64,000 nt of DNA from positions 1 to 64,000 of the forward strand of contig JAJDDT010000044.1 in the NCBI GenBank assembly GCA_029260165.1, written 5' to 3'. Positions 1 through 64,000 of this stretch are shown here, one piece after another. The notes below the pieces were generated by a model, which was not told where the DNA came from, made no database searches, and worked only from the letters and a program-made list of their open reading frames with translations. This DNA comes from Phycisphaerae bacterium (GTDB lineage: Bacteria; Planctomycetota; Phycisphaerae; UBA1845). Within the stretch, counting starts at the first letter, position 1. Each line of letters starts with the position of its first letter. The position numbers were made by a program, and so were the translations under genes.

Positions 1-924
1 GCTTTGGAGTACCGATCCAAACGTCCAAGGTTGCGAACGCGCGATCGCGTATTCTGGGCATTGCTGTTGCATGTCTGGTCGAATTGGCGTTCTGCCCTTC
101 TCATCGTGCAACCAGACACCGTGGTCCGATGGCATCGGCAAGGATTCAAGTTGTTCTGGCGATGGAAGTCCCGTGGACGGAAGCCCGGGCGACCGAACAT
201 CGACGCCGAAATCCGAAAACTGATTCGACGGATGTCGCGCGAGAATCCGGGCTGGGGCGCTCCACGCATTCATTCAGAGCTACTGCTTCTCGGCTATACG
301 GTGTCCGAAACAACCGTGGCGAATTACATAAAACGTGTTCGCAAGCCACCATCCCAGACATGGCGGACATTCCTTGACAATCACCTGTCCGACATCGTCG
401 CCATCGACTTTTTCGTCGTCCCGACGGCAACGTTTTGAATTCTCTACACCTTCGTTATCCTCCGGCATGATCGCCGTCGCGTCGTCCATTTCAACGTAAC
501 CGCCCATCCAACGGCAGCGTGGACGGCGCAACAGATCGTCGAGGCATTCCCCGAAGAGTCGGCTCCGCGTTTTCTCATTCGTGACCGTGATGGCATCTAC
601 GGTTTGGATTTTCAAACGCGCGTCGCAAACATGGGCATCGAAGAAATCGTTACCGCTGCAAAATCTCCATGGCAAAATCCGTTCGTCGAAGGCATCGTCG
701 GATCAATTCGACGCGAATGTTTGAATCATGTGATTGTGCTGAGCGAGCGCCACCTTCGTCGGATCCTACACTCGTATTTCGAGTATTATCACGAATCACG
801 AACCCATCTTTCGCTGGACCGCAACTCACCTGCACCACGCGAAATCGAGCCACCAGAGCGCGGCAAGGTGATCGCCATCCACCAAGTCGGCGGTTTGCAT
901 CATCGCTATCGCCGCGCGGCTTAA
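1..924 (+). pseudogene. DDE integrase-core transposase, broken by one in-frame TGA and cut by the window edge
   Basis: This is a transposase of the integrase-core (rve) type that normally cuts and joins insertion-sequence ends. The N-terminal part carries a helix-turn-helix-like stretch (KLIRRMSRENPGWGAPRIH). The catalytic triad is readable: Asp in AIDFFVVPT (codon at 406), Asp in RDRDGIYG (codon at 589) and Glu in NPFVEG (codon at 688). It ends with the family-typical GGLHHRY tail. A TGA at 436-438 interrupts the frame just after the first Asp, and the same frame resumes at once (ILYTFVILRHDRRRVVHFNV). Relatives usually have Phe-Arg here, so CGA to TGA is the simplest explanation. The start lies outside the window. 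The terminal inverted repeats were not identified. Confidence 0.88.
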
Positions 925-1084
925 CGACACCACGCCGAGCGCATTTACGTTTTGCAACACCACTGCTCAGTCCCCGCGCTTGCATGTAGACTCCGCGAAT
1001 TTCGCACGTCCAGAGACGGTTCCGCCCGGCGAGTCGTTGCAAGAAACGCCCCACACAGTCACCCATTGTGCGAGCTCGAAGGCC

Positions 1085-1108
1085 AAAAATGCGCCGGATG
1101 GCATTTTT
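1085..1108. terminator. Bidirectional intrinsic terminator candidate downstream of the transposase
   Basis: AAAAATGC and GCATTTTT form an 8-bp stem around an 8-nt loop. The A run on one side and the T run on the other mean it could stop transcription from either direction. It lies about 160 nt after the transposase stop. Confidence 0.45.
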
Positions 1109-1188
1109 GATAGGGACAGCCATTTCACGCTTGAATGGTAGTGTATTCTGTTTTTTTCAGAGACGACGAAGCAGTGTTATTGACCAAC

Positions 1189-1262
1189 GCCCCAGCGGGG
1201 GCTTCACGATACGGTCGGCCCGCTTTGGTGGGCCTTCCCAAATCCACGCCTTATAGGCGTGG
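1189..1262. repeat. Three tight hairpins in tandem between convergent genes
   Basis: Three short perfect or near-perfect hairpins follow one another within 74 nt. The first is GCCCC/GGGGC with loop AGCG (1189-1202). The second is GGCCCGC/GTGGGCC with loop TTTG (1217-1234). The third is CCACGCCT/AGGCGTGG with loop TAT (1244-1262). They lie between the transposase (+) and the uncharacterised gene (-), which converge here. They could be a REP/BIME-like element, an IS-end structure or a composite terminator, although none has a clear T tract. Confidence 0.5.
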
Positions 1263-1330
1263 TCGATTACCTTGCCATGATGTTTGTTCTGGCAGGAGGC
1301 GAGAGCAACCCCGCATTCTGTTCGATACGC

Positions 1331-2584
1331 CTATTGGGCTTTTGGCAGTTCAAAGCTGATGAGAATCTGAGCATTGAGCAACGGGTAGTCGATTCTGACG
1401 CGGTAGGCGCGGAACCGTTCACTTTCCCAGCCGACCTTCTCGAAGACCGTTCGGACCATGGCTGCGTAGTTTTCGACGTCGTTGGTGTGAATGCGGTCGG
1501 TGCCTTTGCCGAGCAGGCGGACGGTTTCGATCATGTCGATTCGGTCGAACGGGCGTTCAAACGCGTCGGTAAGATTGCCACGGGCACCGGTGCGGTAGAG
1601 ATTCACTTCAGGGGAGACGTTCTTCCAGACATCCTCATGGACGAACACATCGACAAAGGACACCTTGGCGGGTTCTGCCGGTGTATAGCTGACAAACTCA
1701 TGGGTGAGATCGTCGGCAGCGTGCGTTGAAAAGCTGTTGGGAGTGTACGAGCCAAGAAAGATATTTGTCGGTTCCGGGTCGGGCGTCTCGTCACCGGCCA
1801 ATGCAACATAGACCGAGTCGCGGTGTTTGTGCAGCGAGAGATCGGGCAACGGGTGGGTGGAGAATTCGTGGAAAATAGGGAGATCCTCGTCGCGGGTGAC
1901 CGGTTCCCGTTCGAGGTTGTAGCTCGAGCAGGCACCTTCGCGCATGGGCGAGGCGCATCGCTGTGCCCAGATCATTCTCGCAACGCGCGGGGTGAGGTGT
2001 CGCATGCCGACTTTCCCCGCAAAACAGGCGGAGTCGCACCCGTCGCCTTTTTCAGCGGGTTGGATGATGCACGCAACGAAGCTAGCATCAACCTGGTGTC
2101 CGAGGAGATTGCACATCGCATCGAAGGCGGCCTTCTTGTTGGTCCGTTCAATGCGTTCACGCACGTCGGGGAGCAGGCCTCCGATGATGGTGTTGAACGC
2201 GGTTCTGGATCCGCCAAGCTCGCGGACGAGGGGCTCAAAACGCTTGACGGCTTGTTCTGCCTGTTCGACGAGCTTTGCGCTGGCACCTTTTCCTGCGGCG
2301 GCTGCGATGGCGGTTCGAACCCCCCGGGGACCGGGCATGCCATGGCAGATCGCGAGGGGATCTTGTTTCTTGATAGCACCAACGAGTCTGACGGCGAGGG
2401 TTTTGTCGATGTCGAGAAAAATGGAAAGCTCGACTGCACGGGTTGGGGCGTCCGGGATGTCGGCAAGGACCGCTCTGAGGGTCTTACCGAGCGCAGCCCC
2501 AACATCTCCGATTCGGGCTTCGGTGGAATGGGCCTGGATTGTGCCGGCGTCAGACAGGTGGTTATGCACGATGCGACCTCTCAC
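1331..2584 (-). CDS. Uncharacterised protein with a winged-helix-like N-terminal region
   Basis: This 417-aa soluble protein has no signal peptide or membrane segment. I do not recognise a named family. Residues around 45-95 (ELSIFLDIDKTLAVRLVGAI, then a PGPRGVRTAI stretch) resemble a helix-turn-helix followed by a short helical repeat, so a DNA-binding or regulatory role is possible but unproven. The C-terminal half is mixed alpha/beta and has several Cys and His residues without a clear metal motif. The called start is GTG; no strong ribosome binding site was seen. It converges with the transposase, and the next gene on the same strand is 450 nt upstream behind a terminator, so it is probably transcribed alone. 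Confidence 0.7.
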   Translation of the reverse strand: MRGRIVHNHLSDAGTIQAHSTEARIGDVGAALGKTLRAVLADIPDAPTRAVELSIFLDIDKTLAVRLVGAIKKQDPLAICHGMPGPRGVRTAIAAAAGKGASAKLVEQAEQAVKRFEPLVRELGGSRTAFNTIIGGLLPDVRERIERTNKKAAFDAMCNLLGHQVDASFVACIIQPAEKGDGCDSACFAGKVGMRHLTPRVARMIWAQRCASPMREGACSSYNLEREPVTRDEDLPIFHEFSTHPLPDLSLHKHRDSVYVALAGDETPDPEPTNIFLGSYTPNSFSTHAADDLTHEFVSYTPAEPAKVSFVDVFVHEDVWKNVSPEVNLYRTGARGNLTDAFERPFDRIDMIETVRLLGKGTDRIHTNDVENYAAMVRTVFEKVGWESERFRAYRVRIDYPLLNAQILISFELPKAQ

Positions 2585-2949
2585 GGGCTATCTTATCGCG
2601 TGGTGGTACGGTGACAACTTTGGGAGTGCAGGTACCGATAAAATAAGCACCTGCGGCGCATAGACTCGGCGAGTGCATATGCAAATGCATTTTTGGGCAA
2701 CAGAAGCCAGGAAGGCCAACAACAGATGATTCGGTTGGTCAACAGTGATCGGGAACCAACAACACCCCCGCACAAGAGAGTAGTGGATGGGTAAAACGTC
2801 CCCATCCAACATTTTTGGGAAAACCAGAATTCTTCAGAACCGTCGAAAGCAGGAGTTCGTTCGTATTGGGGTGTACTGGTTCAGCGTGAAATGGACAATC
2901 CGTCCATTGCGTTAAGCAACTTCTCGGCACACGCGGGGCGGGACACCAG
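2585..2949. other. Intergenic stretch without a recognisable gene
   Basis: About 365 nt upstream of the uncharacterised gene. It must hold that gene's promoter, but I see no convincing sigma-70 or sigma-54 match. It is more AT-rich than the surrounding coding sequence and contains no tRNA-like fold. Confidence 0.5.
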
Positions 2950-2984
2950 AAAAAAAGGGCGCACCGTTGCGTGACGGTGCGCCC
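2950..2984 (-). terminator. Intrinsic terminator of the M16 peptidase gene
   Basis: A perfect 11-bp stem (2957-2967 with 2974-2984, GC-rich) closes a 6-nt loop. On the minus strand it is followed by seven T residues (A run at 2950-2956). It sits 48 nt after the peptidase stop codon. Confidence 0.9.
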
Positions 2985-3031
2985 CTGGGTTTTTCGAGAT
3001 TTGAGCGTTGAATCCCTGGTTCGGTAGACGG

Positions 3032-5869
3032 CTAACTTTTTTCGACAGCGGCGGGTTTCCCGGCCGGAATCGCCATCACCTGGAATTTCCGCGTCGGGAC
3101 GAAATACTTGCGGAAAACATCGCGCACCTGGTCTGTCGTGTAGCCCTTGTAGGATTCAAGCTCGGTTTTGTCCACGTCGAGCGAATTGCCGCGAAGCTCC
3201 ATGTGCATCAGCGTACGCCACCAGTACGTCGGTTCGAGCATGCTGGTGCTCAGGTTCTCAATCACCTGTTTTTTTGCGTTTTCAAGCTCTTCTGCCGTCG
3301 GTCCATCCTTGGCAAACGTCGCGAATGCGGCGTGCACCTCGTCGGCCACCTTCTGAGCATTCTCCGGATCGCAGGTCGATTGGGCAGCGAACTGTCCCGA
3401 ATCGCGATAGATGCTCGAAGGCTGGCTGCTCGCGCGAATGGAATACACGATGGACAGTTCCTCGCGAATACGCTTGATCAGGCGACTCGACAAGATGTTC
3501 GACGCCAATTGCAACGCGCGACGTTCCGAGGTCTGTTTGGAATCGCAGATGATAAACCCGGCGACGGACATCGCCTGCGGTGTCATCGTATCCACCTCCA
3601 CCTTGCGAACGTGAGGCCCGGTCTCGCGAGAGAGTTTTCGCAGATTGTCGAGACGACTGGCCGACCGCGACCTCTCAGGCAGCGAGCCAACGTACTTGTT
3701 GACCAGCTTGATCGCATCGTCGTATTTCATGTCCCCGACGATGGCTACCTCAATCGGCGCGCTGCAAATCCTCTTGAACCATTTCTGCGCAACCTCGCGT
3801 GACTGCCCTTCGACCTGTTCCTTGCTTTGGAACGCCAATCGCGGATCGCCACCGGAAATAACATCCAGCATGTTTTCGATGGCTTTGAACCCCGGAATGT
3901 GCTCGCGCATCTCGATACCCTGCAACTGCTGCATCCTCCAGTTCTTAAAGGCCGCTTCCTCGATGACACCATCGCTCAACAGCGCGTGTACCAACTGCAA
4001 ACCATCCTCAAGGTCCGACGGCGAGCCTCGCAGCGACAGCGTGAACGAATCACCACCGCCACCACCGCGAACACTGATGTTTTTCCCCGTCATGATGTCG
4101 CGAACATTGCCGGACGTAAGCCGCGATGTCGCGGGCGAGTTCACTGCCAGGCTCGCCACCTCGGTCACACCCATCGTGGCAGCCGTCTCCTCGATTCGCC
4201 CACCAGCCATGGCAACACTGACAAACACCGAGTCTTTCTTGTAGTCCATGTAACGATGGTGCACGCGAACACCGTTGGACAACCACGCACTCGTGATGCT
4301 CAGGTCCTTGTCCACCGTTTTTTCGACAACCTCGCCGGGCGTCGGCATTTTGGCAAGCAACGCCGTCGGTGCGTCAGCCTCCTCAATCGATTCAACCTTG
4401 CGCGCCCACGCCGAACGTGAAACAGCCAGAACCTCCTTGCGGTCCGGCACGTCGACACCCTCTTTCTCAGGCATCGTCACAACGTACGCAAACGTCCCAG
4501 GCTCAAAATTCTTCCCAAACGCGAGACTCACTTCCTGCACCGTGATCGAATCCAGCAACCCGCGATAAAGGTCCAGCTCCTGCTGAGCAGCCAGAATCGG
4601 CTCGCGATTGTTCACACTCGAAATGATGCCCCGAACCATCCCACGCCCATTACGTGTCGATTCCGTCTCAACCGCACGCTCAGCCGATGAAATGATGTCC
4701 GACCTGGCCAGATCAAGCTCGTGCTGCGTGAAACCATGCTCCCGGGCACGGCTGATTTCAATAACCAACTCCTCGAGCATCGGCACCCAGTCCGAAGGCT
4801 CACCGGAAGCACTGCCACTCGTGAGCAACGCATCGTTGAAAAAGTTGCTCACGCTCGCACCGGCACCCCGGAACGACGCCTCGCCCTTCCTGACCATCTC
4901 ATCGTAACGACGTCCGATGATCCAACTGCCGACATACTCGACCATCTCCGTACGCGCAGCCTCCACCGTGACGGTCGGCGGGCGTCCGGGACGGATGTTC
5001 ATCAGCTGCACACTGCAAACCTCCATCTCCGGATCCGTCATTACCATCGCACGCTGTTTCGTAAACGACTTGAACTCAGGCCCCTTCGCGTCGCGCGGAG
5101 AAGCCGCAGCCTTCGCCTTGCTGAACCATTTCTCGATCAACGGACCCACCTGCTCAAGCGGTGCGTCACCAACCATGACCAGCGTGACATTCTCCGGGCG
5201 GTACCATGTGTTGTAATAATCCACGAATTCCTTGCGCGATGCGTTTTGGATCACCTCGGGCGTACCGATCGGCAGCCGATTCGCGAAACGCGCGCCCGCG
5301 AACAGTTCAGGCCACAGCTTCTCACGGATTCGCTCCTGAGCGCTCTGACGCGATCGAAGCTCCTCCATGACCACGCCACGCTCCTTGTTGATCTCCGTAT
5401 CCGTAAACTTCACACGAAACGCATAGTCGCTCAAGACCATCAACGCCTTGTCGATCTGTTCCTTCTCAGTGTTCGGCGTGGACAGGATGTACGCCGTCTG
5501 ATCGAAACTGGTAAACGCGTTCAGGTCCGCCCCGAACTCCATCCCGATGCTTTCAAAATAGGGGATGAGCGTACCCGGCGGAAAGTTTTCCGTACCGTTG
5601 AAACACATGTGCTCGATGAAGTGAGCCAACCCCTGCTGAGCGTCCGTCTCATTCAACGAACCCGTACGGACATGCATCATCAACGCCATTTTGCCCGGCG
5701 GGTTGTCGTGCTGTCGGTACATCCATGTCACACCGTTCTTAAACTTGCCGGTCTTGATACGCGTGTCATTCGGCAACGGAACCCCCGCCAGCGAAATCGC
5801 CGATCCGCCCGCCATCAGTGCCGCAACCAGGCAACCCATCAATCTCTTCGTTGTCATAATTCCAAACAT
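3032..5869 (-). CDS. Secreted M16 family zinc metallopeptidase (pitrilysin/insulinase-like)
   Basis: This 945-aa protein is a two-lobed M16 peptidase that should degrade peptides outside the cytoplasm. A signal peptide covers about residues 1-29 (hydrophobic core GCLVAALMAGG). The inverted zinc motif HFIEH is at residues 83-87, and the downstream Glu-rich segment ERGVVMEE supplies the third ligand region. A second, non-catalytic M16 half follows from about residue 490, giving the full-length M16B-like layout. The start at 5869 is followed by a second in-frame ATG four codons later, and either could be used. It is monocistronic: a strong terminator follows it, and the next gene upstream on this strand ends 139 nt away. 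Confidence 0.93.
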   Translation of the reverse strand: MFGIMTTKRLMGCLVAALMAGGSAISLAGVPLPNDTRIKTGKFKNGVTWMYRQHDNPPGKMALMMHVRTGSLNETDAQQGLAHFIEHMCFNGTENFPPGTLIPYFESIGMEFGADLNAFTSFDQTAYILSTPNTEKEQIDKALMVLSDYAFRVKFTDTEINKERGVVMEELRSRQSAQERIREKLWPELFAGARFANRLPIGTPEVIQNASRKEFVDYYNTWYRPENVTLVMVGDAPLEQVGPLIEKWFSKAKAAASPRDAKGPEFKSFTKQRAMVMTDPEMEVCSVQLMNIRPGRPPTVTVEAARTEMVEYVGSWIIGRRYDEMVRKGEASFRGAGASVSNFFNDALLTSGSASGEPSDWVPMLEELVIEISRAREHGFTQHELDLARSDIISSAERAVETESTRNGRGMVRGIISSVNNREPILAAQQELDLYRGLLDSITVQEVSLAFGKNFEPGTFAYVVTMPEKEGVDVPDRKEVLAVSRSAWARKVESIEEADAPTALLAKMPTPGEVVEKTVDKDLSITSAWLSNGVRVHHRYMDYKKDSVFVSVAMAGGRIEETAATMGVTEVASLAVNSPATSRLTSGNVRDIMTGKNISVRGGGGGDSFTLSLRGSPSDLEDGLQLVHALLSDGVIEEAAFKNWRMQQLQGIEMREHIPGFKAIENMLDVISGGDPRLAFQSKEQVEGQSREVAQKWFKRICSAPIEVAIVGDMKYDDAIKLVNKYVGSLPERSRSASRLDNLRKLSRETGPHVRKVEVDTMTPQAMSVAGFIICDSKQTSERRALQLASNILSSRLIKRIREELSIVYSIRASSQPSSIYRDSGQFAAQSTCDPENAQKVADEVHAAFATFAKDGPTAEELENAKKQVIENLSTSMLEPTYWWRTLMHMELRGNSLDVDKTELESYKGYTTDQVRDVFRKYFVPTRKFQVMAIPAGKPAAVEKS

Positions 5870-6008
5870 CTCCGAACTCTATCGGGAAAAAGGTCTCAGC
5901 GCGCACCTCGGCGCGCGTAACGTTCCTGAATCGTCAAGCGTATCGGGCCGACCGAAGCGAATCAAAGGCGAGCATGTATGGACTTGTAAGACCGCCCGTC
6001 GCGACGGC

Positions 6009-7340
6009 TCAATCCTCTTTTTTGGGCAATTTTACCGTATTGGAGTGCAACGTCGTTACCAGCATCCCTCGCGGAAGCGGCTTTTGCAACGCAACCGGTA
6101 CCCGCGGATTTCCAGGCCAGTGCGCCCCGCGGTCTCGTTGCCAAACACGATTCGTCAGATTGACATACGAAACAGACACGACCGCCCCGTCCGGCAGTCC
6201 CAAATCTCCCGCCAGCCTCGCGATGTCAACAGCCTTGCCCGACTGAATCAGTCTCAGATTCGCCAACGAGAATCGTTCCGCGTCCGCCGTCGGTGGGTTC
6301 GGCATGACCCGCTCGATTGCGTCCGCCCCCTCGCCCACAAACCACCGAATCCCCGCGTAGGGCTGAACGGCTGACCCGTGAACCAGATTGCCGTTGACCA
6401 CCATCGGTACATCCGTCTGATTCACGATCCTGGCCACGACATCCCTGCCTTCTCGTTCGAGTGTCAGTGACGCCGGCTGCCACGACCTGCGCACCACCTC
6501 CGGTGCCGACGTGGTCACCTCCACCGTCACCACGTTGCTCTCGTTCCGCCCAACCCCCGCATCGATCAAATCCTGATCCGACCATTGAGGCTGATACACA
6601 ACGCGAATCCGATACGTCCCCTTCTCCAACAGACGATACCGCGCGCGATTGCGATTGAACCCGTCGACACGATACACCACCTTCGCACGCGAGGGCACGG
6701 TCGCGGAGACCTCGTGGTCAACGCGATGTTGAACAGCCGCGAGCACATCGGGGTCTTCATTCAGGTCATCGGTATGCAAATCGATCCGCGCGCCATCCGG
6801 ACCCGCCACGATCAAATAATCTGCAAGGTCCAACAGACCCGTCACCGCGAACACCCCGTCGCGATCCGAATGGTCCCGGATCACCATCGGCACGCGCGAC
6901 GACACGTCGAGGCGATTCGACAGGTGCACCAGAAGATCGAAAGGCTCATCCCACGCGACCGACTCCTTCGACGTCTCCAACCGAAGGTCCAGACCACCAA
7001 AATAATACTGATCAATAACGCGAATCAGCGCCTTCGCTCGCAACGTTGTCTCGTAATCCTCGCCCTGGACCGCCAGCTCCAGAACCGGAATCGCAGCCTT
7101 GCCCACCCCAAGAAGCGCCATCGTCGCGGCAGACCGCTCCTCGAACGATCCCGAACCCAGTCGTTCCACGAGCGACACAACATGCGCGCGATCCGCGTCA
7201 GCCCGCGAAGACGTCTGTTCGGAAAAAACGGGAACCGTCGAAATGACGATAAACGGTACGAAAATCCTGGCGAGCCGTGCAACCACGATCAAAATCTTCC
7301 GCCTACTCAACACCAACAAACGAGGCGATACCCAGTGCAT
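6009..7340 (-). CDS. Exported protein with HEAT-like N-terminal repeat
   Basis: This 443-aa protein begins with a hydrophobic export or anchor segment (ILIVVARLARIFVPFIVIS) and then a HEAT-like helical pair around residues 50-110 (LGSGSFEERSAATMALLGVGKAAIPVLELA). The rest is beta-rich and resembles repeated Ig-like or carbohydrate-binding sandwiches, without a named family that I recognise. It overlaps the 3' end of the upstream lipoprotein gene by 38 nt on the same strand, so the two are very likely co-transcribed and translationally coupled. A role in the envelope alongside the binding lipoprotein is inferred from that arrangement only. Confidence 0.8.
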   Translation of the reverse strand: MHWVSPRLLVLSRRKILIVVARLARIFVPFIVISTVPVFSEQTSSRADADRAHVVSLVERLGSGSFEERSAATMALLGVGKAAIPVLELAVQGEDYETTLRAKALIRVIDQYYFGGLDLRLETSKESVAWDEPFDLLVHLSNRLDVSSRVPMVIRDHSDRDGVFAVTGLLDLADYLIVAGPDGARIDLHTDDLNEDPDVLAAVQHRVDHEVSATVPSRAKVVYRVDGFNRNRARYRLLEKGTYRIRVVYQPQWSDQDLIDAGVGRNESNVVTVEVTTSAPEVVRRSWQPASLTLEREGRDVVARIVNQTDVPMVVNGNLVHGSAVQPYAGIRWFVGEGADAIERVMPNPPTADAERFSLANLRLIQSGKAVDIARLAGDLGLPDGAVVSVSYVNLTNRVWQRDRGAHWPGNPRVPVALQKPLPRGMLVTTLHSNTVKLPKKED

Positions 7341-8211
7341 TCGTGACGACCGGCTTGTCCTTCACGGTGGTGACCAGAAACGTATGTACCTGCGACACCA
7401 GTTCCTGATCCACAACGGGGCCTGCCACAAACGGTCCAGGATCGAACGATTTCGTTCTGCCCAATACGCGGAACTGGTCCTGCCCAAACGTCAGCGGAAT
7501 CAACGTCCCCCCCGACTCCGGATACGATTCGTAGTCCGCCTGATCGACCACACCGACCGGCGTCAAACCGTACACCACCTCCTTGGCTACCTCCTGCGAA
7601 CTGGTGTGGTATTGCAAGGTGTCAATCGGAATCAACTCGCGTTGAATACCTTCAATCGAAACACCCCCCTCCTCAAGAGCCGCCGCCGCCCCCAAATGCA
7701 GCACCGGATCACCGCGCGGACCAAATGCAAATCGATGACCGGAAACCTGTTCGATCGACGCGACCTCCGACTTCGCGGAGGCAACAATCAGACCCACGCG
7801 TTTGTTCGCCAACGCACGCGCGATCACCCGACAACCCTCAACCTCGCTCGTTACCTCGGAAAAACCCGCGTCGTCGAGCAACGCAAAATCGAGTCGGCCA
7901 CTCTCCAACTGCAACGCCAACTGAAAGGGCTTGAGCTGTTCAACCTGAATCGGACGCCCCAGATGCTGACCGAGCGCACGTCGAAATTCGGTCCAGGGTG
8001 TGCGATCCGAAGTATCCCACCACGCGCGCACATTCCAGAGACTGTTCAGATCACCCGTCACACCGATGCGCACCGGCGGTTCCTGTTGGGCAAACGGCAA
8101 CTCCAGTTCAAACGGATTCCAGAACGTCTGGGAAAAACTCCCCGACCGACACCCTGCGCACATCAGCACCACACACAGCACGCCCAGCTCACCAAAACGC
8201 GATCTCATCAT
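7303..8211 (-). CDS. PhnD-like periplasmic substrate-binding lipoprotein
   Basis: The protein belongs to the PhnD/SsuA/transferrin-like solute-binding fold, which binds small anions such as phosphonates. The residues match its pattern: a first lobe ending in LDFALLDDAGFSEV, then the hinge and GHRFAFGPRGDPVLHLGAAAALEEGGV. A lipobox (LMCAGC) places the lipidated Cys about 20 residues after the chosen start. I chose the ATG at 8211 because GAAAGGG precedes it and it gives a lipoprotein signal of normal length. The open frame runs upstream into the radical SAM gene. No ABC permease or ATPase is adjacent, so it may be an orphan receptor or sensor rather than part of a transporter. Confidence 0.85.
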   Translation of the reverse strand: MMRSRFGELGVLCVVLMCAGCRSGSFSQTFWNPFELELPFAQQEPPVRIGVTGDLNSLWNVRAWWDTSDRTPWTEFRRALGQHLGRPIQVEQLKPFQLALQLESGRLDFALLDDAGFSEVTSEVEGCRVIARALANKRVGLIVASAKSEVASIEQVSGHRFAFGPRGDPVLHLGAAAALEEGGVSIEGIQRELIPIDTLQYHTSSQEVAKEVVYGLTPVGVVDQADYESYPESGGTLIPLTFGQDQFRVLGRTKSFDPGPFVAGPVVDQELVSQVHTFLVTTVKDKPVVTNALGIASFVGVE

Positions 8212-8282
8212 CGTCTGCAACCCTTTCACGCCGAGCATCACACCCGGGCATGGACAATACCAGTCTCCGCCCATCCATTCGA

Positions 8283-10118
8283 TCAGGCGCTGAGCACCGG
8301 TAATTCCACCCCGTCGGACGGGGCTATCTGCCTGAACACGTCTTCGTACTGCCGACGCAGGTAGGGCGTTGGCGGACCACCGTTCAGGTGCGACCACGGA
8401 AACACCTCGTCTGCATCACGCTCCCGATGGGCATAAAAACCAGGGTCGATACCCACCTCTTCAAACGCACGTTTCCAAATATCAGACTTGAAATGCTCGT
8501 CCCAACCATCAAGACGGGCACCCAGCCGCCAGGCTGACGCAACCACCGGGGACAACCGTCGATCCCCACGGGCGAAGACCGCCTCCAGCCCGGATCGCTC
8601 GATGTTGTGCATCCTGACCTTGACCGCGCCCCGGTTCGACCTCGACAAATCCCGCAACCGCCTTCGAACATCCCAAAAATACTCCGGCTCCGGTTGCGCT
8701 GCCCACTGAAACGGCGTGTACGGTTTCGGCACCAACCAACCCACCGAGGCTGTGACCGACGCGGGCGGCTTGCCGAATTCCCGACGGACCTCGCTGACCT
8801 GTCGGCTTAGGTCGTAAATTCCGTCCACATCCGCCGACCGTTCGCCCGGAAAACCCGTCATGAAGTACAACTTGACATTTTTCCATCCTGCCCCAAAAGC
8901 AGCCCGGACACCATCCAGCAGATGACCGTCCGTCACTTTCTTGCGGATCGCACGCCGCATATCGTCGTTGGCAGCCTCCACCGCAATCGTCAAACCGCCT
9001 TTCCGCACACCGGTAATCAACTGCGGAATGTTGGCCAACATCTTGTCAACCCGCAACGACGGGACGGAAATATTCACGCCCCGCGGATGAAATCGTTCCG
9101 CCACCGCCTGCGTCAACTCCCGCAACTGCGGATAGTCCGCCGTCGAAAGCGACAAAAGACCCAACTCGTCAATTCCGGTCGACCGCCACATCGAATCCGC
9201 GATTTCCACAATTTTGTCGACACTGCGAAGCCCCAACGGTCGTTTCGTGTACCCGGCATGGCAAAACCGGCAACGTTGCGGGCAACCCCGCATGATTTCG
9301 ACGGCGATCCGATCGTGAATCACGTCGGCGTAGGGCACCAACGGTCGCAGCGGAAACGGTGCCTCCTCAAAATCCATCGTCTTGCAACGCTGAATCACCG
9401 ACGGCACCCGCGGGGAATTCGGCGTCACGGCCCGAACGGTTCCGTCGTCCCTGTAGGTTACGTCGTACAAACCCGGAGCGTAAATCCACTCGAAGCGCCT
9501 AGCCAGCTCCTCGATCATGTCGCGACGACGAACGCCCGATTCCTGTAACTCCTTATAAACACGAAGGATAGACGCCATCGACTCTTCGCCGTCGCCCATG
9601 ACGACCAGATCGACGAAATCCGCCACGGGTTCGGGATTGTCCGCCTGCGGCCCGCCGACAATAACCAGCGGATGCGAATCGTCACGCTCGTCCCGACGAA
9701 ACGGAATCCCCGCCAAATCGAGCATGGTCAGAAAACTCGTGAAAACCATCTCGTATTGAAGTGAAACTGCAAAAATGTCGCAATCACCGACTGGCTGCCT
9801 GGAATCCCAGGTAAACAACGGAATCCTGCGGTCGCGCATGCGCTGCTCGGCGTCCAGTTCGGGACAATAGGTTCTTTCAGCGCAAACTCCCGGCGTGTGA
9901 TTGCAAAGCCAGTAGAGAATCTGGCATCCGAGGTGGCTCATTCCCAGGGCGTAGGTGTCCGGAAAACCGATGACGACACGAACGTCAGCGTTTGCCCAGT
10001 CCCCCGGTTTTACCAGGCCATTGATTTCCTGCCCGATGTACTGGCCTGGTTTGCGCACATAGGGCAGCAGATCGTGGCTGACGCGTTGGGAAAGGGGTAT
10101 CTCGTTGGGGGCGATCAT
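8283..10118 (-). CDS. B12-binding domain / radical SAM protein (TIGR03960-like)
   Basis: From the ATG at 10118 this is a 611-aa protein. An N-terminal cobalamin-binding-like Rossmann region (about residues 45-190, with VVIGFPDTYALGMSHLG and a GGPQADNPEP segment) precedes a radical SAM core with CPQRCRFC (Cys279, Cys283, Cys286) that binds a [4Fe-4S] cluster. The overall pattern matches the TIGR03960 family, whose substrate is not established and which is often found next to a DUF2344 protein. No such partner is adjacent here. The frame stays open for another 128 residues upstream, but that part is low in family-like sequence and overlaps the divergent promoter region, so I used the internal ATG. 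Confidence 0.9.
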   Translation of the reverse strand: MIAPNEIPLSQRVSHDLLPYVRKPGQYIGQEINGLVKPGDWANADVRVVIGFPDTYALGMSHLGCQILYWLCNHTPGVCAERTYCPELDAEQRMRDRRIPLFTWDSRQPVGDCDIFAVSLQYEMVFTSFLTMLDLAGIPFRRDERDDSHPLVIVGGPQADNPEPVADFVDLVVMGDGEESMASILRVYKELQESGVRRRDMIEELARRFEWIYAPGLYDVTYRDDGTVRAVTPNSPRVPSVIQRCKTMDFEEAPFPLRPLVPYADVIHDRIAVEIMRGCPQRCRFCHAGYTKRPLGLRSVDKIVEIADSMWRSTGIDELGLLSLSTADYPQLRELTQAVAERFHPRGVNISVPSLRVDKMLANIPQLITGVRKGGLTIAVEAANDDMRRAIRKKVTDGHLLDGVRAAFGAGWKNVKLYFMTGFPGERSADVDGIYDLSRQVSEVRREFGKPPASVTASVGWLVPKPYTPFQWAAQPEPEYFWDVRRRLRDLSRSNRGAVKVRMHNIERSGLEAVFARGDRRLSPVVASAWRLGARLDGWDEHFKSDIWKRAFEEVGIDPGFYAHRERDADEVFPWSHLNGGPPTPYLRRQYEDVFRQIAPSDGVELPVLSA

Positions 10119-10314
10119 TTCAAATACCACGCTGAAGCTGGACTGGAACGTTGGTCGATTTCCGTCCGATGGCACGCGCCAAAGGAGCCTGGTCCATTGT
10201 AACACAGATGCCTCGCGGATAAATGACCTGGTTGAATCGATCATGCCACAAATGTGAAAACGAAATTGCATCGGGGTGGTGTGCTCGATAAGCTGTCCTT
10301 CGAGGCTTGTGGTC

Positions 10315-11211
10315 ATGCATTGGTATCTTCCCAAATCATCCGGGTGCGCGCCGGGCGTCGAATCCGGCTGCGATCGGCGGCTGCGGCGCGGTTTCAGCCT
10401 GGTCGAGTTGCTGGTGGTCATTGCGGTCATTGGCATGCTGCTGGCCATCATGCTGCCCTCGCTGCGTCGGTCGATGCAGCATGCCGCAAAAACCGTGTGC
10501 ATGCACCAACTGCATGAAATTGATCAGGCGTTGACCGCCTATCGATTCGACAACGGCGGATCGCTGCCCTGTACCGACCCCGATCGCGAAACCAGCGGAG
10601 ACGCCGCACACGAAGCCGCATGGTTTGGCAAACTGTTTCCGCGGTATATGCAGGACCTCTCGACGCTGCGATGTCCGTCCGATCCGTATCCGTGGGCACA
10701 ATCGAATCTTGAAAGCGCACTGGACGAGCAATCCGATCCCGCCAACGTGTCGAGTTACGGCATGAACGAGGTGATTCGGTTGGGCGGTTTTTGCAACGTG
10801 GAGCGATATCCCCCGCGAAATCCGTCGGAGACGATTCTCTTGGCGGACATGGGTCCCGATCAGGCGGCTGGTGCGCCGGACAGCCAACCTCAACCGGTTC
10901 CATTTCGCCAGGGTGGAAGACTCCGGTGGGATGACAACTATCATCCCGGAACGTCGGGGCTTCAACAATCGTGGCTGACGCAGAGACATCTCGGTTCGAT
11001 CAACGTGCTGACGATCGGCGGTGGGGTGAGTACGGTCCGGACGCGTGAAATCGTGCAGGAGCGGATCCGGTCCTACTACGGCAACTGCGCCGCGGGAGGA
11101 TGTCCGCTCTGTACGGACCTGTCGATCGCTCACTATTCATTCGCAGCAAAACGCATCTATTGGTGGACGGGTCCGCTTCCCAATCGGTACGACGTGGGGG
11201 CTTCCGAATAG
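10315..11211 (+). CDS. Prepilin-type N-terminal protein (type II secretion pseudopilin-like)
   Basis: The N-terminus has the class III signal that prepilin peptidase cuts: a basic RRG directly before FSLVELLVVIAVIGMLLAIM, with Glu at position 5 of the mature protein. The long globular part resembles the planctomycete prepilin-like proteins, which contain Cys pairs (LRCPSDPY, CAAGGCPLC). These are usually thought to be secreted or pilus-like surface proteins. The ATG at 10315 has GAGG nine bases upstream; a longer frame with a GTG start 39 nt earlier is also open. A small zinc-ribbon membrane gene follows immediately and overlaps the stop, which suggests one transcript. Confidence 0.85.
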   Translation: MHWYLPKSSGCAPGVESGCDRRLRRGFSLVELLVVIAVIGMLLAIMLPSLRRSMQHAAKTVCMHQLHEIDQALTAYRFDNGGSLPCTDPDRETSGDAAHEAAWFGKLFPRYMQDLSTLRCPSDPYPWAQSNLESALDEQSDPANVSSYGMNEVIRLGGFCNVERYPPRNPSETILLADMGPDQAAGAPDSQPQPVPFRQGGRLRWDDNYHPGTSGLQQSWLTQRHLGSINVLTIGGGVSTVRTREIVQERIRSYYGNCAAGGCPLCTDLSIAHYSFAAKRIYWWTGPLPNRYDVGASE

Positions 11212-11231
11212 TGGTGAATGCGACCCCTGTC

Positions 11232-11684
11232 ATGCATGAGACGAAATCCGAATCGTATTATCCCGGTGTTGCGCGCACGCACCTGTACAGTTTCATTGCG
11301 GCATTGGCGATGTCTGTTGCCCTGGTTGTGGTCTGGTGGTCCACGCAGTCAACGCCACCGTCGGTGGCAGTGCAACGGAGAATCACCGACCTGGAATCGA
11401 CATGGCGATGCGACAACGGGCACCGTTTTGCCGCGAGAGGGAGCCTCCGATCGCAATCATGCCCGACGTGCTCAGCCAATGCGGACATTGAGACGACCTA
11501 CGATTGCCCCGTGCATGGAGCGCGAGCAGCGCAGATCAGGCTCACCTGCGACGACGACGGTATTGAGCGAATTGCCCATATCAGCTTCCGGTCGGGTGTG
11601 TGGCAGGCGGTAAAGAAATCAATTCACTGCCCGCGATGCGGACGGCACATGAGACCTGCCTCGTTGAATCCGTTCGCCAGGTGA
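11232..11684 (+). CDS. Small membrane-anchored zinc-ribbon-like protein
   Basis: This small protein has a single transmembrane segment near its N-terminus (LYSFIAALAMSVALVVVWW). It is followed by Cys pairs typical of zinc ribbons: WRCDNGHRF, CPTC, YDCPVHG and HCPRCG. The frame also offers GTG starts at 11211 and 11214 that overlap the preceding stop. The function is unknown. Its position directly behind the prepilin-like gene suggests a shared job at the envelope. The stop lies 32 nt from the stop of the convergent beta-propeller gene. Confidence 0.75.
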   Translation: MHETKSESYYPGVARTHLYSFIAALAMSVALVVVWWSTQSTPPSVAVQRRITDLESTWRCDNGHRFAARGSLRSQSCPTCSANADIETTYDCPVHGARAAQIRLTCDDDGIERIAHISFRSGVWQAVKKSIHCPRCGRHMRPASLNPFAR

Positions 11685-11716
11685 TCTGCGATTGCATCCG
11701 AAAACGCGAACCGGCG

Positions 11717-12751
11717 TTACTCAATCCCTTCGGGCATTTTGAAATCCGCGACAAAGACGTGGCTTTGCCCGCTCCGGCTGCGTTGAGACGTCCACATCAT
11801 CATCTTACCGTCATTGCTGAAGACGGGCAGACCGTCGAATCGCGGGGAATTCGTGACACGATGCGTCTTTTGCGTGCCCACGTTCATGAGATAGACCTCG
11901 TAGTTGCGGTGGCCATTCCGGGAGGTGGTGAACGCGATGATTTTCCCGTTCGGATGCCAATAGGGAGCCCAGTTGACGTGCTCATCGTTTGTTAACTGTC
12001 GTTCTTCGGTGCCGTCGATGTTGACCACAAAGAGTTGCAGATAGTCTTTTTTCTGACGGTCGGCGCGGAAGATGATTTTCCGGCCGTCCGGTGAGATGAA
12101 AGGCCCGCCGTTGTAGCATTCCTTCGTATGCGTGATTTGCTTCACATCCGAACCGTTGGCTTTCATCGTGTAGATATTCATGCGTCCATCGCGATCGCTT
12201 GCGAACGCGATCATCGAGCCGTCTCGCGAGTAGGCACCTTCCGCGTCGTACCCGGTATTTGCGATGAGCGGGGTCAGGTTACTTCCGTCGGGGTTGGCGC
12301 GATAGATGTCCATAAACGGGTTGAAATCCCAACTGTACGATCCACCTTCGCGTTTGTATCCGGGGATGGGCACTTCAAAGGACGGGTCGTCGATACGCGG
12401 GTCCTTGTGACTCGACGCAAAAATGATGCTCTTTCCGTCCGGATGAAAATAGGCGCAGGTGCATGCGCCGACGCCCGTGCTCACCATCCGGGGCGTGCCG
12501 CCCGTCGTCGGCATGGTGTAGATTTGGTAATGCTCTTTCCCATTGGGGACAGCCTGGAAAATAACGGTCTTTCCGTCGGGGGAGAAGTAGGCTTCGCCAG
12601 CCTTCTCGAATCCCATTTCGGAGGAGGTGAGTTGTCGGGTGCCGGTCAGGATCGGGGACTCAGACTCGCCGGCGTGTGCGGTGGCTGAGACGAGGGTGAT
12701 TGAAAGCGTGAAAAACGTCATTTCGATGCGTCGACTGGTCCGGTGCAACAT
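11717..12751 (-). CDS. Exported PD40/TolB-like beta-propeller protein
   Basis: Repeated PD40 (TolB-type) blades are plain to see: FSPDGKTVIFQA, FHPDGKSIIFAS, YSRDGSMIAFASDRDG, ISPDGRKIIFRADRQ, WHPNGKIIAFTTSRNG and FSNDGKMMMWTSQRS. Each is preceded by a blade strand of the NIYTMKANGSDVKQIT type. A signal peptide (MTFFTLSITLVSATAHAG) places the product in the periplasm or outside. I chose the ATG at 12751, which has GGAG upstream; the frame itself is open further. No catalytic C-terminal domain is present, so a binding or scaffold role is more likely than a peptidase. Confidence 0.85.
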   Translation of the reverse strand: MLHRTSRRIEMTFFTLSITLVSATAHAGESESPILTGTRQLTSSEMGFEKAGEAYFSPDGKTVIFQAVPNGKEHYQIYTMPTTGGTPRMVSTGVGACTCAYFHPDGKSIIFASSHKDPRIDDPSFEVPIPGYKREGGSYSWDFNPFMDIYRANPDGSNLTPLIANTGYDAEGAYSRDGSMIAFASDRDGRMNIYTMKANGSDVKQITHTKECYNGGPFISPDGRKIIFRADRQKKDYLQLFVVNIDGTEERQLTNDEHVNWAPYWHPNGKIIAFTTSRNGHRNYEVYLMNVGTQKTHRVTNSPRFDGLPVFSNDGKMMMWTSQRSRSGQSHVFVADFKMPEGIE

Positions 12752-13060
12752 ATCGCAGGTGCTCCAAAACTGTTGATTCCGCGGACGTCCCATACTTGAT
12801 CTGCGGACGCTCCAGACCGATAACGTATCTTCATTTGGGGTGTTCGACAACTGCCGAACAGGGACCGGGACATGCTCCGATAATCACCGCAGGAAAAGGG
12901 GTCTGGTCGGGGTCCGAAATTCCGTCTATGGGACATCCCTCGCGCCATGCAGAGACGTTCCAAAACCACCGATATCTTCGGCAGGTCTTAAATTGTTGTC
13001 ACGGATGATGTTGAAGAGCGATGATCTCGTTGGTCATTCGACGGCACCAGTCCTCGGAAC

Positions 13061-14065
13061 ATGGCATTGGCAGCGGAACTACACATCCTGTCGTTGGACG
13101 ATCAGATTCTGGACGCCAGGCTTCTCAAACGTCACCTTGAGCGGTCGCTGGATCATCCGATTTCGTTCACGCACCATCTGACACCGGAGGAGGCGCTGGT
13201 TGCGCTGGACAGCGAGGAATTCGATCTATTGTTTCTCGACTATCAACTGACAAGTGAACAAACCGGGATCGACTTTCTGCGGTTTCTTCGTGCCCACGGC
13301 CATCGGGTGGCGACGGTCATGCTGACAGGTCATGGCAGCGAATACTTCGCGATGGACGCCGCCCGGGCGGGTGCGGACGGATACCTGACCAAGAGTGACC
13401 TCAATGCCGATTCGCTCCGCCGCATCATTGCCTACGCCCGGGAGCAGGCACAACGACGAAGTCGGGAGCCCGGCGACCGTCTGGAAACAGAGAAATCGAC
13501 CCCGTTGCCGGACCAGATGGCAGCCCTCAATGTGCAGCTCGCACAACTTGGCCGTCTGGATGGTCTCACGCGTGTGCTCAATCAGGCAGCCATCACCGAA
13601 TGCGTCGAGATGGTGCACCAACGCGCGAAACGGTGCTCTGCTGACTACTGCCTTGCGATGATCCACATCGACGCTCCCGAAAAACACGACGAAAAACACG
13701 ATTCCTCCCCAGGTGACGAGTGTCTGGCCCGCCTCGCTCAAACGCTGGCACATTCGATTCGGGAGGATGACTTCATTGGACGGTTCGACGGTGACAATTT
13801 TCTGATCATCTATCCGGAAACGTCAATCGAGCAGGCCACCACCATCTGCAAGACCCTTCAGACAGAAGTTTATGCTCAGGCTCTCCCTCGAAATGACGAT
13901 CCGAATTCGGATCGTGTCACGGTGAGTATCGGCGTCGCTTCCGGGGCAGCGGACGACTGGGAAACAGCCGTTGATCGTGCACGGCGGGCGTTGGGTGCGG
14001 CAAGAGCCACCGGTCACAACCGCGTTTTCACCTTTGCCAGTGCGGCTGCTCTACCCAATACATGA
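13061..14065 (+). CDS. Response regulator with a degenerate GGDEF domain
   Basis: This 334-aa protein has an N-terminal receiver domain: acidic pair at 13-14, phospho-acceptor Asp60 in LLFLDYQLT and Lys111 in YLTKSD. It is joined by a short linker to a GGDEF-like domain that starts at LDGLTRVLNQ. The signature is DGDNF (residues 243-247) instead of GG[D/E]EF, so both the first Gly and the Glu are changed. A diguanylate cyclase with these changes is expected to be inactive or only GTP-binding. No histidine kinase lies next to it. It was probably a c-di-GMP-associated regulator whose output now depends on binding rather than synthesis. Confidence 0.88.
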   Translation: MALAAELHILSLDDQILDARLLKRHLERSLDHPISFTHHLTPEEALVALDSEEFDLLFLDYQLTSEQTGIDFLRFLRAHGHRVATVMLTGHGSEYFAMDAARAGADGYLTKSDLNADSLRRIIAYAREQAQRRSREPGDRLETEKSTPLPDQMAALNVQLAQLGRLDGLTRVLNQAAITECVEMVHQRAKRCSADYCLAMIHIDAPEKHDEKHDSSPGDECLARLAQTLAHSIREDDFIGRFDGDNFLIIYPETSIEQATTICKTLQTEVYAQALPRNDDPNSDRVTVSIGVASGAADDWETAVDRARRALGAARATGHNRVFTFASAAALPNT

Positions 14066-14095
14066 CACGATCCGATGGAGGATAGGCGGCGGCGT

Positions 14096-15001
14096 TCACG
14101 CCTGGGAAGATTCACTCTCCACGCAGTGGACGGGGACGCTCGGTTTGATCTGCTGGTATATCGCGCGGGTCGCGGTGGACTTGTTCAGTGTGTAAAAATG
14201 GATGCCGGTAACGCCATTGTCGATGAGCGACTGACATTGTTCGGTGGCGTGGTAGGTGCCGACGTGTCTGACGGCTTCGACATCGTCCTCGACAGCCTCG
14301 ATTTTTTGCAGAAGGCCTGCGGGTATTTTAGCACCACACATCTGAGTGAATCGCTTGACCTGTGAAACGCTCTGGATGGGCATGATGCCTGCGACGATCG
14401 GCACGGTGATACCCGCCCCGGCGATCCGATCTCTGAAACGGTCGAAATCAGTGTTGTCGAAGAAAAGCTGTGTGATGAGGAAATCCACACCGGCGTCTAC
14501 CTTGCGCTTGAGATTCTCAATATCCTTCTCATGGCTCGCAGCTTCGGGGTGCTTTTCGGGGTAGCACGCAGCACCGATGCAAAAATCGTACCGATCCTTA
14601 ATGAACGAGACCAGCTCACTGGCAAAACGAAACCCGCCCTCGGTTGCGACAAATTCGCTTTGACCAGCCGGTGGATCGCCCCGCAACGCAAGCACGTTTT
14701 CAATGCCACCGGTCTTGAGCTGATCCAGGACGTCCGCAATTTCGCGTTTGTCCGCGCCGACGCACGTCAGGTGCGCCATTGTTTCGATCCCCACGTCGTT
14801 CCTGATCCGTTGGACCAGATCGACCGTCTTGCGACGCGTGCCGCCGCCGGCGCCGTAGGTCACGGAAATGTACGATGGGTCGAGTGGTTTCAGCGATTGT
14901 GCGGTGCGAAAAAGATCCCAAAAGCCGATCTCGTTCTTCGGTGGAAAGAATTCAAAGGAAAACGCCGGTTTCTGCTGATTGAGAATGTCTATGATCCGCA
15001 T
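14096..15001 (-). CDS. metF: Methylenetetrahydrofolate reductase
   Basis: MetF reduces 5,10-methylene-THF to 5-methyl-THF with FAD, feeding methionine synthesis in the cytoplasm. The 301-aa length is normal. Family signatures are present: FSFEFFPPKNE near the N-terminus, the TYGAGGGTR loop, the VLALRGDPP segment and GAACYPEKHPEA, with ITQLFFDN in the middle. It stands alone between a convergent GGDEF gene and a small gene 240 nt upstream. I looked for SAM- or SAH-type riboswitch motifs in that gap and saw none that I recognise. Confidence 0.97.
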   Translation of the reverse strand: MRIIDILNQQKPAFSFEFFPPKNEIGFWDLFRTAQSLKPLDPSYISVTYGAGGGTRRKTVDLVQRIRNDVGIETMAHLTCVGADKREIADVLDQLKTGGIENVLALRGDPPAGQSEFVATEGGFRFASELVSFIKDRYDFCIGAACYPEKHPEAASHEKDIENLKRKVDAGVDFLITQLFFDNTDFDRFRDRIAGAGITVPIVAGIMPIQSVSQVKRFTQMCGAKIPAGLLQKIEAVEDDVEAVRHVGTYHATEQCQSLIDNGVTGIHFYTLNKSTATRAIYQQIKPSVPVHCVESESSQA

Positions 15002-15244
15002 GGCTTAACCTGTCTGAGTTCTTTCAACGCCTGCACCAACCCGAAATCGAAAAAACCCTGTCGGAATTATCGGTTCCCGACGCCCCGGTCGTCGAGCCGA
15101 ACCCTGGTTTTCTGCCAATGATCGATCCCATCAATCCGACGCCCCATCCAATGTTCATCCATTCTACAGCGCGCGGGGCCGAGTATCCAGTCGCAAGTTC
15201 ATTCTCCCACATGGGTTACGGCGACGGGTCGAATCTCCAACGTG

Positions 15245-15523
15245 TCAACTCGCCTGATCGCCACCCGATCGACCCGATTGCGCGTCGGCGGCTCCGTCGA
15301 TAAGGTCGATGAGCTGTCGCAGCGCGGATCGGGTTTCGGGGTCGCCCCAGAGGACGTCGTACTCGATGCGCCAGTTACAGCTTTTGAACACGCAGCCCTT
15401 CAGCAGACTCGGCGGGCCCATGAACGCGAGCGTGCACCGGCGGAAGTTGCAGTTGATGTACGCGTGGCCGCGGAGATAGATGAACTGATCCTCGAAGGAG
15501 ATTCCCTCGTGTTTCGTGAGCAT
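15245..15523 (-). CDS. Small uncharacterised protein, beta-helix-like centre
   Basis: This is a short protein of 92 residues from the ATG at 15523. The centre (HAYINCNFRRCTLAF, then LLKGCVFKSCNWRIEY) has the alternating small/Cys/aromatic rhythm of pentapeptide-like right-handed beta-helix rungs, and the C-terminus is a helix with many charges. No catalytic motif is seen. A TTG start four codons further upstream is equally open. It could be a small interaction protein. I support it as a gene mainly from the coherent reading frame and placement. Confidence 0.55.
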   Translation of the reverse strand: MLTKHEGISFEDQFIYLRGHAYINCNFRRCTLAFMGPPSLLKGCVFKSCNWRIEYDVLWGDPETRSALRQLIDLIDGAADAQSGRSGGDQAS

Positions 15524-15572
15524 GGTTTTGGCCAACGGGGATACCTTTCGACCGATCGTTTCATTGCGTTCT

Positions 15573-15593
15573 CGTCACCCACGAGGCGTGACG
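15573..15593. repeat. Hairpin repeat, copy 1
   Basis: A short inverted repeat with arms CGTCACCC and GCGTGACG around the loop ACGAG. A related copy lies at 61957-61979. Third-position pairs differ between the copies (T-A here, C-G there), so pairing is kept. It sits between the small gene and fumC, where transcription of fumC ends. Confidence 0.6.
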
Positions 15594-15620
15594 CTGCATT
15601 CGTTTCGTCCTGATTTCAAT

Positions 15621-17012
15621 CTAATCCGGTTCGGTCATGCGCTTGGCGTCGAGGGTTTCGTTCAGTTCGGCCTCGGAGAGGACCCCCTTTTCCAACGCGA
15701 CCTGGCGGACGGTTTTGCCCGTCCTGAAGGCTTCCTTGGCGATGGCGGCTGCGTTGTCGTAACCAATCTTCGGTGCGAGGCTTGTACACATCGCCAGCGA
15801 CTGCTCGACGAGTTCCTCGCATCGTTCGCGGTTGGCTTCGATATCGGCGACGCAGCGGTCGGCGAACACGCGAGCGGCAGCGGTCAGCAAACGGATCGAT
15901 TCGATGATGTTGTGGGCCATCATCGGCATCCCGACGTTCAGTTCGTAGAACGACTCGCGACAGGCCATCGCGATGGCTGCGTCGTTGCCGGTGACCTGAC
16001 CGGCCACCTGAATGACCATTTCGCTCATGACGGGATTGACCTTGCCGGGCATGATGCTGGAGCCAGGCTGGGTCGCGGCGATCTTCAGTTCGCCGATTCC
16101 ACAGCGCGGACCGGAACCGAGCAGGCGAATGTCGTTGGCGATTTTCGCGAGACTGATCGCGATGGTGCGGAGCTGTCCACTTGCCTCGCAAACGGCGTCC
16201 TTGGCTGCCTGCGCTTCAAAATGGTTCCTGGCTTCGGTGAAATCGATACCGGTCGCAGCCGCGATTTCCGCAGCCACGCGTTTCCCGAAATCGTGGTGCG
16301 TATTGATGCCGGTCCCGACAGCGGTCCCACCGATGGCAAGCTCGCGGAGGGCGTTGATGGCTTTGTTGGCACGCAGGCTTGCAAGGTCCGCCTGGGCGGC
16401 GTATCCGGAGAATTCCTGACCGAGACGAATGGGCGTCGCATCCTGAAGGTGGGTTCTGCCGATCTTGACGATGTCGTCGAATTCCTTCGCTTTGGTGGTC
16501 AGGCGGTCGCGCAGATGTTCGAGGGCGGGGACGAGGTCATCCTTGATGGCCGTCGCGGTGGCGACGTGGATGGCGGTCGGAATAACATCGTTGGACGATT
16601 GGCCCATGTTGACATGGTCGTTCGGATGGACCGGTTCGCGCGAGCCGATCTTCCCGCCGGCCAACTCGATGGCGCGATTGCCGATGACCTCGTTGGTGTT
16701 CATGTTGCTGCTGGTTCCCGATCCCGTCTGGAAAATGTCCACGACGAACTGGTCGTCGAGCTTCCCTTCGACAACCTCATCTGCCGCCCGTACGATCAGG
16801 TCAGCCAGTTTCTCGTCGAGGAGTCCCAGATCGGTGTTGACCTTTGCGGCGGATCGTTTGACGAGTCCGAGCGCTCGAATGAACCGCCGACCGAAGCGGT
16901 AACCACTGATGGGAAAATTCTCGACGGCGCGTTGCGTCTGGGCACCCCAGTAGGCGTTCGCCGGTACGGTCATTTCGCCCATACTATCTTTTTCGATACG
17001 GGTGTCGGCCAT
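15621..17012 (-). CDS. fumC: Class II fumarate hydratase
   Basis: This enzyme adds water to fumarate to give malate in the citric acid cycle. It is a 463-aa, iron-free homotetramer type. The signature GSSIMPGKVNP is intact and includes the catalytic Ser loop. The substrate-binding segments GSGTSSNMNTNEV and GRTHLQDATPI are in the usual order. The ATG at 17012 is preceded by GAGGA nine bases away. The gene is transcribed away from the ABC exporter genes that start 110 nt to its right. Confidence 0.98.
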   Translation of the reverse strand: MADTRIEKDSMGEMTVPANAYWGAQTQRAVENFPISGYRFGRRFIRALGLVKRSAAKVNTDLGLLDEKLADLIVRAADEVVEGKLDDQFVVDIFQTGSGTSSNMNTNEVIGNRAIELAGGKIGSREPVHPNDHVNMGQSSNDVIPTAIHVATATAIKDDLVPALEHLRDRLTTKAKEFDDIVKIGRTHLQDATPIRLGQEFSGYAAQADLASLRANKAINALRELAIGGTAVGTGINTHHDFGKRVAAEIAAATGIDFTEARNHFEAQAAKDAVCEASGQLRTIAISLAKIANDIRLLGSGPRCGIGELKIAATQPGSSIMPGKVNPVMSEMVIQVAGQVTGNDAAIAMACRESFYELNVGMPMMAHNIIESIRLLTAAARVFADRCVADIEANRERCEELVEQSLAMCTSLAPKIGYDNAAAIAKEAFRTGKTVRQVALEKGVLSEAELNETLDAKRMTEPD

Positions 17013-17121
17013 TGCTCTTATTCCTCTAACCCTGGGGTAGATGTTTTCCTGTTGTCAGCCGATTAGTGTTATACGCGACGGCGCGAAAAAGCACTAGAAT
17101 GCCCCGCCGAGGACGAGACCG

Positions 17122-17883
17122 ATGCCGATGATTGACGTTGACAACCTGACAAAAATCTTCCACGACAATGATGGTCGGGAATTCCGGGCGGTGGACAATC
17201 TGTCGTTTCGGGTCGACGCGGGGAGGATTTACGGGCTGCTCGGGCCTAACGGTGCGGGGAAGACAACGACGCTCCGGATGCTCAGCGCCCTGATGACGCC
17301 CACGTCGGGTCGGATCACAGTCAATGGCTACACGGTCGGTGAGCACGAGTTTGAGATCAAAAAATCGATGGGGTTTCTGACGGCCAACACCGGTCTCTAT
17401 CAACGGCTGTCGTCGCGCGACGTGCTCCGATATTTCGGCGAACTGCACGGATTTGATCGGCGGCAGGCCGTCGACCGTGCGGAGGTGTTGATCGGCGAGA
17501 TGGGCATTACGGATTTCGCCGACCAACGATGCGGAACCTTGTCGACCGGTCAGAAGCAGCGGACAAACATCGCCCGCGCGCTCATCGCAGACCCGCCGGT
17601 GCTGATTATGGATGAACCCACGCTCGGACTGGACGTGATGAGCAACCGCGTCATCCTCGATTTTATTCTTGCCCAACGTGAGGCCGGCAAAACCATTATT
17701 CTTTCGACCCACTACCTCGACGAGGCGGAGAATATGTGCGACATGATCGGGCTTCTGCATCGCGGGGGGATTGCGGCAGAAGGAACGATCGATGAACTTC
17801 GCGAGCAGGCAGGGGTGGAACGACTGTCCAGTATCTTCCTCAAAATTATTCACGCCCACGACCCGATGGAGGGCGTGGCTTGA
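17122..17883 (+). CDS. ABC transporter ATPase, NatA type
   Basis: This 253-aa protein is the ATPase of a Na+/drug-type exporter. Walker A is GPNGAGKT, the signature is LSTGQKQR and Walker B is LIMDEPTLGLD, followed by an H-loop His in STHYLDEAE. The ATG at 17122 has a GAGGA-like site upstream. The stop overlaps the TTG start of the permease by 4 nt (TTGA), so translation is coupled. Sodium export by NatAB is known in Bacillus; the substrate here is not shown by the sequence. Confidence 0.95.
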   Translation: MPMIDVDNLTKIFHDNDGREFRAVDNLSFRVDAGRIYGLLGPNGAGKTTTLRMLSALMTPTSGRITVNGYTVGEHEFEIKKSMGFLTANTGLYQRLSSRDVLRYFGELHGFDRRQAVDRAEVLIGEMGITDFADQRCGTLSTGQKQRTNIARALIADPPVLIMDEPTLGLDVMSNRVILDFILAQREAGKTIILSTHYLDEAENMCDMIGLLHRGGIAAEGTIDELREQAGVERLSSIFLKIIHAHDPMEGVA

Positions 17884-20015
17884 TCAATCTGCGCCGAACG
17901 AAATCGATTTACACCAAGGAGCTGGTTGATTTATTGCGCGATCATCGCACGCTGCTCGCCATGGTTGTCGTGCCGATCGTGCTCTATCCTGCACTGATGC
18001 TGGGCGGAATTCAGGTCCTCAGCACGCAGACGGCGAAGCTGCACGACGCGCAATTCACTGTTGGTTTCCAGTCGAAATCCGATTGGGAGGACGTGGTCCG
18101 ACCGATGCTGGATCAGGAGGCGTCTGTTCTGGAGCTTGAAAGAGAAAAAGCCCGGGCGGACGGCGCCTCTGAAGCAGAGCTGGCGGAATTCCAAAAACCG
18201 GTCATCGAACTGATCGATCCCAACGTCACAGGCCAACTGGAGGTGGCGGTTCGATCCCGTCAGGTGCATTGTGGTGTCGTGGTGGCGTCCGTCGAAACGC
18301 ACGGGCCGAACCGTGAGAAGCAATTTCGAATCAGGCTCCTGTATCAGCCCGAGGATCTGCGGTCTCAACTGGCTGCGGATCGCCTTGACCGGGCATTTGA
18401 ACGAGTGGCAGAGCACGAGGTGCAACGTCGGCTGCGGGCGAGACAGGTCGATCCCGTGGTGATCGAGCCGGTCATCGTCGAGCAGAAGGCATTGACGTCG
18501 GCGGGGTCGGTGCTCGGGCTTATCGTACCTCTGATTCTGGTCCTGATGACCATTACCGGCGCGATTTATCCCGCCATCGACGTCACGGCGGGCGAGCGCG
18601 AACGCGGCACCCTGGAATCGTTGATGGTGTGTCCGGTCCCGGTCATCGATTTGATCTGCGGAAAATTCCTCGTGGTATCGACGATCGCGATCATGGGTGC
18701 GGCGCTCAATCTTGGCAGCGTCACGGTGACCGTTTTTCTCGGCGGCTTCGAGCAGGTACTGAACCTGAACGATGCCGACGGGAGCGGTGGGTTTCCGTTC
18801 TGGGCATTGCCCGTCGTTTTGGCATGCCTGGTGCCGTTGGCGGTGTTGATGTCCGCGGTGATGATCGCGGTGTGCAGTTGCGCGCGAACGTTCAAGGAAG
18901 CACAGAACTACGTCCTGCCGGTGATTCTGGCCGCGTTGTTTCCCGGGGGGATCGCCGCTCTTCCCGGAACGAGGCTTGAGGGGGTCAACCTCGTCATGCC
19001 CGTTGGAAACATGGTGCTCTTAACGCGTGAACTGCTGTCCGGGGCGCATGTGCCGGCCGCGAGCTACGCATGGGTGCTGCTGTCAACGTGTTTGTACGCA
19101 GCGGCTGCGGTGGCGTTGGCAGCCAACGTGTTCGGACGCGAGTCGGTGTTGTTCGCCGAATCCGTCTCTCTCCGGGCCATCTTCAATCGAAAGCTTTTCA
19201 AACGATCCGACCGACCCACACTGTCCGCCGCAGCTCTGTACGCAGCCATCCTGTTTCCGATCTGGTTCCACGTCCAGAATCTCCTGCAGCTTTCGAGCGA
19301 TGATGCGGTCAGTGGCGCGCTGTACGGAACCGCGATCCTGTTGCCGATTCTGTTCGTGGGAGCCCCGATTCTGGCGATGCAATTCTGGCGCGTGGATACC
19401 CAAAATACGCTGCGAATCCGGTTCCCTGCGTTTCGTTTCGTGCTTGGCGGCGCGTTGATAGGCCTGACTGCGTGGATACCCGCTTCCGAGTTGTTCGTCT
19501 TCCAGGATGCCTATCTCGGGTCACCACCCGCACTCGACGCGATGAACAAAGCCATGGACGCGGGGCTTGCGAAACTGGGGTTCTGGATCGCCCTCGTTTG
19601 TCTCGCAATCGTACCCGGAATTTGCGAGGAGCTGTTTTTTCGCGGATTCCTGCTGTCAGCCGCCTTGAAAAAAATGCGCCCGTGGCCCGCCATTCTCATG
19701 TCCGCCGCCATATTCGGCGTCTTTCATTTCTTCATTTTCAGGTTTTTTGTGACGGCGGGTCTTGGCGTCGTGCTTGGCATGCTCTGCTGGCGGTCGAGAT
19801 CCATCTGGCCCGGTGTGATCGCGCACATGCTGCACAACGGGTTGGCCACCTGTACCGCATTCAATCCGCAATGGCGTCAGCGCATCGGTATCGTTGAGGT
19901 TGACAAGTGGCCCGTACATCTGCCAACGCATGTCATCCTGATCGGGTCCATCATTTTTGTTACGGGAATCGCCCTGTCCTGGCCGGCGGCGAAATCCGAG
20001 GTCGACAGCTCATAA
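17880..20015 (+). CDS. NatB-like ABC permease fused to a CPBP intramembrane protease
   Basis: The 711-aa chain starts with a transmembrane segment and a long outside loop. A group of five or six membrane segments follows (SVLGLIVPLILVLMTITGAIY, SVMIAVCSCA and others), as in NatB. The C-terminal third is a CPBP (CaaX protease/bacteriocin-processing) domain with its three motifs: EELFFR (EExxxR), FGVFHF (FxxxH) and HMLHN (HxxxN). The two parts are often encoded as a fusion in planctomycetes. The start is TTG, overlapping the ATPase stop. The protease half could act on a membrane substrate, but none is identified. Confidence 0.93.
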   Translation: MINLRRTKSIYTKELVDLLRDHRTLLAMVVVPIVLYPALMLGGIQVLSTQTAKLHDAQFTVGFQSKSDWEDVVRPMLDQEASVLELEREKARADGASEAELAEFQKPVIELIDPNVTGQLEVAVRSRQVHCGVVVASVETHGPNREKQFRIRLLYQPEDLRSQLAADRLDRAFERVAEHEVQRRLRARQVDPVVIEPVIVEQKALTSAGSVLGLIVPLILVLMTITGAIYPAIDVTAGERERGTLESLMVCPVPVIDLICGKFLVVSTIAIMGAALNLGSVTVTVFLGGFEQVLNLNDADGSGGFPFWALPVVLACLVPLAVLMSAVMIAVCSCARTFKEAQNYVLPVILAALFPGGIAALPGTRLEGVNLVMPVGNMVLLTRELLSGAHVPAASYAWVLLSTCLYAAAAVALAANVFGRESVLFAESVSLRAIFNRKLFKRSDRPTLSAAALYAAILFPIWFHVQNLLQLSSDDAVSGALYGTAILLPILFVGAPILAMQFWRVDTQNTLRIRFPAFRFVLGGALIGLTAWIPASELFVFQDAYLGSPPALDAMNKAMDAGLAKLGFWIALVCLAIVPGICEELFFRGFLLSAALKKMRPWPAILMSAAIFGVFHFFIFRFFVTAGLGVVLGMLCWRSRSIWPGVIAHMLHNGLATCTAFNPQWRQRIGIVEVDKWPVHLPTHVILIGSIIFVTGIALSWPAAKSEVDSS

Positions 20016-20023
20016 TCACGATC

Positions 20024-20059
20024 AAAAAAACGCCCGCCCAACGATGATCGCGGGCGGGC
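20024..20059 (-). terminator. Intrinsic terminator of fusA
   Basis: An 8-bp GC-only stem (20032-20039 with 20052-20059) is followed on the minus strand by seven T residues (A run at 20024-20030). It sits 33 nt after the fusA stop. A smaller CGA/TCG stem lies inside the loop. The permease gene converges from the other side, where no T tract is present. Confidence 0.9.
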
Positions 20060-20091
20060 ATTGAATCAAAAGTCATTGAATAACCGGAGCG

Positions 20092-22182
20092 TCAGTCCGC
20101 CTTGCTTTTGGCTTTCTGATGGGCTTCGACGATCTCTTTCTGAATCGAAGCGGGTGTTCGACGATACGCATGAAACGTCATCGTGAACGACGCCTTGCCC
20201 TGCGTCATCGATCGAACGTCGGTTGCATAACCGAACATCTCCGCCAACGGAACCTCACCCGTCACGATGGCGGATTGACCCTTTATTTCGGATCCGGAGA
20301 TAAGCCCGCGACGCGAACTCAGGTCGCCCGTCACCGAGCCTTGAAACTCGATCGGCACCTCCACCTCCACCTTCATCACCGGTTCCAGCAACACCGGCTT
20401 GCCCGCCAGAAATGCCTGCTTGAAAGCCGTTCGCGCACAAACCTGGAACGCAAGGTCTGACGAATCAACCGCGTGAAAACTCCCGTCCTCAAGCCGCATT
20501 TTGGTCTTGACGATTTCAAACCCCGCCAGGGGGCCCTGCGTCCGGGCCATCTGGAATCCCTTGTCCACGGAAGGAATATACTCGGTCGGGATGCGACCAC
20601 CGGTGATCTTGTTTTCGAATTCGTAGTCCTCCTCCGAATCGTCCGCAAGCGGAATCATCTGTCCCACAACATGAGCATACTGACCCGATCCGCCGGTCTG
20701 CTTCTTGTGCTTGTAATTGAAGGTCGACTCAGCCGTCGGAGCCTCACGATACGACACCTTCGGACGCCCCACGTTGATACAACAGTTGTACTCCCGACGA
20801 AGGCGCTCAACATACACATCCAGATGCAACTCACCCATCCCACTGATGATCGTCTCGTCGGACTCCTCATCATAATGAACGTGGAACGTGGGGTCCTCCT
20901 TCATGAACCGGTTGAGTCCCTTGGACATCTTGTCGCGGTCGGCGTTTTTTTCCGGAACGATCGACAGCGAAATCACAGGCTCCATAACGTGAATCTGCTC
21001 AAGAGCAAAACTGGTCCCCTGATCGCAAATCGTGTCACCCGAGTTACACTCGATTCCCATGACCCCGATAATGTCCCCCGCAACAGCCTCATCAACGTCC
21101 TCGCGACTGGCAGCGTGGATCTTCAGAATACGCATGACACGCTGCTTCCTGCCACTGCGGGTGTTCACATATTGCTGCCCCTTTTTCATCCGACCACGGT
21201 AGATGCGCACATACGTCACCTGGCCAAAATTCTCCTCGACCAGCTTGAACGCCATCGCAACCAGTTGCCCGTCCGGATCAGCCGTGATCGCCGTCTCCGC
21301 CCCTTCGTTGTGATTGTCCGACGCGTAGGCAACACGATCCAATGGCGAAGGCAGATAACGAACCACCGCGTCGCACAAAGGCTGAACACCAATGTTCTTG
21401 TACGCCGTCCCAACCATCACCGCCGTGATCTCGCGATTGATCGTCGCGGTCCGGACGGCTTTCCGGATCATCTCCACGGTCAAATCGCGATCCTCGAGCA
21501 TCGCCTCCATCAGGTCGTCGTCATAAAGACTCAACGTATCGAGCATCCCCGCACGCGCTCTGTCAGCGTCGCTCTCATGATCCTCGGGAATGTCCAGAAT
21601 CCTGATCTGCTCACCGTTTTCACCCTCGAAGCGGATCATTTTCATCTCAATCAGGTCGATGACACCTTCAAATCCGTCACCCGCGCCTATCGGCAACTGC
21701 AGCGGGACAGCCACATGTCCCAGCTTCGATTCCAGCTCGGACACAACCCGCGCGGGGTCCGCACCCACGCGGTCCATCTTGTTGATAAACGCGATCCGCG
21801 GAACACGGTAGCGACGCATCTGACGATCAACGGTCAGCGTCTGCGACTGCACACCCCCAACCGCGCACAGCACCAACACCGCGCCATCAAGAACCCGAAG
21901 CGATCGCTCCACCTCGATCGTGAAATCCACATGACCAGGCGTGTCGATGATGTTGACCTCGTGATCCCGCCACGTAACGTTGGTCGCAGCCGACGTGATC
22001 GTGATACCACGCTCCTTCTCCAGCTCCATGTGGTCCATGGTGGCCCCGCCACCCTTACCCTTGACCTCCTGGATGCGATGGATACGACCCGTGTAGAAGA
22101 GAATGCGCTCCGTCAGGGTTGTTTTGCCTGAATCAATGTGAGCACTGATGCCGATGTTTCTGACGCTTGCTAGATGTTCCAT
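20092..22182 (-). CDS. fusA: Elongation factor G, spdEFG1/mitochondrial EF-G1-like
   Basis: This 696-aa GTPase moves tRNA and mRNA through the ribosome during translocation. Its G1 loop is AHIDSGKTT (residues 14-22), with DTPGHVDF (G3) and NKMDR (G4). The insert [19 protein letters not shown] and the segment [15 protein letters not shown] match the mitochondrial EF-G1 and spirochaete/planctomycete spdEFG1 pattern more than E. coli EF-G. Known spdEFG1 proteins act in translocation, while a paralogue handles ribosome recycling. It is not part of a str operon here and stands alone with its own terminator. Confidence 0.96.
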
Positions 22183-22483
22183 GACGTTTGGTCACACTCT
22201 GCTTTGTAACTAATCCCCACCCGTCACCGGAAGACCCTTCCGGTCAACGCCTGGCACTATGCACAAGTAAGCGGTGGGATAAATCCAACGAACCCGAATC
22301 AGCCCGGACTCCACGCCGAACCAACCCCCGACGGCGAGACCCGCCAACGCTGCCGGAGGATAACACTTTGCGCAAACAAAATCCAGCCTTTGATCGGATT
22401 TCACAGAAGACCCGGCAGAAAAACTGCAAATCTCCTGAACAGGTCTTTCTGCAGGACTGACCCGGATTTATCGGTCGGCGGGA
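22183..22483. other. Intergenic region upstream of fusA
   Basis: About 300 nt between the fusA start and the stop of the dehydratase gene. No tRNA, ribosomal gene or clear hairpin was seen. It should carry the fusA promoter, but I did not find a convincing -35/-10 pair. Confidence 0.5.
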
Positions 22484-23473
22484 TCAGACGCGGTATTGGT
22501 CCGGTTGGAAATGCCTCGGATGCTCACCGACAAACTCGATCGTCTGCCTCAATCCATCTTCAAGCGAGCAACTCGGCGACCAGCCGAGCAGGTCGCCCGC
22601 AAGAGACGCATCGCACAACAATTCGCTCACCTCGCTGCCGGCAGGTCGAACACGCGACGCCTCACTCTCCCAACCCGAACAACCCGTCAACGCGCAGATC
22701 CGATCCGCCAGATCACCCATCGAAATGGATTGCCCGCTCCCAAGATTGATCGTCCTGCCAATGGCTTTTTCCGACACGGCAGCCAACTGGAAACCATTGA
22801 CCGTGGCGGATACAAAAGTAAAGTCACGCTTTGGTGTCGAATCGCCAATCTTCACAACATCTTTCCCTGCAAGACATTGCGCGATAATCGTCGGAATAAT
22901 CGCCCGATCCGACTGACGAGGTCCAAACACATTGAAAGGCCTGACCGTCACGACCGGGAGTTCAAAACTCCGCGCAAAACTCTCGACCAGTTTGTCCGCC
23001 CCGATTTTGCTGGCGGAATAGGGAGATTGCCCCACCAGCGGATGCGTTTCGTCAATCGGGACGTATTGGGCGGAACCGTACACCTCAGATGTCGAGGTAT
23101 GGACGATCCGTTCGACACCCCGGGAGCGGGCAGCCTGGAGCAGATTCAACGTGCCCGTGATGTTCGTTCGCACATACGCATCCGGAGCAATGTACGAGTA
23201 GGGAATCCCGATCAGGGCAGCCAGATGGAAAATGACCTCGATCCCGTCGGTCACATGCATGACCGAGTCGCGGTCGCACACGTCGCCCCAAACGGTCTCG
23301 ATACTGTCGCGAACCTCATCGCTGACAAAGGACAGATTTCCAGGGCTTGGCTGACTCTTGTAATTGCCCAGCACGCGAACCTGACACCCCGTTTCGACCA
23401 GTCGCTCGACAAGATGCGAACCAACAAACCCCGTACCACCTGTCACGAGAACTCTCTTACCCGCAAGATTCAA
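22484..23473 (-). CDS. NAD-dependent epimerase/4,6-dehydratase (LegB-like SDR)
   Basis: An extended short-chain dehydrogenase of about 330 aa with the NAD loop TGGTGFVG and the catalytic YSASK. It has HTSTSEVYG and RPFNVFGPRQ, which are typical of sugar-nucleotide 4,6-dehydratases and epimerases. The overall look is close to LegB, but I cannot separate it from other dehydratases by eye. I chose the TTG at 23473, which has GGGAG upstream; a TTG 21 nt earlier is also possible. It overlaps the upstream nucleotidyltransferase gene by about 17 nt, or 38 nt with the earlier start. The pair likely activates and modifies one sugar for polysaccharide. Confidence 0.87.
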   Translation of the reverse strand: MNLAGKRVLVTGGTGFVGSHLVERLVETGCQVRVLGNYKSQPSPGNLSFVSDEVRDSIETVWGDVCDRDSVMHVTDGIEVIFHLAALIGIPYSYIAPDAYVRTNITGTLNLLQAARSRGVERIVHTSTSEVYGSAQYVPIDETHPLVGQSPYSASKIGADKLVESFARSFELPVVTVRPFNVFGPRQSDRAIIPTIIAQCLAGKDVVKIGDSTPKRDFTFVSATVNGFQLAAVSEKAIGRTINLGSGQSISMGDLADRICALTGCSGWESEASRVRPAGSEVSELLCDASLAGDLLGWSPSCSLEDGLRQTIEFVGEHPRHFQPDQYRV

Positions 23474-24251
23474 CGTTGGTCTCCCATGGCTCAACCCCGC
23501 ACGCGTTCACAAGTGTGTCCTGCTCCTGCCGGATGAATTTCGGTCGTCGTTCGGCGAAGGCGATATTCGCATTTTCCAGATCCTCGGGACAACCGATATC
23601 GTACCATTCGCCACGGTGGTGGAACGTGTTGATCGGGATGTTGTGCTCAAGCAGCCTCAGAATCAGATCGTCCATACCAAACGGTCGGTCCTCCGGAATG
23701 TGGTTCAACACGTCGCGCGACATCATGTAAACACCCATGGAAACGAGCGTTTCGTATCGGGGCTTTTCCCGAAAACCGGTCACTAAACCAGCCTCGTCGG
23801 TATCGATCACACCATCCGCGATCAGATGCTCCCGCGTAAACGTCCCGACCGTCAGCACGCACTTCGAACGCGTGTGCGCCTCGTAAAATTGGCTGAACGA
23901 AATGTCCGTCAGCAGATCGCCGTTCATGACCAGAAAAGATTCCGGCAATCGATCCGCCAGCAAACGCAAGGGGCCGACTGTCCCCAGGGGGCGATCCTCC
24001 TTGCTGTAATTGATGGCCACTCCCTGCTCACCGCCGTCACCGAAATAGGAACGGACCAGACCTTCAAGATGGTTCACCGCCAGGGTGAGATCACAAAAAC
24101 CGTGATCGCGAAGTTGGTTGATGACGACTTCCAGAATCGGCGCATCGCACACAGGCATCAACGGCTTGGGCAGAACGTGCGTGTAGGGTTTCAGCCGACT
24201 TCCGCGACCACCAGCCAGGACCACCGCAAATTTCCGATCGCCATTCATCAT
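23457..24251 (-). CDS. Sugar-phosphate nucleotidyltransferase
   Basis: This is a GT-A fold enzyme that joins a sugar phosphate to a nucleotide. The N-terminal signature AVVLAGGRGSRLKPYTHVLPKP includes the basic residue that binds the triphosphate, and MNGDLLTD supplies the metal Asp. I used the first of the two adjacent ATG codons (MMNGDRKFAVVLAGG) as the start. The frame continues upstream without family-like sequence. It overlaps the LegB-like gene, so the two are translationally coupled. In Leg-type pathways a nucleotidyltransferase also precedes a dehydratase, but no other pathway gene is nearby. Confidence 0.88.
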   Translation of the reverse strand: MMNGDRKFAVVLAGGRGSRLKPYTHVLPKPLMPVCDAPILEVVINQLRDHGFCDLTLAVNHLEGLVRSYFGDGGEQGVAINYSKEDRPLGTVGPLRLLADRLPESFLVMNGDLLTDISFSQFYEAHTRSKCVLTVGTFTREHLIADGVIDTDEAGLVTGFREKPRYETLVSMGVYMMSRDVLNHIPEDRPFGMDDLILRLLEHNIPINTFHHRGEWYDIGCPEDLENANIAFAERRPKFIRQEQDTLVNACGVEPWETNVESCG

Positions 24252-24414
24252 GAGACGCAACGTCCTGAAAAAACCACCGAAACAACAAACAGACTGATAC
24301 CATGATTTTCGGACGGACGGCGGGCAGTCTGAAGATGGTTTCACTCGATCAGGAGATGGCACGCCCGGATTGACGGCTGGAGCGGTTATCGGACGTTACG
24401 GCTTCACCCGTTGG

Positions 24415-27400
24415 CTACTCGTATTGTCGCAGCAGCTCGTTCAATTCCCGGCGATCCTTTTCGCTCAGAACCCGGGTTTCGTCGTCAATCGCCTTTGCAT
24501 TTCGCAGCGCGCTTCTGGTGGCAGCTTTGGAGCCCAGACCAACATACGCGCGTGCGAGCTTGAGATAAGCGCTGGCTTTGGTTCCGGGAGCGTCGTCGGA
24601 AAGCTCGACGGCTTTAGCCAGTTCGGTGGCGGCTTCGGAGTGTCTTTCGAGTTCCGATAATATGTATCCTCTCGTATCCCGCAGGTGCGGATCATTCGGA
24701 TTGAGCTCCACACCCCTCGTCGCCAACGACAATGCCTCATCCTTGTTCGTTCCAGACTCCGCCAGCACCCAGGCCAGATCGTTGAGCACCTGGACATTTG
24801 TCGGTTCAATATCATAGGCGGCTCGGTAGTATTCGATGGCTTCACTGTGGTTGCCCACCGCGTACGCGATCTGGGCGAGCGCCAGACGCGCATCAACGTT
24901 GGTCGCGTCCTTGTCAGCCACGAAATCAACGACCTCCCTGAACAAAGCCTGGTGCGCCGGGGCCGGTGACGTTCCAAGGATTCTCGCGGCGAACATGAGC
25001 GTGTCATGGTCATCAGGTGCACTGGCTCGCCTTTGCATCAGAAGGTTCTGCACCGCGTTGTAGTCCGCTCGCGTAGCGCCCAGGCAACTGACCTTGTGCA
25101 CGAACAACAGGGTTTCGTTTGCACCGGCTTTGACCGCGCTGGCGAGCGTGTTTTGAAAGGTCGTGACATCACCATTTTTACAGTGCAGGTCCGCCAGTAA
25201 CAGCAACGCCGGAATGACATTTTCACCTGATTGTTGATCGGCGAACGCCTGCAAACCGGAGATAGCCTCGTCCATTTGTTCGTCGTCTGCCAGCAACTCC
25301 GCTTTTCGCACGGTGAAATAGACATCATCGCCCAATACTTCCAGCGCTCGGTCCGCGATTTCCAACGCCGTTGAACGATGGCCTTTTGCCCGCTCAATTT
25401 CAAACAGCATGACGTACCCCGTGCGACGTTTGGGATCACGCTCGATGGCGGATTCTGCAAAACGTCTGGCTGCGGCAGTATTGTTCAGGGCCATCTCGAT
25501 ATTGGCACGAGCGAGGAAGAGGTCGGGATGGTTCGGGTTTGACGCCAACGCGCGCGTGATGTAGTCACCGGCTTCTTCTGTGTCGTCGCCTGCCAGCGCG
25601 ATCTGCACAAGCAGAAGAAACGCGGTGATCGCTTTGGGGTCGGTCTCGATAACACGCAACAGTTTGTGTTTGGCTTCGACTTGATCCCGGGGATCACCGG
25701 TCCTGAGCAACACGCGTGCGGAGAGCAACTGAACATCGGAATCATCGGGATGATCGCGTTCAACGTCCGCCAGCAAGGCAGCGCCTTCCTCCTGCATGGT
25801 TTCGTCGCCTGAATCCATCAGAGCGCCAATCAGCGAACGCTTGGCGGTCAGGCGATCCGGGTCGATGGAAGCCGACTTCCGCCACGCCCGGATCGCGTCC
25901 GGATTGCGCCCTCGCCGATGGTAAAAACGTCCCAACCGATCCCAGCCGGCTGCCCCGCGATCCTCGAATTGTGTCAACGCAACGAAATCCATCTCAGCCT
26001 GTTCGTCATGGCCTCGGGCTGCGTGGAATTCACCACGAATGAAATGGGATTCATAGTCCTTTCGCAGTTCGACTTTCTCATCAAGCATGGCCAGCGCGTC
26101 GTCGTCCCGTCCCTCGGTTGACATGACAAACGCGCGCAGGGCGATCACTTCAGGTTCGTTGGGAACAATCTCCTCGACCTCGCGCAGCAGCGACATCACG
26201 CGTTGAGCGTCACGGTTTTCGCGATAAACCAATCTGGCCAACAGCAATCGTGCCCGCACATCGCGCGCGTCGTCGGCAACGGCGGTTTCCAGCCCTGCAA
26301 TGGCCTGGGCGAGATCACCACGTTTGATTGCGAGGTCAATCCGGTGCCTGGCCAGTTGCGTTGAATCGCCCGGAAGGTTCGCGAGGATGTCCTCCGACTC
26401 GGTGTCACGTCCCTGCGTTTGCAGCAATGCCAACAATTTTTCGGCAGTCTGGATCGATCTGGGATTGGCTTGCAGCGTCGCGCGATAGACCTGCTCCGCG
26501 CGTCCCAACTCGTTGGTTACCTCATGAACGCGCCCGAGCATGATGGCTGGTCTGATCCAGTTCGCATCCGCTTCGATGCAGTAGCCGAGCAGCTTTTCAA
26601 TCTGCTCGCGGCGTGCCATCATCTTGTCGTCGGTCATCCAGACCCGGGCCTGATGAATGCGCCAGCGCAGACCATTTTCACCCTCGATCTCGCGAATCTG
26701 CGTGACGTAGTCCCCGGCCAATTCACGATCCGCAATGATCTCCGGCAATTCGAGCAACATCGCACGCACAAGCACGTCATCGAGGTTATCGACGGCGACC
26801 GTTTTGAGCCGGTCGATACCCTTTTCGCGGTCTCCCATCAGCATCTCTCGTCGAGCCAGGGCGACTCGAATATCGCGCAACGCCATGGGAGACGTCACTC
26901 GACCTTCCGCGCTAATCAGCGTCGCTTCGGCCTGCCCGGGTTGATCGCCGGACTGCTGGATGGTCGCAATCAGGAGCCAGACCGCAGACGATTCCGGATG
27001 CTCGCGGAGATAGTCACGGCAAACCTGAACGGCGTCTCCTGTTCGGCCTGTTTGGGCAAGAACCCTTGCCAGACGTATCGTGACATCATCGGTGGCGCCG
27101 GGAAGGGATGCAGATGTTTGCAGAAGGGTAACGGCATCGTTGAGCCGATTTCCCCGGATCGCGATCATGGACTCCAGAAGGGGAATCATGAACGCGTCGG
27201 GAAACGCATCGCGAAGCTGTCCAAGCTCGTTTGAAAGTCGTGCGAACACCTGTGGCTGATCAGATTTGCCAATCGCCATCCGCGCCTCCGCCTCCATGCG
27301 CATCAACAGACAATCAAGCCTTCCGCCCGTCAGTTCCTCGCACAACTGTGCATATCGCAGTGCTTCGCCCCATTCTCCGACACGCAGTTGTTCACGGGCT

Positions 27401-28770
27401 AATCTTGACGTAGCCATCAAATGCGATGGAACGTTGTTGAGGAGTTGCTGATAGGTTCGGATCGACAGGCGCGGTTGCCCGCTGTCACTGTAGGCGCGGG
27501 CGAGCAGCAATGCGGGTGCGGGATTCCGTGGATTTCGGGCGGCGACATCTTCCAGGAGATTGATGGCGTCGAAAGGTCGGTTCTGGACAGTGGCCAGTTG
27601 TGCGCTCAGATACCCGACCTCGTCGCTCAGTTCGGACTTGAGCCTTGCAGAACTGTCGGCGTACCTTCGGTATTCGAGCAGACACTTTTCCGCCTGCTCG
27701 TAGTCGTCAGCAGCGATGTAGAGTTCGACGGCGTTTCGAAGAAACGTGGAGCGGATGTTGCCCTCCAGTTCCTTCAACCCCCGGTTTGCAATCGCCAACA
27801 TCTCGTCCGCATCGGCGCGGATGCGTGCCAACTCCGCCCAATTGACCAGCAGGCGGAATCTGAACCAATGGGGATCCGTAGCGTTCTCGTACAGAAAATC
27901 ATCGGATGTGGACTCGATTTCGGTCAAATGCGCAGCCACTCGATCCGTTGATCGCAGCCGAAGCCATTGCTCCGCCAGCGTCATTCTGACGAGGGCGTCC
28001 TCGGTGGCGAGTGCCTCCGCCGCTTCGAGATCAAGTCGGGCTGCTTCAACATCAACACTTTTGCGTCCCTGGTAGCTGTTGCCCTTGTATATCGCGCGAA
28101 GAATATGGGCCTCCGGTGAATTCGGATTGTTGTTTACACACAGGTCCAGCCACTGACCGGCGGCGTTGACGTCGGCGTTTGACTGCTCGGTCATCACAGC
28201 CAACAGAACGCGATAGGCATCGAGAAGGGCAGGATCGAGATCGGTAACGATGCGTTCCAGCAGTTTTTGTGCCTCCTCCATCCGACCGACACCGAACCAT
28301 GCCTTGGCGAGGTGATAGCTGATTTGCGGATCATCCGGGTTCGAACTGATACCAAGCTCTCCCAGGTAGATCGCGTCTTCAAAGTTGTTGGTGCGACTGT
28401 ACAGCTCGATGAGCTGGTGCATGACGTCAGAATCATCGGGGCGATTGCGGCGGATGCGAACCAATCCGGCGATGGCGTCACCGAGAAACTTGTCCTGGAA
28501 AGGCCTGACCGCGAGACTCGCTTCAACAAACGTGTCGAGCGTGTTCTGATCGTCCGGATACTGCGACAGATAGCGGCGGAGCTGGACGCTTGCGGTTTCC
28601 CAGTCCTTATTTTCAAACGCCGCCATCCCGACTTCATGCGCGTGTTGAGCGCGCATGCGTTTGCGTACCTGATGAAAACCGAATGCCCCCGCCCCGAGTC
28701 CGCCGAATACGATCACGAGAATCATCAGCGCCTTGATATTGACCCGGGCAGAGGCCCTGTTGCGTTCCAT
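24415..28770 (-). CDS. Giant membrane-anchored TPR repeat protein
   Basis: This 1451-aa protein has an N-terminal transmembrane helix (ALMILVIVFGGLGAGAFGFHQV) followed by tetratricopeptide repeats over nearly its whole length. Examples are FEDAIYLGELGISSNPDDPQISYHLAKAW and HSEAIEYYRAAYDIEPTNVQVLNDLAWVLAE near the end. The ATG is preceded by AAGGAG six bases away. Long TPR proteins of this kind act as scaffolds at the membrane or in polysaccharide export and pilus machines. The neighbours are sugar-nucleotide genes, so a link to export is possible. No enzyme domain is present. Confidence 0.9.
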   Translation of the reverse strand: MERNRASARVNIKALMILVIVFGGLGAGAFGFHQVRKRMRAQHAHEVGMAAFENKDWETASVQLRRYLSQYPDDQNTLDTFVEASLAVRPFQDKFLGDAIAGLVRIRRNRPDDSDVMHQLIELYSRTNNFEDAIYLGELGISSNPDDPQISYHLAKAWFGVGRMEEAQKLLERIVTDLDPALLDAYRVLLAVMTEQSNADVNAAGQWLDLCVNNNPNSPEAHILRAIYKGNSYQGRKSVDVEAARLDLEAAEALATEDALVRMTLAEQWLRLRSTDRVAAHLTEIESTSDDFLYENATDPHWFRFRLLVNWAELARIRADADEMLAIANRGLKELEGNIRSTFLRNAVELYIAADDYEQAEKCLLEYRRYADSSARLKSELSDEVGYLSAQLATVQNRPFDAINLLEDVAARNPRNPAPALLLARAYSDSGQPRLSIRTYQQLLNNVPSHLMATSRLAREQLRVGEWGEALRYAQLCEELTGGRLDCLLMRMEAEARMAIGKSDQPQVFARLSNELGQLRDAFPDAFMIPLLESMIAIRGNRLNDAVTLLQTSASLPGATDDVTIRLARVLAQTGRTGDAVQVCRDYLREHPESSAVWLLIATIQQSGDQPGQAEATLISAEGRVTSPMALRDIRVALARREMLMGDREKGIDRLKTVAVDNLDDVLVRAMLLELPEIIADRELAGDYVTQIREIEGENGLRWRIHQARVWMTDDKMMARREQIEKLLGYCIEADANWIRPAIMLGRVHEVTNELGRAEQVYRATLQANPRSIQTAEKLLALLQTQGRDTESEDILANLPGDSTQLARHRIDLAIKRGDLAQAIAGLETAVADDARDVRARLLLARLVYRENRDAQRVMSLLREVEEIVPNEPEVIALRAFVMSTEGRDDDALAMLDEKVELRKDYESHFIRGEFHAARGHDEQAEMDFVALTQFEDRGAAGWDRLGRFYHRRGRNPDAIRAWRKSASIDPDRLTAKRSLIGALMDSGDETMQEEGAALLADVERDHPDDSDVQLLSARVLLRTGDPRDQVEAKHKLLRVIETDPKAITAFLLLVQIALAGDDTEEAGDYITRALASNPNHPDLFLARANIEMALNNTAAARRFAESAIERDPKRRTGYVMLFEIERAKGHRSTALEIADRALEVLGDDVYFTVRKAELLADDEQMDEAISGLQAFADQQSGENVIPALLLLADLHCKNGDVTTFQNTLASAVKAGANETLLFVHKVSCLGATRADYNAVQNLLMQRRASAPDDHDTLMFAARILGTSPAPAHQALFREVVDFVADKDATNVDARLALAQIAYAVGNHSEAIEYYRAAYDIEPTNVQVLNDLAWVLAESGTNKDEALSLATRGVELNPNDPHLRDTRGYILSELERHSEAATELAKAVELSDDAPGTKASAYLKLARAYVGLGSKAATRSALRNAKAIDDETRVLSEKDRRELNELLRQYE

Positions 28771-29036
28771 TGGTTTACTCCTTGATCGAACGGGGTGCCC
28801 TCGTCATGCTCAAATATCGACGATATTACAGGACGTTACGCCCCATCTGTTCGTCGTGCAAGATTAATTGCCCTGTCAGGTTTTTCGACATTCTGACGCG
28901 CGAGGACGATCATGTCCTTTGATGTGGAAGTTCGACTTCCCCGAGGCGGGATCGGGCGGAAATGGACCGATTGCTATCCCCGCCCGGGTTGCAACCCGGC
29001 GTGGGAAACAGCGACGGCGAGTGCAGGAACCACCGG

Positions 29037-30044
29037 TCAGGGGGCAGCCTCTTGAGATGCCGGCGAGAACCCGTGCGGGTGTGCCGAATGCCACCGCCAT
29101 GCAGCTGCGACGGTCGATTCGATGTCCATGTGAACAGGTGACCAGCCCAGCTCCGATTGGATCTTCGTCGGGTCGGCGAACAGCTTCGGTGGATCACCGG
29201 CACGACGCGGAGCCTCTTCTGCGGGGATGGGATGTCCCGTGACGGTTCGGGCAGCCTCAATGATTTCGCGGACGCTCGTGCCACGACCGGTGCCGACGTT
29301 GTAGCTGCGGAACGTGGATGGTTTCTGTGATTCAATCGCGAGCACATGGGCTGATGCGAGATCGTCAACATGGATGTAGTCGCGCACACAGGTGCCGTCC
29401 GGCGTCGGATAATCCGTGCCGAAAATCTTCACGCCATCCCGCTGTTCGAGCGCTACCTGCAGCACGATCGGAATCAGATGCGTCTCGGGCGTATGGTCCT
29501 CGCCGATCGAGCCGTCCGCCGCTGCCCCGCTCGCGTTAAAATATCGCAGTGCTGTCGCCCCCAGGCCCCATGCGTCCACGGCATCACGCATCGCCCATTC
29601 CATCGCGAGTTTCGTTCTGCCATAGGGATTGATCGGTTGCTGACGCATATCCTCGGTAATAGGACATGCCTCAGGCTCGCCATACGTCGCGCATGTCGAA
29701 CTGAACACAAGCCGGGTGATTTCCGCCCGCTCCATCGCAGCCAACAGTCGCACACTGTTGACCACGTTGTTTTCGTAATAAAGCCCCGGACATCGCACCG
29801 ATTCGTTGACGTCGGCGAGCGCGGCAAAATGCATCACGCCGTCGAATCCGCCGCCGATCAACTCGCGATCAAGCAGTTCAACATCCGCGAGTTCACCGAC
29901 CACCAGTCGCGCACGACCATCGACAGCCTGCTCATGCCCCTTGCTCAGATTGTCAAGGACAACGACGTCGTGTCCCGCGTCACACAACGCCCTAACGGCG
30001 TGACTGCCGACATAACCCGCTCCGCCCGTGACAAACACTTTCAT
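29037..30044 (-). CDS. galE: UDP-glucose 4-epimerase
   Basis: GalE interconverts UDP-glucose and UDP-galactose. The NAD loop TGGAGYVG, the Ser-Ser-Thr SSTCATYG and the catalytic Tyr-Lys in INPYGRTKLAME are all present, and the segment LRYFNASGAAADG is diagnostic. The ATG at 30044 is preceded by GGGGAGG at seven bases, so it is preferred over the upstream start. The length from this start is about 335 aa, normal for the family. It supplies a sugar nucleotide for the glycosyltransferases further along. Confidence 0.93.
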   Translation of the reverse strand: MKVFVTGGAGYVGSHAVRALCDAGHDVVVLDNLSKGHEQAVDGRARLVVGELADVELLDRELIGGGFDGVMHFAALADVNESVRCPGLYYENNVVNSVRLLAAMERAEITRLVFSSTCATYGEPEACPITEDMRQQPINPYGRTKLAMEWAMRDAVDAWGLGATALRYFNASGAAADGSIGEDHTPETHLIPIVLQVALEQRDGVKIFGTDYPTPDGTCVRDYIHVDDLASAHVLAIESQKPSTFRSYNVGTGRGTSVREIIEAARTVTGHPIPAEEAPRRAGDPPKLFADPTKIQSELGWSPVHMDIESTVAAAWRWHSAHPHGFSPASQEAAP

Positions 30045-30181
30045 GACCAACCTCCCCATGTCAATCTACATCAGTCTACATCAGCAACGTCATCGCACGC
30101 GCTGCCGCAGGTGAACCAATCCACGCGTGGATCATTATCGAATCGTCGAAACACCAGCACAAGACGCATCGTGGTCGGCAG

Positions 30182-30233
30182 CAAAGAAAAATGCCATTGT
30201 CGTTCAGGAAAAACACCCTGAACGACAGTGGCA
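30182..30233 (-). terminator. Strong intrinsic terminator of the dockerin-like gene
   Basis: A 17-bp stem (30192-30208 with 30217-30233), interrupted by one G-T wobble, closes an 8-nt A-rich loop. On the minus strand it is followed by a T-rich tail (30183-30190, AAAGAAAA on the plus strand). It stands 22 nt after the stop of the dockerin-like gene and separates it from galE. Confidence 0.88.
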
Positions 30234-30255
30234 CTCCGTCGGACAACACGCTCCA

Positions 30256-31383
30256 TCAGGAGCAGAACGGAGGGGAAGGAGGAGAATCTTCAGGTTCTTC
30301 TTCGGGTTCGGGTTCAGGTTCCGGCTCCAACTCAACGGGCACGTTCAGGTGCACTTCGTTTGCCAGGGGGACACCGGCTTCGACGGGAACGAAAACCTCG
30401 ATGGCCATCCCGAGTGTGATCTGGTCGAAACTCGCCGGGGTTTTTGTCTCGAAATCGAAGTATTCTGTCTGCGGATTCATATAGAAGGAAACACCCAGCA
30501 CAACCAGTCCGGAAGGACCGAGGCCCTGGACACGTCCCGAAAGTCGCACCATGGGTTCGGTGTCTTCGCGGTTCACTTCAATGGCGTTGTACCCGCCCTG
30601 ATTGTTGAGATCGGCATCGACGACAAGCCATTCACCCAGTTCGAGATCATCCAGCGTGAATCCGCCGGACAATTCCGTCTTTGGAGTCACGGCGAAATCA
30701 ATGTTTCCAATTCTAAATGTGTTGCCCTTCCTGCCCAGGAAAGGTCCGCGAACATCTGCGAAACTGCCGGCTGGCAGGATGACATCGATGTCGTTGGCCA
30801 TCGTCGGCACGGATTCGGTCTCGACCACGTCGCTGAAGATTTCACACTCACCGTCGTCGGTCACAACCCGTGCACGAAGCCCGGACACGACATCCGACTC
30901 AAACGATCCCACGCCCAGAACGTGCGTTGCCACTCCAAACGCGTCCAACACCCCTGAGGCGACGACCTCACCACCCCGGTCACAACCAACTCTGTATACC
31001 TCGTATTCTCCATTCGGCGAACCGGTGATGTCCAGACGACTCAGGTCCATTTCTCCAACCAAAGCCCGTGTGGCCGGGTCTCCATCGCAGTAACCGTTCA
31101 GGCAGACCGCGATGTCCGAGGAGGTGCCTTGCAGGTCGTACGGATCGCACGCACCGAAGCCGGCCTGAAACGCTGCGAAATCAGACCGGTCAACATCACC
31201 GTCCTCGTCCACATCCAGCACCGCACAGCCACAGTCGAACGGTACCCCGGGGCCTGTATCACAGGCCGCGAAACGCGAAAAATCAAAAAGATTGATCGCA
31301 CCATCCAGGTTGACATCCCCGGCTGACGCGGTGTGTGCTGCTAACGCGCACACGAACAACAGAACAACATTCCTGCCTGACAT
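30256..31383 (-). CDS. Secreted dockerin-like protein with DUF5666-like domains
   Basis: From the ATG at 31383 this protein has a signal peptide (NVVLLFVCALAAHTASAG). The mature N-terminus begins with a dockerin-type pair of Ca-binding loops (DVNLDGAINLFDF and DVDEDGDVDRSDF). The second half contains two DUF5666-like beta domains (LSGRVQGLGPSGLVVLGV and an earlier one). The C-terminus is a Glu-Pro repeat (EPEPEPEPEEEPED) ending in SPPFCS. The start is supported by GGAAAGGGAAG upstream; the frame runs open for 28 more codons. It is exported and probably part of the cell surface or a secreted complex. Confidence 0.85.
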   Translation of the reverse strand: MSGRNVVLLFVCALAAHTASAGDVNLDGAINLFDFSRFAACDTGPGVPFDCGCAVLDVDEDGDVDRSDFAAFQAGFGACDPYDLQGTSSDIAVCLNGYCDGDPATRALVGEMDLSRLDITGSPNGEYEVYRVGCDRGGEVVASGVLDAFGVATHVLGVGSFESDVVSGLRARVVTDDGECEIFSDVVETESVPTMANDIDVILPAGSFADVRGPFLGRKGNTFRIGNIDFAVTPKTELSGGFTLDDLELGEWLVVDADLNNQGGYNAIEVNREDTEPMVRLSGRVQGLGPSGLVVLGVSFYMNPQTEYFDFETKTPASFDQITLGMAIEVFVPVEAGVPLANEVHLNVPVELEPEPEPEPEEEPEDSPPSPPFCS

Positions 31384-31922
31384 AACTTCCCTTTCCTCAC
31401 AGAGTTCACTACAAGGCTCACATTTCCAGTTTCCAGAGATGAAACCCGGAAACACACCGATGTCCATTTTGCCACGCGGTTCTCAGCCGGACTGTTACAG
31501 CGCCTTGAACACGCGGAACAGGGTGTGGGGCGGGAATGTCCGCAAGTCACACGTCAGGGTCCGATCATCGTGACGTCGGCGGCGGTTTTACAGGATTATT
31601 TGCTTAAATTTATGCGTCCCGTGGACGTCAGAAATACCGCGAACGATCCGGTGGTGTGTTGTAGCGGGCAATTGTTAGCGTATTATGATATTTGGCGTGT
31701 TGTCCTGAATGTTTCGTCGTTCGGCGGTCGTTCCCATCTGAAACAGGCCGGTCCCGTGTGTGGCAGGGGGGTGATCATCGTGTTCTGCCTGTCCGGGTGA
31801 CCATTTTCTGATAGCATGGCGTTTGGATTTGCCAATGAATGGACTGGCGCGAAATTTCCGGATGGCAGCGTGCGAAAGGATCGATCGCTGTCGGCGTTGA
31901 GCCGGCCGCTATTGAATTGAAC
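31384..31922. other. Divergent intergenic region, about 540 nt
   Basis: The region lies between the starts of the dockerin-like gene (-) and the hybrid kinase (+), so it must carry both promoters. It is relatively AT-rich around 31600-31700. I found no clear -35/-10 pair and no strong sigma-54 site. Nothing else was recognised. Confidence 0.5.
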
Positions 31923-34199
31923 ATGAGCTTACGAAACCGAATCATGTATCTGCTGGCAGCGTTGGCATCGTTCGCGGTGTTGTCGACGGCCACGACGATT
32001 TACGTCGTCAACCTGAAGTTTTCGAGTTCGGTTTCAACCCTCGCGCACGCGGTTGAGGGCACGGATGACGCCGAGCGACTCCGGAGTGAGACGCGGGAGG
32101 CTACCCTTTCCCTCAAGGCGATGCTCAAGCGGAAAGCTGCACCGAGTTCGGACGCGTCCGGCGGCTCCAGCGTGCTGCTGGATCGATTGCAACGCCTCAG
32201 CCAAACGCTCGAGGAATGCGGTGAGGAGGAGCTGGGCAACGACCTTGGTTTCGCTGCGCGCAAATTCGGGGAGTCTGAGGCTCGATTTCTAAAGGCTCTC
32301 GGAGAGGGGAACCTGGAACTGGCACGCAATGAGCTGACTTCGGAAATCGAGGATGTGTGGTCGCGCGAGATCGTCTCGCGTTTGCGGGCGTCTGAACGTC
32401 GTCTTCGCGAGCATCGTATTCGGTCGGTGAAGCAAATGATCTCGACGGCGAAAAGGGTTGGTTTGATCACCGGGTTGATCGGAGCCATTGCAGCCGTGCT
32501 CGTTATTTTCGGGGCTGCTTTGGTCCGTCGCTGGTTGTTCGTTCCTCTGCAAGGGCTTCGAGAAGCAACTGCAAGGTTTGGGGAGAGCGACTTTTCCTAC
32601 AGGACCCCCGTTCTGCGGGATGATGAACTGGGACAGATGGCCACCGCGTTGAACAAAATGGCTGAATCCGTCGCGGATGCCCAGCGTCGGATGCGGGAGT
32701 CCGAGCGCAAGCATCGATCGCTTTTCGAGAACCTTCGCGATGCTGTGGTGATCGTTGACGAATCAGGGTATGTGATCGAGTGTCACGATGGTGACACTGA
32801 GGTTCTCGGATCTGACACGGATCGCGCCGTTGGGCGACACATGCTGGACCACTGGCCCGAATGGCGTGATTACTCGTCGAACTGGCATGGTGTGATTCAA
32901 AATGTCATTGCCGACGGCGGACGTTGTCGCATCAACGACGTTGCGATCGACACGGTCGCGGGGCGCGATGACCGCGTCTTCGTGGATCTGGTCATCTACC
33001 GCGCTGACTACGGTGGCGAACATCATGCGGTGCTCGTGTTTCGGGATATCACGGAACGACACCAGTTGGAGACACGCCTGCGTCGCGCGGAAACGACTGA
33101 GGCGATTGCAACGCTCTCCGGGGGGTTGGCCCATGATTTTAACAATTTATTGACCAGCGCGATTACGACCCTCTCGGTGATGAAGCAGCGGGGGGACCTG
33201 GGGAGCAACAGGGAACGCGTCGAAACCGCGCTTCGTGCGTGTTGGCAGGCGGCTGGTCTGTCGCGTCGGTTGCTCAACTTCGCAAGCGGAGGACAGGGTT
33301 TTCCACAGGTCATTGATCTGCAGGAATCGGTCGAGCTTATACTGGCTTCGTTCGACGAGTCATTCTTTGAAGGGGTCACGGTTGATACCAGGCTGGATTC
33401 CGATGCGTTCGTTCTGATCGACAAGGACCAGTTAACACAAGTCCTCCTGAACCTGATTCAGAATGCGCGGGACGCGATGCCGAACGGGGGAAAGCTCCAC
33501 CTGTCGCTGGAAAAAACCCGCAAATCCAACGGACGAGATGATGAGTTGAGTGTACCCCATGTCATGTTCACCATACGCGACACGGGAATCGGTATGTCGG
33601 CTGAGACGCAAACCCACCTGTTCGAGCCATTTTACACGACCAAGCCTCGTGATGGAACGCACCGTGGACGGGGTATGGGCATGGCTGGGGTTCACGCAGC
33701 CGTAGTTGGTGCGAACGGGTTTATCGAGATTGAAAGCGCTCCGAACGAGGGTTCAACGTTTCGCGTGTTTTTTCCAACAGCAAGTGGAACTCCGGAAGAG
33801 GCGGAAACATCTTCTGTTTCTGAGGGAATTCCGAGCGGCGAAGGTACGATTCTGGTCGTGGATGACGACCCGATGGTGCTTCCCGTTTGCCTCGATGTCC
33901 TCGCGGGCTGGGGCTATTCTGTTATCGCAGCAGAATCCGTCGCCGAGGGGAAAACAAAATTCTCCGACAATATCAGGGATATCCAACTCGCGATTCTGGA
34001 CATCCGGCTCTCGGACGGCTCGGGGATCGACCTTGCGGAATCGCTCGTCAGGCTGAACCCCAAACTGCGTGTTGTCTTTATCACGGGATACACGGAACAG
34101 TCCGTTCCCGAACACCTTCGACCCCATGTCTGTGGCATGCTCAGGAAACCGTTCCAACTGGAATCACTGGCCAATACGCTGGCGGATGCGCTTGCCTGA
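31923..34199 (+). CDS. Hybrid sensor histidine kinase
   Basis: From the ATG at 31923 the protein is 758 aa. Two membrane segments (about 8-29 and 180-202) flank a periplasmic helical region, and a HAMP domain follows (203-255). A PAS domain is at about 265-380. The histidine box is LAHDFNNLL with His404. The ATPase has NARDAM and DTGIGM boxes and a GRGMGMA G2-type loop. The C-terminal receiver has Asp693 (ILDIRLSDG) and Lys742. It converges with an OmpR-type regulator gene with only 14 nt between the stops. Confidence 0.93.
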   Translation: MSLRNRIMYLLAALASFAVLSTATTIYVVNLKFSSSVSTLAHAVEGTDDAERLRSETREATLSLKAMLKRKAAPSSDASGGSSVLLDRLQRLSQTLEECGEEELGNDLGFAARKFGESEARFLKALGEGNLELARNELTSEIEDVWSREIVSRLRASERRLREHRIRSVKQMISTAKRVGLITGLIGAIAAVLVIFGAALVRRWLFVPLQGLREATARFGESDFSYRTPVLRDDELGQMATALNKMAESVADAQRRMRESERKHRSLFENLRDAVVIVDESGYVIECHDGDTEVLGSDTDRAVGRHMLDHWPEWRDYSSNWHGVIQNVIADGGRCRINDVAIDTVAGRDDRVFVDLVIYRADYGGEHHAVLVFRDITERHQLETRLRRAETTEAIATLSGGLAHDFNNLLTSAITTLSVMKQRGDLGSNRERVETALRACWQAAGLSRRLLNFASGGQGFPQVIDLQESVELILASFDESFFEGVTVDTRLDSDAFVLIDKDQLTQVLLNLIQNARDAMPNGGKLHLSLEKTRKSNGRDDELSVPHVMFTIRDTGIGMSAETQTHLFEPFYTTKPRDGTHRGRGMGMAGVHAAVVGANGFIEIESAPNEGSTFRVFFPTASGTPEEAETSSVSEGIPSGEGTILVVDDDPMVLPVCLDVLAGWGYSVIAAESVAEGKTKFSDNIRDIQLAILDIRLSDGSGIDLAESLVRLNPKLRVVFITGYTEQSVPEHLRPHVCGMLRKPFQLESLANTLADALA

Positions 34200-34213
34200 T
34201 TCACATCGCGCGA

Positions 34214-34960
34214 TCACGAAACGCCGCGACTCTCCTCATGATGGAGGAGTTCTTCAGGTTCGATCCCGGACAGGACGTAGCCTACGCCATGCACCGTGTG
34301 AATCAGCCTTGGATATTGCCCCCGCTCAACCTTGTTGCGAAGGTAATTCACATAGACATTCAGAACATTGCTGTCGTCCTCGGCCTCCTCACCCCACACA
34401 TCATCGAGAATTCGCTCGCGTGAGAGAACGACTTCCGGTCTGCGCATGAAATGGGCGAGCAGCTCCATTTCCCGTGCCGACAGGGTCGCTTCAAGGACTC
34501 CCCGGTGGACCTTTCGTCTGATCAGGTCGAGCTTCAGGTCGCGATATTGCAGGGTGTATCGTGCGTCCGAACTCGACCGCTTCAGAATCGCTCGAATTCG
34601 GACCTGAAGCTCCTGCGAGGCGAACGGCTTGCAGAGGTAGTCGTCGGCACCGTGGTTGAATCCATCCACGCGGTCCTTGATGGTGTCTCTCCCGGTGAGC
34701 ATCAGGATCGGTGTTTCGATCCCCGATGCACGGACATGATCCGCGAGAGTGAGACCGTCCCCATCGGGAAGCGTCAAATCGAGGATGATTGCGTCGAATG
34801 TGCGAACCGCGAGCAACTCGACCGCCTGCGCGGCGCGACCGGCGACATCCAGGTCAAACACCTCACCGGGAAGACTCTCGCGTATTGACGCGGCGACCTT
34901 GATATCATCCTCGACGATCAGCACACGAATCCGTGAACGCCCCTTGTTTCCTGACGTCAT
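34214..34960 (-). CDS. OmpR-family response regulator
   Basis: This 248-aa regulator has a receiver domain (acidic pair 18-19, phospho-acceptor Asp61, Lys111) and a C-terminal winged-helix DNA-binding domain with the usual LSAREMELL and HTVHGVGYVL ends. I used the ATG at 34960 because AGAAGGAG lies eight bases upstream. The frame is open for 15 more codons. It ends 14 nt from the stop of the hybrid kinase. The pair may form one phosphorelay, but the kinase is hybrid, so this is an inference. Confidence 0.93.
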   Translation of the reverse strand: MTSGNKGRSRIRVLIVEDDIKVAASIRESLPGEVFDLDVAGRAAQAVELLAVRTFDAIILDLTLPDGDGLTLADHVRASGIETPILMLTGRDTIKDRVDGFNHGADDYLCKPFASQELQVRIRAILKRSSSDARYTLQYRDLKLDLIRRKVHRGVLEATLSAREMELLAHFMRRPEVVLSRERILDDVWGEEAEDDSNVLNVYVNYLRNKVERGQYPRLIHTVHGVGYVLSGIEPEELLHHEESRGVS

Positions 34961-35014
34961 TGCACGACGCTCCTTCTGACGTATCCCGGCTGTTTCCTTT
35001 ATCATGTCGTTTTC

Positions 35015-38000
35015 CTATCGGTTTTTTCGAGACGTCGGGACGATGGCGGCGTCTCGGCTGTTGCGTGCCACCATGACCGCGACTTCCTCTATCGTGTTCA
35101 CGCTCACTGGAACGTTTCCATCCGTCCACAGACCTGTTTGATCCCACGCAGCCGTCAGCGTAAACGCGCCGACCGCATTACCCGACGCCCGGAGTGTGGC
35201 TGTACCGATGTACGCCATTTCGTCTTCAAACACGCTCACGCCCGGACCAACAACCACACCACCGATGCGATCCAGCTCCTGATCGACAGCCGGGAAGCCC
35301 TGGAGACCGTGGAAAACGTAATCTCCGCGATGGGTGCTGACCTCAAGCGAATCAACGTGCAACCGGCCCTCGCGACCACCATCAACACGGATGCCGAATT
35401 GATAGCCAACCAATCCCTGAACCCCGGACGCAAAGATGTCCACATGAACAACGCCGTTGGGCCTGATCACGCGCTGGCTGGATCGCAGGATGATGCGGGG
35501 AGAATCCGCGCCGTCTGCGAAACGCTCCTCACGGATGGACTTCGCCTCATCGGCCAGCCTTCCCCGATTGGAAACATCCACGATACCATGCGACGCAGCC
35601 GTCACCTGCGCGCCGCATCCGGTGCTCGCGGGCGGTTGGATATCATCACACCGGTTTGCCTGTGGTTCCTGATCGCACGAAAACGGATTGTCTCCGCCAA
35701 ACGCGCTGACGATGGCAAGGATGTCTGCGGTCGACACGGGTATGCCGTCAGGACCCTTGCAATTGGCATCGTCGACGGAACACCCCGGCGCTGAGGAATT
35801 CCACAAATCCGCATTGGGGCAGGCACAGTAGTTTCCGAATCCCTCGACGGCACACAGGATGTCATCTGTTCCCACGAATCCGTTAAATATGGCGCAGGTA
35901 TTGCCGAAACGACGCTTGCAGGACAGACACTGCCCGGCTTCGCAATAGTGGTAATCGCAAACGTCCGGCGGCGTGCCCGCGGCGATCATGTTCGTGTAGC
36001 AGTCGCAGTCGCGGGTGCAATCGGGCACAGTACACACCTCTCCCACGCACTCGGAAGTGTCGCCCTGATAAGCTCCGCCCAGGACGTTGACGCATTCGTC
36101 GGCTGTCTCAACGGTGCACGTCATCCCGACGCAGCAGGCACCGGTGTTGCAATCCACATCCAGACAGGTTCCGCCAAGCGTAAACGTATTCGCGCCGGCC
36201 ATTATCAAACAGGCTGCCTCGTCCGCCGTGGGTACACACGACTCGTTGTCGAGACAACAGGCTCCATCATCACACGGACTGCCGGCGCAATTCGTGTCGT
36301 CACCAAGATACCGGGAACCGGGAATCAGGTTGCAAATCGCTTCGGTCCCGACCGAGCATGAGAATCCGTCGCAACAGGCACCGCGTGCACAGGGATCCCC
36401 TGCGCATGTGCTCGCGTCTCCGAGATAGGTTCCCGCAAGGGCGGAGCACTCCGCGGCTGTCTCAATCGTACAGGTCACACCATCGCAGCAGGCACCCGTG
36501 TTGCAATCCACACCCAGGCAGTCTGCACCAAGGGTAAACGTGTTGGCACCCGCCATCTGCAAACACGCGGTCTGGCTGGTAGAAGCCACGCACGACTCGT
36601 TGTCCAGGCAACACGCACCGTCGTCACATGGGTTGCCGATGCAATCCGTGCTCCCACCCTGAAAAACCCCGCCGGCGATCAACGCGCAACTCGCGGGTGT
36701 TTCCAACGTGCACATGACACCATCGCAGCAGGCACCTTGCAAAGGTGCGACACCGACAGGGTTCAGACTGAAAACCTCGATGATGTCGGCCTGACCGGTG
36801 TTGCCGCCGCCATCGATCAACGTTACGAGTTCGATCGAGATAATGCCCAGCACGTCGTGCAGATTGTCCAGGTCCAGGAAAATGATGTTGGCTACGTTGT
36901 TGCCCGGTGCAACGTTCAGACCATCGATATCCGCACCCTGTCGTCCGCCGGAGAAGCTCAGAAAAACGAATTCGCCGACCGCAACCGGTGGCATGGGGTT
37001 GCTCTCAATATCAAGAACCTCAACGACAATACCAAAGTCATCCGTGTTACCGTTTTCGATGTCCGGAATCGCCTGGGTGCTGGAAACGCGCGTGTTGGTG
37101 TCAACGATCGCGATTTCAAAAGTGCGGGCCGTCGTGGCCGTCGACAGACCCGACGACGGATCATCGAATCGTCCCCGCCCATCGACAAAGTGGACAATTT
37201 CTGATGGGCTGAACGAGCCTCCGAATGTCGTGGTATCGGGGGTGTTCAGCCTTACCGCCCGCACGCCCTGGGAGAGAAGACTGATATTTTCCGTGTAGGT
37301 ACCGCTCGACAATTCCTCCGCGGAGGTCTGCACGGTCTGGAGCAGGTCCAGCCCACCGATCGGGCCGGGCAGATTGATGAAATCAGCCGCCAGGTCTGGA
37401 AAGCCCTTGACGAGCTGCGGGATCGCACAAATCTCTATATTCGGATTGCACGGTGCGCACGCCGGAACGTTACATCCAGCGTGGATACAGTTACCACACA
37501 AAAGGTTGAACGTCGGGTCAACCAGCACCGATCCATTTCCGATCGTGTCCTGAGCCTGCACACCAAGATTCGCCTGCACGAAACTGCCCAGATCCGTATT
37601 CAGAAACTCATTGGTCACAAGCGCATCGCTCGGGACCGCCTGGACAGCCGCGAAAACCGTCGCCTGAAACGGCATGCCAATTTCGTCCTGTCCCATGGTG
37701 GGTTCGATAATGGTCACGGTCACGGATGTTGGCAGGGGCAACGCGTTGACGGCCCCCCCCCCGGCACTGTTGGTCGCAGCCACACTAACCGGTACGCTGG
37801 CAGACATTCCGACAGACGCCCCGGCACCGGTCGTTACCGCGAGTGCCGGGAATCCCAAGGCTGGTCCTGCCACAGCCGTCGCAGGTGGTCCCGCCGCAAA
37901 CGTGGCAACATTGGCGGCGGTCGATATGCCGACGCTGGTGACGCTCATGTCGATGGCAGTAATTCCACCCACGTTGGCGCAAAGGACACCCGGGAAACAC

Positions 38001-39172
38001 GTCTCTGTGCCCGACAGGACATCAACAAACTGCTCGGTAGCGTCGGCGACGGTGAATTCAGGATCAGAGGTCGTGGCAGTTGCCTTGCCCGGTGAGGGGA
38101 AGAAAGGACCGGCGTTGCGAACGTGGCGGTAGGCAAATGTTGCGTCGGCTACCGGATCGTCATCGACAGGCGACGCGTTTTCGGTCGTCTTGAGCTGATC
38201 GACCAGAACACGAGCATAGCCGTTGGCTACGCCGGGATTCAGCCTGCCATTGTTCGACTCGGAAATCTGCGGAACAAGCAAACTGAAGGGAGAACCTTCA
38301 AAAAGGTGCATTTCATGGTCGACGCACTGTAAGACGTTACCCGCGCACTCACTGCTCAAGGGTAAAGGCTGTTTGTTGAAATCAAAGTTAAAATCGTCGT
38401 TTGATGCGAAGCCGTCCAAAAGCGCGTCGACGCCCAGGACCAGTCCGGTATCGAGTGCCGGGTCCGCACCAAAGGGCACACAGTCGCCCGCGTGCTGATC
38501 GTCGCACAATTCGCGGTAACCTGCCGCGTCCCGATTGACGAGCAGGAACACGCTCGATCCATTCTGCAGGATCCCACTGATTCGTTCGTCCGGCCCGCCC
38601 GTATCGATCAGGTTCTCCGCCTGAATCGCCGGAAACACCGAAGTCGTTTGAAAATGGTTTCCGTTGATGGCGATGAACGTAAAATCGGGTGAGACAGCCA
38701 CCATACCATCGTTGATCAGCGCGGTCTCGGGCGTGGCAAGGGCGGTCGCCGGATTGCCCAGGTAATCAACCCAACCGAGCACGATTGCGCTGTCTGCCGG
38801 CACCGCAAGTGCCCCGACTGTCGTCCCGTTGGAGGGATCAATATCCAGCGTCGGCAGGTCGAGTCGATAATTGACCAACGCGGCACCGGCACCGCCACCA
38901 CTGTTCTTGTCGCCCTCGACCTCGTAAATCGTCAGGTCCAACGAGTCTTTGTTGAGCAGAAGACTGATATCCAGGAGCGGCGGGATATAAATCTCGATGA
39001 AACTCTGGTGCAGATTGGTGGGATCTCGACCGACCGGACCGTCTGTCGCACCCGGGGGATCGGTGTACACCTCGGTGATGATCGGATGGTCCGGACCAAC
39101 GCCTAAGCAAACGCTAATGCTCAACAGATGCGCGAGCCACCAGAAACGTGCTTTTTGAAAAACGTCTTTCAT
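35015..39172 (-). CDS. Giant secreted protein: Cys-rich modules, dockerin-like region and cohesin-like domain
   Basis: From the ATG at 39172 (GGAGAGGAAACC upstream) this is a 1385-aa exported protein with an LTD-like N-terminus (ITEVYTDPPGATDG). A large beta-rich body follows. Then come six tandem Cys modules, each about 38-41 aa, of the form GACC..C....C...G...C.G.PC. They form a triplet that is duplicated: units 1-3 match units 4-6. Next are a Cys-rich stretch and a dockerin-like EF loop (GPDGIPVSTADILAIVSAFGG). The C-terminus (about 1240-1370, VIRPNGVVHVDIFASGVQGLVGYQFGI) looks like a cohesin fold. A role as a cell-surface or complex-building protein is inferred. Confidence 0.85.
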   Translation of the reverse strand: MKDVFQKARFWWLAHLLSISVCLGVGPDHPIITEVYTDPPGATDGPVGRDPTNLHQSFIEIYIPPLLDISLLLNKDSLDLTIYEVEGDKNSGGGAGAALVNYRLDLPTLDIDPSNGTTVGALAVPADSAIVLGWVDYLGNPATALATPETALINDGMVAVSPDFTFIAINGNHFQTTSVFPAIQAENLIDTGGPDERISGILQNGSSVFLLVNRDAAGYRELCDDQHAGDCVPFGADPALDTGLVLGVDALLDGFASNDDFNFDFNKQPLPLSSECAGNVLQCVDHEMHLFEGSPFSLLVPQISESNNGRLNPGVANGYARVLVDQLKTTENASPVDDDPVADATFAYRHVRNAGPFFPSPGKATATTSDPEFTVADATEQFVDVLSGTETCFPGVLCANVGGITAIDMSVTSVGISTAANVATFAAGPPATAVAGPALGFPALAVTTGAGASVGMSASVPVSVAATNSAGGGAVNALPLPTSVTVTIIEPTMGQDEIGMPFQATVFAAVQAVPSDALVTNEFLNTDLGSFVQANLGVQAQDTIGNGSVLVDPTFNLLCGNCIHAGCNVPACAPCNPNIEICAIPQLVKGFPDLAADFINLPGPIGGLDLLQTVQTSAEELSSGTYTENISLLSQGVRAVRLNTPDTTTFGGSFSPSEIVHFVDGRGRFDDPSSGLSTATTARTFEIAIVDTNTRVSSTQAIPDIENGNTDDFGIVVEVLDIESNPMPPVAVGEFVFLSFSGGRQGADIDGLNVAPGNNVANIIFLDLDNLHDVLGIISIELVTLIDGGGNTGQADIIEVFSLNPVGVAPLQGACCDGVMCTLETPASCALIAGGVFQGGSTDCIGNPCDDGACCLDNESCVASTSQTACLQMAGANTFTLGADCLGVDCNTGACCDGVTCTIETAAECSALAGTYLGDASTCAGDPCARGACCDGFSCSVGTEAICNLIPGSRYLGDDTNCAGSPCDDGACCLDNESCVPTADEAACLIMAGANTFTLGGTCLDVDCNTGACCVGMTCTVETADECVNVLGGAYQGDTSECVGEVCTVPDCTRDCDCYTNMIAAGTPPDVCDYHYCEAGQCLSCKRRFGNTCAIFNGFVGTDDILCAVEGFGNYCACPNADLWNSSAPGCSVDDANCKGPDGIPVSTADILAIVSAFGGDNPFSCDQEPQANRCDDIQPPASTGCGAQVTAASHGIVDVSNRGRLADEAKSIREERFADGADSPRIILRSSQRVIRPNGVVHVDIFASGVQGLVGYQFGIRVDGGREGRLHVDSLEVSTHRGDYVFHGLQGFPAVDQELDRIGGVVVGPGVSVFEDEMAYIGTATLRASGNAVGAFTLTAAWDQTGLWTDGNVPVSVNTIEEVAVMVARNSRDAAIVPTSRKNR
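36032..36737 (-). repeat. Six Cys-rich modules in two repeated triplets
   Basis: Within the giant protein, two blocks of about 116 codons repeat. Each block has three modules; modules 2 and 5 share DDGACCLDNESCV and MAGANTFTLG, and modules 3 and 6 share NTGACC and C(T)ETA(D)EC. This indicates an internal duplication of a three-module block. Confidence 0.8.
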
Positions 39173-39200
39173 TGGTTTCCTCTCCAGGTGTGGACGCTGA

Positions 39201-39917
39201 TTACTGGTGCTTGTCCATGGCCTCCCAGATCTCAGCGATAATTGGATTGTCAAAAAGGTCGAATGGTTCCCCAAGGTCATTGTTGGTGAAAATACCAGGG
39301 TCGGGGATCCACGAAACGTGTCCATCGGTGAAAGCCGCATTAACCCCGTTCTTATGCGCGGATTTTATGACTTTCGGCATGTGCATGACATCGCTGAAAA
39401 CAGCAATGGATTTTCGAAAATGACTCAACGGACGCCCGCTCAGGAGATGACGCCGGGCGTAGGAGGCTCGGGTGTCAAACCCGTCGTTGGGCGGCCAGGG
39501 ATTCTCATCCGTATCAAACCGGTGAAACTCATCGCGTTGAAACGGACAATAGAGCAGTTCAACATTGGGTATATACTCGTTATTCGACGTCAAAGGCCCG
39601 AAGTTTTCGTGTCGGTCCCTCCCGTCATACATCAGGTAGTTGTACTGCCAGCGACCGTCATTCTCCTCGTTGTTCAGCGCCTGAAAGATATTGCGCTCAT
39701 TGAGGAACAACGTTTGCGCCAGCATGACCGTCCGGAGATTCGTCTTGCAGATCGTCTCCTTGCCCTGCCTCCGCGCTCCACGCAAAGACGGCAACAGGAT
39801 CGAAATCAGAAGTGCAATGATGGAGACCGAGACGAGCAGCTCAATGAGCGTAAATGCGCGAATCGGCCGACGCCTTGCCCTGGTTAAAATCGTTTTAGCG
39901 CGTATCTCGAACATGAT
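39201..39917 (-). CDS. Prepilin-type N-terminal protein (DUF1559-like)
   Basis: The N-terminus has the prepilin peptidase signal RAFTLIELLVSVSIIALLISI with Glu at position 5 of the mature part, and the C-terminal FTDGHVSWIPD motif is typical of the planctomycete DGH/DUF1559 type. The ATG at 39917 has AGGA upstream. It lies just 7 nt after the stop of the sulfatase-like gene and 28 nt before the start of the giant secreted protein, so all three may be one operon. These proteins are believed to be secreted or pilus-like; their precise job is unknown. Confidence 0.88.
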   Translation of the reverse strand: MMFEIRAKTILTRARRRPIRAFTLIELLVSVSIIALLISILLPSLRGARRQGKETICKTNLRTVMLAQTLFLNERNIFQALNNEENDGRWQYNYLMYDGRDRHENFGPLTSNNEYIPNVELLYCPFQRDEFHRFDTDENPWPPNDGFDTRASYARRHLLSGRPLSHFRKSIAVFSDVMHMPKVIKSAHKNGVNAAFTDGHVSWIPDPGIFTNNDLGEPFDLFDNPIIAEIWEAMDKHQ

Positions 39918-39924
39918 CTGATTC

Positions 39925-41331
39925 CTAATCGATGTATCCAAGATTGTGTATTCGCTCGACAACGCTGGAGTCGATCACCGTGTCGTCACCAGCACCGTCG
40001 TCCGTTGGTTCACCCAAACCCCACCACCAACCGTCAAATCGCTTTTCCAACGCGCGACGTATCTCGTCGTGCGTGGGGTCCGCGGTAAGGTCCTTTTGCT
40101 CGGACGGGTCGTTTTCCACGTCAAAAAGCCTGACCGAGCACTTCGCAGGACATTCCCGGTCGACCAGTTGGCGAGGCGTGCTGTTCCGGTCGTAACGAGA
40201 ATCGGACGGGTCAAACAACCATTCACGATGCATCTTCCATCGCCGGGTTCGCATGGACTGCCGATAACGACAACTCGTCCGCAACTCACCGAATACAGGC
40301 CGATCGTCGTCGGCACCTGTCGGCTCGCGAATGTCCCGGTACCCATTCGTAGGCCCGGAATCCGCCACCTTCAACAACGTACCGGACAAATCAGCCAGGC
40401 TGACCGGATGCGCGTGGCGGACACCACGCTCGTCGCCGGGAATAGAAGCGATAAGAGGGACGTGGGTCACTTCGTCGTGCAGCGAATGCCCATGCCCGAT
40501 CGATCCGTGTTCGAGAAACTCCTCACCGTGATCAGCCGTGATGAACATCGCACATTGATCCTTCAGTCCGGCGGAGGAGAGAAAATTGCAGATAGTCTTT
40601 ATCTTGCCGTCGAGTCGGCGGACGGCGCCATCGTACATCTGGACGATCTGGTCCAGTTCCCCGTCATCCAGCGTTCTTTCCCCCTTTTTCATGGACTTGC
40701 GGAGTTTCCCGTAATCTCGTGCGGAGTATTCACCAAATGCGTTGGTATCTCTGTCCCCGCCGAAAGCAGCCACATGTCGGCGTCTTGGTTTGTAAGGCCA
40801 GTGGGCTTCGAGAAAATGCAGGTACGCGAAAAACGGACGTGACGGGTCGGCGGTGACCCATTTTTCAAACAGTCCGATAAGTCGGTCCGCCTTGCCCGCC
40901 GACGACACATATTCGTCAAATCCACGGTCCAGGCCGGTGAAATCCCCCAATTGGGCGTTGTTGACGAAGGCGGCACATCGTCGACCGCCGGCTGACATTT
41001 TCTCCGACAAGGTGGGCTGCGTGTTTCGCATGCGGTCCGTGGTGACGACATCGCACTGTCGGCTTCGCTTGATTCCCTCAAAAGCGCCATGTTCGGTTGG
41101 GTATAGTCCGGTAAGCATCGACGTGACCGATGGTTTCGTCCATGAACTGGTGCTGAACGCAAGGTCCCATAACTGGCCATTTCTGGCGAGCTGGTCCAGC
41201 GTGGGCGTGGTCTGCCTCGCGTACCCGTAGCCGGAGACGTGGTCCGCCCTGAGGCAGTCAATAACGATCAAGAGTATGCCGCGCACGCACAACCTCGCTT
41301 TGCCATCCTGCTCCCCAACATCCGTGGTCAC
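39925..41331 (-). CDS. Sulfatase-like enzyme with Thr at the nucleophile position
   Basis: This 468-aa protein has the alkaline phosphatase/sulfatase superfamily fold. The first metal motif is IDCLRADH (Asp25, Asp30) and the second is ITADHGEEF with GHGHS after it. At the place where sulfatases have C-x-P-S-R, needed for formylglycine, it has T-K-P-S-V (Thr65, Val69). Thr nucleophiles are known in phosphoethanolamine transferases and lipoteichoic acid synthases. It may therefore be a phosphotransfer or phosphodiesterase enzyme. No signal peptide or membrane segment is seen, and the start is GTG. It is the first gene of a possible operon with the prepilin-like gene and the giant secreted protein. 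Confidence 0.88.
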   Translation of the reverse strand: MTTDVGEQDGKARLCVRGILLIVIDCLRADHVSGYGYARQTTPTLDQLARNGQLWDLAFSTSSWTKPSVTSMLTGLYPTEHGAFEGIKRSRQCDVVTTDRMRNTQPTLSEKMSAGGRRCAAFVNNAQLGDFTGLDRGFDEYVSSAGKADRLIGLFEKWVTADPSRPFFAYLHFLEAHWPYKPRRRHVAAFGGDRDTNAFGEYSARDYGKLRKSMKKGERTLDDGELDQIVQMYDGAVRRLDGKIKTICNFLSSAGLKDQCAMFITADHGEEFLEHGSIGHGHSLHDEVTHVPLIASIPGDERGVRHAHPVSLADLSGTLLKVADSGPTNGYRDIREPTGADDDRPVFGELRTSCRYRQSMRTRRWKMHREWLFDPSDSRYDRNSTPRQLVDRECPAKCSVRLFDVENDPSEQKDLTADPTHDEIRRALEKRFDGWWWGLGEPTDDGAGDDTVIDSSVVERIHNLGYID

Positions 41332-41681
41332 CCGCGACGGGAGCGTGTAAGAATCTTATAGCACCTTCAGCCGACACCCGGATCAAAAATAAACAGAGAT
41401 TTATGGTTCTTGTTCGACGACCTCCTGCCCCGCTAGCATGAGCAGCCGTCGAGCCGGCCTCAAAAGTCGTTGGGCAATGTGGCACATGTTGTGCCAACGC
41501 GAGTATGCGTGAGGCTGATAACAATGGGTGGTGAAATGCCGCGTAGACAGCAGAAATCAACGTTACGGGACCATCGCCATCCGATGATCCCTGCCGGGGC
41601 GGTGGGGGATTTGCCCCGTTTTGCGGGTCAGCTCTCATCCACCCGTCGCGCAGCGGTTTGCACAATGCACAGGAGGCTGTC
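41332..41681. other. Upstream region of the glycoconjugate operon
   Basis: About 350 nt between the divergent sulfatase-like gene and the operon. A sigma-54-like site and palindrome is annotated separately at 41480. No gene or tRNA was recognised. Confidence 0.5.
41480..41496 (+). promoter_or_regulatory. Sigma-54-like site overlapping a palindrome
   Basis: TGGCACATGTTGTGC places GG and GC exactly 10 nt apart, as in sigma-54 promoters (TGGCAC-N5-TTGC), with one mismatch in the -12 element (GTGC for TTGC). The same bases form an inverted repeat TGGCAC/GTGCCA around ATGTT, so it could instead be a regulator-binding site. It is 186 nt upstream of the first glycosyltransferase. Confidence 0.4.
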
Positions 41682-42908
41682 GTGAATTTGAACGGAACAC
41701 ACAAGGCGTCTGGTGGTGGGCAGTCGCGCCGCATGATGACGTATTGCTACGACAGCATGGGTGTTGGTCATATTCGTCGATCGCTGACGATTTGCGATCA
41801 TCTGACGCAGTCGTTTGAGCATTCGTCGTTTCTGATTGCGACCGGTACGCCTTATGTGCCGCTGCTGCAACCATCTCGCGGCGTGGATTACGTCAAGCTG
41901 CCTTCGATCATGAAACGCCCGAACAGCGGTTATGGCTGCAAGTATCTGTCGCTGGACAATCGTCAGATGTTCAAGTGTCGCAAGGCCCTGCTGTTGACGA
42001 CGGTGCAATATTACAGACCAAGCATTTTGCTTGTCGATCGTGCTCCTTCGGGCGTGTATGGAGAACTGGTTCCCGTGCTTCGCTGGCTTCGTCGTAACTG
42101 TCCTGAGACAGCCGTGGTGTTCGGAATGCGCGATATCGAGGATGCACCTGAGCACACCATACAGAAATGGTCGTCTGACGGTGTGATCGACGCGCTGGAG
42201 GAGTATTTCGACGAGATATGGGTATACGGCAGCCGCGACGTGTACGACGTCGCTGAAGAGTACAAGCTCCCGCACAGTTTGCGTGAGAAGATGATCTTCA
42301 CGGGTTACCTTGAGCGGGCGGAGTGTGGCCACGTCGCCTCGAAGTCGGGGAAGCATCCGGAGGTTCTGGTCACCGTGGGTGGCGGGACGGATGGTGCGCG
42401 TCTTTTGCGTATGTATCTGGGTGCGGCAGCGCAGGGTGTTGCGAGCATGGGCGGATCCTCGACGATTGTCGGGGGGCCGGATTTGCCCGGTCCCGCGGCT
42501 GCCCGGTTGCGTACGATGTCATTGTCGCTGCCTGCGACGCGTTGGATCGATGAGGCGCGGTGCATGAGTTGCCTGATGCGCAGTGCGGATCTCGTGGTGT
42601 CGATGGGTGGTTACAACACGATGTGCGAGATCGCGTCGTTCGGGAAGTCTGCGTTGATTGTTCCGCGCACGAAGCCACGATACGAGCAGGCTATTCGGGC
42701 TGCGTTGTGGGACCAGCTTGGTGTGGTCACTGCCACGCACCCGAACACGTTGTCACCTGAAAAACTGAGTGATCGAGTGGTCAGGCTGCTGGACGGTGAT
42801 CGTTCGCCTGACCGAACAGGTTTGGATATGCAGGGTCTGGATCGCATCGCTGAGCGATGCAGTGCCTTATGGTATGGAGCTGGCTGTGAATCTGTTGTAC
42901 ATATGTAG
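41682..42908 (+). CDS. Glycosyltransferase, COG4671-like
   Basis: This is a GT-B fold enzyme of the predicted glycosyltransferase type related to MurG. The N-terminal nucleotide-like loop is SMGVGHIRRS, and the C-terminal donor site is VSMGGYNTMCEIASFG with a following PRTKPRYEQ. The GTG at 41682 has a perfect AGGAGG five bases upstream, so it is the best start. It is the first gene of a six-gene block, and its end overlaps the next glycosyltransferase by 35 nt. The sugar donor and acceptor are unknown. Confidence 0.9.
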   Translation: MNLNGTHKASGGGQSRRMMTYCYDSMGVGHIRRSLTICDHLTQSFEHSSFLIATGTPYVPLLQPSRGVDYVKLPSIMKRPNSGYGCKYLSLDNRQMFKCRKALLLTTVQYYRPSILLVDRAPSGVYGELVPVLRWLRRNCPETAVVFGMRDIEDAPEHTIQKWSSDGVIDALEEYFDEIWVYGSRDVYDVAEEYKLPHSLREKMIFTGYLERAECGHVASKSGKHPEVLVTVGGGTDGARLLRMYLGAAAQGVASMGGSSTIVGGPDLPGPAAARLRTMSLSLPATRWIDEARCMSCLMRSADLVVSMGGYNTMCEIASFGKSALIVPRTKPRYEQAIRAALWDQLGVVTATHPNTLSPEKLSDRVVRLLDGDRSPDRTGLDMQGLDRIAERCSALWYGAGCESVVHM

Positions 42909-44145
42909 CGATTTCGGAATTCCTCTTGGTGGCACGAAGGGCGCGTCCATTCATGTGCGTTCGATCACTCGAGCGCTCTGCGAATCCGGACACGATGTGT
43001 CGATTCTCAGTCCCCGGCCCAGCCTGGGTCTGGATCACCCCGCGAGCCTGTTGCTTGCGCAATCCCCCAGAGAGCTGACCGAGCCTGCGGACCGATTGCG
43101 TCGATACATGAAGGATCGGGAACTGCCGCACGAGTTGGCCGGCGAGATTCGTTCGCTGCAATACAACGAGTGGGTTGCTTCGCGTGCGCTCGATGCTCTG
43201 CGTGACAATCCTCCAGACGTCGTCGTTGAGCGGTTGTCACTGTTTGGTCACGCTGGTCTGGACCTCTCTTCGGAATTCGGCTGCCCACTTGTGATTGAGG
43301 TCAATGCGCTAATGAGTGAGGAGGCGGCCACGCACCGCGGTCTTCAGATGCAGCCCCTTGCGAAACAGATTGAGGATCGTGTTCTCGGGCGAGCCGACGC
43401 GATTCTTGCCGTGTCGCAATCGCTGCGTGGTGCGATTTGCGAGCGAGGCGTCGCCCCGTCAAAGGTGCATCTGGTCCCCAACGGTGCGGATGTTGAGGCG
43501 TTCGATCCCGGGGTCGGTGGAACAGCCATACGGGGGCAATACGGGCTGGAGGATCGCTTTGTCATTGGGTTTGCGGGCAGTCTCAAGTCATGGCATGGCG
43601 TGGACCTGCTGATCTTCGCATTTCGCAATGTCCTTGCTGAAGATTCGGAGGCCAGGCTGCTCATCGTGGGTACCGGTCCGACGGAGCAGGCGTTGAAAGA
43701 TCAGGTCCAGTTGTTGAAACTGTCACACGCGGTTGTTTTCACCGGGGCGGTCGATCATTCAAAAATGCCGGCGTGCCTGTGTGCGATGGACGTGGCTGTC
43801 GCGCCGTTCCGGTCGGCGGAATGTTTCTATTTTTCACCGATCAAACTGTTTGAATATATGGCATCGGGATGTTGCGTGGTGGCGAGCAATCTCGGACAGA
43901 TAGAGGATGTCATCGGTGATGGCGAGCACGGTCTGCTCTGCGCACCGGATAATGTGGAGTCCCTGACACAAAAGCTGCTCCTGGCTCGCAATGATCCATC
44001 TCTGAGGAAGCGACTTGCCTCGGCTGCCCGGGCGCGCGTCGAGCGGGACTTTACCTGGCGTCTGGCGGCGATGACAACGGGCAATGTGCTGTCGGGTCTG
44101 GTGTCGCGATCGGATGCTGTTTCATCGAATCGGGTGCCGGCGTGA
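42874..44145 (+). CDS. Family 4-type glycosyltransferase
   Basis: This GT4-like enzyme of about 423 aa has an N-terminal acceptor half with GGTKGASIHVRSITRALC. Its donor-binding half has the typical features VPNGADVEAF, GFAGSLKSWHG, LIVGTGP and, in place of the usual E-x7-E, FYFSPIKLFEYMASGCCVV. I chose the ATG at 42874, although GTG 42886 is possible. It overlaps the first gene by 35 nt. No membrane segment is present, so it should work at the cytoplasmic face on a carrier or lipid-bound acceptor. Confidence 0.9.
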   Translation: MELAVNLLYICSDFGIPLGGTKGASIHVRSITRALCESGHDVSILSPRPSLGLDHPASLLLAQSPRELTEPADRLRRYMKDRELPHELAGEIRSLQYNEWVASRALDALRDNPPDVVVERLSLFGHAGLDLSSEFGCPLVIEVNALMSEEAATHRGLQMQPLAKQIEDRVLGRADAILAVSQSLRGAICERGVAPSKVHLVPNGADVEAFDPGVGGTAIRGQYGLEDRFVIGFAGSLKSWHGVDLLIFAFRNVLAEDSEARLLIVGTGPTEQALKDQVQLLKLSHAVVFTGAVDHSKMPACLCAMDVAVAPFRSAECFYFSPIKLFEYMASGCCVVASNLGQIEDVIGDGEHGLLCAPDNVESLTQKLLLARNDPSLRKRLASAARARVERDFTWRLAAMTTGNVLSGLVSRSDAVSSNRVPA

Positions 44146-44188
44146 GCGGGTCTGACGTTTCATGGTTGCGACTGACTGAAAAGGTTTT

Positions 44189-45487
44189 GTGAAAATGCGG
44201 ATCGGTTATCAACTTAGAATGTATCCAAGGTTCACACAAACATTTGTTGTGAATGAGATTATCGAACTCGAACGACAGGGCGTTGATATCGGTATTCTGT
44301 CACTGAGAAAACCGACCGACGGCTATTTCCACGAGTCGATCAGCCGCGTTTCGGGAAAAGTGGAGTATACGCCTGAATTGTTCGCCGAATCCCGTATGAA
44401 GATTCTCAAAGCGCATGGCCAATGGTCATCGAAATCCCCTCGTGGATATGGTCGGGCGTTTTCTGAGATGCTGCGTCACAAGGGGATCGATTCGGTCGAT
44501 TTTCTGCAGGCTCCGATGGCATTGCTCTGGGCTGCGAAGCGCAAATTTGAACATGTGCACATCCACTTCGGAACGCACGAAGCCTCGGTGGCTTATCTCG
44601 CTCATCTGATCGGCGGCTTGTCCTACAGCCTGACGTTGCACGCCTTTGACATCTTTCGCGACAACGTGGACCGGGTGTTGCTCGCCCGAAAAATCAATGC
44701 CTCGCGATTCACTGTGACGGTGAGCGAATACAATCGCAACTTTATGGTGAAAAACCTTCCGGGCGTGATCCCTGAAAAAATCCGTGTTAATTACAACGGT
44801 ATTGACGGGGAACTTTTCCGGGACGAGGGTCTGGAACGCGAACCGAACTCGATCCTGAGCGTCGGGCGTCTTATTGAAAAGAAGGGCTTTGCCGATCTGA
44901 TTCAGGCTGTTGGACGCCTTCGTGATGCGGGTGTGGTTGCGAAATGTACGATTGTCGGAGACGGTCGCGAGAAGGCGAACCTGAAGTCCCTGATTTCCAA
45001 ACTTAAGTTGAAAGATTCTGTCAAACTGGCCGGATCGTTGAGTCAGGACCGGGTGCGTGAATTGATGAATCGTTCAGCCTGTCTGGCGTTGCCGTGCGTG
45101 CAGGCCAAAGATGGAAACATCGATGCGTTGCCGACTGTGCTGTTGGAAGCGATGGCCTGTGGTTGCCCTTGCGTCAGTACGATACTGTCGGGCGTGCCGG
45201 AGATTATTGAGGACAGGCGGTCGGGTCTTCTTGTCGAGCCGGGGGACGTCGTTGCGTTGTCTGATGCGATAGGAAAGATGCTTGGCGACGCTGACGCGCG
45301 ACGCGGATTCGCAGCCGAAGGCAGGATCCGGGTCGAAAAACTTTTCGACGTTCGTACCAATGTCGATCGCATGCGCGGGTGGTTTTCTGAAACCAGGGCG
45401 GCTTCATCAGCGACAGAAGGAGCGTCAAAGCGAGCCGGCGCGGTAGCTGGGCAAGGTAACACCAACCCCACGGAGTGCGCGATGTGA
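44189..45487 (+). CDS. Family 4-type glycosyltransferase
   Basis: Another GT4-like enzyme, 432 aa. Donor-half signatures are YNGIDGELF, SVGRLIEKKGF, IVGDGREK and LPTVLLEAMACGCPCVS, the E-x7-E region. The middle has a His-rich HVHIHFGTHEAS, typical of GTs acting on polyprenyl-linked chains. AAAAGG precedes the GTG at 44189 by four bases; the ATG two codons on is the alternative. The stop overlaps the exporter's start (GTGA), so translation is coupled. It shares low similarity with the previous GT, which implies different linkages. Confidence 0.9.
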   Translation: MKMRIGYQLRMYPRFTQTFVVNEIIELERQGVDIGILSLRKPTDGYFHESISRVSGKVEYTPELFAESRMKILKAHGQWSSKSPRGYGRAFSEMLRHKGIDSVDFLQAPMALLWAAKRKFEHVHIHFGTHEASVAYLAHLIGGLSYSLTLHAFDIFRDNVDRVLLARKINASRFTVTVSEYNRNFMVKNLPGVIPEKIRVNYNGIDGELFRDEGLEREPNSILSVGRLIEKKGFADLIQAVGRLRDAGVVAKCTIVGDGREKANLKSLISKLKLKDSVKLAGSLSQDRVRELMNRSACLALPCVQAKDGNIDALPTVLLEAMACGCPCVSTILSGVPEIIEDRRSGLLVEPGDVVALSDAIGKMLGDADARRGFAAEGRIRVEKLFDVRTNVDRMRGWFSETRAASSATEGASKRAGAVAGQGNTNPTECAM

Positions 45488-47373
45488 GATGGTGGCAATC
45501 CATCAAAACCCGCCGTGGGAAGCTCAATCTCGGTGCGATGAACACCATCCGCAGGCGGTTTTTCAAGTATGTCCGCCCGCACTGGCGATCGCTTGCGATT
45601 GCGCTGGGTGCGACGTTCGGCGCGGTTGCGATGAATGTGGCAGCCCCCTGGCCTATCAAATTCGTCTTTGATATCGTGCTCGACAACAAGATGGGGGATT
45701 CCACGGTTGGTCAGTGGTTCGCCGAATATGCACCGGGTCCCACCACTGCGTTGTTGATTATTTGCGGTGGGATCATGCTCATCGCACTCGGGCAGGCGGG
45801 CTTCGCTTACATGCGCGACGTCATTCTTGCCAGGACGGGTCAGGAGGTCGTCGGCAGGCTTCGTCACGACCTGTTTCGCCACATGCAGAAGCTGTCGCCC
45901 GACGTATTTGAGAGTCGCCGAACCGGTGATCTGCTCATGCGGTTCACCGGCGATATCCAAATGCTTCGACAGATGATCGTCAACGCGTGGGTCACCGCAG
46001 CCGAGAACCTGCTCACCATCGCGGTCACGATGCTGGTCATGTTCTGGCTTAACCCGCGATTGGCTGTCCTGGCCATGTTGACTTTGCCGATCGCGATCTG
46101 GTCGGCGGTGAATATTTCCAAGCGCATCCGCCACGCAGCCAAGAGTCAGCGTGAAAAGGAGAGTTTTGTCGCGTCCATTGCGCACGAAGTGTTCGGCGCG
46201 ATCGGCGTGGTTCAGGCTTTCAATCGTCAGAAGATCGAGTTGCGGCGATTCGCCAGGCAGAATCGCAGCTCGATCAGGGCCGGCGTTCGGACAACCAAGC
46301 TGGAATCGAGACTGTTCAGGATCGTTGTGTTGGCGTCGGCGACCGGCGTCTGCATGGTGCTGTTTGTGGGTGTTCTGGATGTTCTTGCGGGGGTGATGAC
46401 GGCGGGGGACCTGCTTGTTTTCGTCGCGTATGTCCGTTCGATCGGCAAGCCCCTTCGCAAGATGTCCAAGCTCGCGAGTCAAACCGCCAAAGCGACGGTT
46501 TGCGGCATGCGAATTGCTGAAATGCTCAACATCAAACCTGCGGTCAAGGATGGACCGGATGCGATATCGGCGGAGGGGATTGTTGGCCACATCGCTGTTG
46601 ACAATGCGGGATTCACTTATCCGGACGGAACCCCTGCGTTGCACGACGTCTCGTTCAGAATCGAATCCGGCGAACGCGTCGCGGTTGTTGGCAGAAGCGG
46701 TGCGGGCAAGAGTACACTGATGAAACTGCTTCTGCGGTTCTATGATGTATCTGACGGCCGGATCGCCTTCGACGACCGGGACATTCGTGAATTCACCGTC
46801 GCGTCCCTTCGCGACCAGATTGCCGTCGTCCAGCAGGAAACGGTGTTGTTCGGACTGTCTATCGCGGAAAACATCGCCATAGGCTGCGAAAGTGTCGATC
46901 CGATCGCCGTCAAGAAGGCTGCCAAACAGGTGGGTATTCACAAATTTATTCGCACGCTCCCGCAAGGGTATGAAACGAAACTTGCCGAGCGCGGTGTCAC
47001 ACTATCGGGTGGTCAGCGGCAGCGCATCGCACTGGCGAGAGCCTTGCTCCGGTCCGCTCCGATTCTCATTCTCGATGAACCGATTACCGGGCTTGATGCT
47101 GAAAGTGCTCAGGTGTTGGAAGATCAGGTGATCAACAATGAATCGCGGCGGACAACGCTCGTGATTTGCCACGATATGTCGTCGATGAAGCAATTCGACA
47201 AGATTATTGTGATGGACGCGGGTACCGCAGCCGCGGTGGGTACGCACGAGGAATTGCTGGATTCCTGCGAGCGATATGCAAAACTCTATTCGACCTGGTT
47301 CGCCCGATCGGGCACGCCGGGTAACTCTGAAGGAATTGATCTTGCTTACGAATCAAAACGACTGGCCTGTTGA
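45484..47373 (+). CDS. MsbA-like ABC exporter (fused permease and ATPase)
   Basis: This is a half-size exporter: an N-terminal membrane domain with about six helices and then an ATPase with Walker A GRSGAGKS, signature LSGGQRQR, Walker B ILILDEP and H-loop CHDMSS. Such proteins homodimerise and flip lipids or lipid-linked sugars. The GTG at 45484 overlaps the previous stop by 4 nt and has GGAG eight bases upstream. Its place directly after the glycosyltransferases makes it the likely exporter of their product. The substrate is inferred. Confidence 0.94.
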   Translation: MRWWQSIKTRRGKLNLGAMNTIRRRFFKYVRPHWRSLAIALGATFGAVAMNVAAPWPIKFVFDIVLDNKMGDSTVGQWFAEYAPGPTTALLIICGGIMLIALGQAGFAYMRDVILARTGQEVVGRLRHDLFRHMQKLSPDVFESRRTGDLLMRFTGDIQMLRQMIVNAWVTAAENLLTIAVTMLVMFWLNPRLAVLAMLTLPIAIWSAVNISKRIRHAAKSQREKESFVASIAHEVFGAIGVVQAFNRQKIELRRFARQNRSSIRAGVRTTKLESRLFRIVVLASATGVCMVLFVGVLDVLAGVMTAGDLLVFVAYVRSIGKPLRKMSKLASQTAKATVCGMRIAEMLNIKPAVKDGPDAISAEGIVGHIAVDNAGFTYPDGTPALHDVSFRIESGERVAVVGRSGAGKSTLMKLLLRFYDVSDGRIAFDDRDIREFTVASLRDQIAVVQQETVLFGLSIAENIAIGCESVDPIAVKKAAKQVGIHKFIRTLPQGYETKLAERGVTLSGGQRQRIALARALLRSAPILILDEPITGLDAESAQVLEDQVINNESRRTTLVICHDMSSMKQFDKIIVMDAGTAAAVGTHEELLDSCERYAKLYSTWFARSGTPGNSEGIDLAYESKRLAC

Positions 47374-48679
47374 TCCGGAATTCGGTTCGATCGTCGAAGC
47401 ACTCTCTCCGCAAAGCGTGTTGCCGACGCTGCGCGCGAAGATCAACCCCGAAGCCCGGACCTGCCGCGCTATCGAAGCCATGTACGATCCGGGATTGCAG
47501 ATTCGGGTCGCGTACACACTTCTCGAAGATGAGAACCGGAGGAACTGGCCTGACGGCGATGTCTGCTACCTTCGATATCCCGTACGACATCCCATGTCGC
47601 GGCGTGGGGAAATACTGGAAATCGGCGGTTTCTCGATGGAATTCTATCGTTTCCCGAACGATCGCCGACTCCGGGGTCTGAGAAAATTCGCGTCGCGCAT
47701 CCACGCCGCGCAAACGTGGCAGAGGTGGTTGAGTGAGGACGAAACCTCGCTTGAGTTGCAGCCCGAGACCCTTCGCCGCGACCTGCTCAGATACGTTCCG
47801 GAACAAAAGTGGATTGCGTTTCTCCAGGCGAAATGCATTGACAATGTGGCAGAGCAACAGGTCAAACGGGCGATCGCCGTACGGTCTGCCGACAGCGATG
47901 ATTGTCGCTCGATTCATGCACGCCTGGTCGCTCTGCGCCGAGCCCGCCACGCGTCCGGCGGGTTGTTTCGCGTGCCCAAGCCCGTAGCGCTCGATACCAG
48001 ACTGGGACTCAGTGCCGTGCGATGGGTGTGGGGCGATTCACTCCTGGACATCCTCGGAACCGGCGATGTCAGCACGACGATGGAATACATCGCGACCGGG
48101 CTGCAATCGTTTCACCACACGCGAATGGCTGGACTTCCCGTGCAGCTCCCCTCAGATCAGTTCATCAGCATGACGCGATGTGCGGAGGACATTGGGGCAG
48201 CCATGCCGGATTTGCGGAACGATCTTCGAACCATGATCAGCGCACTAAGATCCTCGATTCCCGACGACGTGCAGGATACGCAGGTCACGCTGCACAACGA
48301 TTTCCATCCAATGCAGCTTCGCGGACGACCCGGTCGGCTTACGCTGTTGGACCTGGAACGCTGCGCGAACGGCGACCGCTGGGTGGATGTCGCGAGTTTT
48401 GCAGCACAGTTGTCCGCACTCCCGATTCGATCCGATTGCGACATCTCAGAGTCGACGAGCCGATCGTGGGCGCAATCATTTCTCAACGCATGGGAGTCGT
48501 CGACCGGTGTGCCGGTAAACATTCACCGAATACGCTGGTATTCCGCCCTCGCCTTTCTCACCTTTGCAAGGGGGATGCTTCGTCACCTTCGACCCGGATG
48601 GGAGGCGCTCGCACGTGGTTGTGTTGACCGCGCGCTTGAATGTGCCCACCTGCGGGATGATCTGGAGATTCTCACATGA
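47342..48679 (+). CDS. APH-fold phosphotransferase, first of a pair
   Basis: The C-terminal half has the kinase motif HNDFHPMQ and the metal motif LLDLERC, as in aminoglycoside phosphotransferases and choline kinases. The N-terminal half is of unknown fold and unlike standard APH enzymes, which are about 270-300 aa. The TTG at 47342 has AAGGA seven bases before it and lies inside the exporter's last codons. The frame is open for 22 more codons. It overlaps the next gene by 4 nt (ATGA). The target is probably a sugar, choline-like group or lipid rather than an antibiotic. Confidence 0.82.
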   Translation: MLTNQNDWPVDPEFGSIVEALSPQSVLPTLRAKINPEARTCRAIEAMYDPGLQIRVAYTLLEDENRRNWPDGDVCYLRYPVRHPMSRRGEILEIGGFSMEFYRFPNDRRLRGLRKFASRIHAAQTWQRWLSEDETSLELQPETLRRDLLRYVPEQKWIAFLQAKCIDNVAEQQVKRAIAVRSADSDDCRSIHARLVALRRARHASGGLFRVPKPVALDTRLGLSAVRWVWGDSLLDILGTGDVSTTMEYIATGLQSFHHTRMAGLPVQLPSDQFISMTRCAEDIGAAMPDLRNDLRTMISALRSSIPDDVQDTQVTLHNDFHPMQLRGRPGRLTLLDLERCANGDRWVDVASFAAQLSALPIRSDCDISESTSRSWAQSFLNAWESSTGVPVNIHRIRWYSALAFLTFARGMLRHLRPGWEALARGCVDRALECAHLRDDLEILT

Positions 48680-50040
48680 TCGCGATGCGCCCAATGGACG
48701 ACCTCGCCCTCACCCTTGCCAGATGTCTGAACCTGCGGTTCATGCGTGATGAATTGAACCGCAGCATCCATTTCCCGGAAGGTGTGCGTGTCGCTTCTGT
48801 TCGGGTGCGCCGGTTCTCGCCGAGGCGGAATAACCGTTTCGACCTGGAGTATATACTGAGGTTGACAGGCCCGCGTGGTCTGGGCGCGCAGAGGTTTTCG
48901 CTTTTTGCGCGCTGTCCGGGTCTTGAAGACACCGACGTTTGTCATTCCGATCATGCCGTCATCACACAGTCGCGGTTGTCCGGTATCTGCGTCAATCTTC
49001 CCGGTATGGGTGCCACGTTCCACACTCTCGACATGGACCCGACGTTTCCCGGAGTGGATTCGATCATCGACCCCGGGGACATGGCTGCCTGTCTTTCATC
49101 GCTGATTCCTTCACGACCGGTTGATCCCGCTCATCTTTCGTGCAAGCTTCTGACCTTTCGGCCCGGCCGGCGCGTTGTCGTCGAGCTGTGTGAACAGCAG
49201 AGAAGCGGGCTGACACGCCGTTGGGCGGGAAAGCGATTCGCACGCCGCCGCGGTCGCAAGCTTGCCGGGATTCATCAGCATGTAGCCGACCATTTTGCGA
49301 AATCCACGGACGGAACGGTGCGGTTGCCGAACCTCGTCGGTTTCGACAAATCCCGGGAAATGATCGTCACGGAATGGCGGGAAACCAACCACCGCCGCGA
49401 ATCGTGGCAGAATTCCATGACCGTCGCCAAACGCTCCGCGCAGGTACTCGCCGCGCTGCACGCGGTGCCGACCGGTGAGATTCGCCAGGCCAACGGTGAA
49501 CACTACTGGCAGACGCTGGCACGCTGGAGCGATCTTATTGTTCGATTGAGGCCCGAAATGGCCGAAGCCGCCAGGATGTGGGTTTTGCGACTTGCTGAGC
49601 TTCGCCCTCCGGTTTCCCCTTCTCAACTTGTGACAACCCACGGCGATTTTTATGAAGCACAATTGATCATCGAGGAGGAATCGACGACCCTGCTCGACCT
49701 GGATACCCTGGCCGTCGGAAACCCGTGTCTCGATCTGGGAAATGCTCTTGGACACTTCTGGCTGACGGCGATCGAACAAAAATCGGGTTTTCAGGGTTTC
49801 GCGGCTACGGTGCGTATTTTCCTCAGCGAATACGAATCGCTGGGTGGTAGTATTGATGAGGAGAGTTTGATTTATTATTGGGCAGCCACGGTGTTTCGGG
49901 CGGGCGCACTGCACACCTTTCGTTCAAAAACATGCAATGCGGCCCGATTCCTGTGGGAGGTTCTCGATCCACTGCTCCGTCACGGTCTGTCGCTGCTCGA
50001 CGACCCTATTACCGCCTCATACCTGGACCGGGTGTGGTAG
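48676..50040 (+). CDS. APH-fold phosphotransferase, second of the pair
   Basis: A second kinase of the same fold, 454 aa. It has HGDFYEAQ (the normal APH-type catalytic loop) and the metal motif LLDLDT. It also carries an extra N-terminal region of about 150 residues. Overall similarity to the first kinase is low, so they are not a recent duplication. It is coupled to it by an ATGA overlap and is the last gene of the tight operon. Two different kinases in one glycosyltransferase/exporter operon are unusual. Confidence 0.82.
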   Translation: MIAMRPMDDLALTLARCLNLRFMRDELNRSIHFPEGVRVASVRVRRFSPRRNNRFDLEYILRLTGPRGLGAQRFSLFARCPGLEDTDVCHSDHAVITQSRLSGICVNLPGMGATFHTLDMDPTFPGVDSIIDPGDMAACLSSLIPSRPVDPAHLSCKLLTFRPGRRVVVELCEQQRSGLTRRWAGKRFARRRGRKLAGIHQHVADHFAKSTDGTVRLPNLVGFDKSREMIVTEWRETNHRRESWQNSMTVAKRSAQVLAALHAVPTGEIRQANGEHYWQTLARWSDLIVRLRPEMAEAARMWVLRLAELRPPVSPSQLVTTHGDFYEAQLIIEEESTTLLDLDTLAVGNPCLDLGNALGHFWLTAIEQKSGFQGFAATVRIFLSEYESLGGSIDEESLIYYWAATVFRAGALHTFRSKTCNAARFLWEVLDPLLRHGLSLLDDPITASYLDRVW

Positions 50041-50093
50041 GATCAATGGACGCATAGGAGACATCAGTCCACCCAGGACTGCGGTGCACTATT

Positions 50094-50753
50094 ATGCAAA
50101 TGAATGAGCTGGTAAATCGATCAATCATTGTTCCCGTATTGGCATTGCTTGTGTTAACAGGTGTTGCGTACCGGTTTGTTCGGTCGTCCGACAGCCAGGT
50201 GCAGGAAGGAGCCATGACCACCACTGTTGAGGTGAAACGTGTGATCAGTGGGAACAAGTTCAAGACCGAGCCGGAGGGGTACGTCACGCTCGCCGGAATT
50301 CGTGCACCATTCAAGAATGAACCATTGGGCAACGAAGCCATCATCGCTCTTTCCGAAATCATAGACGGCCAACAGGTACGCCTGCGGTTTGGCGATGACA
50401 AGAGAGACAATGAAGATCGTTGGAGTGCGTTCGTCTTTGTCAAAGGCCGGATGGCCAACGAAAAGCTCGTGCGGGACGGACTTGCCTACGCTCGCATCAG
50501 ACCCGGCGACGAACGTTTCATGGACCTCCTGATCGATGCCCAGGCAGAAGCCCGCGAGGAAGGCCGCGGATTGTGGGGGATTCGATCCGACACACAGGAG
50601 GATTTCTATATACCCGACACAAAACACGGGATTTTTCACAGGCCGTCGTGCCCCGATGCCGCCAACATCCCGCTTGAAAGGCAGGTCGATTCCAGGAGTT
50701 TCGATCAGACGATCGGGAGCGGGTTGGCACCCTGTGGAAAATGCAATCCGTAA
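50094..50753 (+). CDS. Membrane-anchored staphylococcal-nuclease-like protein
   Basis: A 219-aa protein with an N-terminal membrane helix (SIIVPVLALLVLTGVAYRFV) and an SNase domain. The signature pieces are LAGIRAP (Arg35-like), a Glu-rich segment near GNEAI and DNEDRWSAFVFVKGRMANEKLVRDGLAYARI. The C-terminus adds a short Cys motif (HRPSCPDA and CGKCNP) like the Ada-type metal-binding end of some nucleases. It should cut nucleic acid outside the membrane. It follows the kinase gene by 53 nt. Confidence 0.87.
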   Translation: MQMNELVNRSIIVPVLALLVLTGVAYRFVRSSDSQVQEGAMTTTVEVKRVISGNKFKTEPEGYVTLAGIRAPFKNEPLGNEAIIALSEIIDGQQVRLRFGDDKRDNEDRWSAFVFVKGRMANEKLVRDGLAYARIRPGDERFMDLLIDAQAEAREEGRGLWGIRSDTQEDFYIPDTKHGIFHRPSCPDAANIPLERQVDSRSFDQTIGSGLAPCGKCNP

Positions 50754-50815
50754 ACAAGCTGCGACCACCGGGAACATCGCCGCAGGCACCTTCGTTCATC
50801 AGGCGGGGGATGTGA

Positions 50816-53125
50816 CTACCCGTCAGACGTCGGATTGCCGACAAACGCTGCCCTCGCCTCGGTCGGATCGACCAGACGGGATGAATCAACGCGTCCGCGA
50901 GGCCGCTTGAAACGCAGCGTCAGCAACAGCAGGAACGGCACCGCGGAAACGACCATCGCCGCAATACCGCCGCCCCCGGACGGCATGATCACAACGTGGG
51001 CAATCGCACAACCCAGCCCCGCCATCGACATCGACAGCAGCAGCGGACAGAGCGTCTCCCGCCAGAATCCCACACGTTTCCATACCGTCAGTTTCTGAGC
51101 GAAAAACACCAGCGCGGAGAATACGGCGATGTTGCCGCAAACCGTTTCCAACAACAGATGACGACGCTGCGCATCGTTTCCAAGCGCCGTATAACCGGTC
51201 GCCATGACGGTCCCCAGCAAAAGCATGAAACACAGCAGACTAAACACCGCCCGCATCAACGTCGATCGCTTCCTCGGCATCGGTGCCAGCGACGCCCAAC
51301 CCTCCGCCTGTGTATCGGCGTCCACCGGAATCCCCATCGGCACGCCCCGCATCGAATCCGTTCGATGGTTTTCCCGACGATTGGATCGTTCACGCACCGG
51401 TGGTTCAACCTCTTGTTTCGGCACGTCCCGCGATGGTTTCTCCTCGGAACCAGGATTCTGCTGCTTCGACCCCGACCCGCCCGCACCCACGGGCAACGGG
51501 ACAAACCACGCGAGCGCCTGCACCAGGAGCGACGTCGAGGCTGCGATGATCGCACCCGCCTTGAAATACCAATCCTCGTTGTGACTTACCTCGAAAACAG
51601 CCGTCGCCGAAATCGCGCAACAAACCCCACCCATGATTCCCAGCCAAAACGCCGCACCCCAACTGAGATCGCCCTCGCTGCCCGACGTAATCCGCCCCTC
51701 CCAATCCGCGAATATTACGATCGCCAGCAGCCCCAACGTCAACGCAAACGCATCACTCTCATACAGGCTCGCCAAGGGTGCCGTCGCCAACCCCATAAAC
51801 GGCAGGCAAATCGCAATCGTCACAATACGATTCACCCACGAAGGCTGACGATCCCCAAGCAACCGCTTCGACTTTGCCGACAGCAACACACCGGCCGCCA
51901 TCAATGGCACCATCATCCCCGTCGTCACACCCAACTGGTCAACACGACTCCACATCACGACCAGCACACCCAGTCCGACTGACGTGACGAACGTGATCAA
52001 GAGTGAAAACACCACCGCCTGAAACGTCAGCGTTTTTCCCCCCGCTCCCAACACACCCGCTGCGTACCGCCGTCGCGGTTTCCTGCCAGCCAGTTTGTCC
52101 ATTTTCCGCTCGACCTTGTCGCTGATGCGCGAAACACGCTTCGCAATGGCCGGTGGAAGATCTTCCCGGGAACCCATCGCCACATTCGGCAGTGGCGGCA
52201 ACGGCGGTTTTGCACCCAACACCACCGTCGGATTCGGCGACGGAATCGGCGAGTGCATTCCTGCCGGCGTCGGTACGCGCGGCACATTCGTGATCGTCAC
52301 CGGATCAAACCCCGCCAGACTGCTCTTGATGTCGCCGACCGCGAGAACCTCCCCAACCATTTCCTCAACCGTCTGATACCGATCCTTCGGATCCTTGGCC
52401 AACGCCTTGCGAATCACCTTCCCAAACGGCTCGGGCAACTGATCCACCTCGGGCTGCTCGGTCAGATGCTTCATCAATATCTCACCAAGGCTCGACCCCT
52501 CAAAAGGCACCCGCCCCAGCAACATCTCATACAACATCACCCCCAACGCATAAATATCAATCCCACGCGTGTAATGACCACTCCCAACCTCCGGTGCCAT
52601 GTAATGCACCGTCCCCACACTCGTCGTCTGCGCACTGTGACGCGACACCGAAATAAACTTGCTCAGCCCGTAATCCCCGATCTTCACCTGTCCATCTTCA
52701 TAGAAAATATTCGCGGGTTTCATGTCGCGATGCACAATTCCCCGATCATGCAGGTAGCTCAACCCCCGACCGATTTCACACAGGAAGTACGTCGCCTTCT
52801 CAACACCAATCCCGCCAGTCTCCGCCACCAGCACATCACTCAGCGAAGGACCAGCCACATGCTCCATGACGATAAAATAGTCACCGTCGCCATTCCGCCG
52901 CACATCGAAGATCGTCACCAGGTGCGGACTCTTCAGATTCATGCACGCCGACACACCGCGAAGCTCGATCTCCGCATTGTCACGCAAATACTTGAGCGCC
53001 ACCTCGCGACCACCGTCGCTGATCGCGTAGTAAACCTCGCCGAATCCGCCACGTCCGATACCACGCTGAATCGTGTATCCATCAAGCGGACGGTCACCAT
53101 GTTTGAACGAATATGCCACAGCCAT
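50816..53125 (-). CDS. Polytopic membrane Ser/Thr protein kinase
   Basis: The N-terminal kinase domain (about 1-270) has GRGGFGEV (26-31), Lys45, HRDMKPAN (Asp134) and a DYG motif (151-153) in place of DFG, with an APE at the activation segment. It is followed by a Pro-rich linker and about ten hydrophobic segments instead of an extracellular PASTA domain. The start has AGAGGGA upstream. It starts 5 nt after the stop of the FHA-type gene, so the two are coupled. The membrane half may sense a signal or carry a transport-like function. Confidence 0.93.
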   Translation of the reverse strand: MAVAYSFKHGDRPLDGYTIQRGIGRGGFGEVYYAISDGGREVALKYLRDNAEIELRGVSACMNLKSPHLVTIFDVRRNGDGDYFIVMEHVAGPSLSDVLVAETGGIGVEKATYFLCEIGRGLSYLHDRGIVHRDMKPANIFYEDGQVKIGDYGLSKFISVSRHSAQTTSVGTVHYMAPEVGSGHYTRGIDIYALGVMLYEMLLGRVPFEGSSLGEILMKHLTEQPEVDQLPEPFGKVIRKALAKDPKDRYQTVEEMVGEVLAVGDIKSSLAGFDPVTITNVPRVPTPAGMHSPIPSPNPTVVLGAKPPLPPLPNVAMGSREDLPPAIAKRVSRISDKVERKMDKLAGRKPRRRYAAGVLGAGGKTLTFQAVVFSLLITFVTSVGLGVLVVMWSRVDQLGVTTGMMVPLMAAGVLLSAKSKRLLGDRQPSWVNRIVTIAICLPFMGLATAPLASLYESDAFALTLGLLAIVIFADWEGRITSGSEGDLSWGAAFWLGIMGGVCCAISATAVFEVSHNEDWYFKAGAIIAASTSLLVQALAWFVPLPVGAGGSGSKQQNPGSEEKPSRDVPKQEVEPPVRERSNRRENHRTDSMRGVPMGIPVDADTQAEGWASLAPMPRKRSTLMRAVFSLLCFMLLLGTVMATGYTALGNDAQRRHLLLETVCGNIAVFSALVFFAQKLTVWKRVGFWRETLCPLLLSMSMAGLGCAIAHVVIMPSGGGGIAAMVVSAVPFLLLLTLRFKRPRGRVDSSRLVDPTEARAAFVGNPTSDG

Positions 53126-53130
53126 TCCCT

Positions 53131-54762
53131 CTAGCTAAACGCAGGCCCCTGCACCGACGTATCCCACGGTTGAATCACAAAGCTCACGCCAAAAAACTCC
53201 ATCTGCTCACCCACCCGCACCGGCAACGCTTCCGTATCCACGCCACCGGATCGCTGAGGCCTGATCCACAACCCGCCCTCGCGTTCGAACAACACCAGGT
53301 CCTGCGACGCCCCGTTGCACTTGATGTGCACATGCTTACCAAACCCCATCATAACCGTCCTGCTAAACAGCACGACCGTCCGCACATCCTGCGGCATTTT
53401 CGTCGATCCACTCATCTCAAGGACCCCGCTCGCACTTTGCGGGTGTGGCAGGCGGAACGTAAACCGCGCATTCCGCGCCAACACCACCCGCGCGCCATCA
53501 CGCAACAACTGATGCTGCGAAGGCTTGCCATCAACCTCCATCTCACGCGTCGTGAAAACAAAATAATCCTCGTCAACCCGCGCGATCTCCGCATGTTTCT
53601 CGCTCAGGTCCGCCTGAATCGGTATCTCCGCCGGTCGATCCGTCATCGCCCGACCAATCCCATTCCGCTCCCCACGCAGCAACAAATAGCTCCCCCCGCC
53701 GTCCACCAACAACATCAACCCCGCGGGCAAATCCGACGCTTTTCCCCCTCGCCGTCGCGTCGGCAACGTCTCATCCAAAACCTTTTCACGCCCAGCCACC
53801 CTCTTGCCCCGGGCAGCCCGATTTGGACGACCCCGCATCGATCGCTTCGCATGTTCGCCCAACGGTCCGCCATGCAGTTCCGTCAACAGATCATCCACAT
53901 TCCCAAGCTGCGCAATCGCTGTTTTCACCCAGGCGAATTTCCCCACTCTCCCCAGCTTCGATCCCAGTGACTGCAACCGCAGCAACGCCCGCCTCGCCCC
54001 GTCCACATCTTGCTCATCAAACAGTCGGGACGCCTCAACCGCCAACCGCACCATTTCCTCCGCATCCCGCCGACTCGCGTCCGACATCCCCAGCTCACCC
54101 AGCATGTCCAGCTCCTCCCGCGCCCGATTGATCCGACCCGAAACCAACGCAGACATCGCCTCACCCACAAAATGCCCGCACAATTCCCCCTCAACCGCGC
54201 GACACCGCTCCGCCGACGGATGCAGCGGCTTGACCCGCCCGAAACGCTCCACCGCCGCCGCCATCTGCTTTTGTCGGATCATTTCCTCAACCTGCGCGAA
54301 ACCCTGCTCCGCCCGCTCCTCACGCCGACGAATCTCTACCGCCAATTCCTTCGCCTGCACGTTGTCACCCGCCTCCGCCAACAATTGCCTGCCTCCCACC
54401 AACGAACCAGCCGCCACACGCTGTTTCGCCTGCTCGATTCGCTGACGCTGCGATTCGCTCGACCGCTCCACCTCCTGCGCAACGGCCTCTACATGCCCGC
54501 GCAACTCCACAACCCGCTCCAGCTTCACCCCCGCCTGTTCCGCCTTGTCCAGATCCCGCAACGCCTCGGCAAAACGCTCCTCGGCGAAATGCTCCCGCGC
54601 CCGCCCGATCAACTTCTCCGCCAACTCGCCCATCAACGCCTCACCACGCTTGTGCGCCCGCACCTCAGGCGACGAGACGATCCGGTGCGCATCGTCCAGC
54701 CGACCCTCGCGAATCGCCAGGTCAGCCGATCTCAGTCGCAAAAACAGCAGTCGCCCAAACAT
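53131..54762 (-). CDS. Coiled-coil/TPR-like protein with C-terminal FHA-like domain
   Basis: This protein of about 543 aa has a helical N-terminal region (Glu/Ala/Arg-rich, coiled-coil or TPR-like) ending around residue 330. A C-terminal FHA-like domain follows: LLLRGERNGIGRA, then the phospho-Thr binding LSEKHAEIARV and VFTTREMEVDGK. FHA domains bind phosphothreonine. The gene precedes the membrane Ser/Thr kinase by only 5 nt, so a kinase plus phospho-reader pair is a reasonable model. I used the ATG at 54762; an ATG 33 nt earlier is also possible. Confidence 0.85.
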   Translation of the reverse strand: MFGRLLFLRLRSADLAIREGRLDDAHRIVSSPEVRAHKRGEALMGELAEKLIGRAREHFAEERFAEALRDLDKAEQAGVKLERVVELRGHVEAVAQEVERSSESQRQRIEQAKQRVAAGSLVGGRQLLAEAGDNVQAKELAVEIRRREERAEQGFAQVEEMIRQKQMAAAVERFGRVKPLHPSAERCRAVEGELCGHFVGEAMSALVSGRINRAREELDMLGELGMSDASRRDAEEMVRLAVEASRLFDEQDVDGARRALLRLQSLGSKLGRVGKFAWVKTAIAQLGNVDDLLTELHGGPLGEHAKRSMRGRPNRAARGKRVAGREKVLDETLPTRRRGGKASDLPAGLMLLVDGGGSYLLLRGERNGIGRAMTDRPAEIPIQADLSEKHAEIARVDEDYFVFTTREMEVDGKPSQHQLLRDGARVVLARNARFTFRLPHPQSASGVLEMSGSTKMPQDVRTVVLFSRTVMMGFGKHVHIKCNGASQDLVLFEREGGLWIRPQRSGGVDTEALPVRVGEQMEFFGVSFVIQPWDTSVQGPAFS

Positions 54763-54795
54763 CAACAAACTCCCGATCCCAACGCCATCCAACAA

Positions 54796-55111
54796 GACCG
54801 TCCGATAACCTGTTCCAACCAGACCCCCGCCATTTCAATTCCGACCCGGGTCTCACCCTTGAATTCGCCCCCAACCCCCATTTATTCGCCCCGTCCCGCC
54901 GCCTCCCCATAACCTTATACCAAATAACACGTTACACCCCAGGATGTCCACCGTAGGGCTGGTGCTCGCACATGCCGCACCGGAACGGCAGGGACCGTTG
55001 ACGCCTATGAGGACGGGGGCATAATCCGGATGTTCCGTCCGAGTCCCGGACCAGAGGCAGAAATGCGAAAATGCCCGCCTCCATCAGATAATGCCTTGAG
55101 GAGCAATCAGC
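54796..55111. other. Intergenic region between divergent FHA and mannosyltransferase genes
   Basis: About 316 nt. No tRNA, hairpin or recognisable promoter was found. It has a C-rich tract near 54850-54905 on the plus strand. Confidence 0.5.
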
Positions 55112-56407
55112 TTGGAACGATTGCGGATTCAGACCCAGCGGTTTCACGATTCCTTCCGTTCGTCCGCTGAGCAGCCGACGTGGCGCGGACTCGCGATTGT
55201 CACTCTTGCGGTCATCCTCATCAAGCTCGTCGTCGTTGCCGCCGGAGTCTGTGCAGCGCACCACGGAACGCTCAGCCGGCGCGACTATGAGCAGAATTCC
55301 CACCATCACAAACTCATCAGCCGATGGCAGGATCCGCAGGACATCCGTTTCTTTGATTTGTGGGTTGCATCCGACGCCCAATGGTACAATGCAATAGCCG
55401 AGCAGGGCTATCCCACGCGAGAGCAGTTTGACACGGGTTCCCCGGTGTACAACCCGAAGCTCATCGCCGAAAAGGACACTCAGCTCAAGTATGCCTTCTT
55501 CCCGTTGTGGGGCCTGACGATTCGGGCGATGCAGACCCTGTTCTCAGACGTTCATGCAGCCGGTTTCATTGCAGCCAACATCCTCAGTCTTGCGGCACTG
55601 CTCATCCTCTACGGATTCATGTGTCATCGCGCAGGACCGCAAACCGCTTTCTGGACAGTCGTCCTGTATGTGGCTTCACCGTTCGGACTGTTTCTCCATG
55701 TTCCGTTCACGGAAAGCCTGTTCCTGCTGTTGGCTGTGCTGACGTTTGTGGCTTGTGAGCGAGGCTCATGGTGGCTGACCGGTGTGTGTGTGGGACTGGG
55801 AGTCGTAACACGTCCCAACGGTATCGCCATGTCCGTCATTCCGGCAGCGTTTGTGTTTGTGGAGGTCATTCGTCAACCAGGCTGGTTGCGTGGGCAGTTT
55901 CCCCGGGCGCTCGGGATATTGGTTGCCGTCGTGCCTTTGGCCCTTTTCCTGTGGCACAACGCCGCCCAAACCGGCAACGCGTACGTATTCGCCGAAGTCA
56001 TTAACTGGTGAGGCTATGGCGAAACGTCAATGTGGGCCAATCTGTGGCACAACACCTACGAAACAGCCTTGAGTTATTCGGGACTCCCGTGGCACGGCTT
56101 CCATCGCTCGCAGTTGGACTTCACGGTGTTGGCGCTGTCATCACTCGTATGGCTGGTTGGACTTCGCGTCCTCCCGCTGCACTACAGCATCTACTCCCTG
56201 GCTATCCTGACCATTCCCTTGCTGACCAAGGGGGATTTGATGTCGTTTTCACGCTACGCGCTTCCTGCCTGGCCGCTGTTTCTGGTACCCGTCCTGATGG
56301 TGCGCGAGACATTTCGTGCGTGGACATTCGCTGTCCTGAGCATCCTGTTCCTGTTTTTTCAAATTCTCAACGTCTCAGAATTCGTGAATTGGCATTGGGT
56401 GGGGTAA
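55112..56407 (+). pseudogene. PIG-V-like mannosyltransferase, interrupted by one in-frame TGA
   Basis: This is a polytopic glycosyltransferase like PIG-V, which adds mannose from a lipid donor. The Asp motif LWVASDAQWYNAIAEQGYP, the segment SPFGLFLHVPFTESLF and RPNGIAM are typical, and a late SFSRYALPAWPLFLV continues the same frame. TGA at 56009-56011 lies after VINW and the frame goes on at once (GYGETSMWANLW), so the protein is in two parts: 299 aa and about 131 aa. TTG at 55112 has GAGGAG upstream. A nonsense mutation or an assembly error is likely. Confidence 0.78.
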
Positions 56408-56432
56408 ACCCCTGTATCCATGAAGAGGCTGT

Positions 56433-58016
56433 TCAGCGTGGGATCGAACCGGTAAACGACAGTTGGAACCCGCCCGCGTCGACGAGGTCCACATCATTGT
56501 CCCCGTCAAAATCGAAGATGTAGCAGTCGTCGTCGGCTGGTTGACCCGGACCGGACATACATGCCCCAATACCGCTAAAATCAAACAGATCGATGTCTGC
56601 ATCATTGTTGGTATTTCCGAGCATCAGCTCGTACGCCCCCATATCGACCGAAGCACCAGGGTCGAACGGCGAATCGATTTCTCGAGGTCGCCCGTCGAGG
56701 TCTGTTTCAAGGAAATCGCCCGCGAACAAAGGCGGTGGCCCGGGAAAAATCAACTCCGGAATGAGCAACAGCCTGGACACCGACATGCCGGTGTCAATCC
56801 CCGGCGAACCCGCTCGAAGTCGGAATTCGTTTACAAACCCGGGCAATTCAGAAATAACATCGGTCGCGACGCTGCCCTTGGCGAGCGTTTGAACGTTGCT
56901 CGAAAACAACTCGGCGTTCGTCCCGCCGATCTGGGACGGCTCGTTGTTCCAGGAAACACAATTGAAAAATTTGACGGTAGACGCCACATCAAAATCCATG
57001 GCCACCCCGGCGCCACCGACGATCGTACAATTCACGAACAGTGCGTCCGTGTTCTCACCCGCCATCGCGGACCCGCGCCCTCTCATGCCAATCTCCCCGT
57101 TCGGCGAATCCTCCCCTCTTCCACACACGTTTCGTTCAAAAAGCGTGTCAAATACCTGCACCGTGCACGAACGTGTCGCAATAGCGCCTCCGTTTTCGCC
57201 GTTACCGAAGACTCCCGGACACGAATCCGAAGTCCGATTGCCATCGAAAACACTGCGCCGCACCCACAACAGACTGTCCTCAGCCCAGATCGCGCCTCCC
57301 CTGCCACGAAAGGCCGCCGCACCATTGTGCCTGAATACACAGCCATCGATCGCCACCTGACTGTTGGACAGGATGTGGATCGCACCGGCCTGGCTGGCAA
57401 ACGAACAGGTGCCCTCCGGGTCAGAACCCCCGCTGTTCAAGCTGAAATCACACTCGACAAAATCGACGTTTGCGCCGAAGACCCAGATCGCGCTACCAAT
57501 ATTCTCAACGAAGTCGCAACGTCGTACTGTGGACGATCCGCTGATCAACATCGCTGCGCCCTGTGCAAGAGAATTTGAATAACCGATCTCAGTGGTTCCC
57601 CCGCGGAAAAAACGCAACCCATCAACCACGCCGCTTCCAAGGCGCATGATCCTCAAACCATCATACGGACTGCTGCTTTGCGCGAGCAGCGTCGTCACAT
57701 TGGCCTTGATGTCACGCTGGGCGGGATCGGTCTCGCTGCCGTTGAACCCGCCGAACACGCTGACGCCGTCCGGCACGACAAACGACGTCGCAACAGCGGT
57801 GTACTTACCTCTCGCGACCCAGACCTGGTCACCCGAAACCGCGATTTGCAACGCATCGCGCAGATCGTCAAACGCCGTCTCCCACGTCAAACCATCGTTC
57901 TTCGCAGGTGCAACCGCATCAACGTGGTAGACGGTCTGACCCAGCGCCCACGTTGAGACGACACATTGAACAGCAAGAAAAACGATCACGGGCTTCAGAG
58001 AATTGAATGTACACAT
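56433..58016 (-). CDS. Secreted beta-helix protein with C-terminal dockerin-like domain
   Basis: This 527-aa exported protein has a signal peptide (VIVFLAVQCVVSTWALG). It has a right-handed parallel beta-helix region with repeats such as GGAIWAEDSLLWVRRSVFDGN and RRCDFVENIGSAIW, similar to polysaccharide lyases and pectin lyase folds. The C-terminus is a dockerin-type pair (NNDADIDLFDF and DFDGDNDVDLVDA). No catalytic residue is evident. It is convergent with the mannosyltransferase. It may attach to a cohesin-like surface protein, such as the giant protein in this window, but that is inference. Confidence 0.88.
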   Translation of the reverse strand: MCTFNSLKPVIVFLAVQCVVSTWALGQTVYHVDAVAPAKNDGLTWETAFDDLRDALQIAVSGDQVWVARGKYTAVATSFVVPDGVSVFGGFNGSETDPAQRDIKANVTTLLAQSSSPYDGLRIMRLGSGVVDGLRFFRGGTTEIGYSNSLAQGAAMLISGSSTVRRCDFVENIGSAIWVFGANVDFVECDFSLNSGGSDPEGTCSFASQAGAIHILSNSQVAIDGCVFRHNGAAAFRGRGGAIWAEDSLLWVRRSVFDGNRTSDSCPGVFGNGENGGAIATRSCTVQVFDTLFERNVCGRGEDSPNGEIGMRGRGSAMAGENTDALFVNCTIVGGAGVAMDFDVASTVKFFNCVSWNNEPSQIGGTNAELFSSNVQTLAKGSVATDVISELPGFVNEFRLRAGSPGIDTGMSVSRLLLIPELIFPGPPPLFAGDFLETDLDGRPREIDSPFDPGASVDMGAYELMLGNTNNDADIDLFDFSGIGACMSGPGQPADDDCYIFDFDGDNDVDLVDAGGFQLSFTGSIPR

Positions 58017-58214
58017 GAGAAGGACCTCCCTCGAACCCCAACAGCCAAAGTCGACGAAAGTGGCACGCGCGGCCCCCCCCTTATCTCCGCGTCAATTATA
58101 CCCTGCCGGAGCAGCGAATGTTTTTGTTTTCCGGAACGCCGCCCGGGAAAGTGGCCAATGGTGTGATCCACCACGCGCGGGCACCGGGGGAGAATTTGTA
58201 CGAGGCGTTTGAAT

Positions 58215-58246
58215 AAAAAAAGCCCGCGGTCGGGGGAACCGCGGGC
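58215..58246 (-). terminator. Intrinsic terminator of hsp20
   Basis: A 9-bp GC stem (58222-58230 with 58238-58246) and a 7-nt loop are followed on the minus strand by seven T residues (A run at 58215-58221). It sits 28 nt after the hsp20 stop. Confidence 0.9.
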
Positions 58247-58273
58247 CTGGGGACATCGCACCGTGTTGTATGT

Positions 58274-58717
58274 CTAGCTGTCAATCACTTCGATGCGACG
58301 CGGTTTACTCTCGTCTGCTTTGGAAACTGTAACCGTGAGCACCCCGTCCTTCAACCGAGCCACCACACTATCCGCTTTCACCTGGTCTGGCAACCGCACA
58401 GAGCGGGAAAATCTGCCAATTTTTCGCTCAGAGTGAAGAAAATTTTCGCCTTCCGTCTTTTCCGCCTGCGTCCGCTCACCGGTAATGGTCAGCAGATTAT
58501 TTTCAAGCGTGACTTCAATGTCCTCCCCGGCGAACCCGGGTACGTCGGCATCGACGAAATAATGATCCGCGTCTTCGCGGCAATCGATCCGGACCGCCAA
58601 TGGCAAATCCTCGCCAAATGCCCGCGAGGCCAACTGGTCAAATCCCTCAAAAGGATCAAATCCCCAGCGCGACAAGAGCGGACGAGCCAATCGACTTGTT
58701 CTAAGAATCGGTAACAT
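58274..58717 (-). CDS. hsp20: Hsp20/alpha-crystallin small heat shock protein
   Basis: A small chaperone that holds unfolding proteins. From the ATG at 58717 it is 147 aa. The alpha-crystallin domain is clear: DADHYFVDADVPGFAGEDIEVTLENNLLTITGERTQ at its start and RLKDGVLTVTVSKADESKPRRIEV at its end. The start is supported by AAGGAGG eight bases upstream. A sigma-54-like promoter is 68 nt before the start, so its expression is probably controlled by an activator. It has its own terminator. Confidence 0.95.
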   Translation of the reverse strand: MLPILRTSRLARPLLSRWGFDPFEGFDQLASRAFGEDLPLAVRIDCREDADHYFVDADVPGFAGEDIEVTLENNLLTITGERTQAEKTEGENFLHSERKIGRFSRSVRLPDQVKADSVVARLKDGVLTVTVSKADESKPRRIEVIDS

Positions 58718-58784
58718 GATGACAACCTCCTTTTTTGCTGTGTTGCTGAACCATTGTCCTGAAACTACCCACGGGAGATACGAA

Positions 58785-58799
58785 GCAATCAATGTGCCA
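58785..58799 (-). promoter_or_regulatory. Sigma-54 promoter upstream of hsp20
   Basis: TGGCAC-N5-TTGC reads exactly on the minus strand, with GG and GC separated by 10 nt as sigma-54 needs. The start point should be about 12 nt further on, giving a leader of some 55 nt before the ribosome binding site. No sigma-54 activator gene is visible in the window. Confidence 0.7.
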
Positions 58800-58966
58800 A
58801 ATGCAAAAAATCTGTAACTGTTTGCCAATAATAGGTTTATGGGTTAATCTACCATGTCCGTGTCCTGTGAATTTCTGCCGATATGGCAGCGGACTCGGCG
58901 GGCGCATCGCGGCAACGCCTTTGTTTTCAAAAGGTTATGGTCTGCCGTGTCAGGATGACGTGGTCA

Positions 58967-59917
58967 ATGCCCAACGAAACACCCCTTGAAATCACGCTGA
59001 TCATTGGCTGCACCGGCTGCGGAAAGGGTGCGCTGGGTCGGGAGTTGGCCAAACGTATCGGGGCGGAGGTTATCAGCGCCGATTCGATGAAGGTCTATCG
59101 CGGGATGGATATCGGGGTCGCCAAGCCGAGGGTTGAGGCGCGCGAGGGCGTGGTACATCATTTGTTTGACGTGGTTGATCCCTGGGAGGAATTTTCCGTT
59201 GCACAGTTCGTCGTGTTCGCGGAGGCTTGCGGCGCGGATATTGTGTCGAGAGGCCGACGAATTCTCGCGGTTGGCGGAACGGCGTTGTATGTCAAGGCGT
59301 TGACGGAAGGGCTTTTTGAGGGTCCGTCCGCCAATCGGGCAATCCGGGAGCGATTGGCTTGCCGGGCGGAAAATGAGGGTTGGCTTGTATTGCACGAGGA
59401 GTTGTCGCGGATTGATCCGGAGGCTGGTGGGCGAATACATCCGAATGATTCGCGAAGAATCGTTCGGGCGTTGGAGGTTTATGAGCTGACGGGTCAGCCG
59501 ATCACCCAATTGCAGACGCAATGGAATCGTGAGCGTACGAAGCATCGATGCGAGTTTATCGGACTAAGGCGGACTCTTGAGGATCAGAATCACCGAACCA
59601 ACATGCGCGTCAAACGTCTGATTGAGATGGGTTGGGTGGAAGAGGTGAAACGATTGTTGGGTGACAAGCGGGGATGGAGCGTTTCGGCGAGGCAAGCGCT
59701 TGGTTATCCTGAACTGGTTCAACACGTTCAGGGCAAATTGACGCTTGAAGAGGCTGTTGAAAAAATCAAGATATCCACGAGGCGGTTTGCCAAGTCGCAG
59801 CGGACATGGTTCAAGCGGTTTCGCGACGCGGCGTGGATTGATCTGGACCGGGAGGATCGAGCGGCTGACGTGGCTGACCGGATCATGGAGGATCGGAGGC
59901 TTGCATGTCTCACTTGA
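58967..59917 (+). CDS. miaA: tRNA dimethylallyltransferase
   Basis: MiaA adds an isopentenyl group to A37 of tRNAs reading UNN codons. The family segments are present: DSMKVYRGMDIGVAKP, HHLFDVVDPWEEFSVAQF, GGTALYVKAL and the RIVRALEVYELTGQPI region. The P-loop is GCTGCGKG, so Pro is Cys and the usual Ser/Thr after Lys is Gly. I used the ATG at 58967; one at 58955 is equally possible. The end overlaps the next gene by 13 nt, so it is coupled to the ABC exporter genes. Confidence 0.93.
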   Translation: MPNETPLEITLIIGCTGCGKGALGRELAKRIGAEVISADSMKVYRGMDIGVAKPRVEAREGVVHHLFDVVDPWEEFSVAQFVVFAEACGADIVSRGRRILAVGGTALYVKALTEGLFEGPSANRAIRERLACRAENEGWLVLHEELSRIDPEAGGRIHPNDSRRIVRALEVYELTGQPITQLQTQWNRERTKHRCEFIGLRRTLEDQNHRTNMRVKRLIEMGWVEEVKRLLGDKRGWSVSARQALGYPELVQHVQGKLTLEEAVEKIKISTRRFAKSQRTWFKRFRDAAWIDLDREDRAADVADRIMEDRRLACLT

Positions 59918-60897
59918 CCGAGATGACGAGCTGGGCTGTTGATCTGATTGGGGTGGATAAATCGTACGGGCGCGATATCCATGCGTTGCGCGGGGTGAAT
60001 GTTCAGGTTCGTCAGGGTGAGGTGTTTGGGCTGTTGGGGCCTAACGGTGCGGGCAAGAGCACGCTGGTCAAGATCATGATGACGGTGGTCAAGCCTGACA
60101 AGGTGGCGGGGACCATCCTGGGCAGGCCTATTGGTCATTTGAAGAAAAAAGGGGTGATGGGCTACCTGCCGGAGGTGACTCGATTTCCGGGATATCTGAC
60201 GGCTCGACAGGTTTTGGATTACTACGCGCGGTTGGCGCGGGTATCGGTCGTTGATCGCAGGCGGTGCATTCCCGATTTGATGGAACGTGTCGGGTTGAGT
60301 CATCGTTGGCATGACGTGAAATGCAGCAAGTTCTCCAAAGGGATGCTGCGTCGGTTGGGGTTGGCGCAGGCGTTGGTGAATGATCCGGAGCTGATTGTGC
60401 TGGACGAGCCGACGGATGGTCTGGACCCGATTGGTCGTCGCGATGTTCGCGAATTGCTGACGGAGTTGCGGTCGATGGGCAAGACGATTTTTCTTAATTC
60501 GCATCTGTTGAGCGAGATTGAAATGGTTTGCGACCGGGTGGCGATTTTGAACCATGGTTTGGTCGCACGGCAGGGTACGTTGACGGAGCTGACCGAGCAC
60601 ACCGTCGAGTATCACGTCAGGGTGTCGGGTGACCTGTCGAAACTGTCCGCGGAGATTGGGGAAATGGGCGGGACGATTCGGGACGGGATGATTGTTTTGT
60701 CGGAGCATGATGTGGGTAAGTTGAATGGGCTGATCGATCTTGTTCGGAGCAGGAATATGTTGATTGAGTCCGCCACGCCTCATCGGTTCAGTCTGGAGGA
60801 TGTTTTTGTGCAGATTCTCGGTGCGGATGCGAAGGGTTTGAAGACGGTTGATTCAGAGCAGACGTCACCGGTGGTGGCGAGGGCGGTTGGGTCCTGA
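59905..60897 (+). CDS. ABC transporter ATPase
   Basis: This 330-aa ATPase has Walker A GPNGAGKS, the signature FSKGMLRR and Walker B LIVLDEPTDGLD, with H-loop NSHLLSE. It is related to multidrug and lantibiotic-type exporter ATPases. The ATG is preceded by GGAGG at six bases. It overlaps miaA by 13 nt and lies 41 nt before its permease, which is the usual arrangement for one operon. The C-terminal extension of about 95 residues is not a known domain that I recognise. Confidence 0.93.
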   Translation: MSHLTEMTSWAVDLIGVDKSYGRDIHALRGVNVQVRQGEVFGLLGPNGAGKSTLVKIMMTVVKPDKVAGTILGRPIGHLKKKGVMGYLPEVTRFPGYLTARQVLDYYARLARVSVVDRRRCIPDLMERVGLSHRWHDVKCSKFSKGMLRRLGLAQALVNDPELIVLDEPTDGLDPIGRRDVRELLTELRSMGKTIFLNSHLLSEIEMVCDRVAILNHGLVARQGTLTELTEHTVEYHVRVSGDLSKLSAEIGEMGGTIRDGMIVLSEHDVGKLNGLIDLVRSRNMLIESATPHRFSLEDVFVQILGADAKGLKTVDSEQTSPVVARAVGS

Positions 60898-60938
60898 TGA
60901 CGCAAGACTGACAAGGGTGAAGGAAGCAGGAACGGCTG

Positions 60939-61925
60939 ATGCAGGTTTGGGCGCTGATCGTTGATTCGTTTCGTGAGTCGATTGACCGGAAGATGTTTTG
61001 GGTGATGGTGTTCATGAGTGCGGTCGTGGCTGCGGCGATGGCGTGCATTTCGTTTGATGACAAGGGTGTGGATATTCTGTTTGGCGTCTGGAAGTTTGAG
61101 GATGAGGTGTGGTCGCTGGGGAACTCCGGATTGAAGGGAATGGTTGGGACGGTGGCGGTCAAGTTCATCGCCGATCAGTACCTGGGATTTTTCGGAATGA
61201 TTGTTGCGTTGATCACGACGGCGGGCGTGTTTCCGGGTTTGATGACCTCGGGAACGATTGATTTGGTGTTGTCCAAGCCGATGCCGCGGTGGAAGTTGTT
61301 TCTGGGCAAGTATCTTGGCGCATTGGTGTTTGTGTTTTTGCAGGCGGTGCTGTTTGTCGGTTTGACGTTTCTGGTGATGGGGGTTCGGTGGCATTGCTGG
61401 ATGTTGGGGTATCTGGGTTTGATCCCGTTGATGGTGATCCTGTTCAGCTATTTGTACGCTTTTACCGCGTTGTTTGGGGTTTTGACGCGCAGCGCGCTGA
61501 CGTCGTTGTTGTTGACGATGATTGCGTGGTTGTTTATCTGGACTCCGCCTATGGCCGCCGGCACGCTTTCGATGATGCGCGAGGCGTCGATGTCGCCGGT
61601 GCGCGTCGATGGCGAACCGGTTGAGGTTGGCGCGTCGTTTGAGAAGTGGGAGCGTTTGTTTCGCACGATGAGTTGGTTTGTTCCGAAGACGTCGGATATT
61701 GTGGAGATTGCGGGGCAGTGGGTTGAGGGGGCGTTGATCAGCGATATTTTGTTGTCGGCTGGTGAGCCGGAGAGCGAGGAGGAGCGGAAGTCGTTTGAGG
61801 ATGGACGTCGTATGGAGGAGCGTGCGGCTGCGGTGAATCCGTGGACGTCGATCGGGTCGTCGCTGTTGTGTGAGGCGGTGATTGTGTTTTTTGCGATGTA
61901 TCAATTTGGTCGGCGTGATTTTTGA
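60939..61925 (+). CDS. ABC-2-type permease
   Basis: A 328-aa membrane protein with about six helices, the first near FWVMVFMSAVVAAAMACI and the pair GLTFLVMGV and GLIPLMVILFSYLYAF in the middle. It resembles the integral part of the ABC-2 exporters. The ATG has AGGA seven bases upstream. The long extracytoplasmic loop after residue 200 is charged. With the ATPase it should form an exporter of unknown substrate. Confidence 0.9.
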   Translation: MQVWALIVDSFRESIDRKMFWVMVFMSAVVAAAMACISFDDKGVDILFGVWKFEDEVWSLGNSGLKGMVGTVAVKFIADQYLGFFGMIVALITTAGVFPGLMTSGTIDLVLSKPMPRWKLFLGKYLGALVFVFLQAVLFVGLTFLVMGVRWHCWMLGYLGLIPLMVILFSYLYAFTALFGVLTRSALTSLLLTMIAWLFIWTPPMAAGTLSMMREASMSPVRVDGEPVEVGASFEKWERLFRTMSWFVPKTSDIVEIAGQWVEGALISDILLSAGEPESEEERKSFEDGRRMEERAAAVNPWTSIGSSLLCEAVIVFFAMYQFGRRDF

Positions 61926-61956
61926 TGGGTTGGGCTTGGGGCGTTGGTTGGTGTTC

Positions 61957-61979
61957 GCGCCACCCACGAGGGGTGGCGC
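61957..61979. repeat. Hairpin repeat, copy 2
   Basis: This copy has arms GCGCCACCC and GGGTGGCGC around an ACGAG-type loop and matches copy 1 at 15573-15593, including the flanking CT(A/G)CATT. It lies between the permease and the next glycosyltransferase. Confidence 0.6.
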
Positions 61980-61981
61980 TA

Positions 61982-62043
61982 CATTGTTTCTGTCGCGCAC
62001 GGGAGGTGAGACGGCATTGTATTTGTTGCGCGCGGGAAGTGGG
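61982..62043 (+). repeat. 29-nt imperfect tandem repeat
   Basis: Two 29-nt units, 61982-62010 and 62015-62043, start with CATTGT and match at 23 of 29 positions with a 33-nt period. It follows the hairpin directly and runs into the start of the glycosyltransferase gene. Confidence 0.5.
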
Positions 62044-62052
62044 TGATCCGGG

Positions 62053-63156
62053 TTGCGAATTGCGTTTGTGATTACGGATTTGAAGACGGGTGGGGTGCCT
62101 TTGCACTTGGCGCGTGTTGTGCCGCGGGTGCAGGCGGCGGGGTTTGAACCGGTGGTGATTTCGTTGGGACCCATGGGTGAGGTCGGGGAGGAACTTGAGC
62201 GGCGGGGGGTTCGGTGTGTTGCGTGTGATGCGGTGGGGGCGTGGGATTTGCGGGCTGTCGCGAAACTTGTCTGGTATCTGCGTCGGTTTCGTCCGGAGGT
62301 TGTTCATTCGTTTTTGTTTCATGCCAACGTGGCGTCCCGGTTTGCGGTGTTGTTGGCTGGGGTGTCTTCGCGGCGATTGATCTGTGAGATTCAGACGGTT
62401 GAGATCGAGCGACGTTGGCATTTGACGGTGGGGGGGATGACGCATCGGCTGGGGCGTTTGGTTGTGGGGAATTCACCTTCGGTTGTTGAGCATTTGCATC
62501 GGCGAGCGCATATTCCGCGATCGCGTTTGCATTGTGTGGCTGGTGGGATTGATGTTGAGGCGTTGGAAAATGGTGCGGATGTCGATTTGAGTGTGCACGG
62601 GATTTCGACGGATGAGCCTGTGGTGATGTGGGTGGGGCGGCTGGACCCGGTGAAGGGGCTTGATGAACTGGTGCGTGCCTTCGCGCGGGTTGTTCGGGAG
62701 CGGAAGGCGCAGCTGGTCCTGATTGGTGATGGGCCTCTGCGTTCGCATGTTGAGGGTGTTATCGCGCGGCACGGTGTTGGGGATTGTGTTTTTTTGCTGG
62801 GGCGTCAGTCGAACGTTGGGGGTTTCGTTCGACGGTGCGATGTGTTTGCGTTTCCGTCGTATACGGAAGGGATGCCCAACGCGTTGTTGGAGGCGATGGC
62901 GCTGGGTCGGGCGATCGTGGCGACGGAGGTGGCTGGCTGTCGTGATGTCGTGTCGCATGGTGTCAGCGGACTGCTCGTTCCATCGCGGGATGAAGTTGCG
63001 TTGGCGGATGGGATCGAGCGGTTGCTGGACGATCGGGAACTGGGGTTGCGGATGGGTGTGGCTGCCCGCGAACATTGCCTTGCGCATTTTACGATGGATC
63101 GTTGTGTCGCGCGGTACGTTGACCTGTATCGTGAGGTTGAGGGAACAACCTGCTGA
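62053..63156 (+). CDS. Family 4-type glycosyltransferase
   Basis: This GT4-like enzyme of 367 aa has the acceptor-half opening VITDLKTGGVPLHLARV and donor-half features MWVGRLDPVKGLDELV, LIGDGPLRS and PSYTEGMPNALLEAMALGRAIVAT with the E-x7-E pair. The start is TTG, 10 nt after the repeat, and no ribosome binding site is clear. The coding strand is strongly G- and T-rich at third positions. It is probably co-transcribed with the ABC exporter or alone. Confidence 0.9.
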   Translation: MRIAFVITDLKTGGVPLHLARVVPRVQAAGFEPVVISLGPMGEVGEELERRGVRCVACDAVGAWDLRAVAKLVWYLRRFRPEVVHSFLFHANVASRFAVLLAGVSSRRLICEIQTVEIERRWHLTVGGMTHRLGRLVVGNSPSVVEHLHRRAHIPRSRLHCVAGGIDVEALENGADVDLSVHGISTDEPVVMWVGRLDPVKGLDELVRAFARVVRERKAQLVLIGDGPLRSHVEGVIARHGVGDCVFLLGRQSNVGGFVRRCDVFAFPSYTEGMPNALLEAMALGRAIVATEVAGCRDVVSHGVSGLLVPSRDEVALADGIERLLDDRELGLRMGVAAREHCLAHFTMDRCVARYVDLYREVEGTTC

Positions 63157-63403
63157 CAGGATCGCGTCGGGGGATGGCGGTGGTTCATTTCTCCTGTCCG
63201 GCCTGGATGGGAATCGAGGTAAATAGTGCCGATTTTTTGGGGAAATTTTGTCATGCGCGGGCTGGGGAACCGGGTTGATTGGCGACGGTTGTGCGGTCTG
63301 TGCTGACGGTGCACGACGGGTGGTGGTCGTAAGGAAGGGGTACCCCAACAGATGGGTGCGTGCGCGGGCCGGCAAAAAAGGGGCACGAAGCCCTGGTTTA
63401 TGC

Positions 63404-63446
63404 TTGCGTTATGGGGGTCGGTGGGCCATAATTCCCCTCGTTCCCC
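63404..63446 (+). promoter_or_regulatory. mraZ promoter with overlapping TGGG operator boxes
   Basis: TTGCGT (63404-63409) and CATAAT (63427-63432) are separated by 17 nt, a good sigma-70 promoter. TGGG boxes at 63412, 63422 and 63442 have a 10-nt step (one step skipped). MraZ in other bacteria binds TGGG-N6 repeats at its own promoter. The boxes overlap the -35/-10 spacer, so they are placed to repress. Confidence 0.6.
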
Positions 63447-63466
63447 TGAAGTGGGGAGAATGAGCG

Positions 63467-63985
63467 GTGAGAACCTTGAGACGAGTCCCATTTACTGATG
63501 CTTACGTTCGCAACATTGACAGCAAGAACCGGTTGCAGATACCCGCGCAGATGCGGGGTGTTATCAATCCGGAGCTTGACGGCAAGTCGATGTTTCTTGT
63601 CCCCGGCGGGCGGGACAACACGCTTTCATTATACACGGAAGCTTACTTCTGTGAAAAGGCGGCTTCGTTGCGGACCGACGAGCGGGACGATCCGGACGCC
63701 ATTGATTTTGAGCAGATGTTCTTCGGATCGGCGAGCAGAATTGAGCTTGATTCGCAAGGCCGATTGGTTTTGCCGGAGCGTCAGCTTGCGATGGTTGATC
63801 TTGGGACAGAGGTTTATGTGGTTGGCGCGCAGTATCGAATCGATCTGTGGCGGAAGTCGGGCTATGAGGCGTTTATGCAGGATGTGGCATCGCGACGGAG
63901 CGCGTTGCATCGGGTTCTGCGATCGCCTGGGCGTGCGGCACCTTCGTCGGGCGATGTTGGATCGTCCGGTTCGAGGGAATTGTAG
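63467..63985 (+). CDS. mraZ: Transcriptional regulator MraZ
   Basis: MraZ is the first gene of the dcw (division and cell wall) cluster and a DNA-binding regulator of it. The 172-aa protein has its two AbrB-like halves: IDSKNRLQIPAQMR and LDSQGRLVLPERQL, each with the D-x-x-[N/G]-R-x-x-[I/L]-P core. The last 30 residues are a Ser/Arg/Gly-rich tail beyond the usual end. The start is GTG, with AGTGGGGAG about 17 bases upstream. It reaches the window edge, and the rest of the cluster should follow. Confidence 0.95.
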   Translation: MRTLRRVPFTDAYVRNIDSKNRLQIPAQMRGVINPELDGKSMFLVPGGRDNTLSLYTEAYFCEKAASLRTDERDDPDAIDFEQMFFGSASRIELDSQGRLVLPERQLAMVDLGTEVYVVGAQYRIDLWRKSGYEAFMQDVASRRSALHRVLRSPGRAAPSSGDVGSSGSREL

Positions 63986-64000
63986 TGTTTCTGTTGGCGT

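What the first reader, a model, noticed from the sequence alone, without database searches (positions are those of the whole stretch)
41682..50040. Compact glycosyltransferase-exporter-double kinase operon
Six genes in a row on one strand overlap or abut: COG4671-type GT, two GT4-type enzymes, an MsbA-like exporter and two dissimilar APH-fold kinases. The overlaps (35 nt, GTGA 4 nt, about 32 nt, ATGA 4 nt) show translational coupling. Glycosyltransferases plus a lipid-type exporter are known in polysaccharide and glycolipid export. Two different phosphotransferases with extra N-terminal domains in the same unit are not part of any system I can name. The inference is a phosphorylated glycoconjugate that is built on the inner face and then flipped. 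It is my best candidate for an undescribed system in the window.
Basis: partly seen in the sequence, partly recalled or inferred. Interest (0 to 1): 0.7.

Follow-up and report, generated by a model that had tools for sequence, protein, structure and literature searches.

The report
Conserved sugar-polymer export cassette with paired kinases
A tight block of six bacterial genes (three sugar-joining enzymes, one membrane exporter and two sugar-kinase-like enzymes) recurs together in dozens of distantly related bacteria, so it is very probably one unnamed machine that builds a sugar-containing surface molecule, adds phosphate to it or to its building blocks, and moves it out of the cell.

Summary
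The six-gene block is real, with the stated overlaps, except that genes 2 and 3 are separated by a 43-nt gap. It is not a local oddity. The same six genes occur together, on one strand, in 13 of 248 genomes of its class and in at least 19 other genomes of the phylum. They also occur in a Zixibacteria genome and, as a variant, in Nitrospirota and Chloroflexota. Outside the window's order a seventh gene follows: an AlgE-like outer-membrane barrel (PF13372). Chloroflexota carriers have neither this barrel nor Omp85. In the window's order a degenerate SNase-like membrane protein takes that place, and a sulfatase-superfamily gene and a pseudopilin often lie beside the block. The kinases are two ancient paralogues that keep HxDxxxxQ, the Gln form of the catalytic loop found in maltokinase and glucosamine kinase, and a maltokinase-like N-terminal cap is predicted. 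They are fused to each other in ten loci, and to the barrel in one family. Best reading: a glycoconjugate assembly-and-export cassette (MsbA/PglK-like flippase) with two cytoplasmic sugar or glycan kinases. The substrate and the phosphorylation step are inferred. I found no description in the open literature searched. Rated as a new variant of a known kind.

The parts
41682..42908 (+). MurG/COG4671-like glycosyltransferase (GT28), first gene of the block
   Evidence: AGGAGG 5 nt upstream of GTG 41682; orthologues aligned (38 invariant columns in 17 sequences)
42874..44145 (+). GT4-family glycosyltransferase (GT4a), related to but far below the cut-off of XrtA/PEP-CTERM GT TIGR04063
   Evidence: 173 bits against a cut-off of 442; 35-nt overlap with GT28
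44189..45487 (+). GT4-family glycosyltransferase (GT4b), EpsE/WcaL-like, below cut-offs
   Evidence: EpsE 217 bits against a cut-off of 400; starts 43 nt after GT4a
45484..47373 (+). MsbA/PglK/ABCB-type ABC exporter, TMD and NBD in one chain
   Evidence: Walker A GRSGAGKST and signature LSGGQ are present in the translation; GTGA overlap
47342..48679 (+). APH-fold kinase K1 with predicted maltokinase-like N-terminal cap; catalytic loop H340-N-D342-F-H-P-M-Q347 and D359 (numbering from ATG 47276)
   Evidence: (pLDDT 81, pTM 0.82)
48676..50040 (+). APH-fold kinase K2; catalytic loop H322-G-D324-F-Y-E-A-Q329 and D341
   Evidence: pLDDT 64, weaker model; maltokinase 4u94 is hit 3; ATGA overlap
50094..50753 (+). 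Membrane-anchored SNase-like (OB-fold) protein with a C-terminal H/Cys motif; syntenic after K2 in the window's order; standard SNase catalytic residues not recognisable
   Evidence: (31-47% identity in 13 loci)
39925..41331 (-). Divergent sulfatase-superfamily protein, motif SSWTKPSV with no Cys/Ser at the formylglycine position; homologues beside the block in several families
39201..39962 (-). Pseudopilin-like protein (N_methyl), syntenic in most class relatives (12 loci)
35015..39340 (-). Large protein of unknown family (up to 1441 aa; true start probably inside), near the block in 7 relatives
   Evidence: 41-51% identity; no Pfam or NCBIfam match

Best explanation
The block is one functional unit, a glycoconjugate assembly-and-export cassette. 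GT28, GT4a and GT4b build an oligosaccharide on the cytoplasmic face, probably on a lipid carrier. K1 and K2, a paired set of maltokinase-like kinases, phosphorylate the glycan (or the sugar that feeds it) in the cytoplasm before export. The MsbA/PglK-type ABC transporter then flips the product. In most carriers with an outer membrane, an AlgE-like barrel encoded immediately downstream carries it across that membrane. In the window's order that barrel is not at the locus and another route must serve. Shown: gene content, cross-phylum conservation, kinase paralogy, conserved active-site residues, gene fusions, and absence of the barrel and of Omp85 in the four Chloroflexota carriers tested. Inferred: lipid linkage, the phosphate acceptor, the order of steps and polymer length.
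For: Same six genes on one strand within about 8-11 kb in at least 19 further planctomycete genomes (order GT28-GT4b-GT4a-ABC-K1-K2) and in the 13 class relatives that have tandem kinases (order GT28-GT4a-GT4b-ABC-K1-K2; one is cut by a contig end). Complete in Zixibacteria L113 and in Chloroflexota L242; rearranged in Nitrospirota L114, L237 and L238. A seventh gene, a PF13372 alginate-export barrel, follows K2 in 18 of the 19 and in L113 (the exception, L077, ends inside K2). Chloroflexota carriers G658, G627, G657 and G529 have no PF13372 and no Omp85 match. Fusions: K1~K2 in L075, L079, L080, L081, L084, L088, L089, L095, L178 and L242, and K1~K2~AlgE in L079, L081 and L084. K1 and K2 fall on opposite sides of the kinase tree with no crossing. 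Catalytic loop: Q in 48 of 59 K1 rows and 41 of 47 K2 rows; His and the Mg-binding Asp invariant in both. In maltokinase this Gln binds Mg (PMC4306142), and in glucosamine kinase it is a catalytic residue (PMC6520443). The model of K1 shows helices, then three long and two short strands ahead of the kinase domain, matching the published cap description.
Against: No substrate evidence of any kind. No initiating phosphoglycosyltransferase, polymerase or periplasmic adaptor was seen in the core block. The window's genome has no block-type AlgE; its single PF13372 protein is unlinked and scores only 38 bits against the block's profile. The usual phosphate-binding Lys is Arg in about half of K1 rows, including the window's, so K1 activity is uncertain. 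The sister species G348 in the same genus has no K1/K2 match, so the system is patchy. Operon transcription is inferred from spacing only.
Confidence: 0.55

Rival explanations
1. Precursor supply: K1 and K2 are free-sugar kinases (like maltokinase or glucosamine kinase) that make a sugar phosphate which is then activated to a nucleotide sugar for the three GTs. The exported product itself carries no phosphate.
For: The Gln-type catalytic loop and cap are those of free-sugar kinases. Nitrospira, Sulfuriferula and Rhodobacteraceae clusters with the same GT28-GT4b pair carry a histidine phosphatase, which fits turnover of a soluble phosphate ester.
Against: No nucleotidyltransferase or mutase travels with the block. 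Two or more tandem kinases (three in Nitrospira and in some relatives, five in L243) and fusion to the export barrel fit work on the product better than precursor supply.
Confidence: 0.27
2. Peptide modification: the kinases act like the LxmK/TvaE group of RiPP kinases on a peptide, and the ABC protein exports a glycosylated peptide.
For: NCBIfam LxmK is the nearest curated model for K2 (9.8e-10) and for a relative's K1 (6.4e-12). TvaE 8jsu is among the sequence and fold hits.
Against: Both are far below the LxmK cut-off (38 and 45 bits against 315). All six core genes are assigned, with no HopA1-like partner recognised. The ABC transporter has no peptidase domain in its Pfam hits. Three GTs and an alginate-type barrel point to a glycan. 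Short ORFs were not searched systematically.
Confidence: 0.06
3. K1 is a pseudokinase or allosteric partner. Only K2 is catalytic, and the pair regulates or scaffolds the exporter rather than phosphorylating the product.
For: Arg replaces the phosphate-binding Lys in about half of K1 rows. K1 and K2 are fused in ten loci, and in several of these the two halves differ in the loop residue (Gln in K1, Asn in K2).
Against: The K1 catalytic Asp (53 of 59) and Mg-binding Asp (59 of 59) are strongly conserved, which would be unusual for a pseudokinase.
Confidence: 0.12

Closest known systems
PglK/MsbA-type single-chain ABC flippases of lipid-linked glycans or lipid A
   Same: One-chain TMD-NBD half-transporter beside glycosyltransferases; TIGR02203 MsbA 391 bits, PglK 166 bits
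   Different: Below both curated cut-offs (602 and 1000); paired kinases and an AlgE-like barrel travel with it; substrate unknown
Synthase-dependent alginate export (Alg8/44, AlgK, AlgE)
   Same: PF13372 barrel encoded directly downstream of K2 in most non-Chloroflexota relatives
   Different: No GT2 synthase seen in the core; inner-membrane export by an ABC protein; barrel carries DUF5666; absent at the window's locus
Maltokinase Mak and glucosamine kinase GlcNK (APH-fold sugar kinases with N-terminal cap)
   Same: HxDxxxxQ loop with the same Asp-to-Gln spacing, DxD/E motif, predicted cap; Foldseek and profile hits to both
   Different: Very low sequence identity (13-15%); tandem and fused in an export cassette; K1 often has Arg for the phosphate-binding Lys
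Glycan-modifying kinases WaaP/KdkA/WbdD and LicA (from own knowledge)
   Same: Kinase-fold enzymes that put phosphate on envelope glycans or their substituents before or at export
   Different: No curated match to those families for K1 or K2; pneumococcal LicA appears only as a fold hit
XrtA/PEP-CTERM and Eps exopolysaccharide clusters
   Same: GT4a and GT4b resemble TIGR04063 and EpsE; a PrsT-like TPR protein lies at 24415-28770
   Different: All GT matches are far below cut-off; those clusters are not known to have paired APH kinases (own knowledge)

Membership tests
PglK/MsbA-type flippase | TMD and NBD fused in one polypeptide, ABCB/MsbA-like | tested here: met
PglK/MsbA-type flippase | Score above the curated cut-off of MsbA (602) or PglK (1000) | tested here: not met
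   391 and 166 bits
PglK/MsbA-type flippase | Moves a lipid-linked glycan | not testable with these tools
   Needs flipping assay or knockout
Wzm/Wzt or KpsMT ABC-dependent polysaccharide export | Permease and ATPase on separate chains | tested here: not met
   Single chain carries PF00664 and PF00005
Synthase-dependent alginate-type export | AlgE-family outer-membrane barrel in the cluster | tested here: inconclusive
   Met in relatives; not at the window's locus, and no block-type AlgE in G000
Synthase-dependent alginate-type export | GT2-family membrane synthase | tested here: not met
   The three GTs are GT28-like or GT4
Maltokinase/GlcNK-type sugar kinase | HxDxxxxQ catalytic loop with Mg-binding Asp | tested here: met
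   reference motif from PMC4306142 and PMC6520443
Maltokinase/GlcNK-type sugar kinase | N-terminal cap (helix, three long and two short strands) before the kinase N-lobe | tested here: inconclusive
   Predicted for K1 (pLDDT 81) and weakly for K2 (pLDDT 64); no direct superposition of the cap was done
Maltokinase/GlcNK-type sugar kinase | Phosphate-binding Lys | tested here: inconclusive
   Lys in 39 of 47 K2 rows; K1 is Lys 27, Arg 26; window K1 has Arg. The window K2 alignment at this site is ambiguous: the profile alignment puts Arg181 there, with Lys186 close by
Maltokinase/GlcNK-type sugar kinase | Phosphorylates a free sugar | not testable with these tools
   Needs enzyme assay
Class V lanthipeptide kinase LxmK | Above the NCBIfam NF038156 cut-off (315) | tested here: not met
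   15.7 and 38 bits for the window kinases
XrtA/PEP-CTERM glycosyltransferase TIGR04063 | Above cut-off (442) | tested here: not met
   173 bits
Lipopolysaccharide kinase WaaP/Kdo (PF06293) | Match to the family model | tested here: not met
   No PF06293 hit for K1 or K2 up to E = 0.1

The most novel reading that the evidence does not exclude
A previously undescribed, cross-phylum envelope pathway that makes a phospho-glycoconjugate. Tandem maltokinase-like kinases phosphorylate the glycan itself, an MsbA-like transporter flips it, and in outer-membrane bacteria an AlgE-like barrel exports it. This would be a hybrid between ABC-type and alginate-type secretion with a built-in double kinase.
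Probability: 0.38. Interest if true: 0.78.

Novelty: new variant of a known kind. Interest (0 to 1): 0.6.

Why it matters
Surface glycans of planctomycetes, Nitrospira and Chloroflexota are barely charted genetically. This cassette gives a defined, recognisable gene set across those groups, places paired sugar-kinase-like enzymes inside a glycan export operon, and combines an ABC exporter with an alginate-type barrel. It predicts a testable phosphorylated envelope glycan and gives functional context to many proteins now annotated only as aminoglycoside phosphotransferases.

Tried and rejected
A local oddity or chance adjacency: rejected by conservation. Antibiotic resistance by APH proteins: not pursued; fixed pairing with GT/ABC genes and fusions argue against it. 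The GT28-GT4b pair as the whole system: rejected, because it occurs without ABC and kinases in Desulfobacterota-type and Rhodobacteraceae clusters, so it is a shared module. G000's only Alginate_exp protein (C70) as the missing barrel: no support. Low-scoring PF13372 proteins elsewhere in six relatives as block-type barrels: 26-52 bits or no hit with the block profile, not orthologous. Sigma-70 promoter and terminator scan: no more hits than shuffles. Literature searches found no description; only open-licence PMC papers were searchable, so this is weak evidence. Loci of other tools are not accepted as phylum centres until they have a genome handle.
Full report
WHAT IS THERE. The window is bases 1-64000 of a 134-kb contig of a 4.4-Mb genome (list). 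Six + strand ORFs from 41682 to 50040 match the finding. Overlaps of 35, 4, 32 and 4 nt are as stated, but the second and third genes are separated by 43 nt. Pfam gives Glyco_tran_28_C, two GT4 proteins, a one-chain ABC exporter and two APH-fold kinases. No curated NCBIfam model claims any of the six: all matches are below cut-off. A seventh gene, SNase-like, begins 53 nt after K2.

CONSERVATION. K1 and K2 searches over 294 genomes of the phylum, then reading of 40 surrounding stretches with tblastn and with profiles built here, show GT28-GT4b-GT4a-ABC-K1-K2 on one strand in 19 genomes; others are cut by contig ends. The named loci belong to nine planctomycete families (f14, f22, f26, f37, f43, f47, f54, f74, f89). 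Within the window's class, 13 of 248 genomes have strong tandem kinases. All 13 lie in the block, in the window's order GT28-GT4a-GT4b-ABC-K1-K2; one is truncated by its contig end. So the stated refutation, kinases without the GT/exporter set, did not occur in close relatives. In more distant f22 genomes single K1-like copies do occur apart from the block (L085, L086). The nearest sister genome of the same genus (G348) has no match, so the cassette is patchy.

OTHER PHYLA. A scan of species genomes with the GT28 alignment, then profiles, found the complete set in Zixibacteria (L113) and another planctomycete (L178), and a rearranged set in Nitrospirota (L114). Nitrospira genomes carry GT28, GT4b duplicated, heparinase, three kinases, histidine phosphatase, a second GT28-like domain, ABC and AlgE. 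In Chloroflexota, L242 has GT28-GT4b-GT4a-ABC with a two-kinase fusion, L239 a shuffled set, and L243 ABC, GT28, GT4b and five kinases. Many Proteobacteria hits have only GT28-GT4b, sometimes with a histidine phosphatase, and Sulfuriferula (L171) has GT28-GT4b-GT4a-ABC without kinases. GT28-GT4b is therefore a shared module, and the kinases with the ABC exporter mark this system.

THE SEVENTH GENE. In 18 of those 19 planctomycete blocks and in Zixibacteria the gene after K2 is a PF13372 (alginate export) barrel, usually with DUF5666. The exception, L077, ends inside K2. Four Chloroflexota carriers have no PF13372 and no Omp85 match, which fits cells without an outer membrane; control genomes with an outer membrane ring. 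Omp85 was also missed in one planctomycete relative, G420, so absence is not proof. In the window's order the barrel is replaced at the locus by an SNase-like membrane protein, found in the relatives' loci (about 30-47% identity in 13 loci). Its standard nuclease residues are not recognisable in the window copy (reading, own knowledge of SNase), so it is probably not an active nuclease. A pseudopilin (12 loci), a sulfatase-superfamily protein and a large orphan protein are also syntenic on the minus strand of the window. The sulfatase motif is SSWTKPSV, with Thr where Cys or Ser normally becomes formylglycine, so it may be a phosphoester enzyme rather than a sulfatase (inference).

THE KINASES. 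They form two groups in a 100-row tree. All 35 K2 rows lie on one side and all 34 K1 rows on the other (quick tree, SH-aLRT 90 for the split). A third kinase in some relatives descends from K2. Catalytic His and Mg-binding Asp are invariant; the loop residue that is Asn in most APH enzymes is Gln in 48 of 59 K1 and 41 of 47 K2 rows. Maltokinase uses this Gln to bind Mg (PMC4306142), and glucosamine kinase lists it among its catalytic residues (PMC6520443). The K1 model (pLDDT 81, pTM 0.82) shows helices, three long and two short strands before the kinase N-lobe, like the published maltokinase cap. The K2 model is weaker. Fold and profile searches place both in the APH fold, with maltokinase or glucosamine kinase among the hits but not closest by score. 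The phosphate-binding Lys is Arg in about half of K1 rows, including the window's, so K1 may be weak or altered.

FUSIONS. K1 and K2 form one chain in ten loci. In family f74 they continue in frame into the AlgE barrel through a hydrophobic stretch ending in a lipobox-like LVTGC, LNAGC or LLASC. This links the kinases physically to export, but it is topologically odd, and an internal start or processing must be assumed.

HOW IT MOST LIKELY WORKS. Inferred sequence: oligosaccharide made by three GTs on the inner face, phosphate added to glycan or to its sugar by K1/K2 in the cytoplasm, flipping by the ABC protein, then passage through the AlgE-like barrel in most carriers with an outer membrane. 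Shown steps are gene content, conservation, fusions and active-site residues. Substrate, lipid anchor and phosphorylation target are not shown. The main rival is precursor supply by free-sugar kinases.

NOVELTY. Searches of open-licence papers found no description, and no NCBIfam model covers the K1, K2 or barrel proteins tested. Subscription papers were not searchable. I rate it a new variant of a known kind: ABC-mediated glycoconjugate export with a new kinase pair and an alginate-type barrel.

Noticed in passing
L084 2257-6345 (+), L081 7560-11201 (+), L079 2-2944 (-): K1, K2 and the AlgE-like outer-membrane barrel lie in one open frame with an internal lipoprotein-type signal sequence at the junction; a cytoplasmic kinase followed in frame by an exported barrel is very unusual.
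   Followed up: partly
L070 13259-19998, L192, L193, L194 (family f22): The seven-gene block is followed by a beta-helix protein, a PfaD-like oxidoreductase, giant ketosynthase ORFs and ORFs that look like OleA/B/C/D (by eye from sequence starts), i.e. a polyunsaturated hydrocarbon-type cluster next door.
   Followed up: partly
window 50094-50753 and A4: A degenerate SNase-like membrane protein is syntenic after K2 in the class relatives; why it belongs to a glycan cassette is unexplained.
   Followed up: partly
L127, L157, L237, L238 (Nitrospira-type genomes): Variant with heparinase II/III, kinase, histidine phosphatase, kinase, a further kinase, ABC and AlgE.
   Followed up: partly
L137 10007-16019 and similar Rhodobacteraceae or Desulfo- loci: GT28-GT4b-GT-histidine phosphatase-GT28 cluster without ABC or kinases; seems to be a separate uncharacterised glycan system sharing the GT28-GT4b pair.
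   Followed up: no
L243 (Chloroflexota G657): ABC, GT28, GT4b and five APH-like kinases in one run.
   Followed up: no
window 24415-28770 (-): 1451-aa TPR protein close to XrtA/PEP-CTERM PrsT (285 bits against a cut-off of 312).
   Followed up: no
window 30256-31467 (-): Secreted dockerin plus DUF5666 protein; [quoted passage not shown]
   Followed up: no
window 31839-35005: Hybrid histidine kinase and OmpR-type regulator, both with homologues next to the block in L207; other two-component genes lie beside blocks in f22 and in L217-L219.
   Followed up: no
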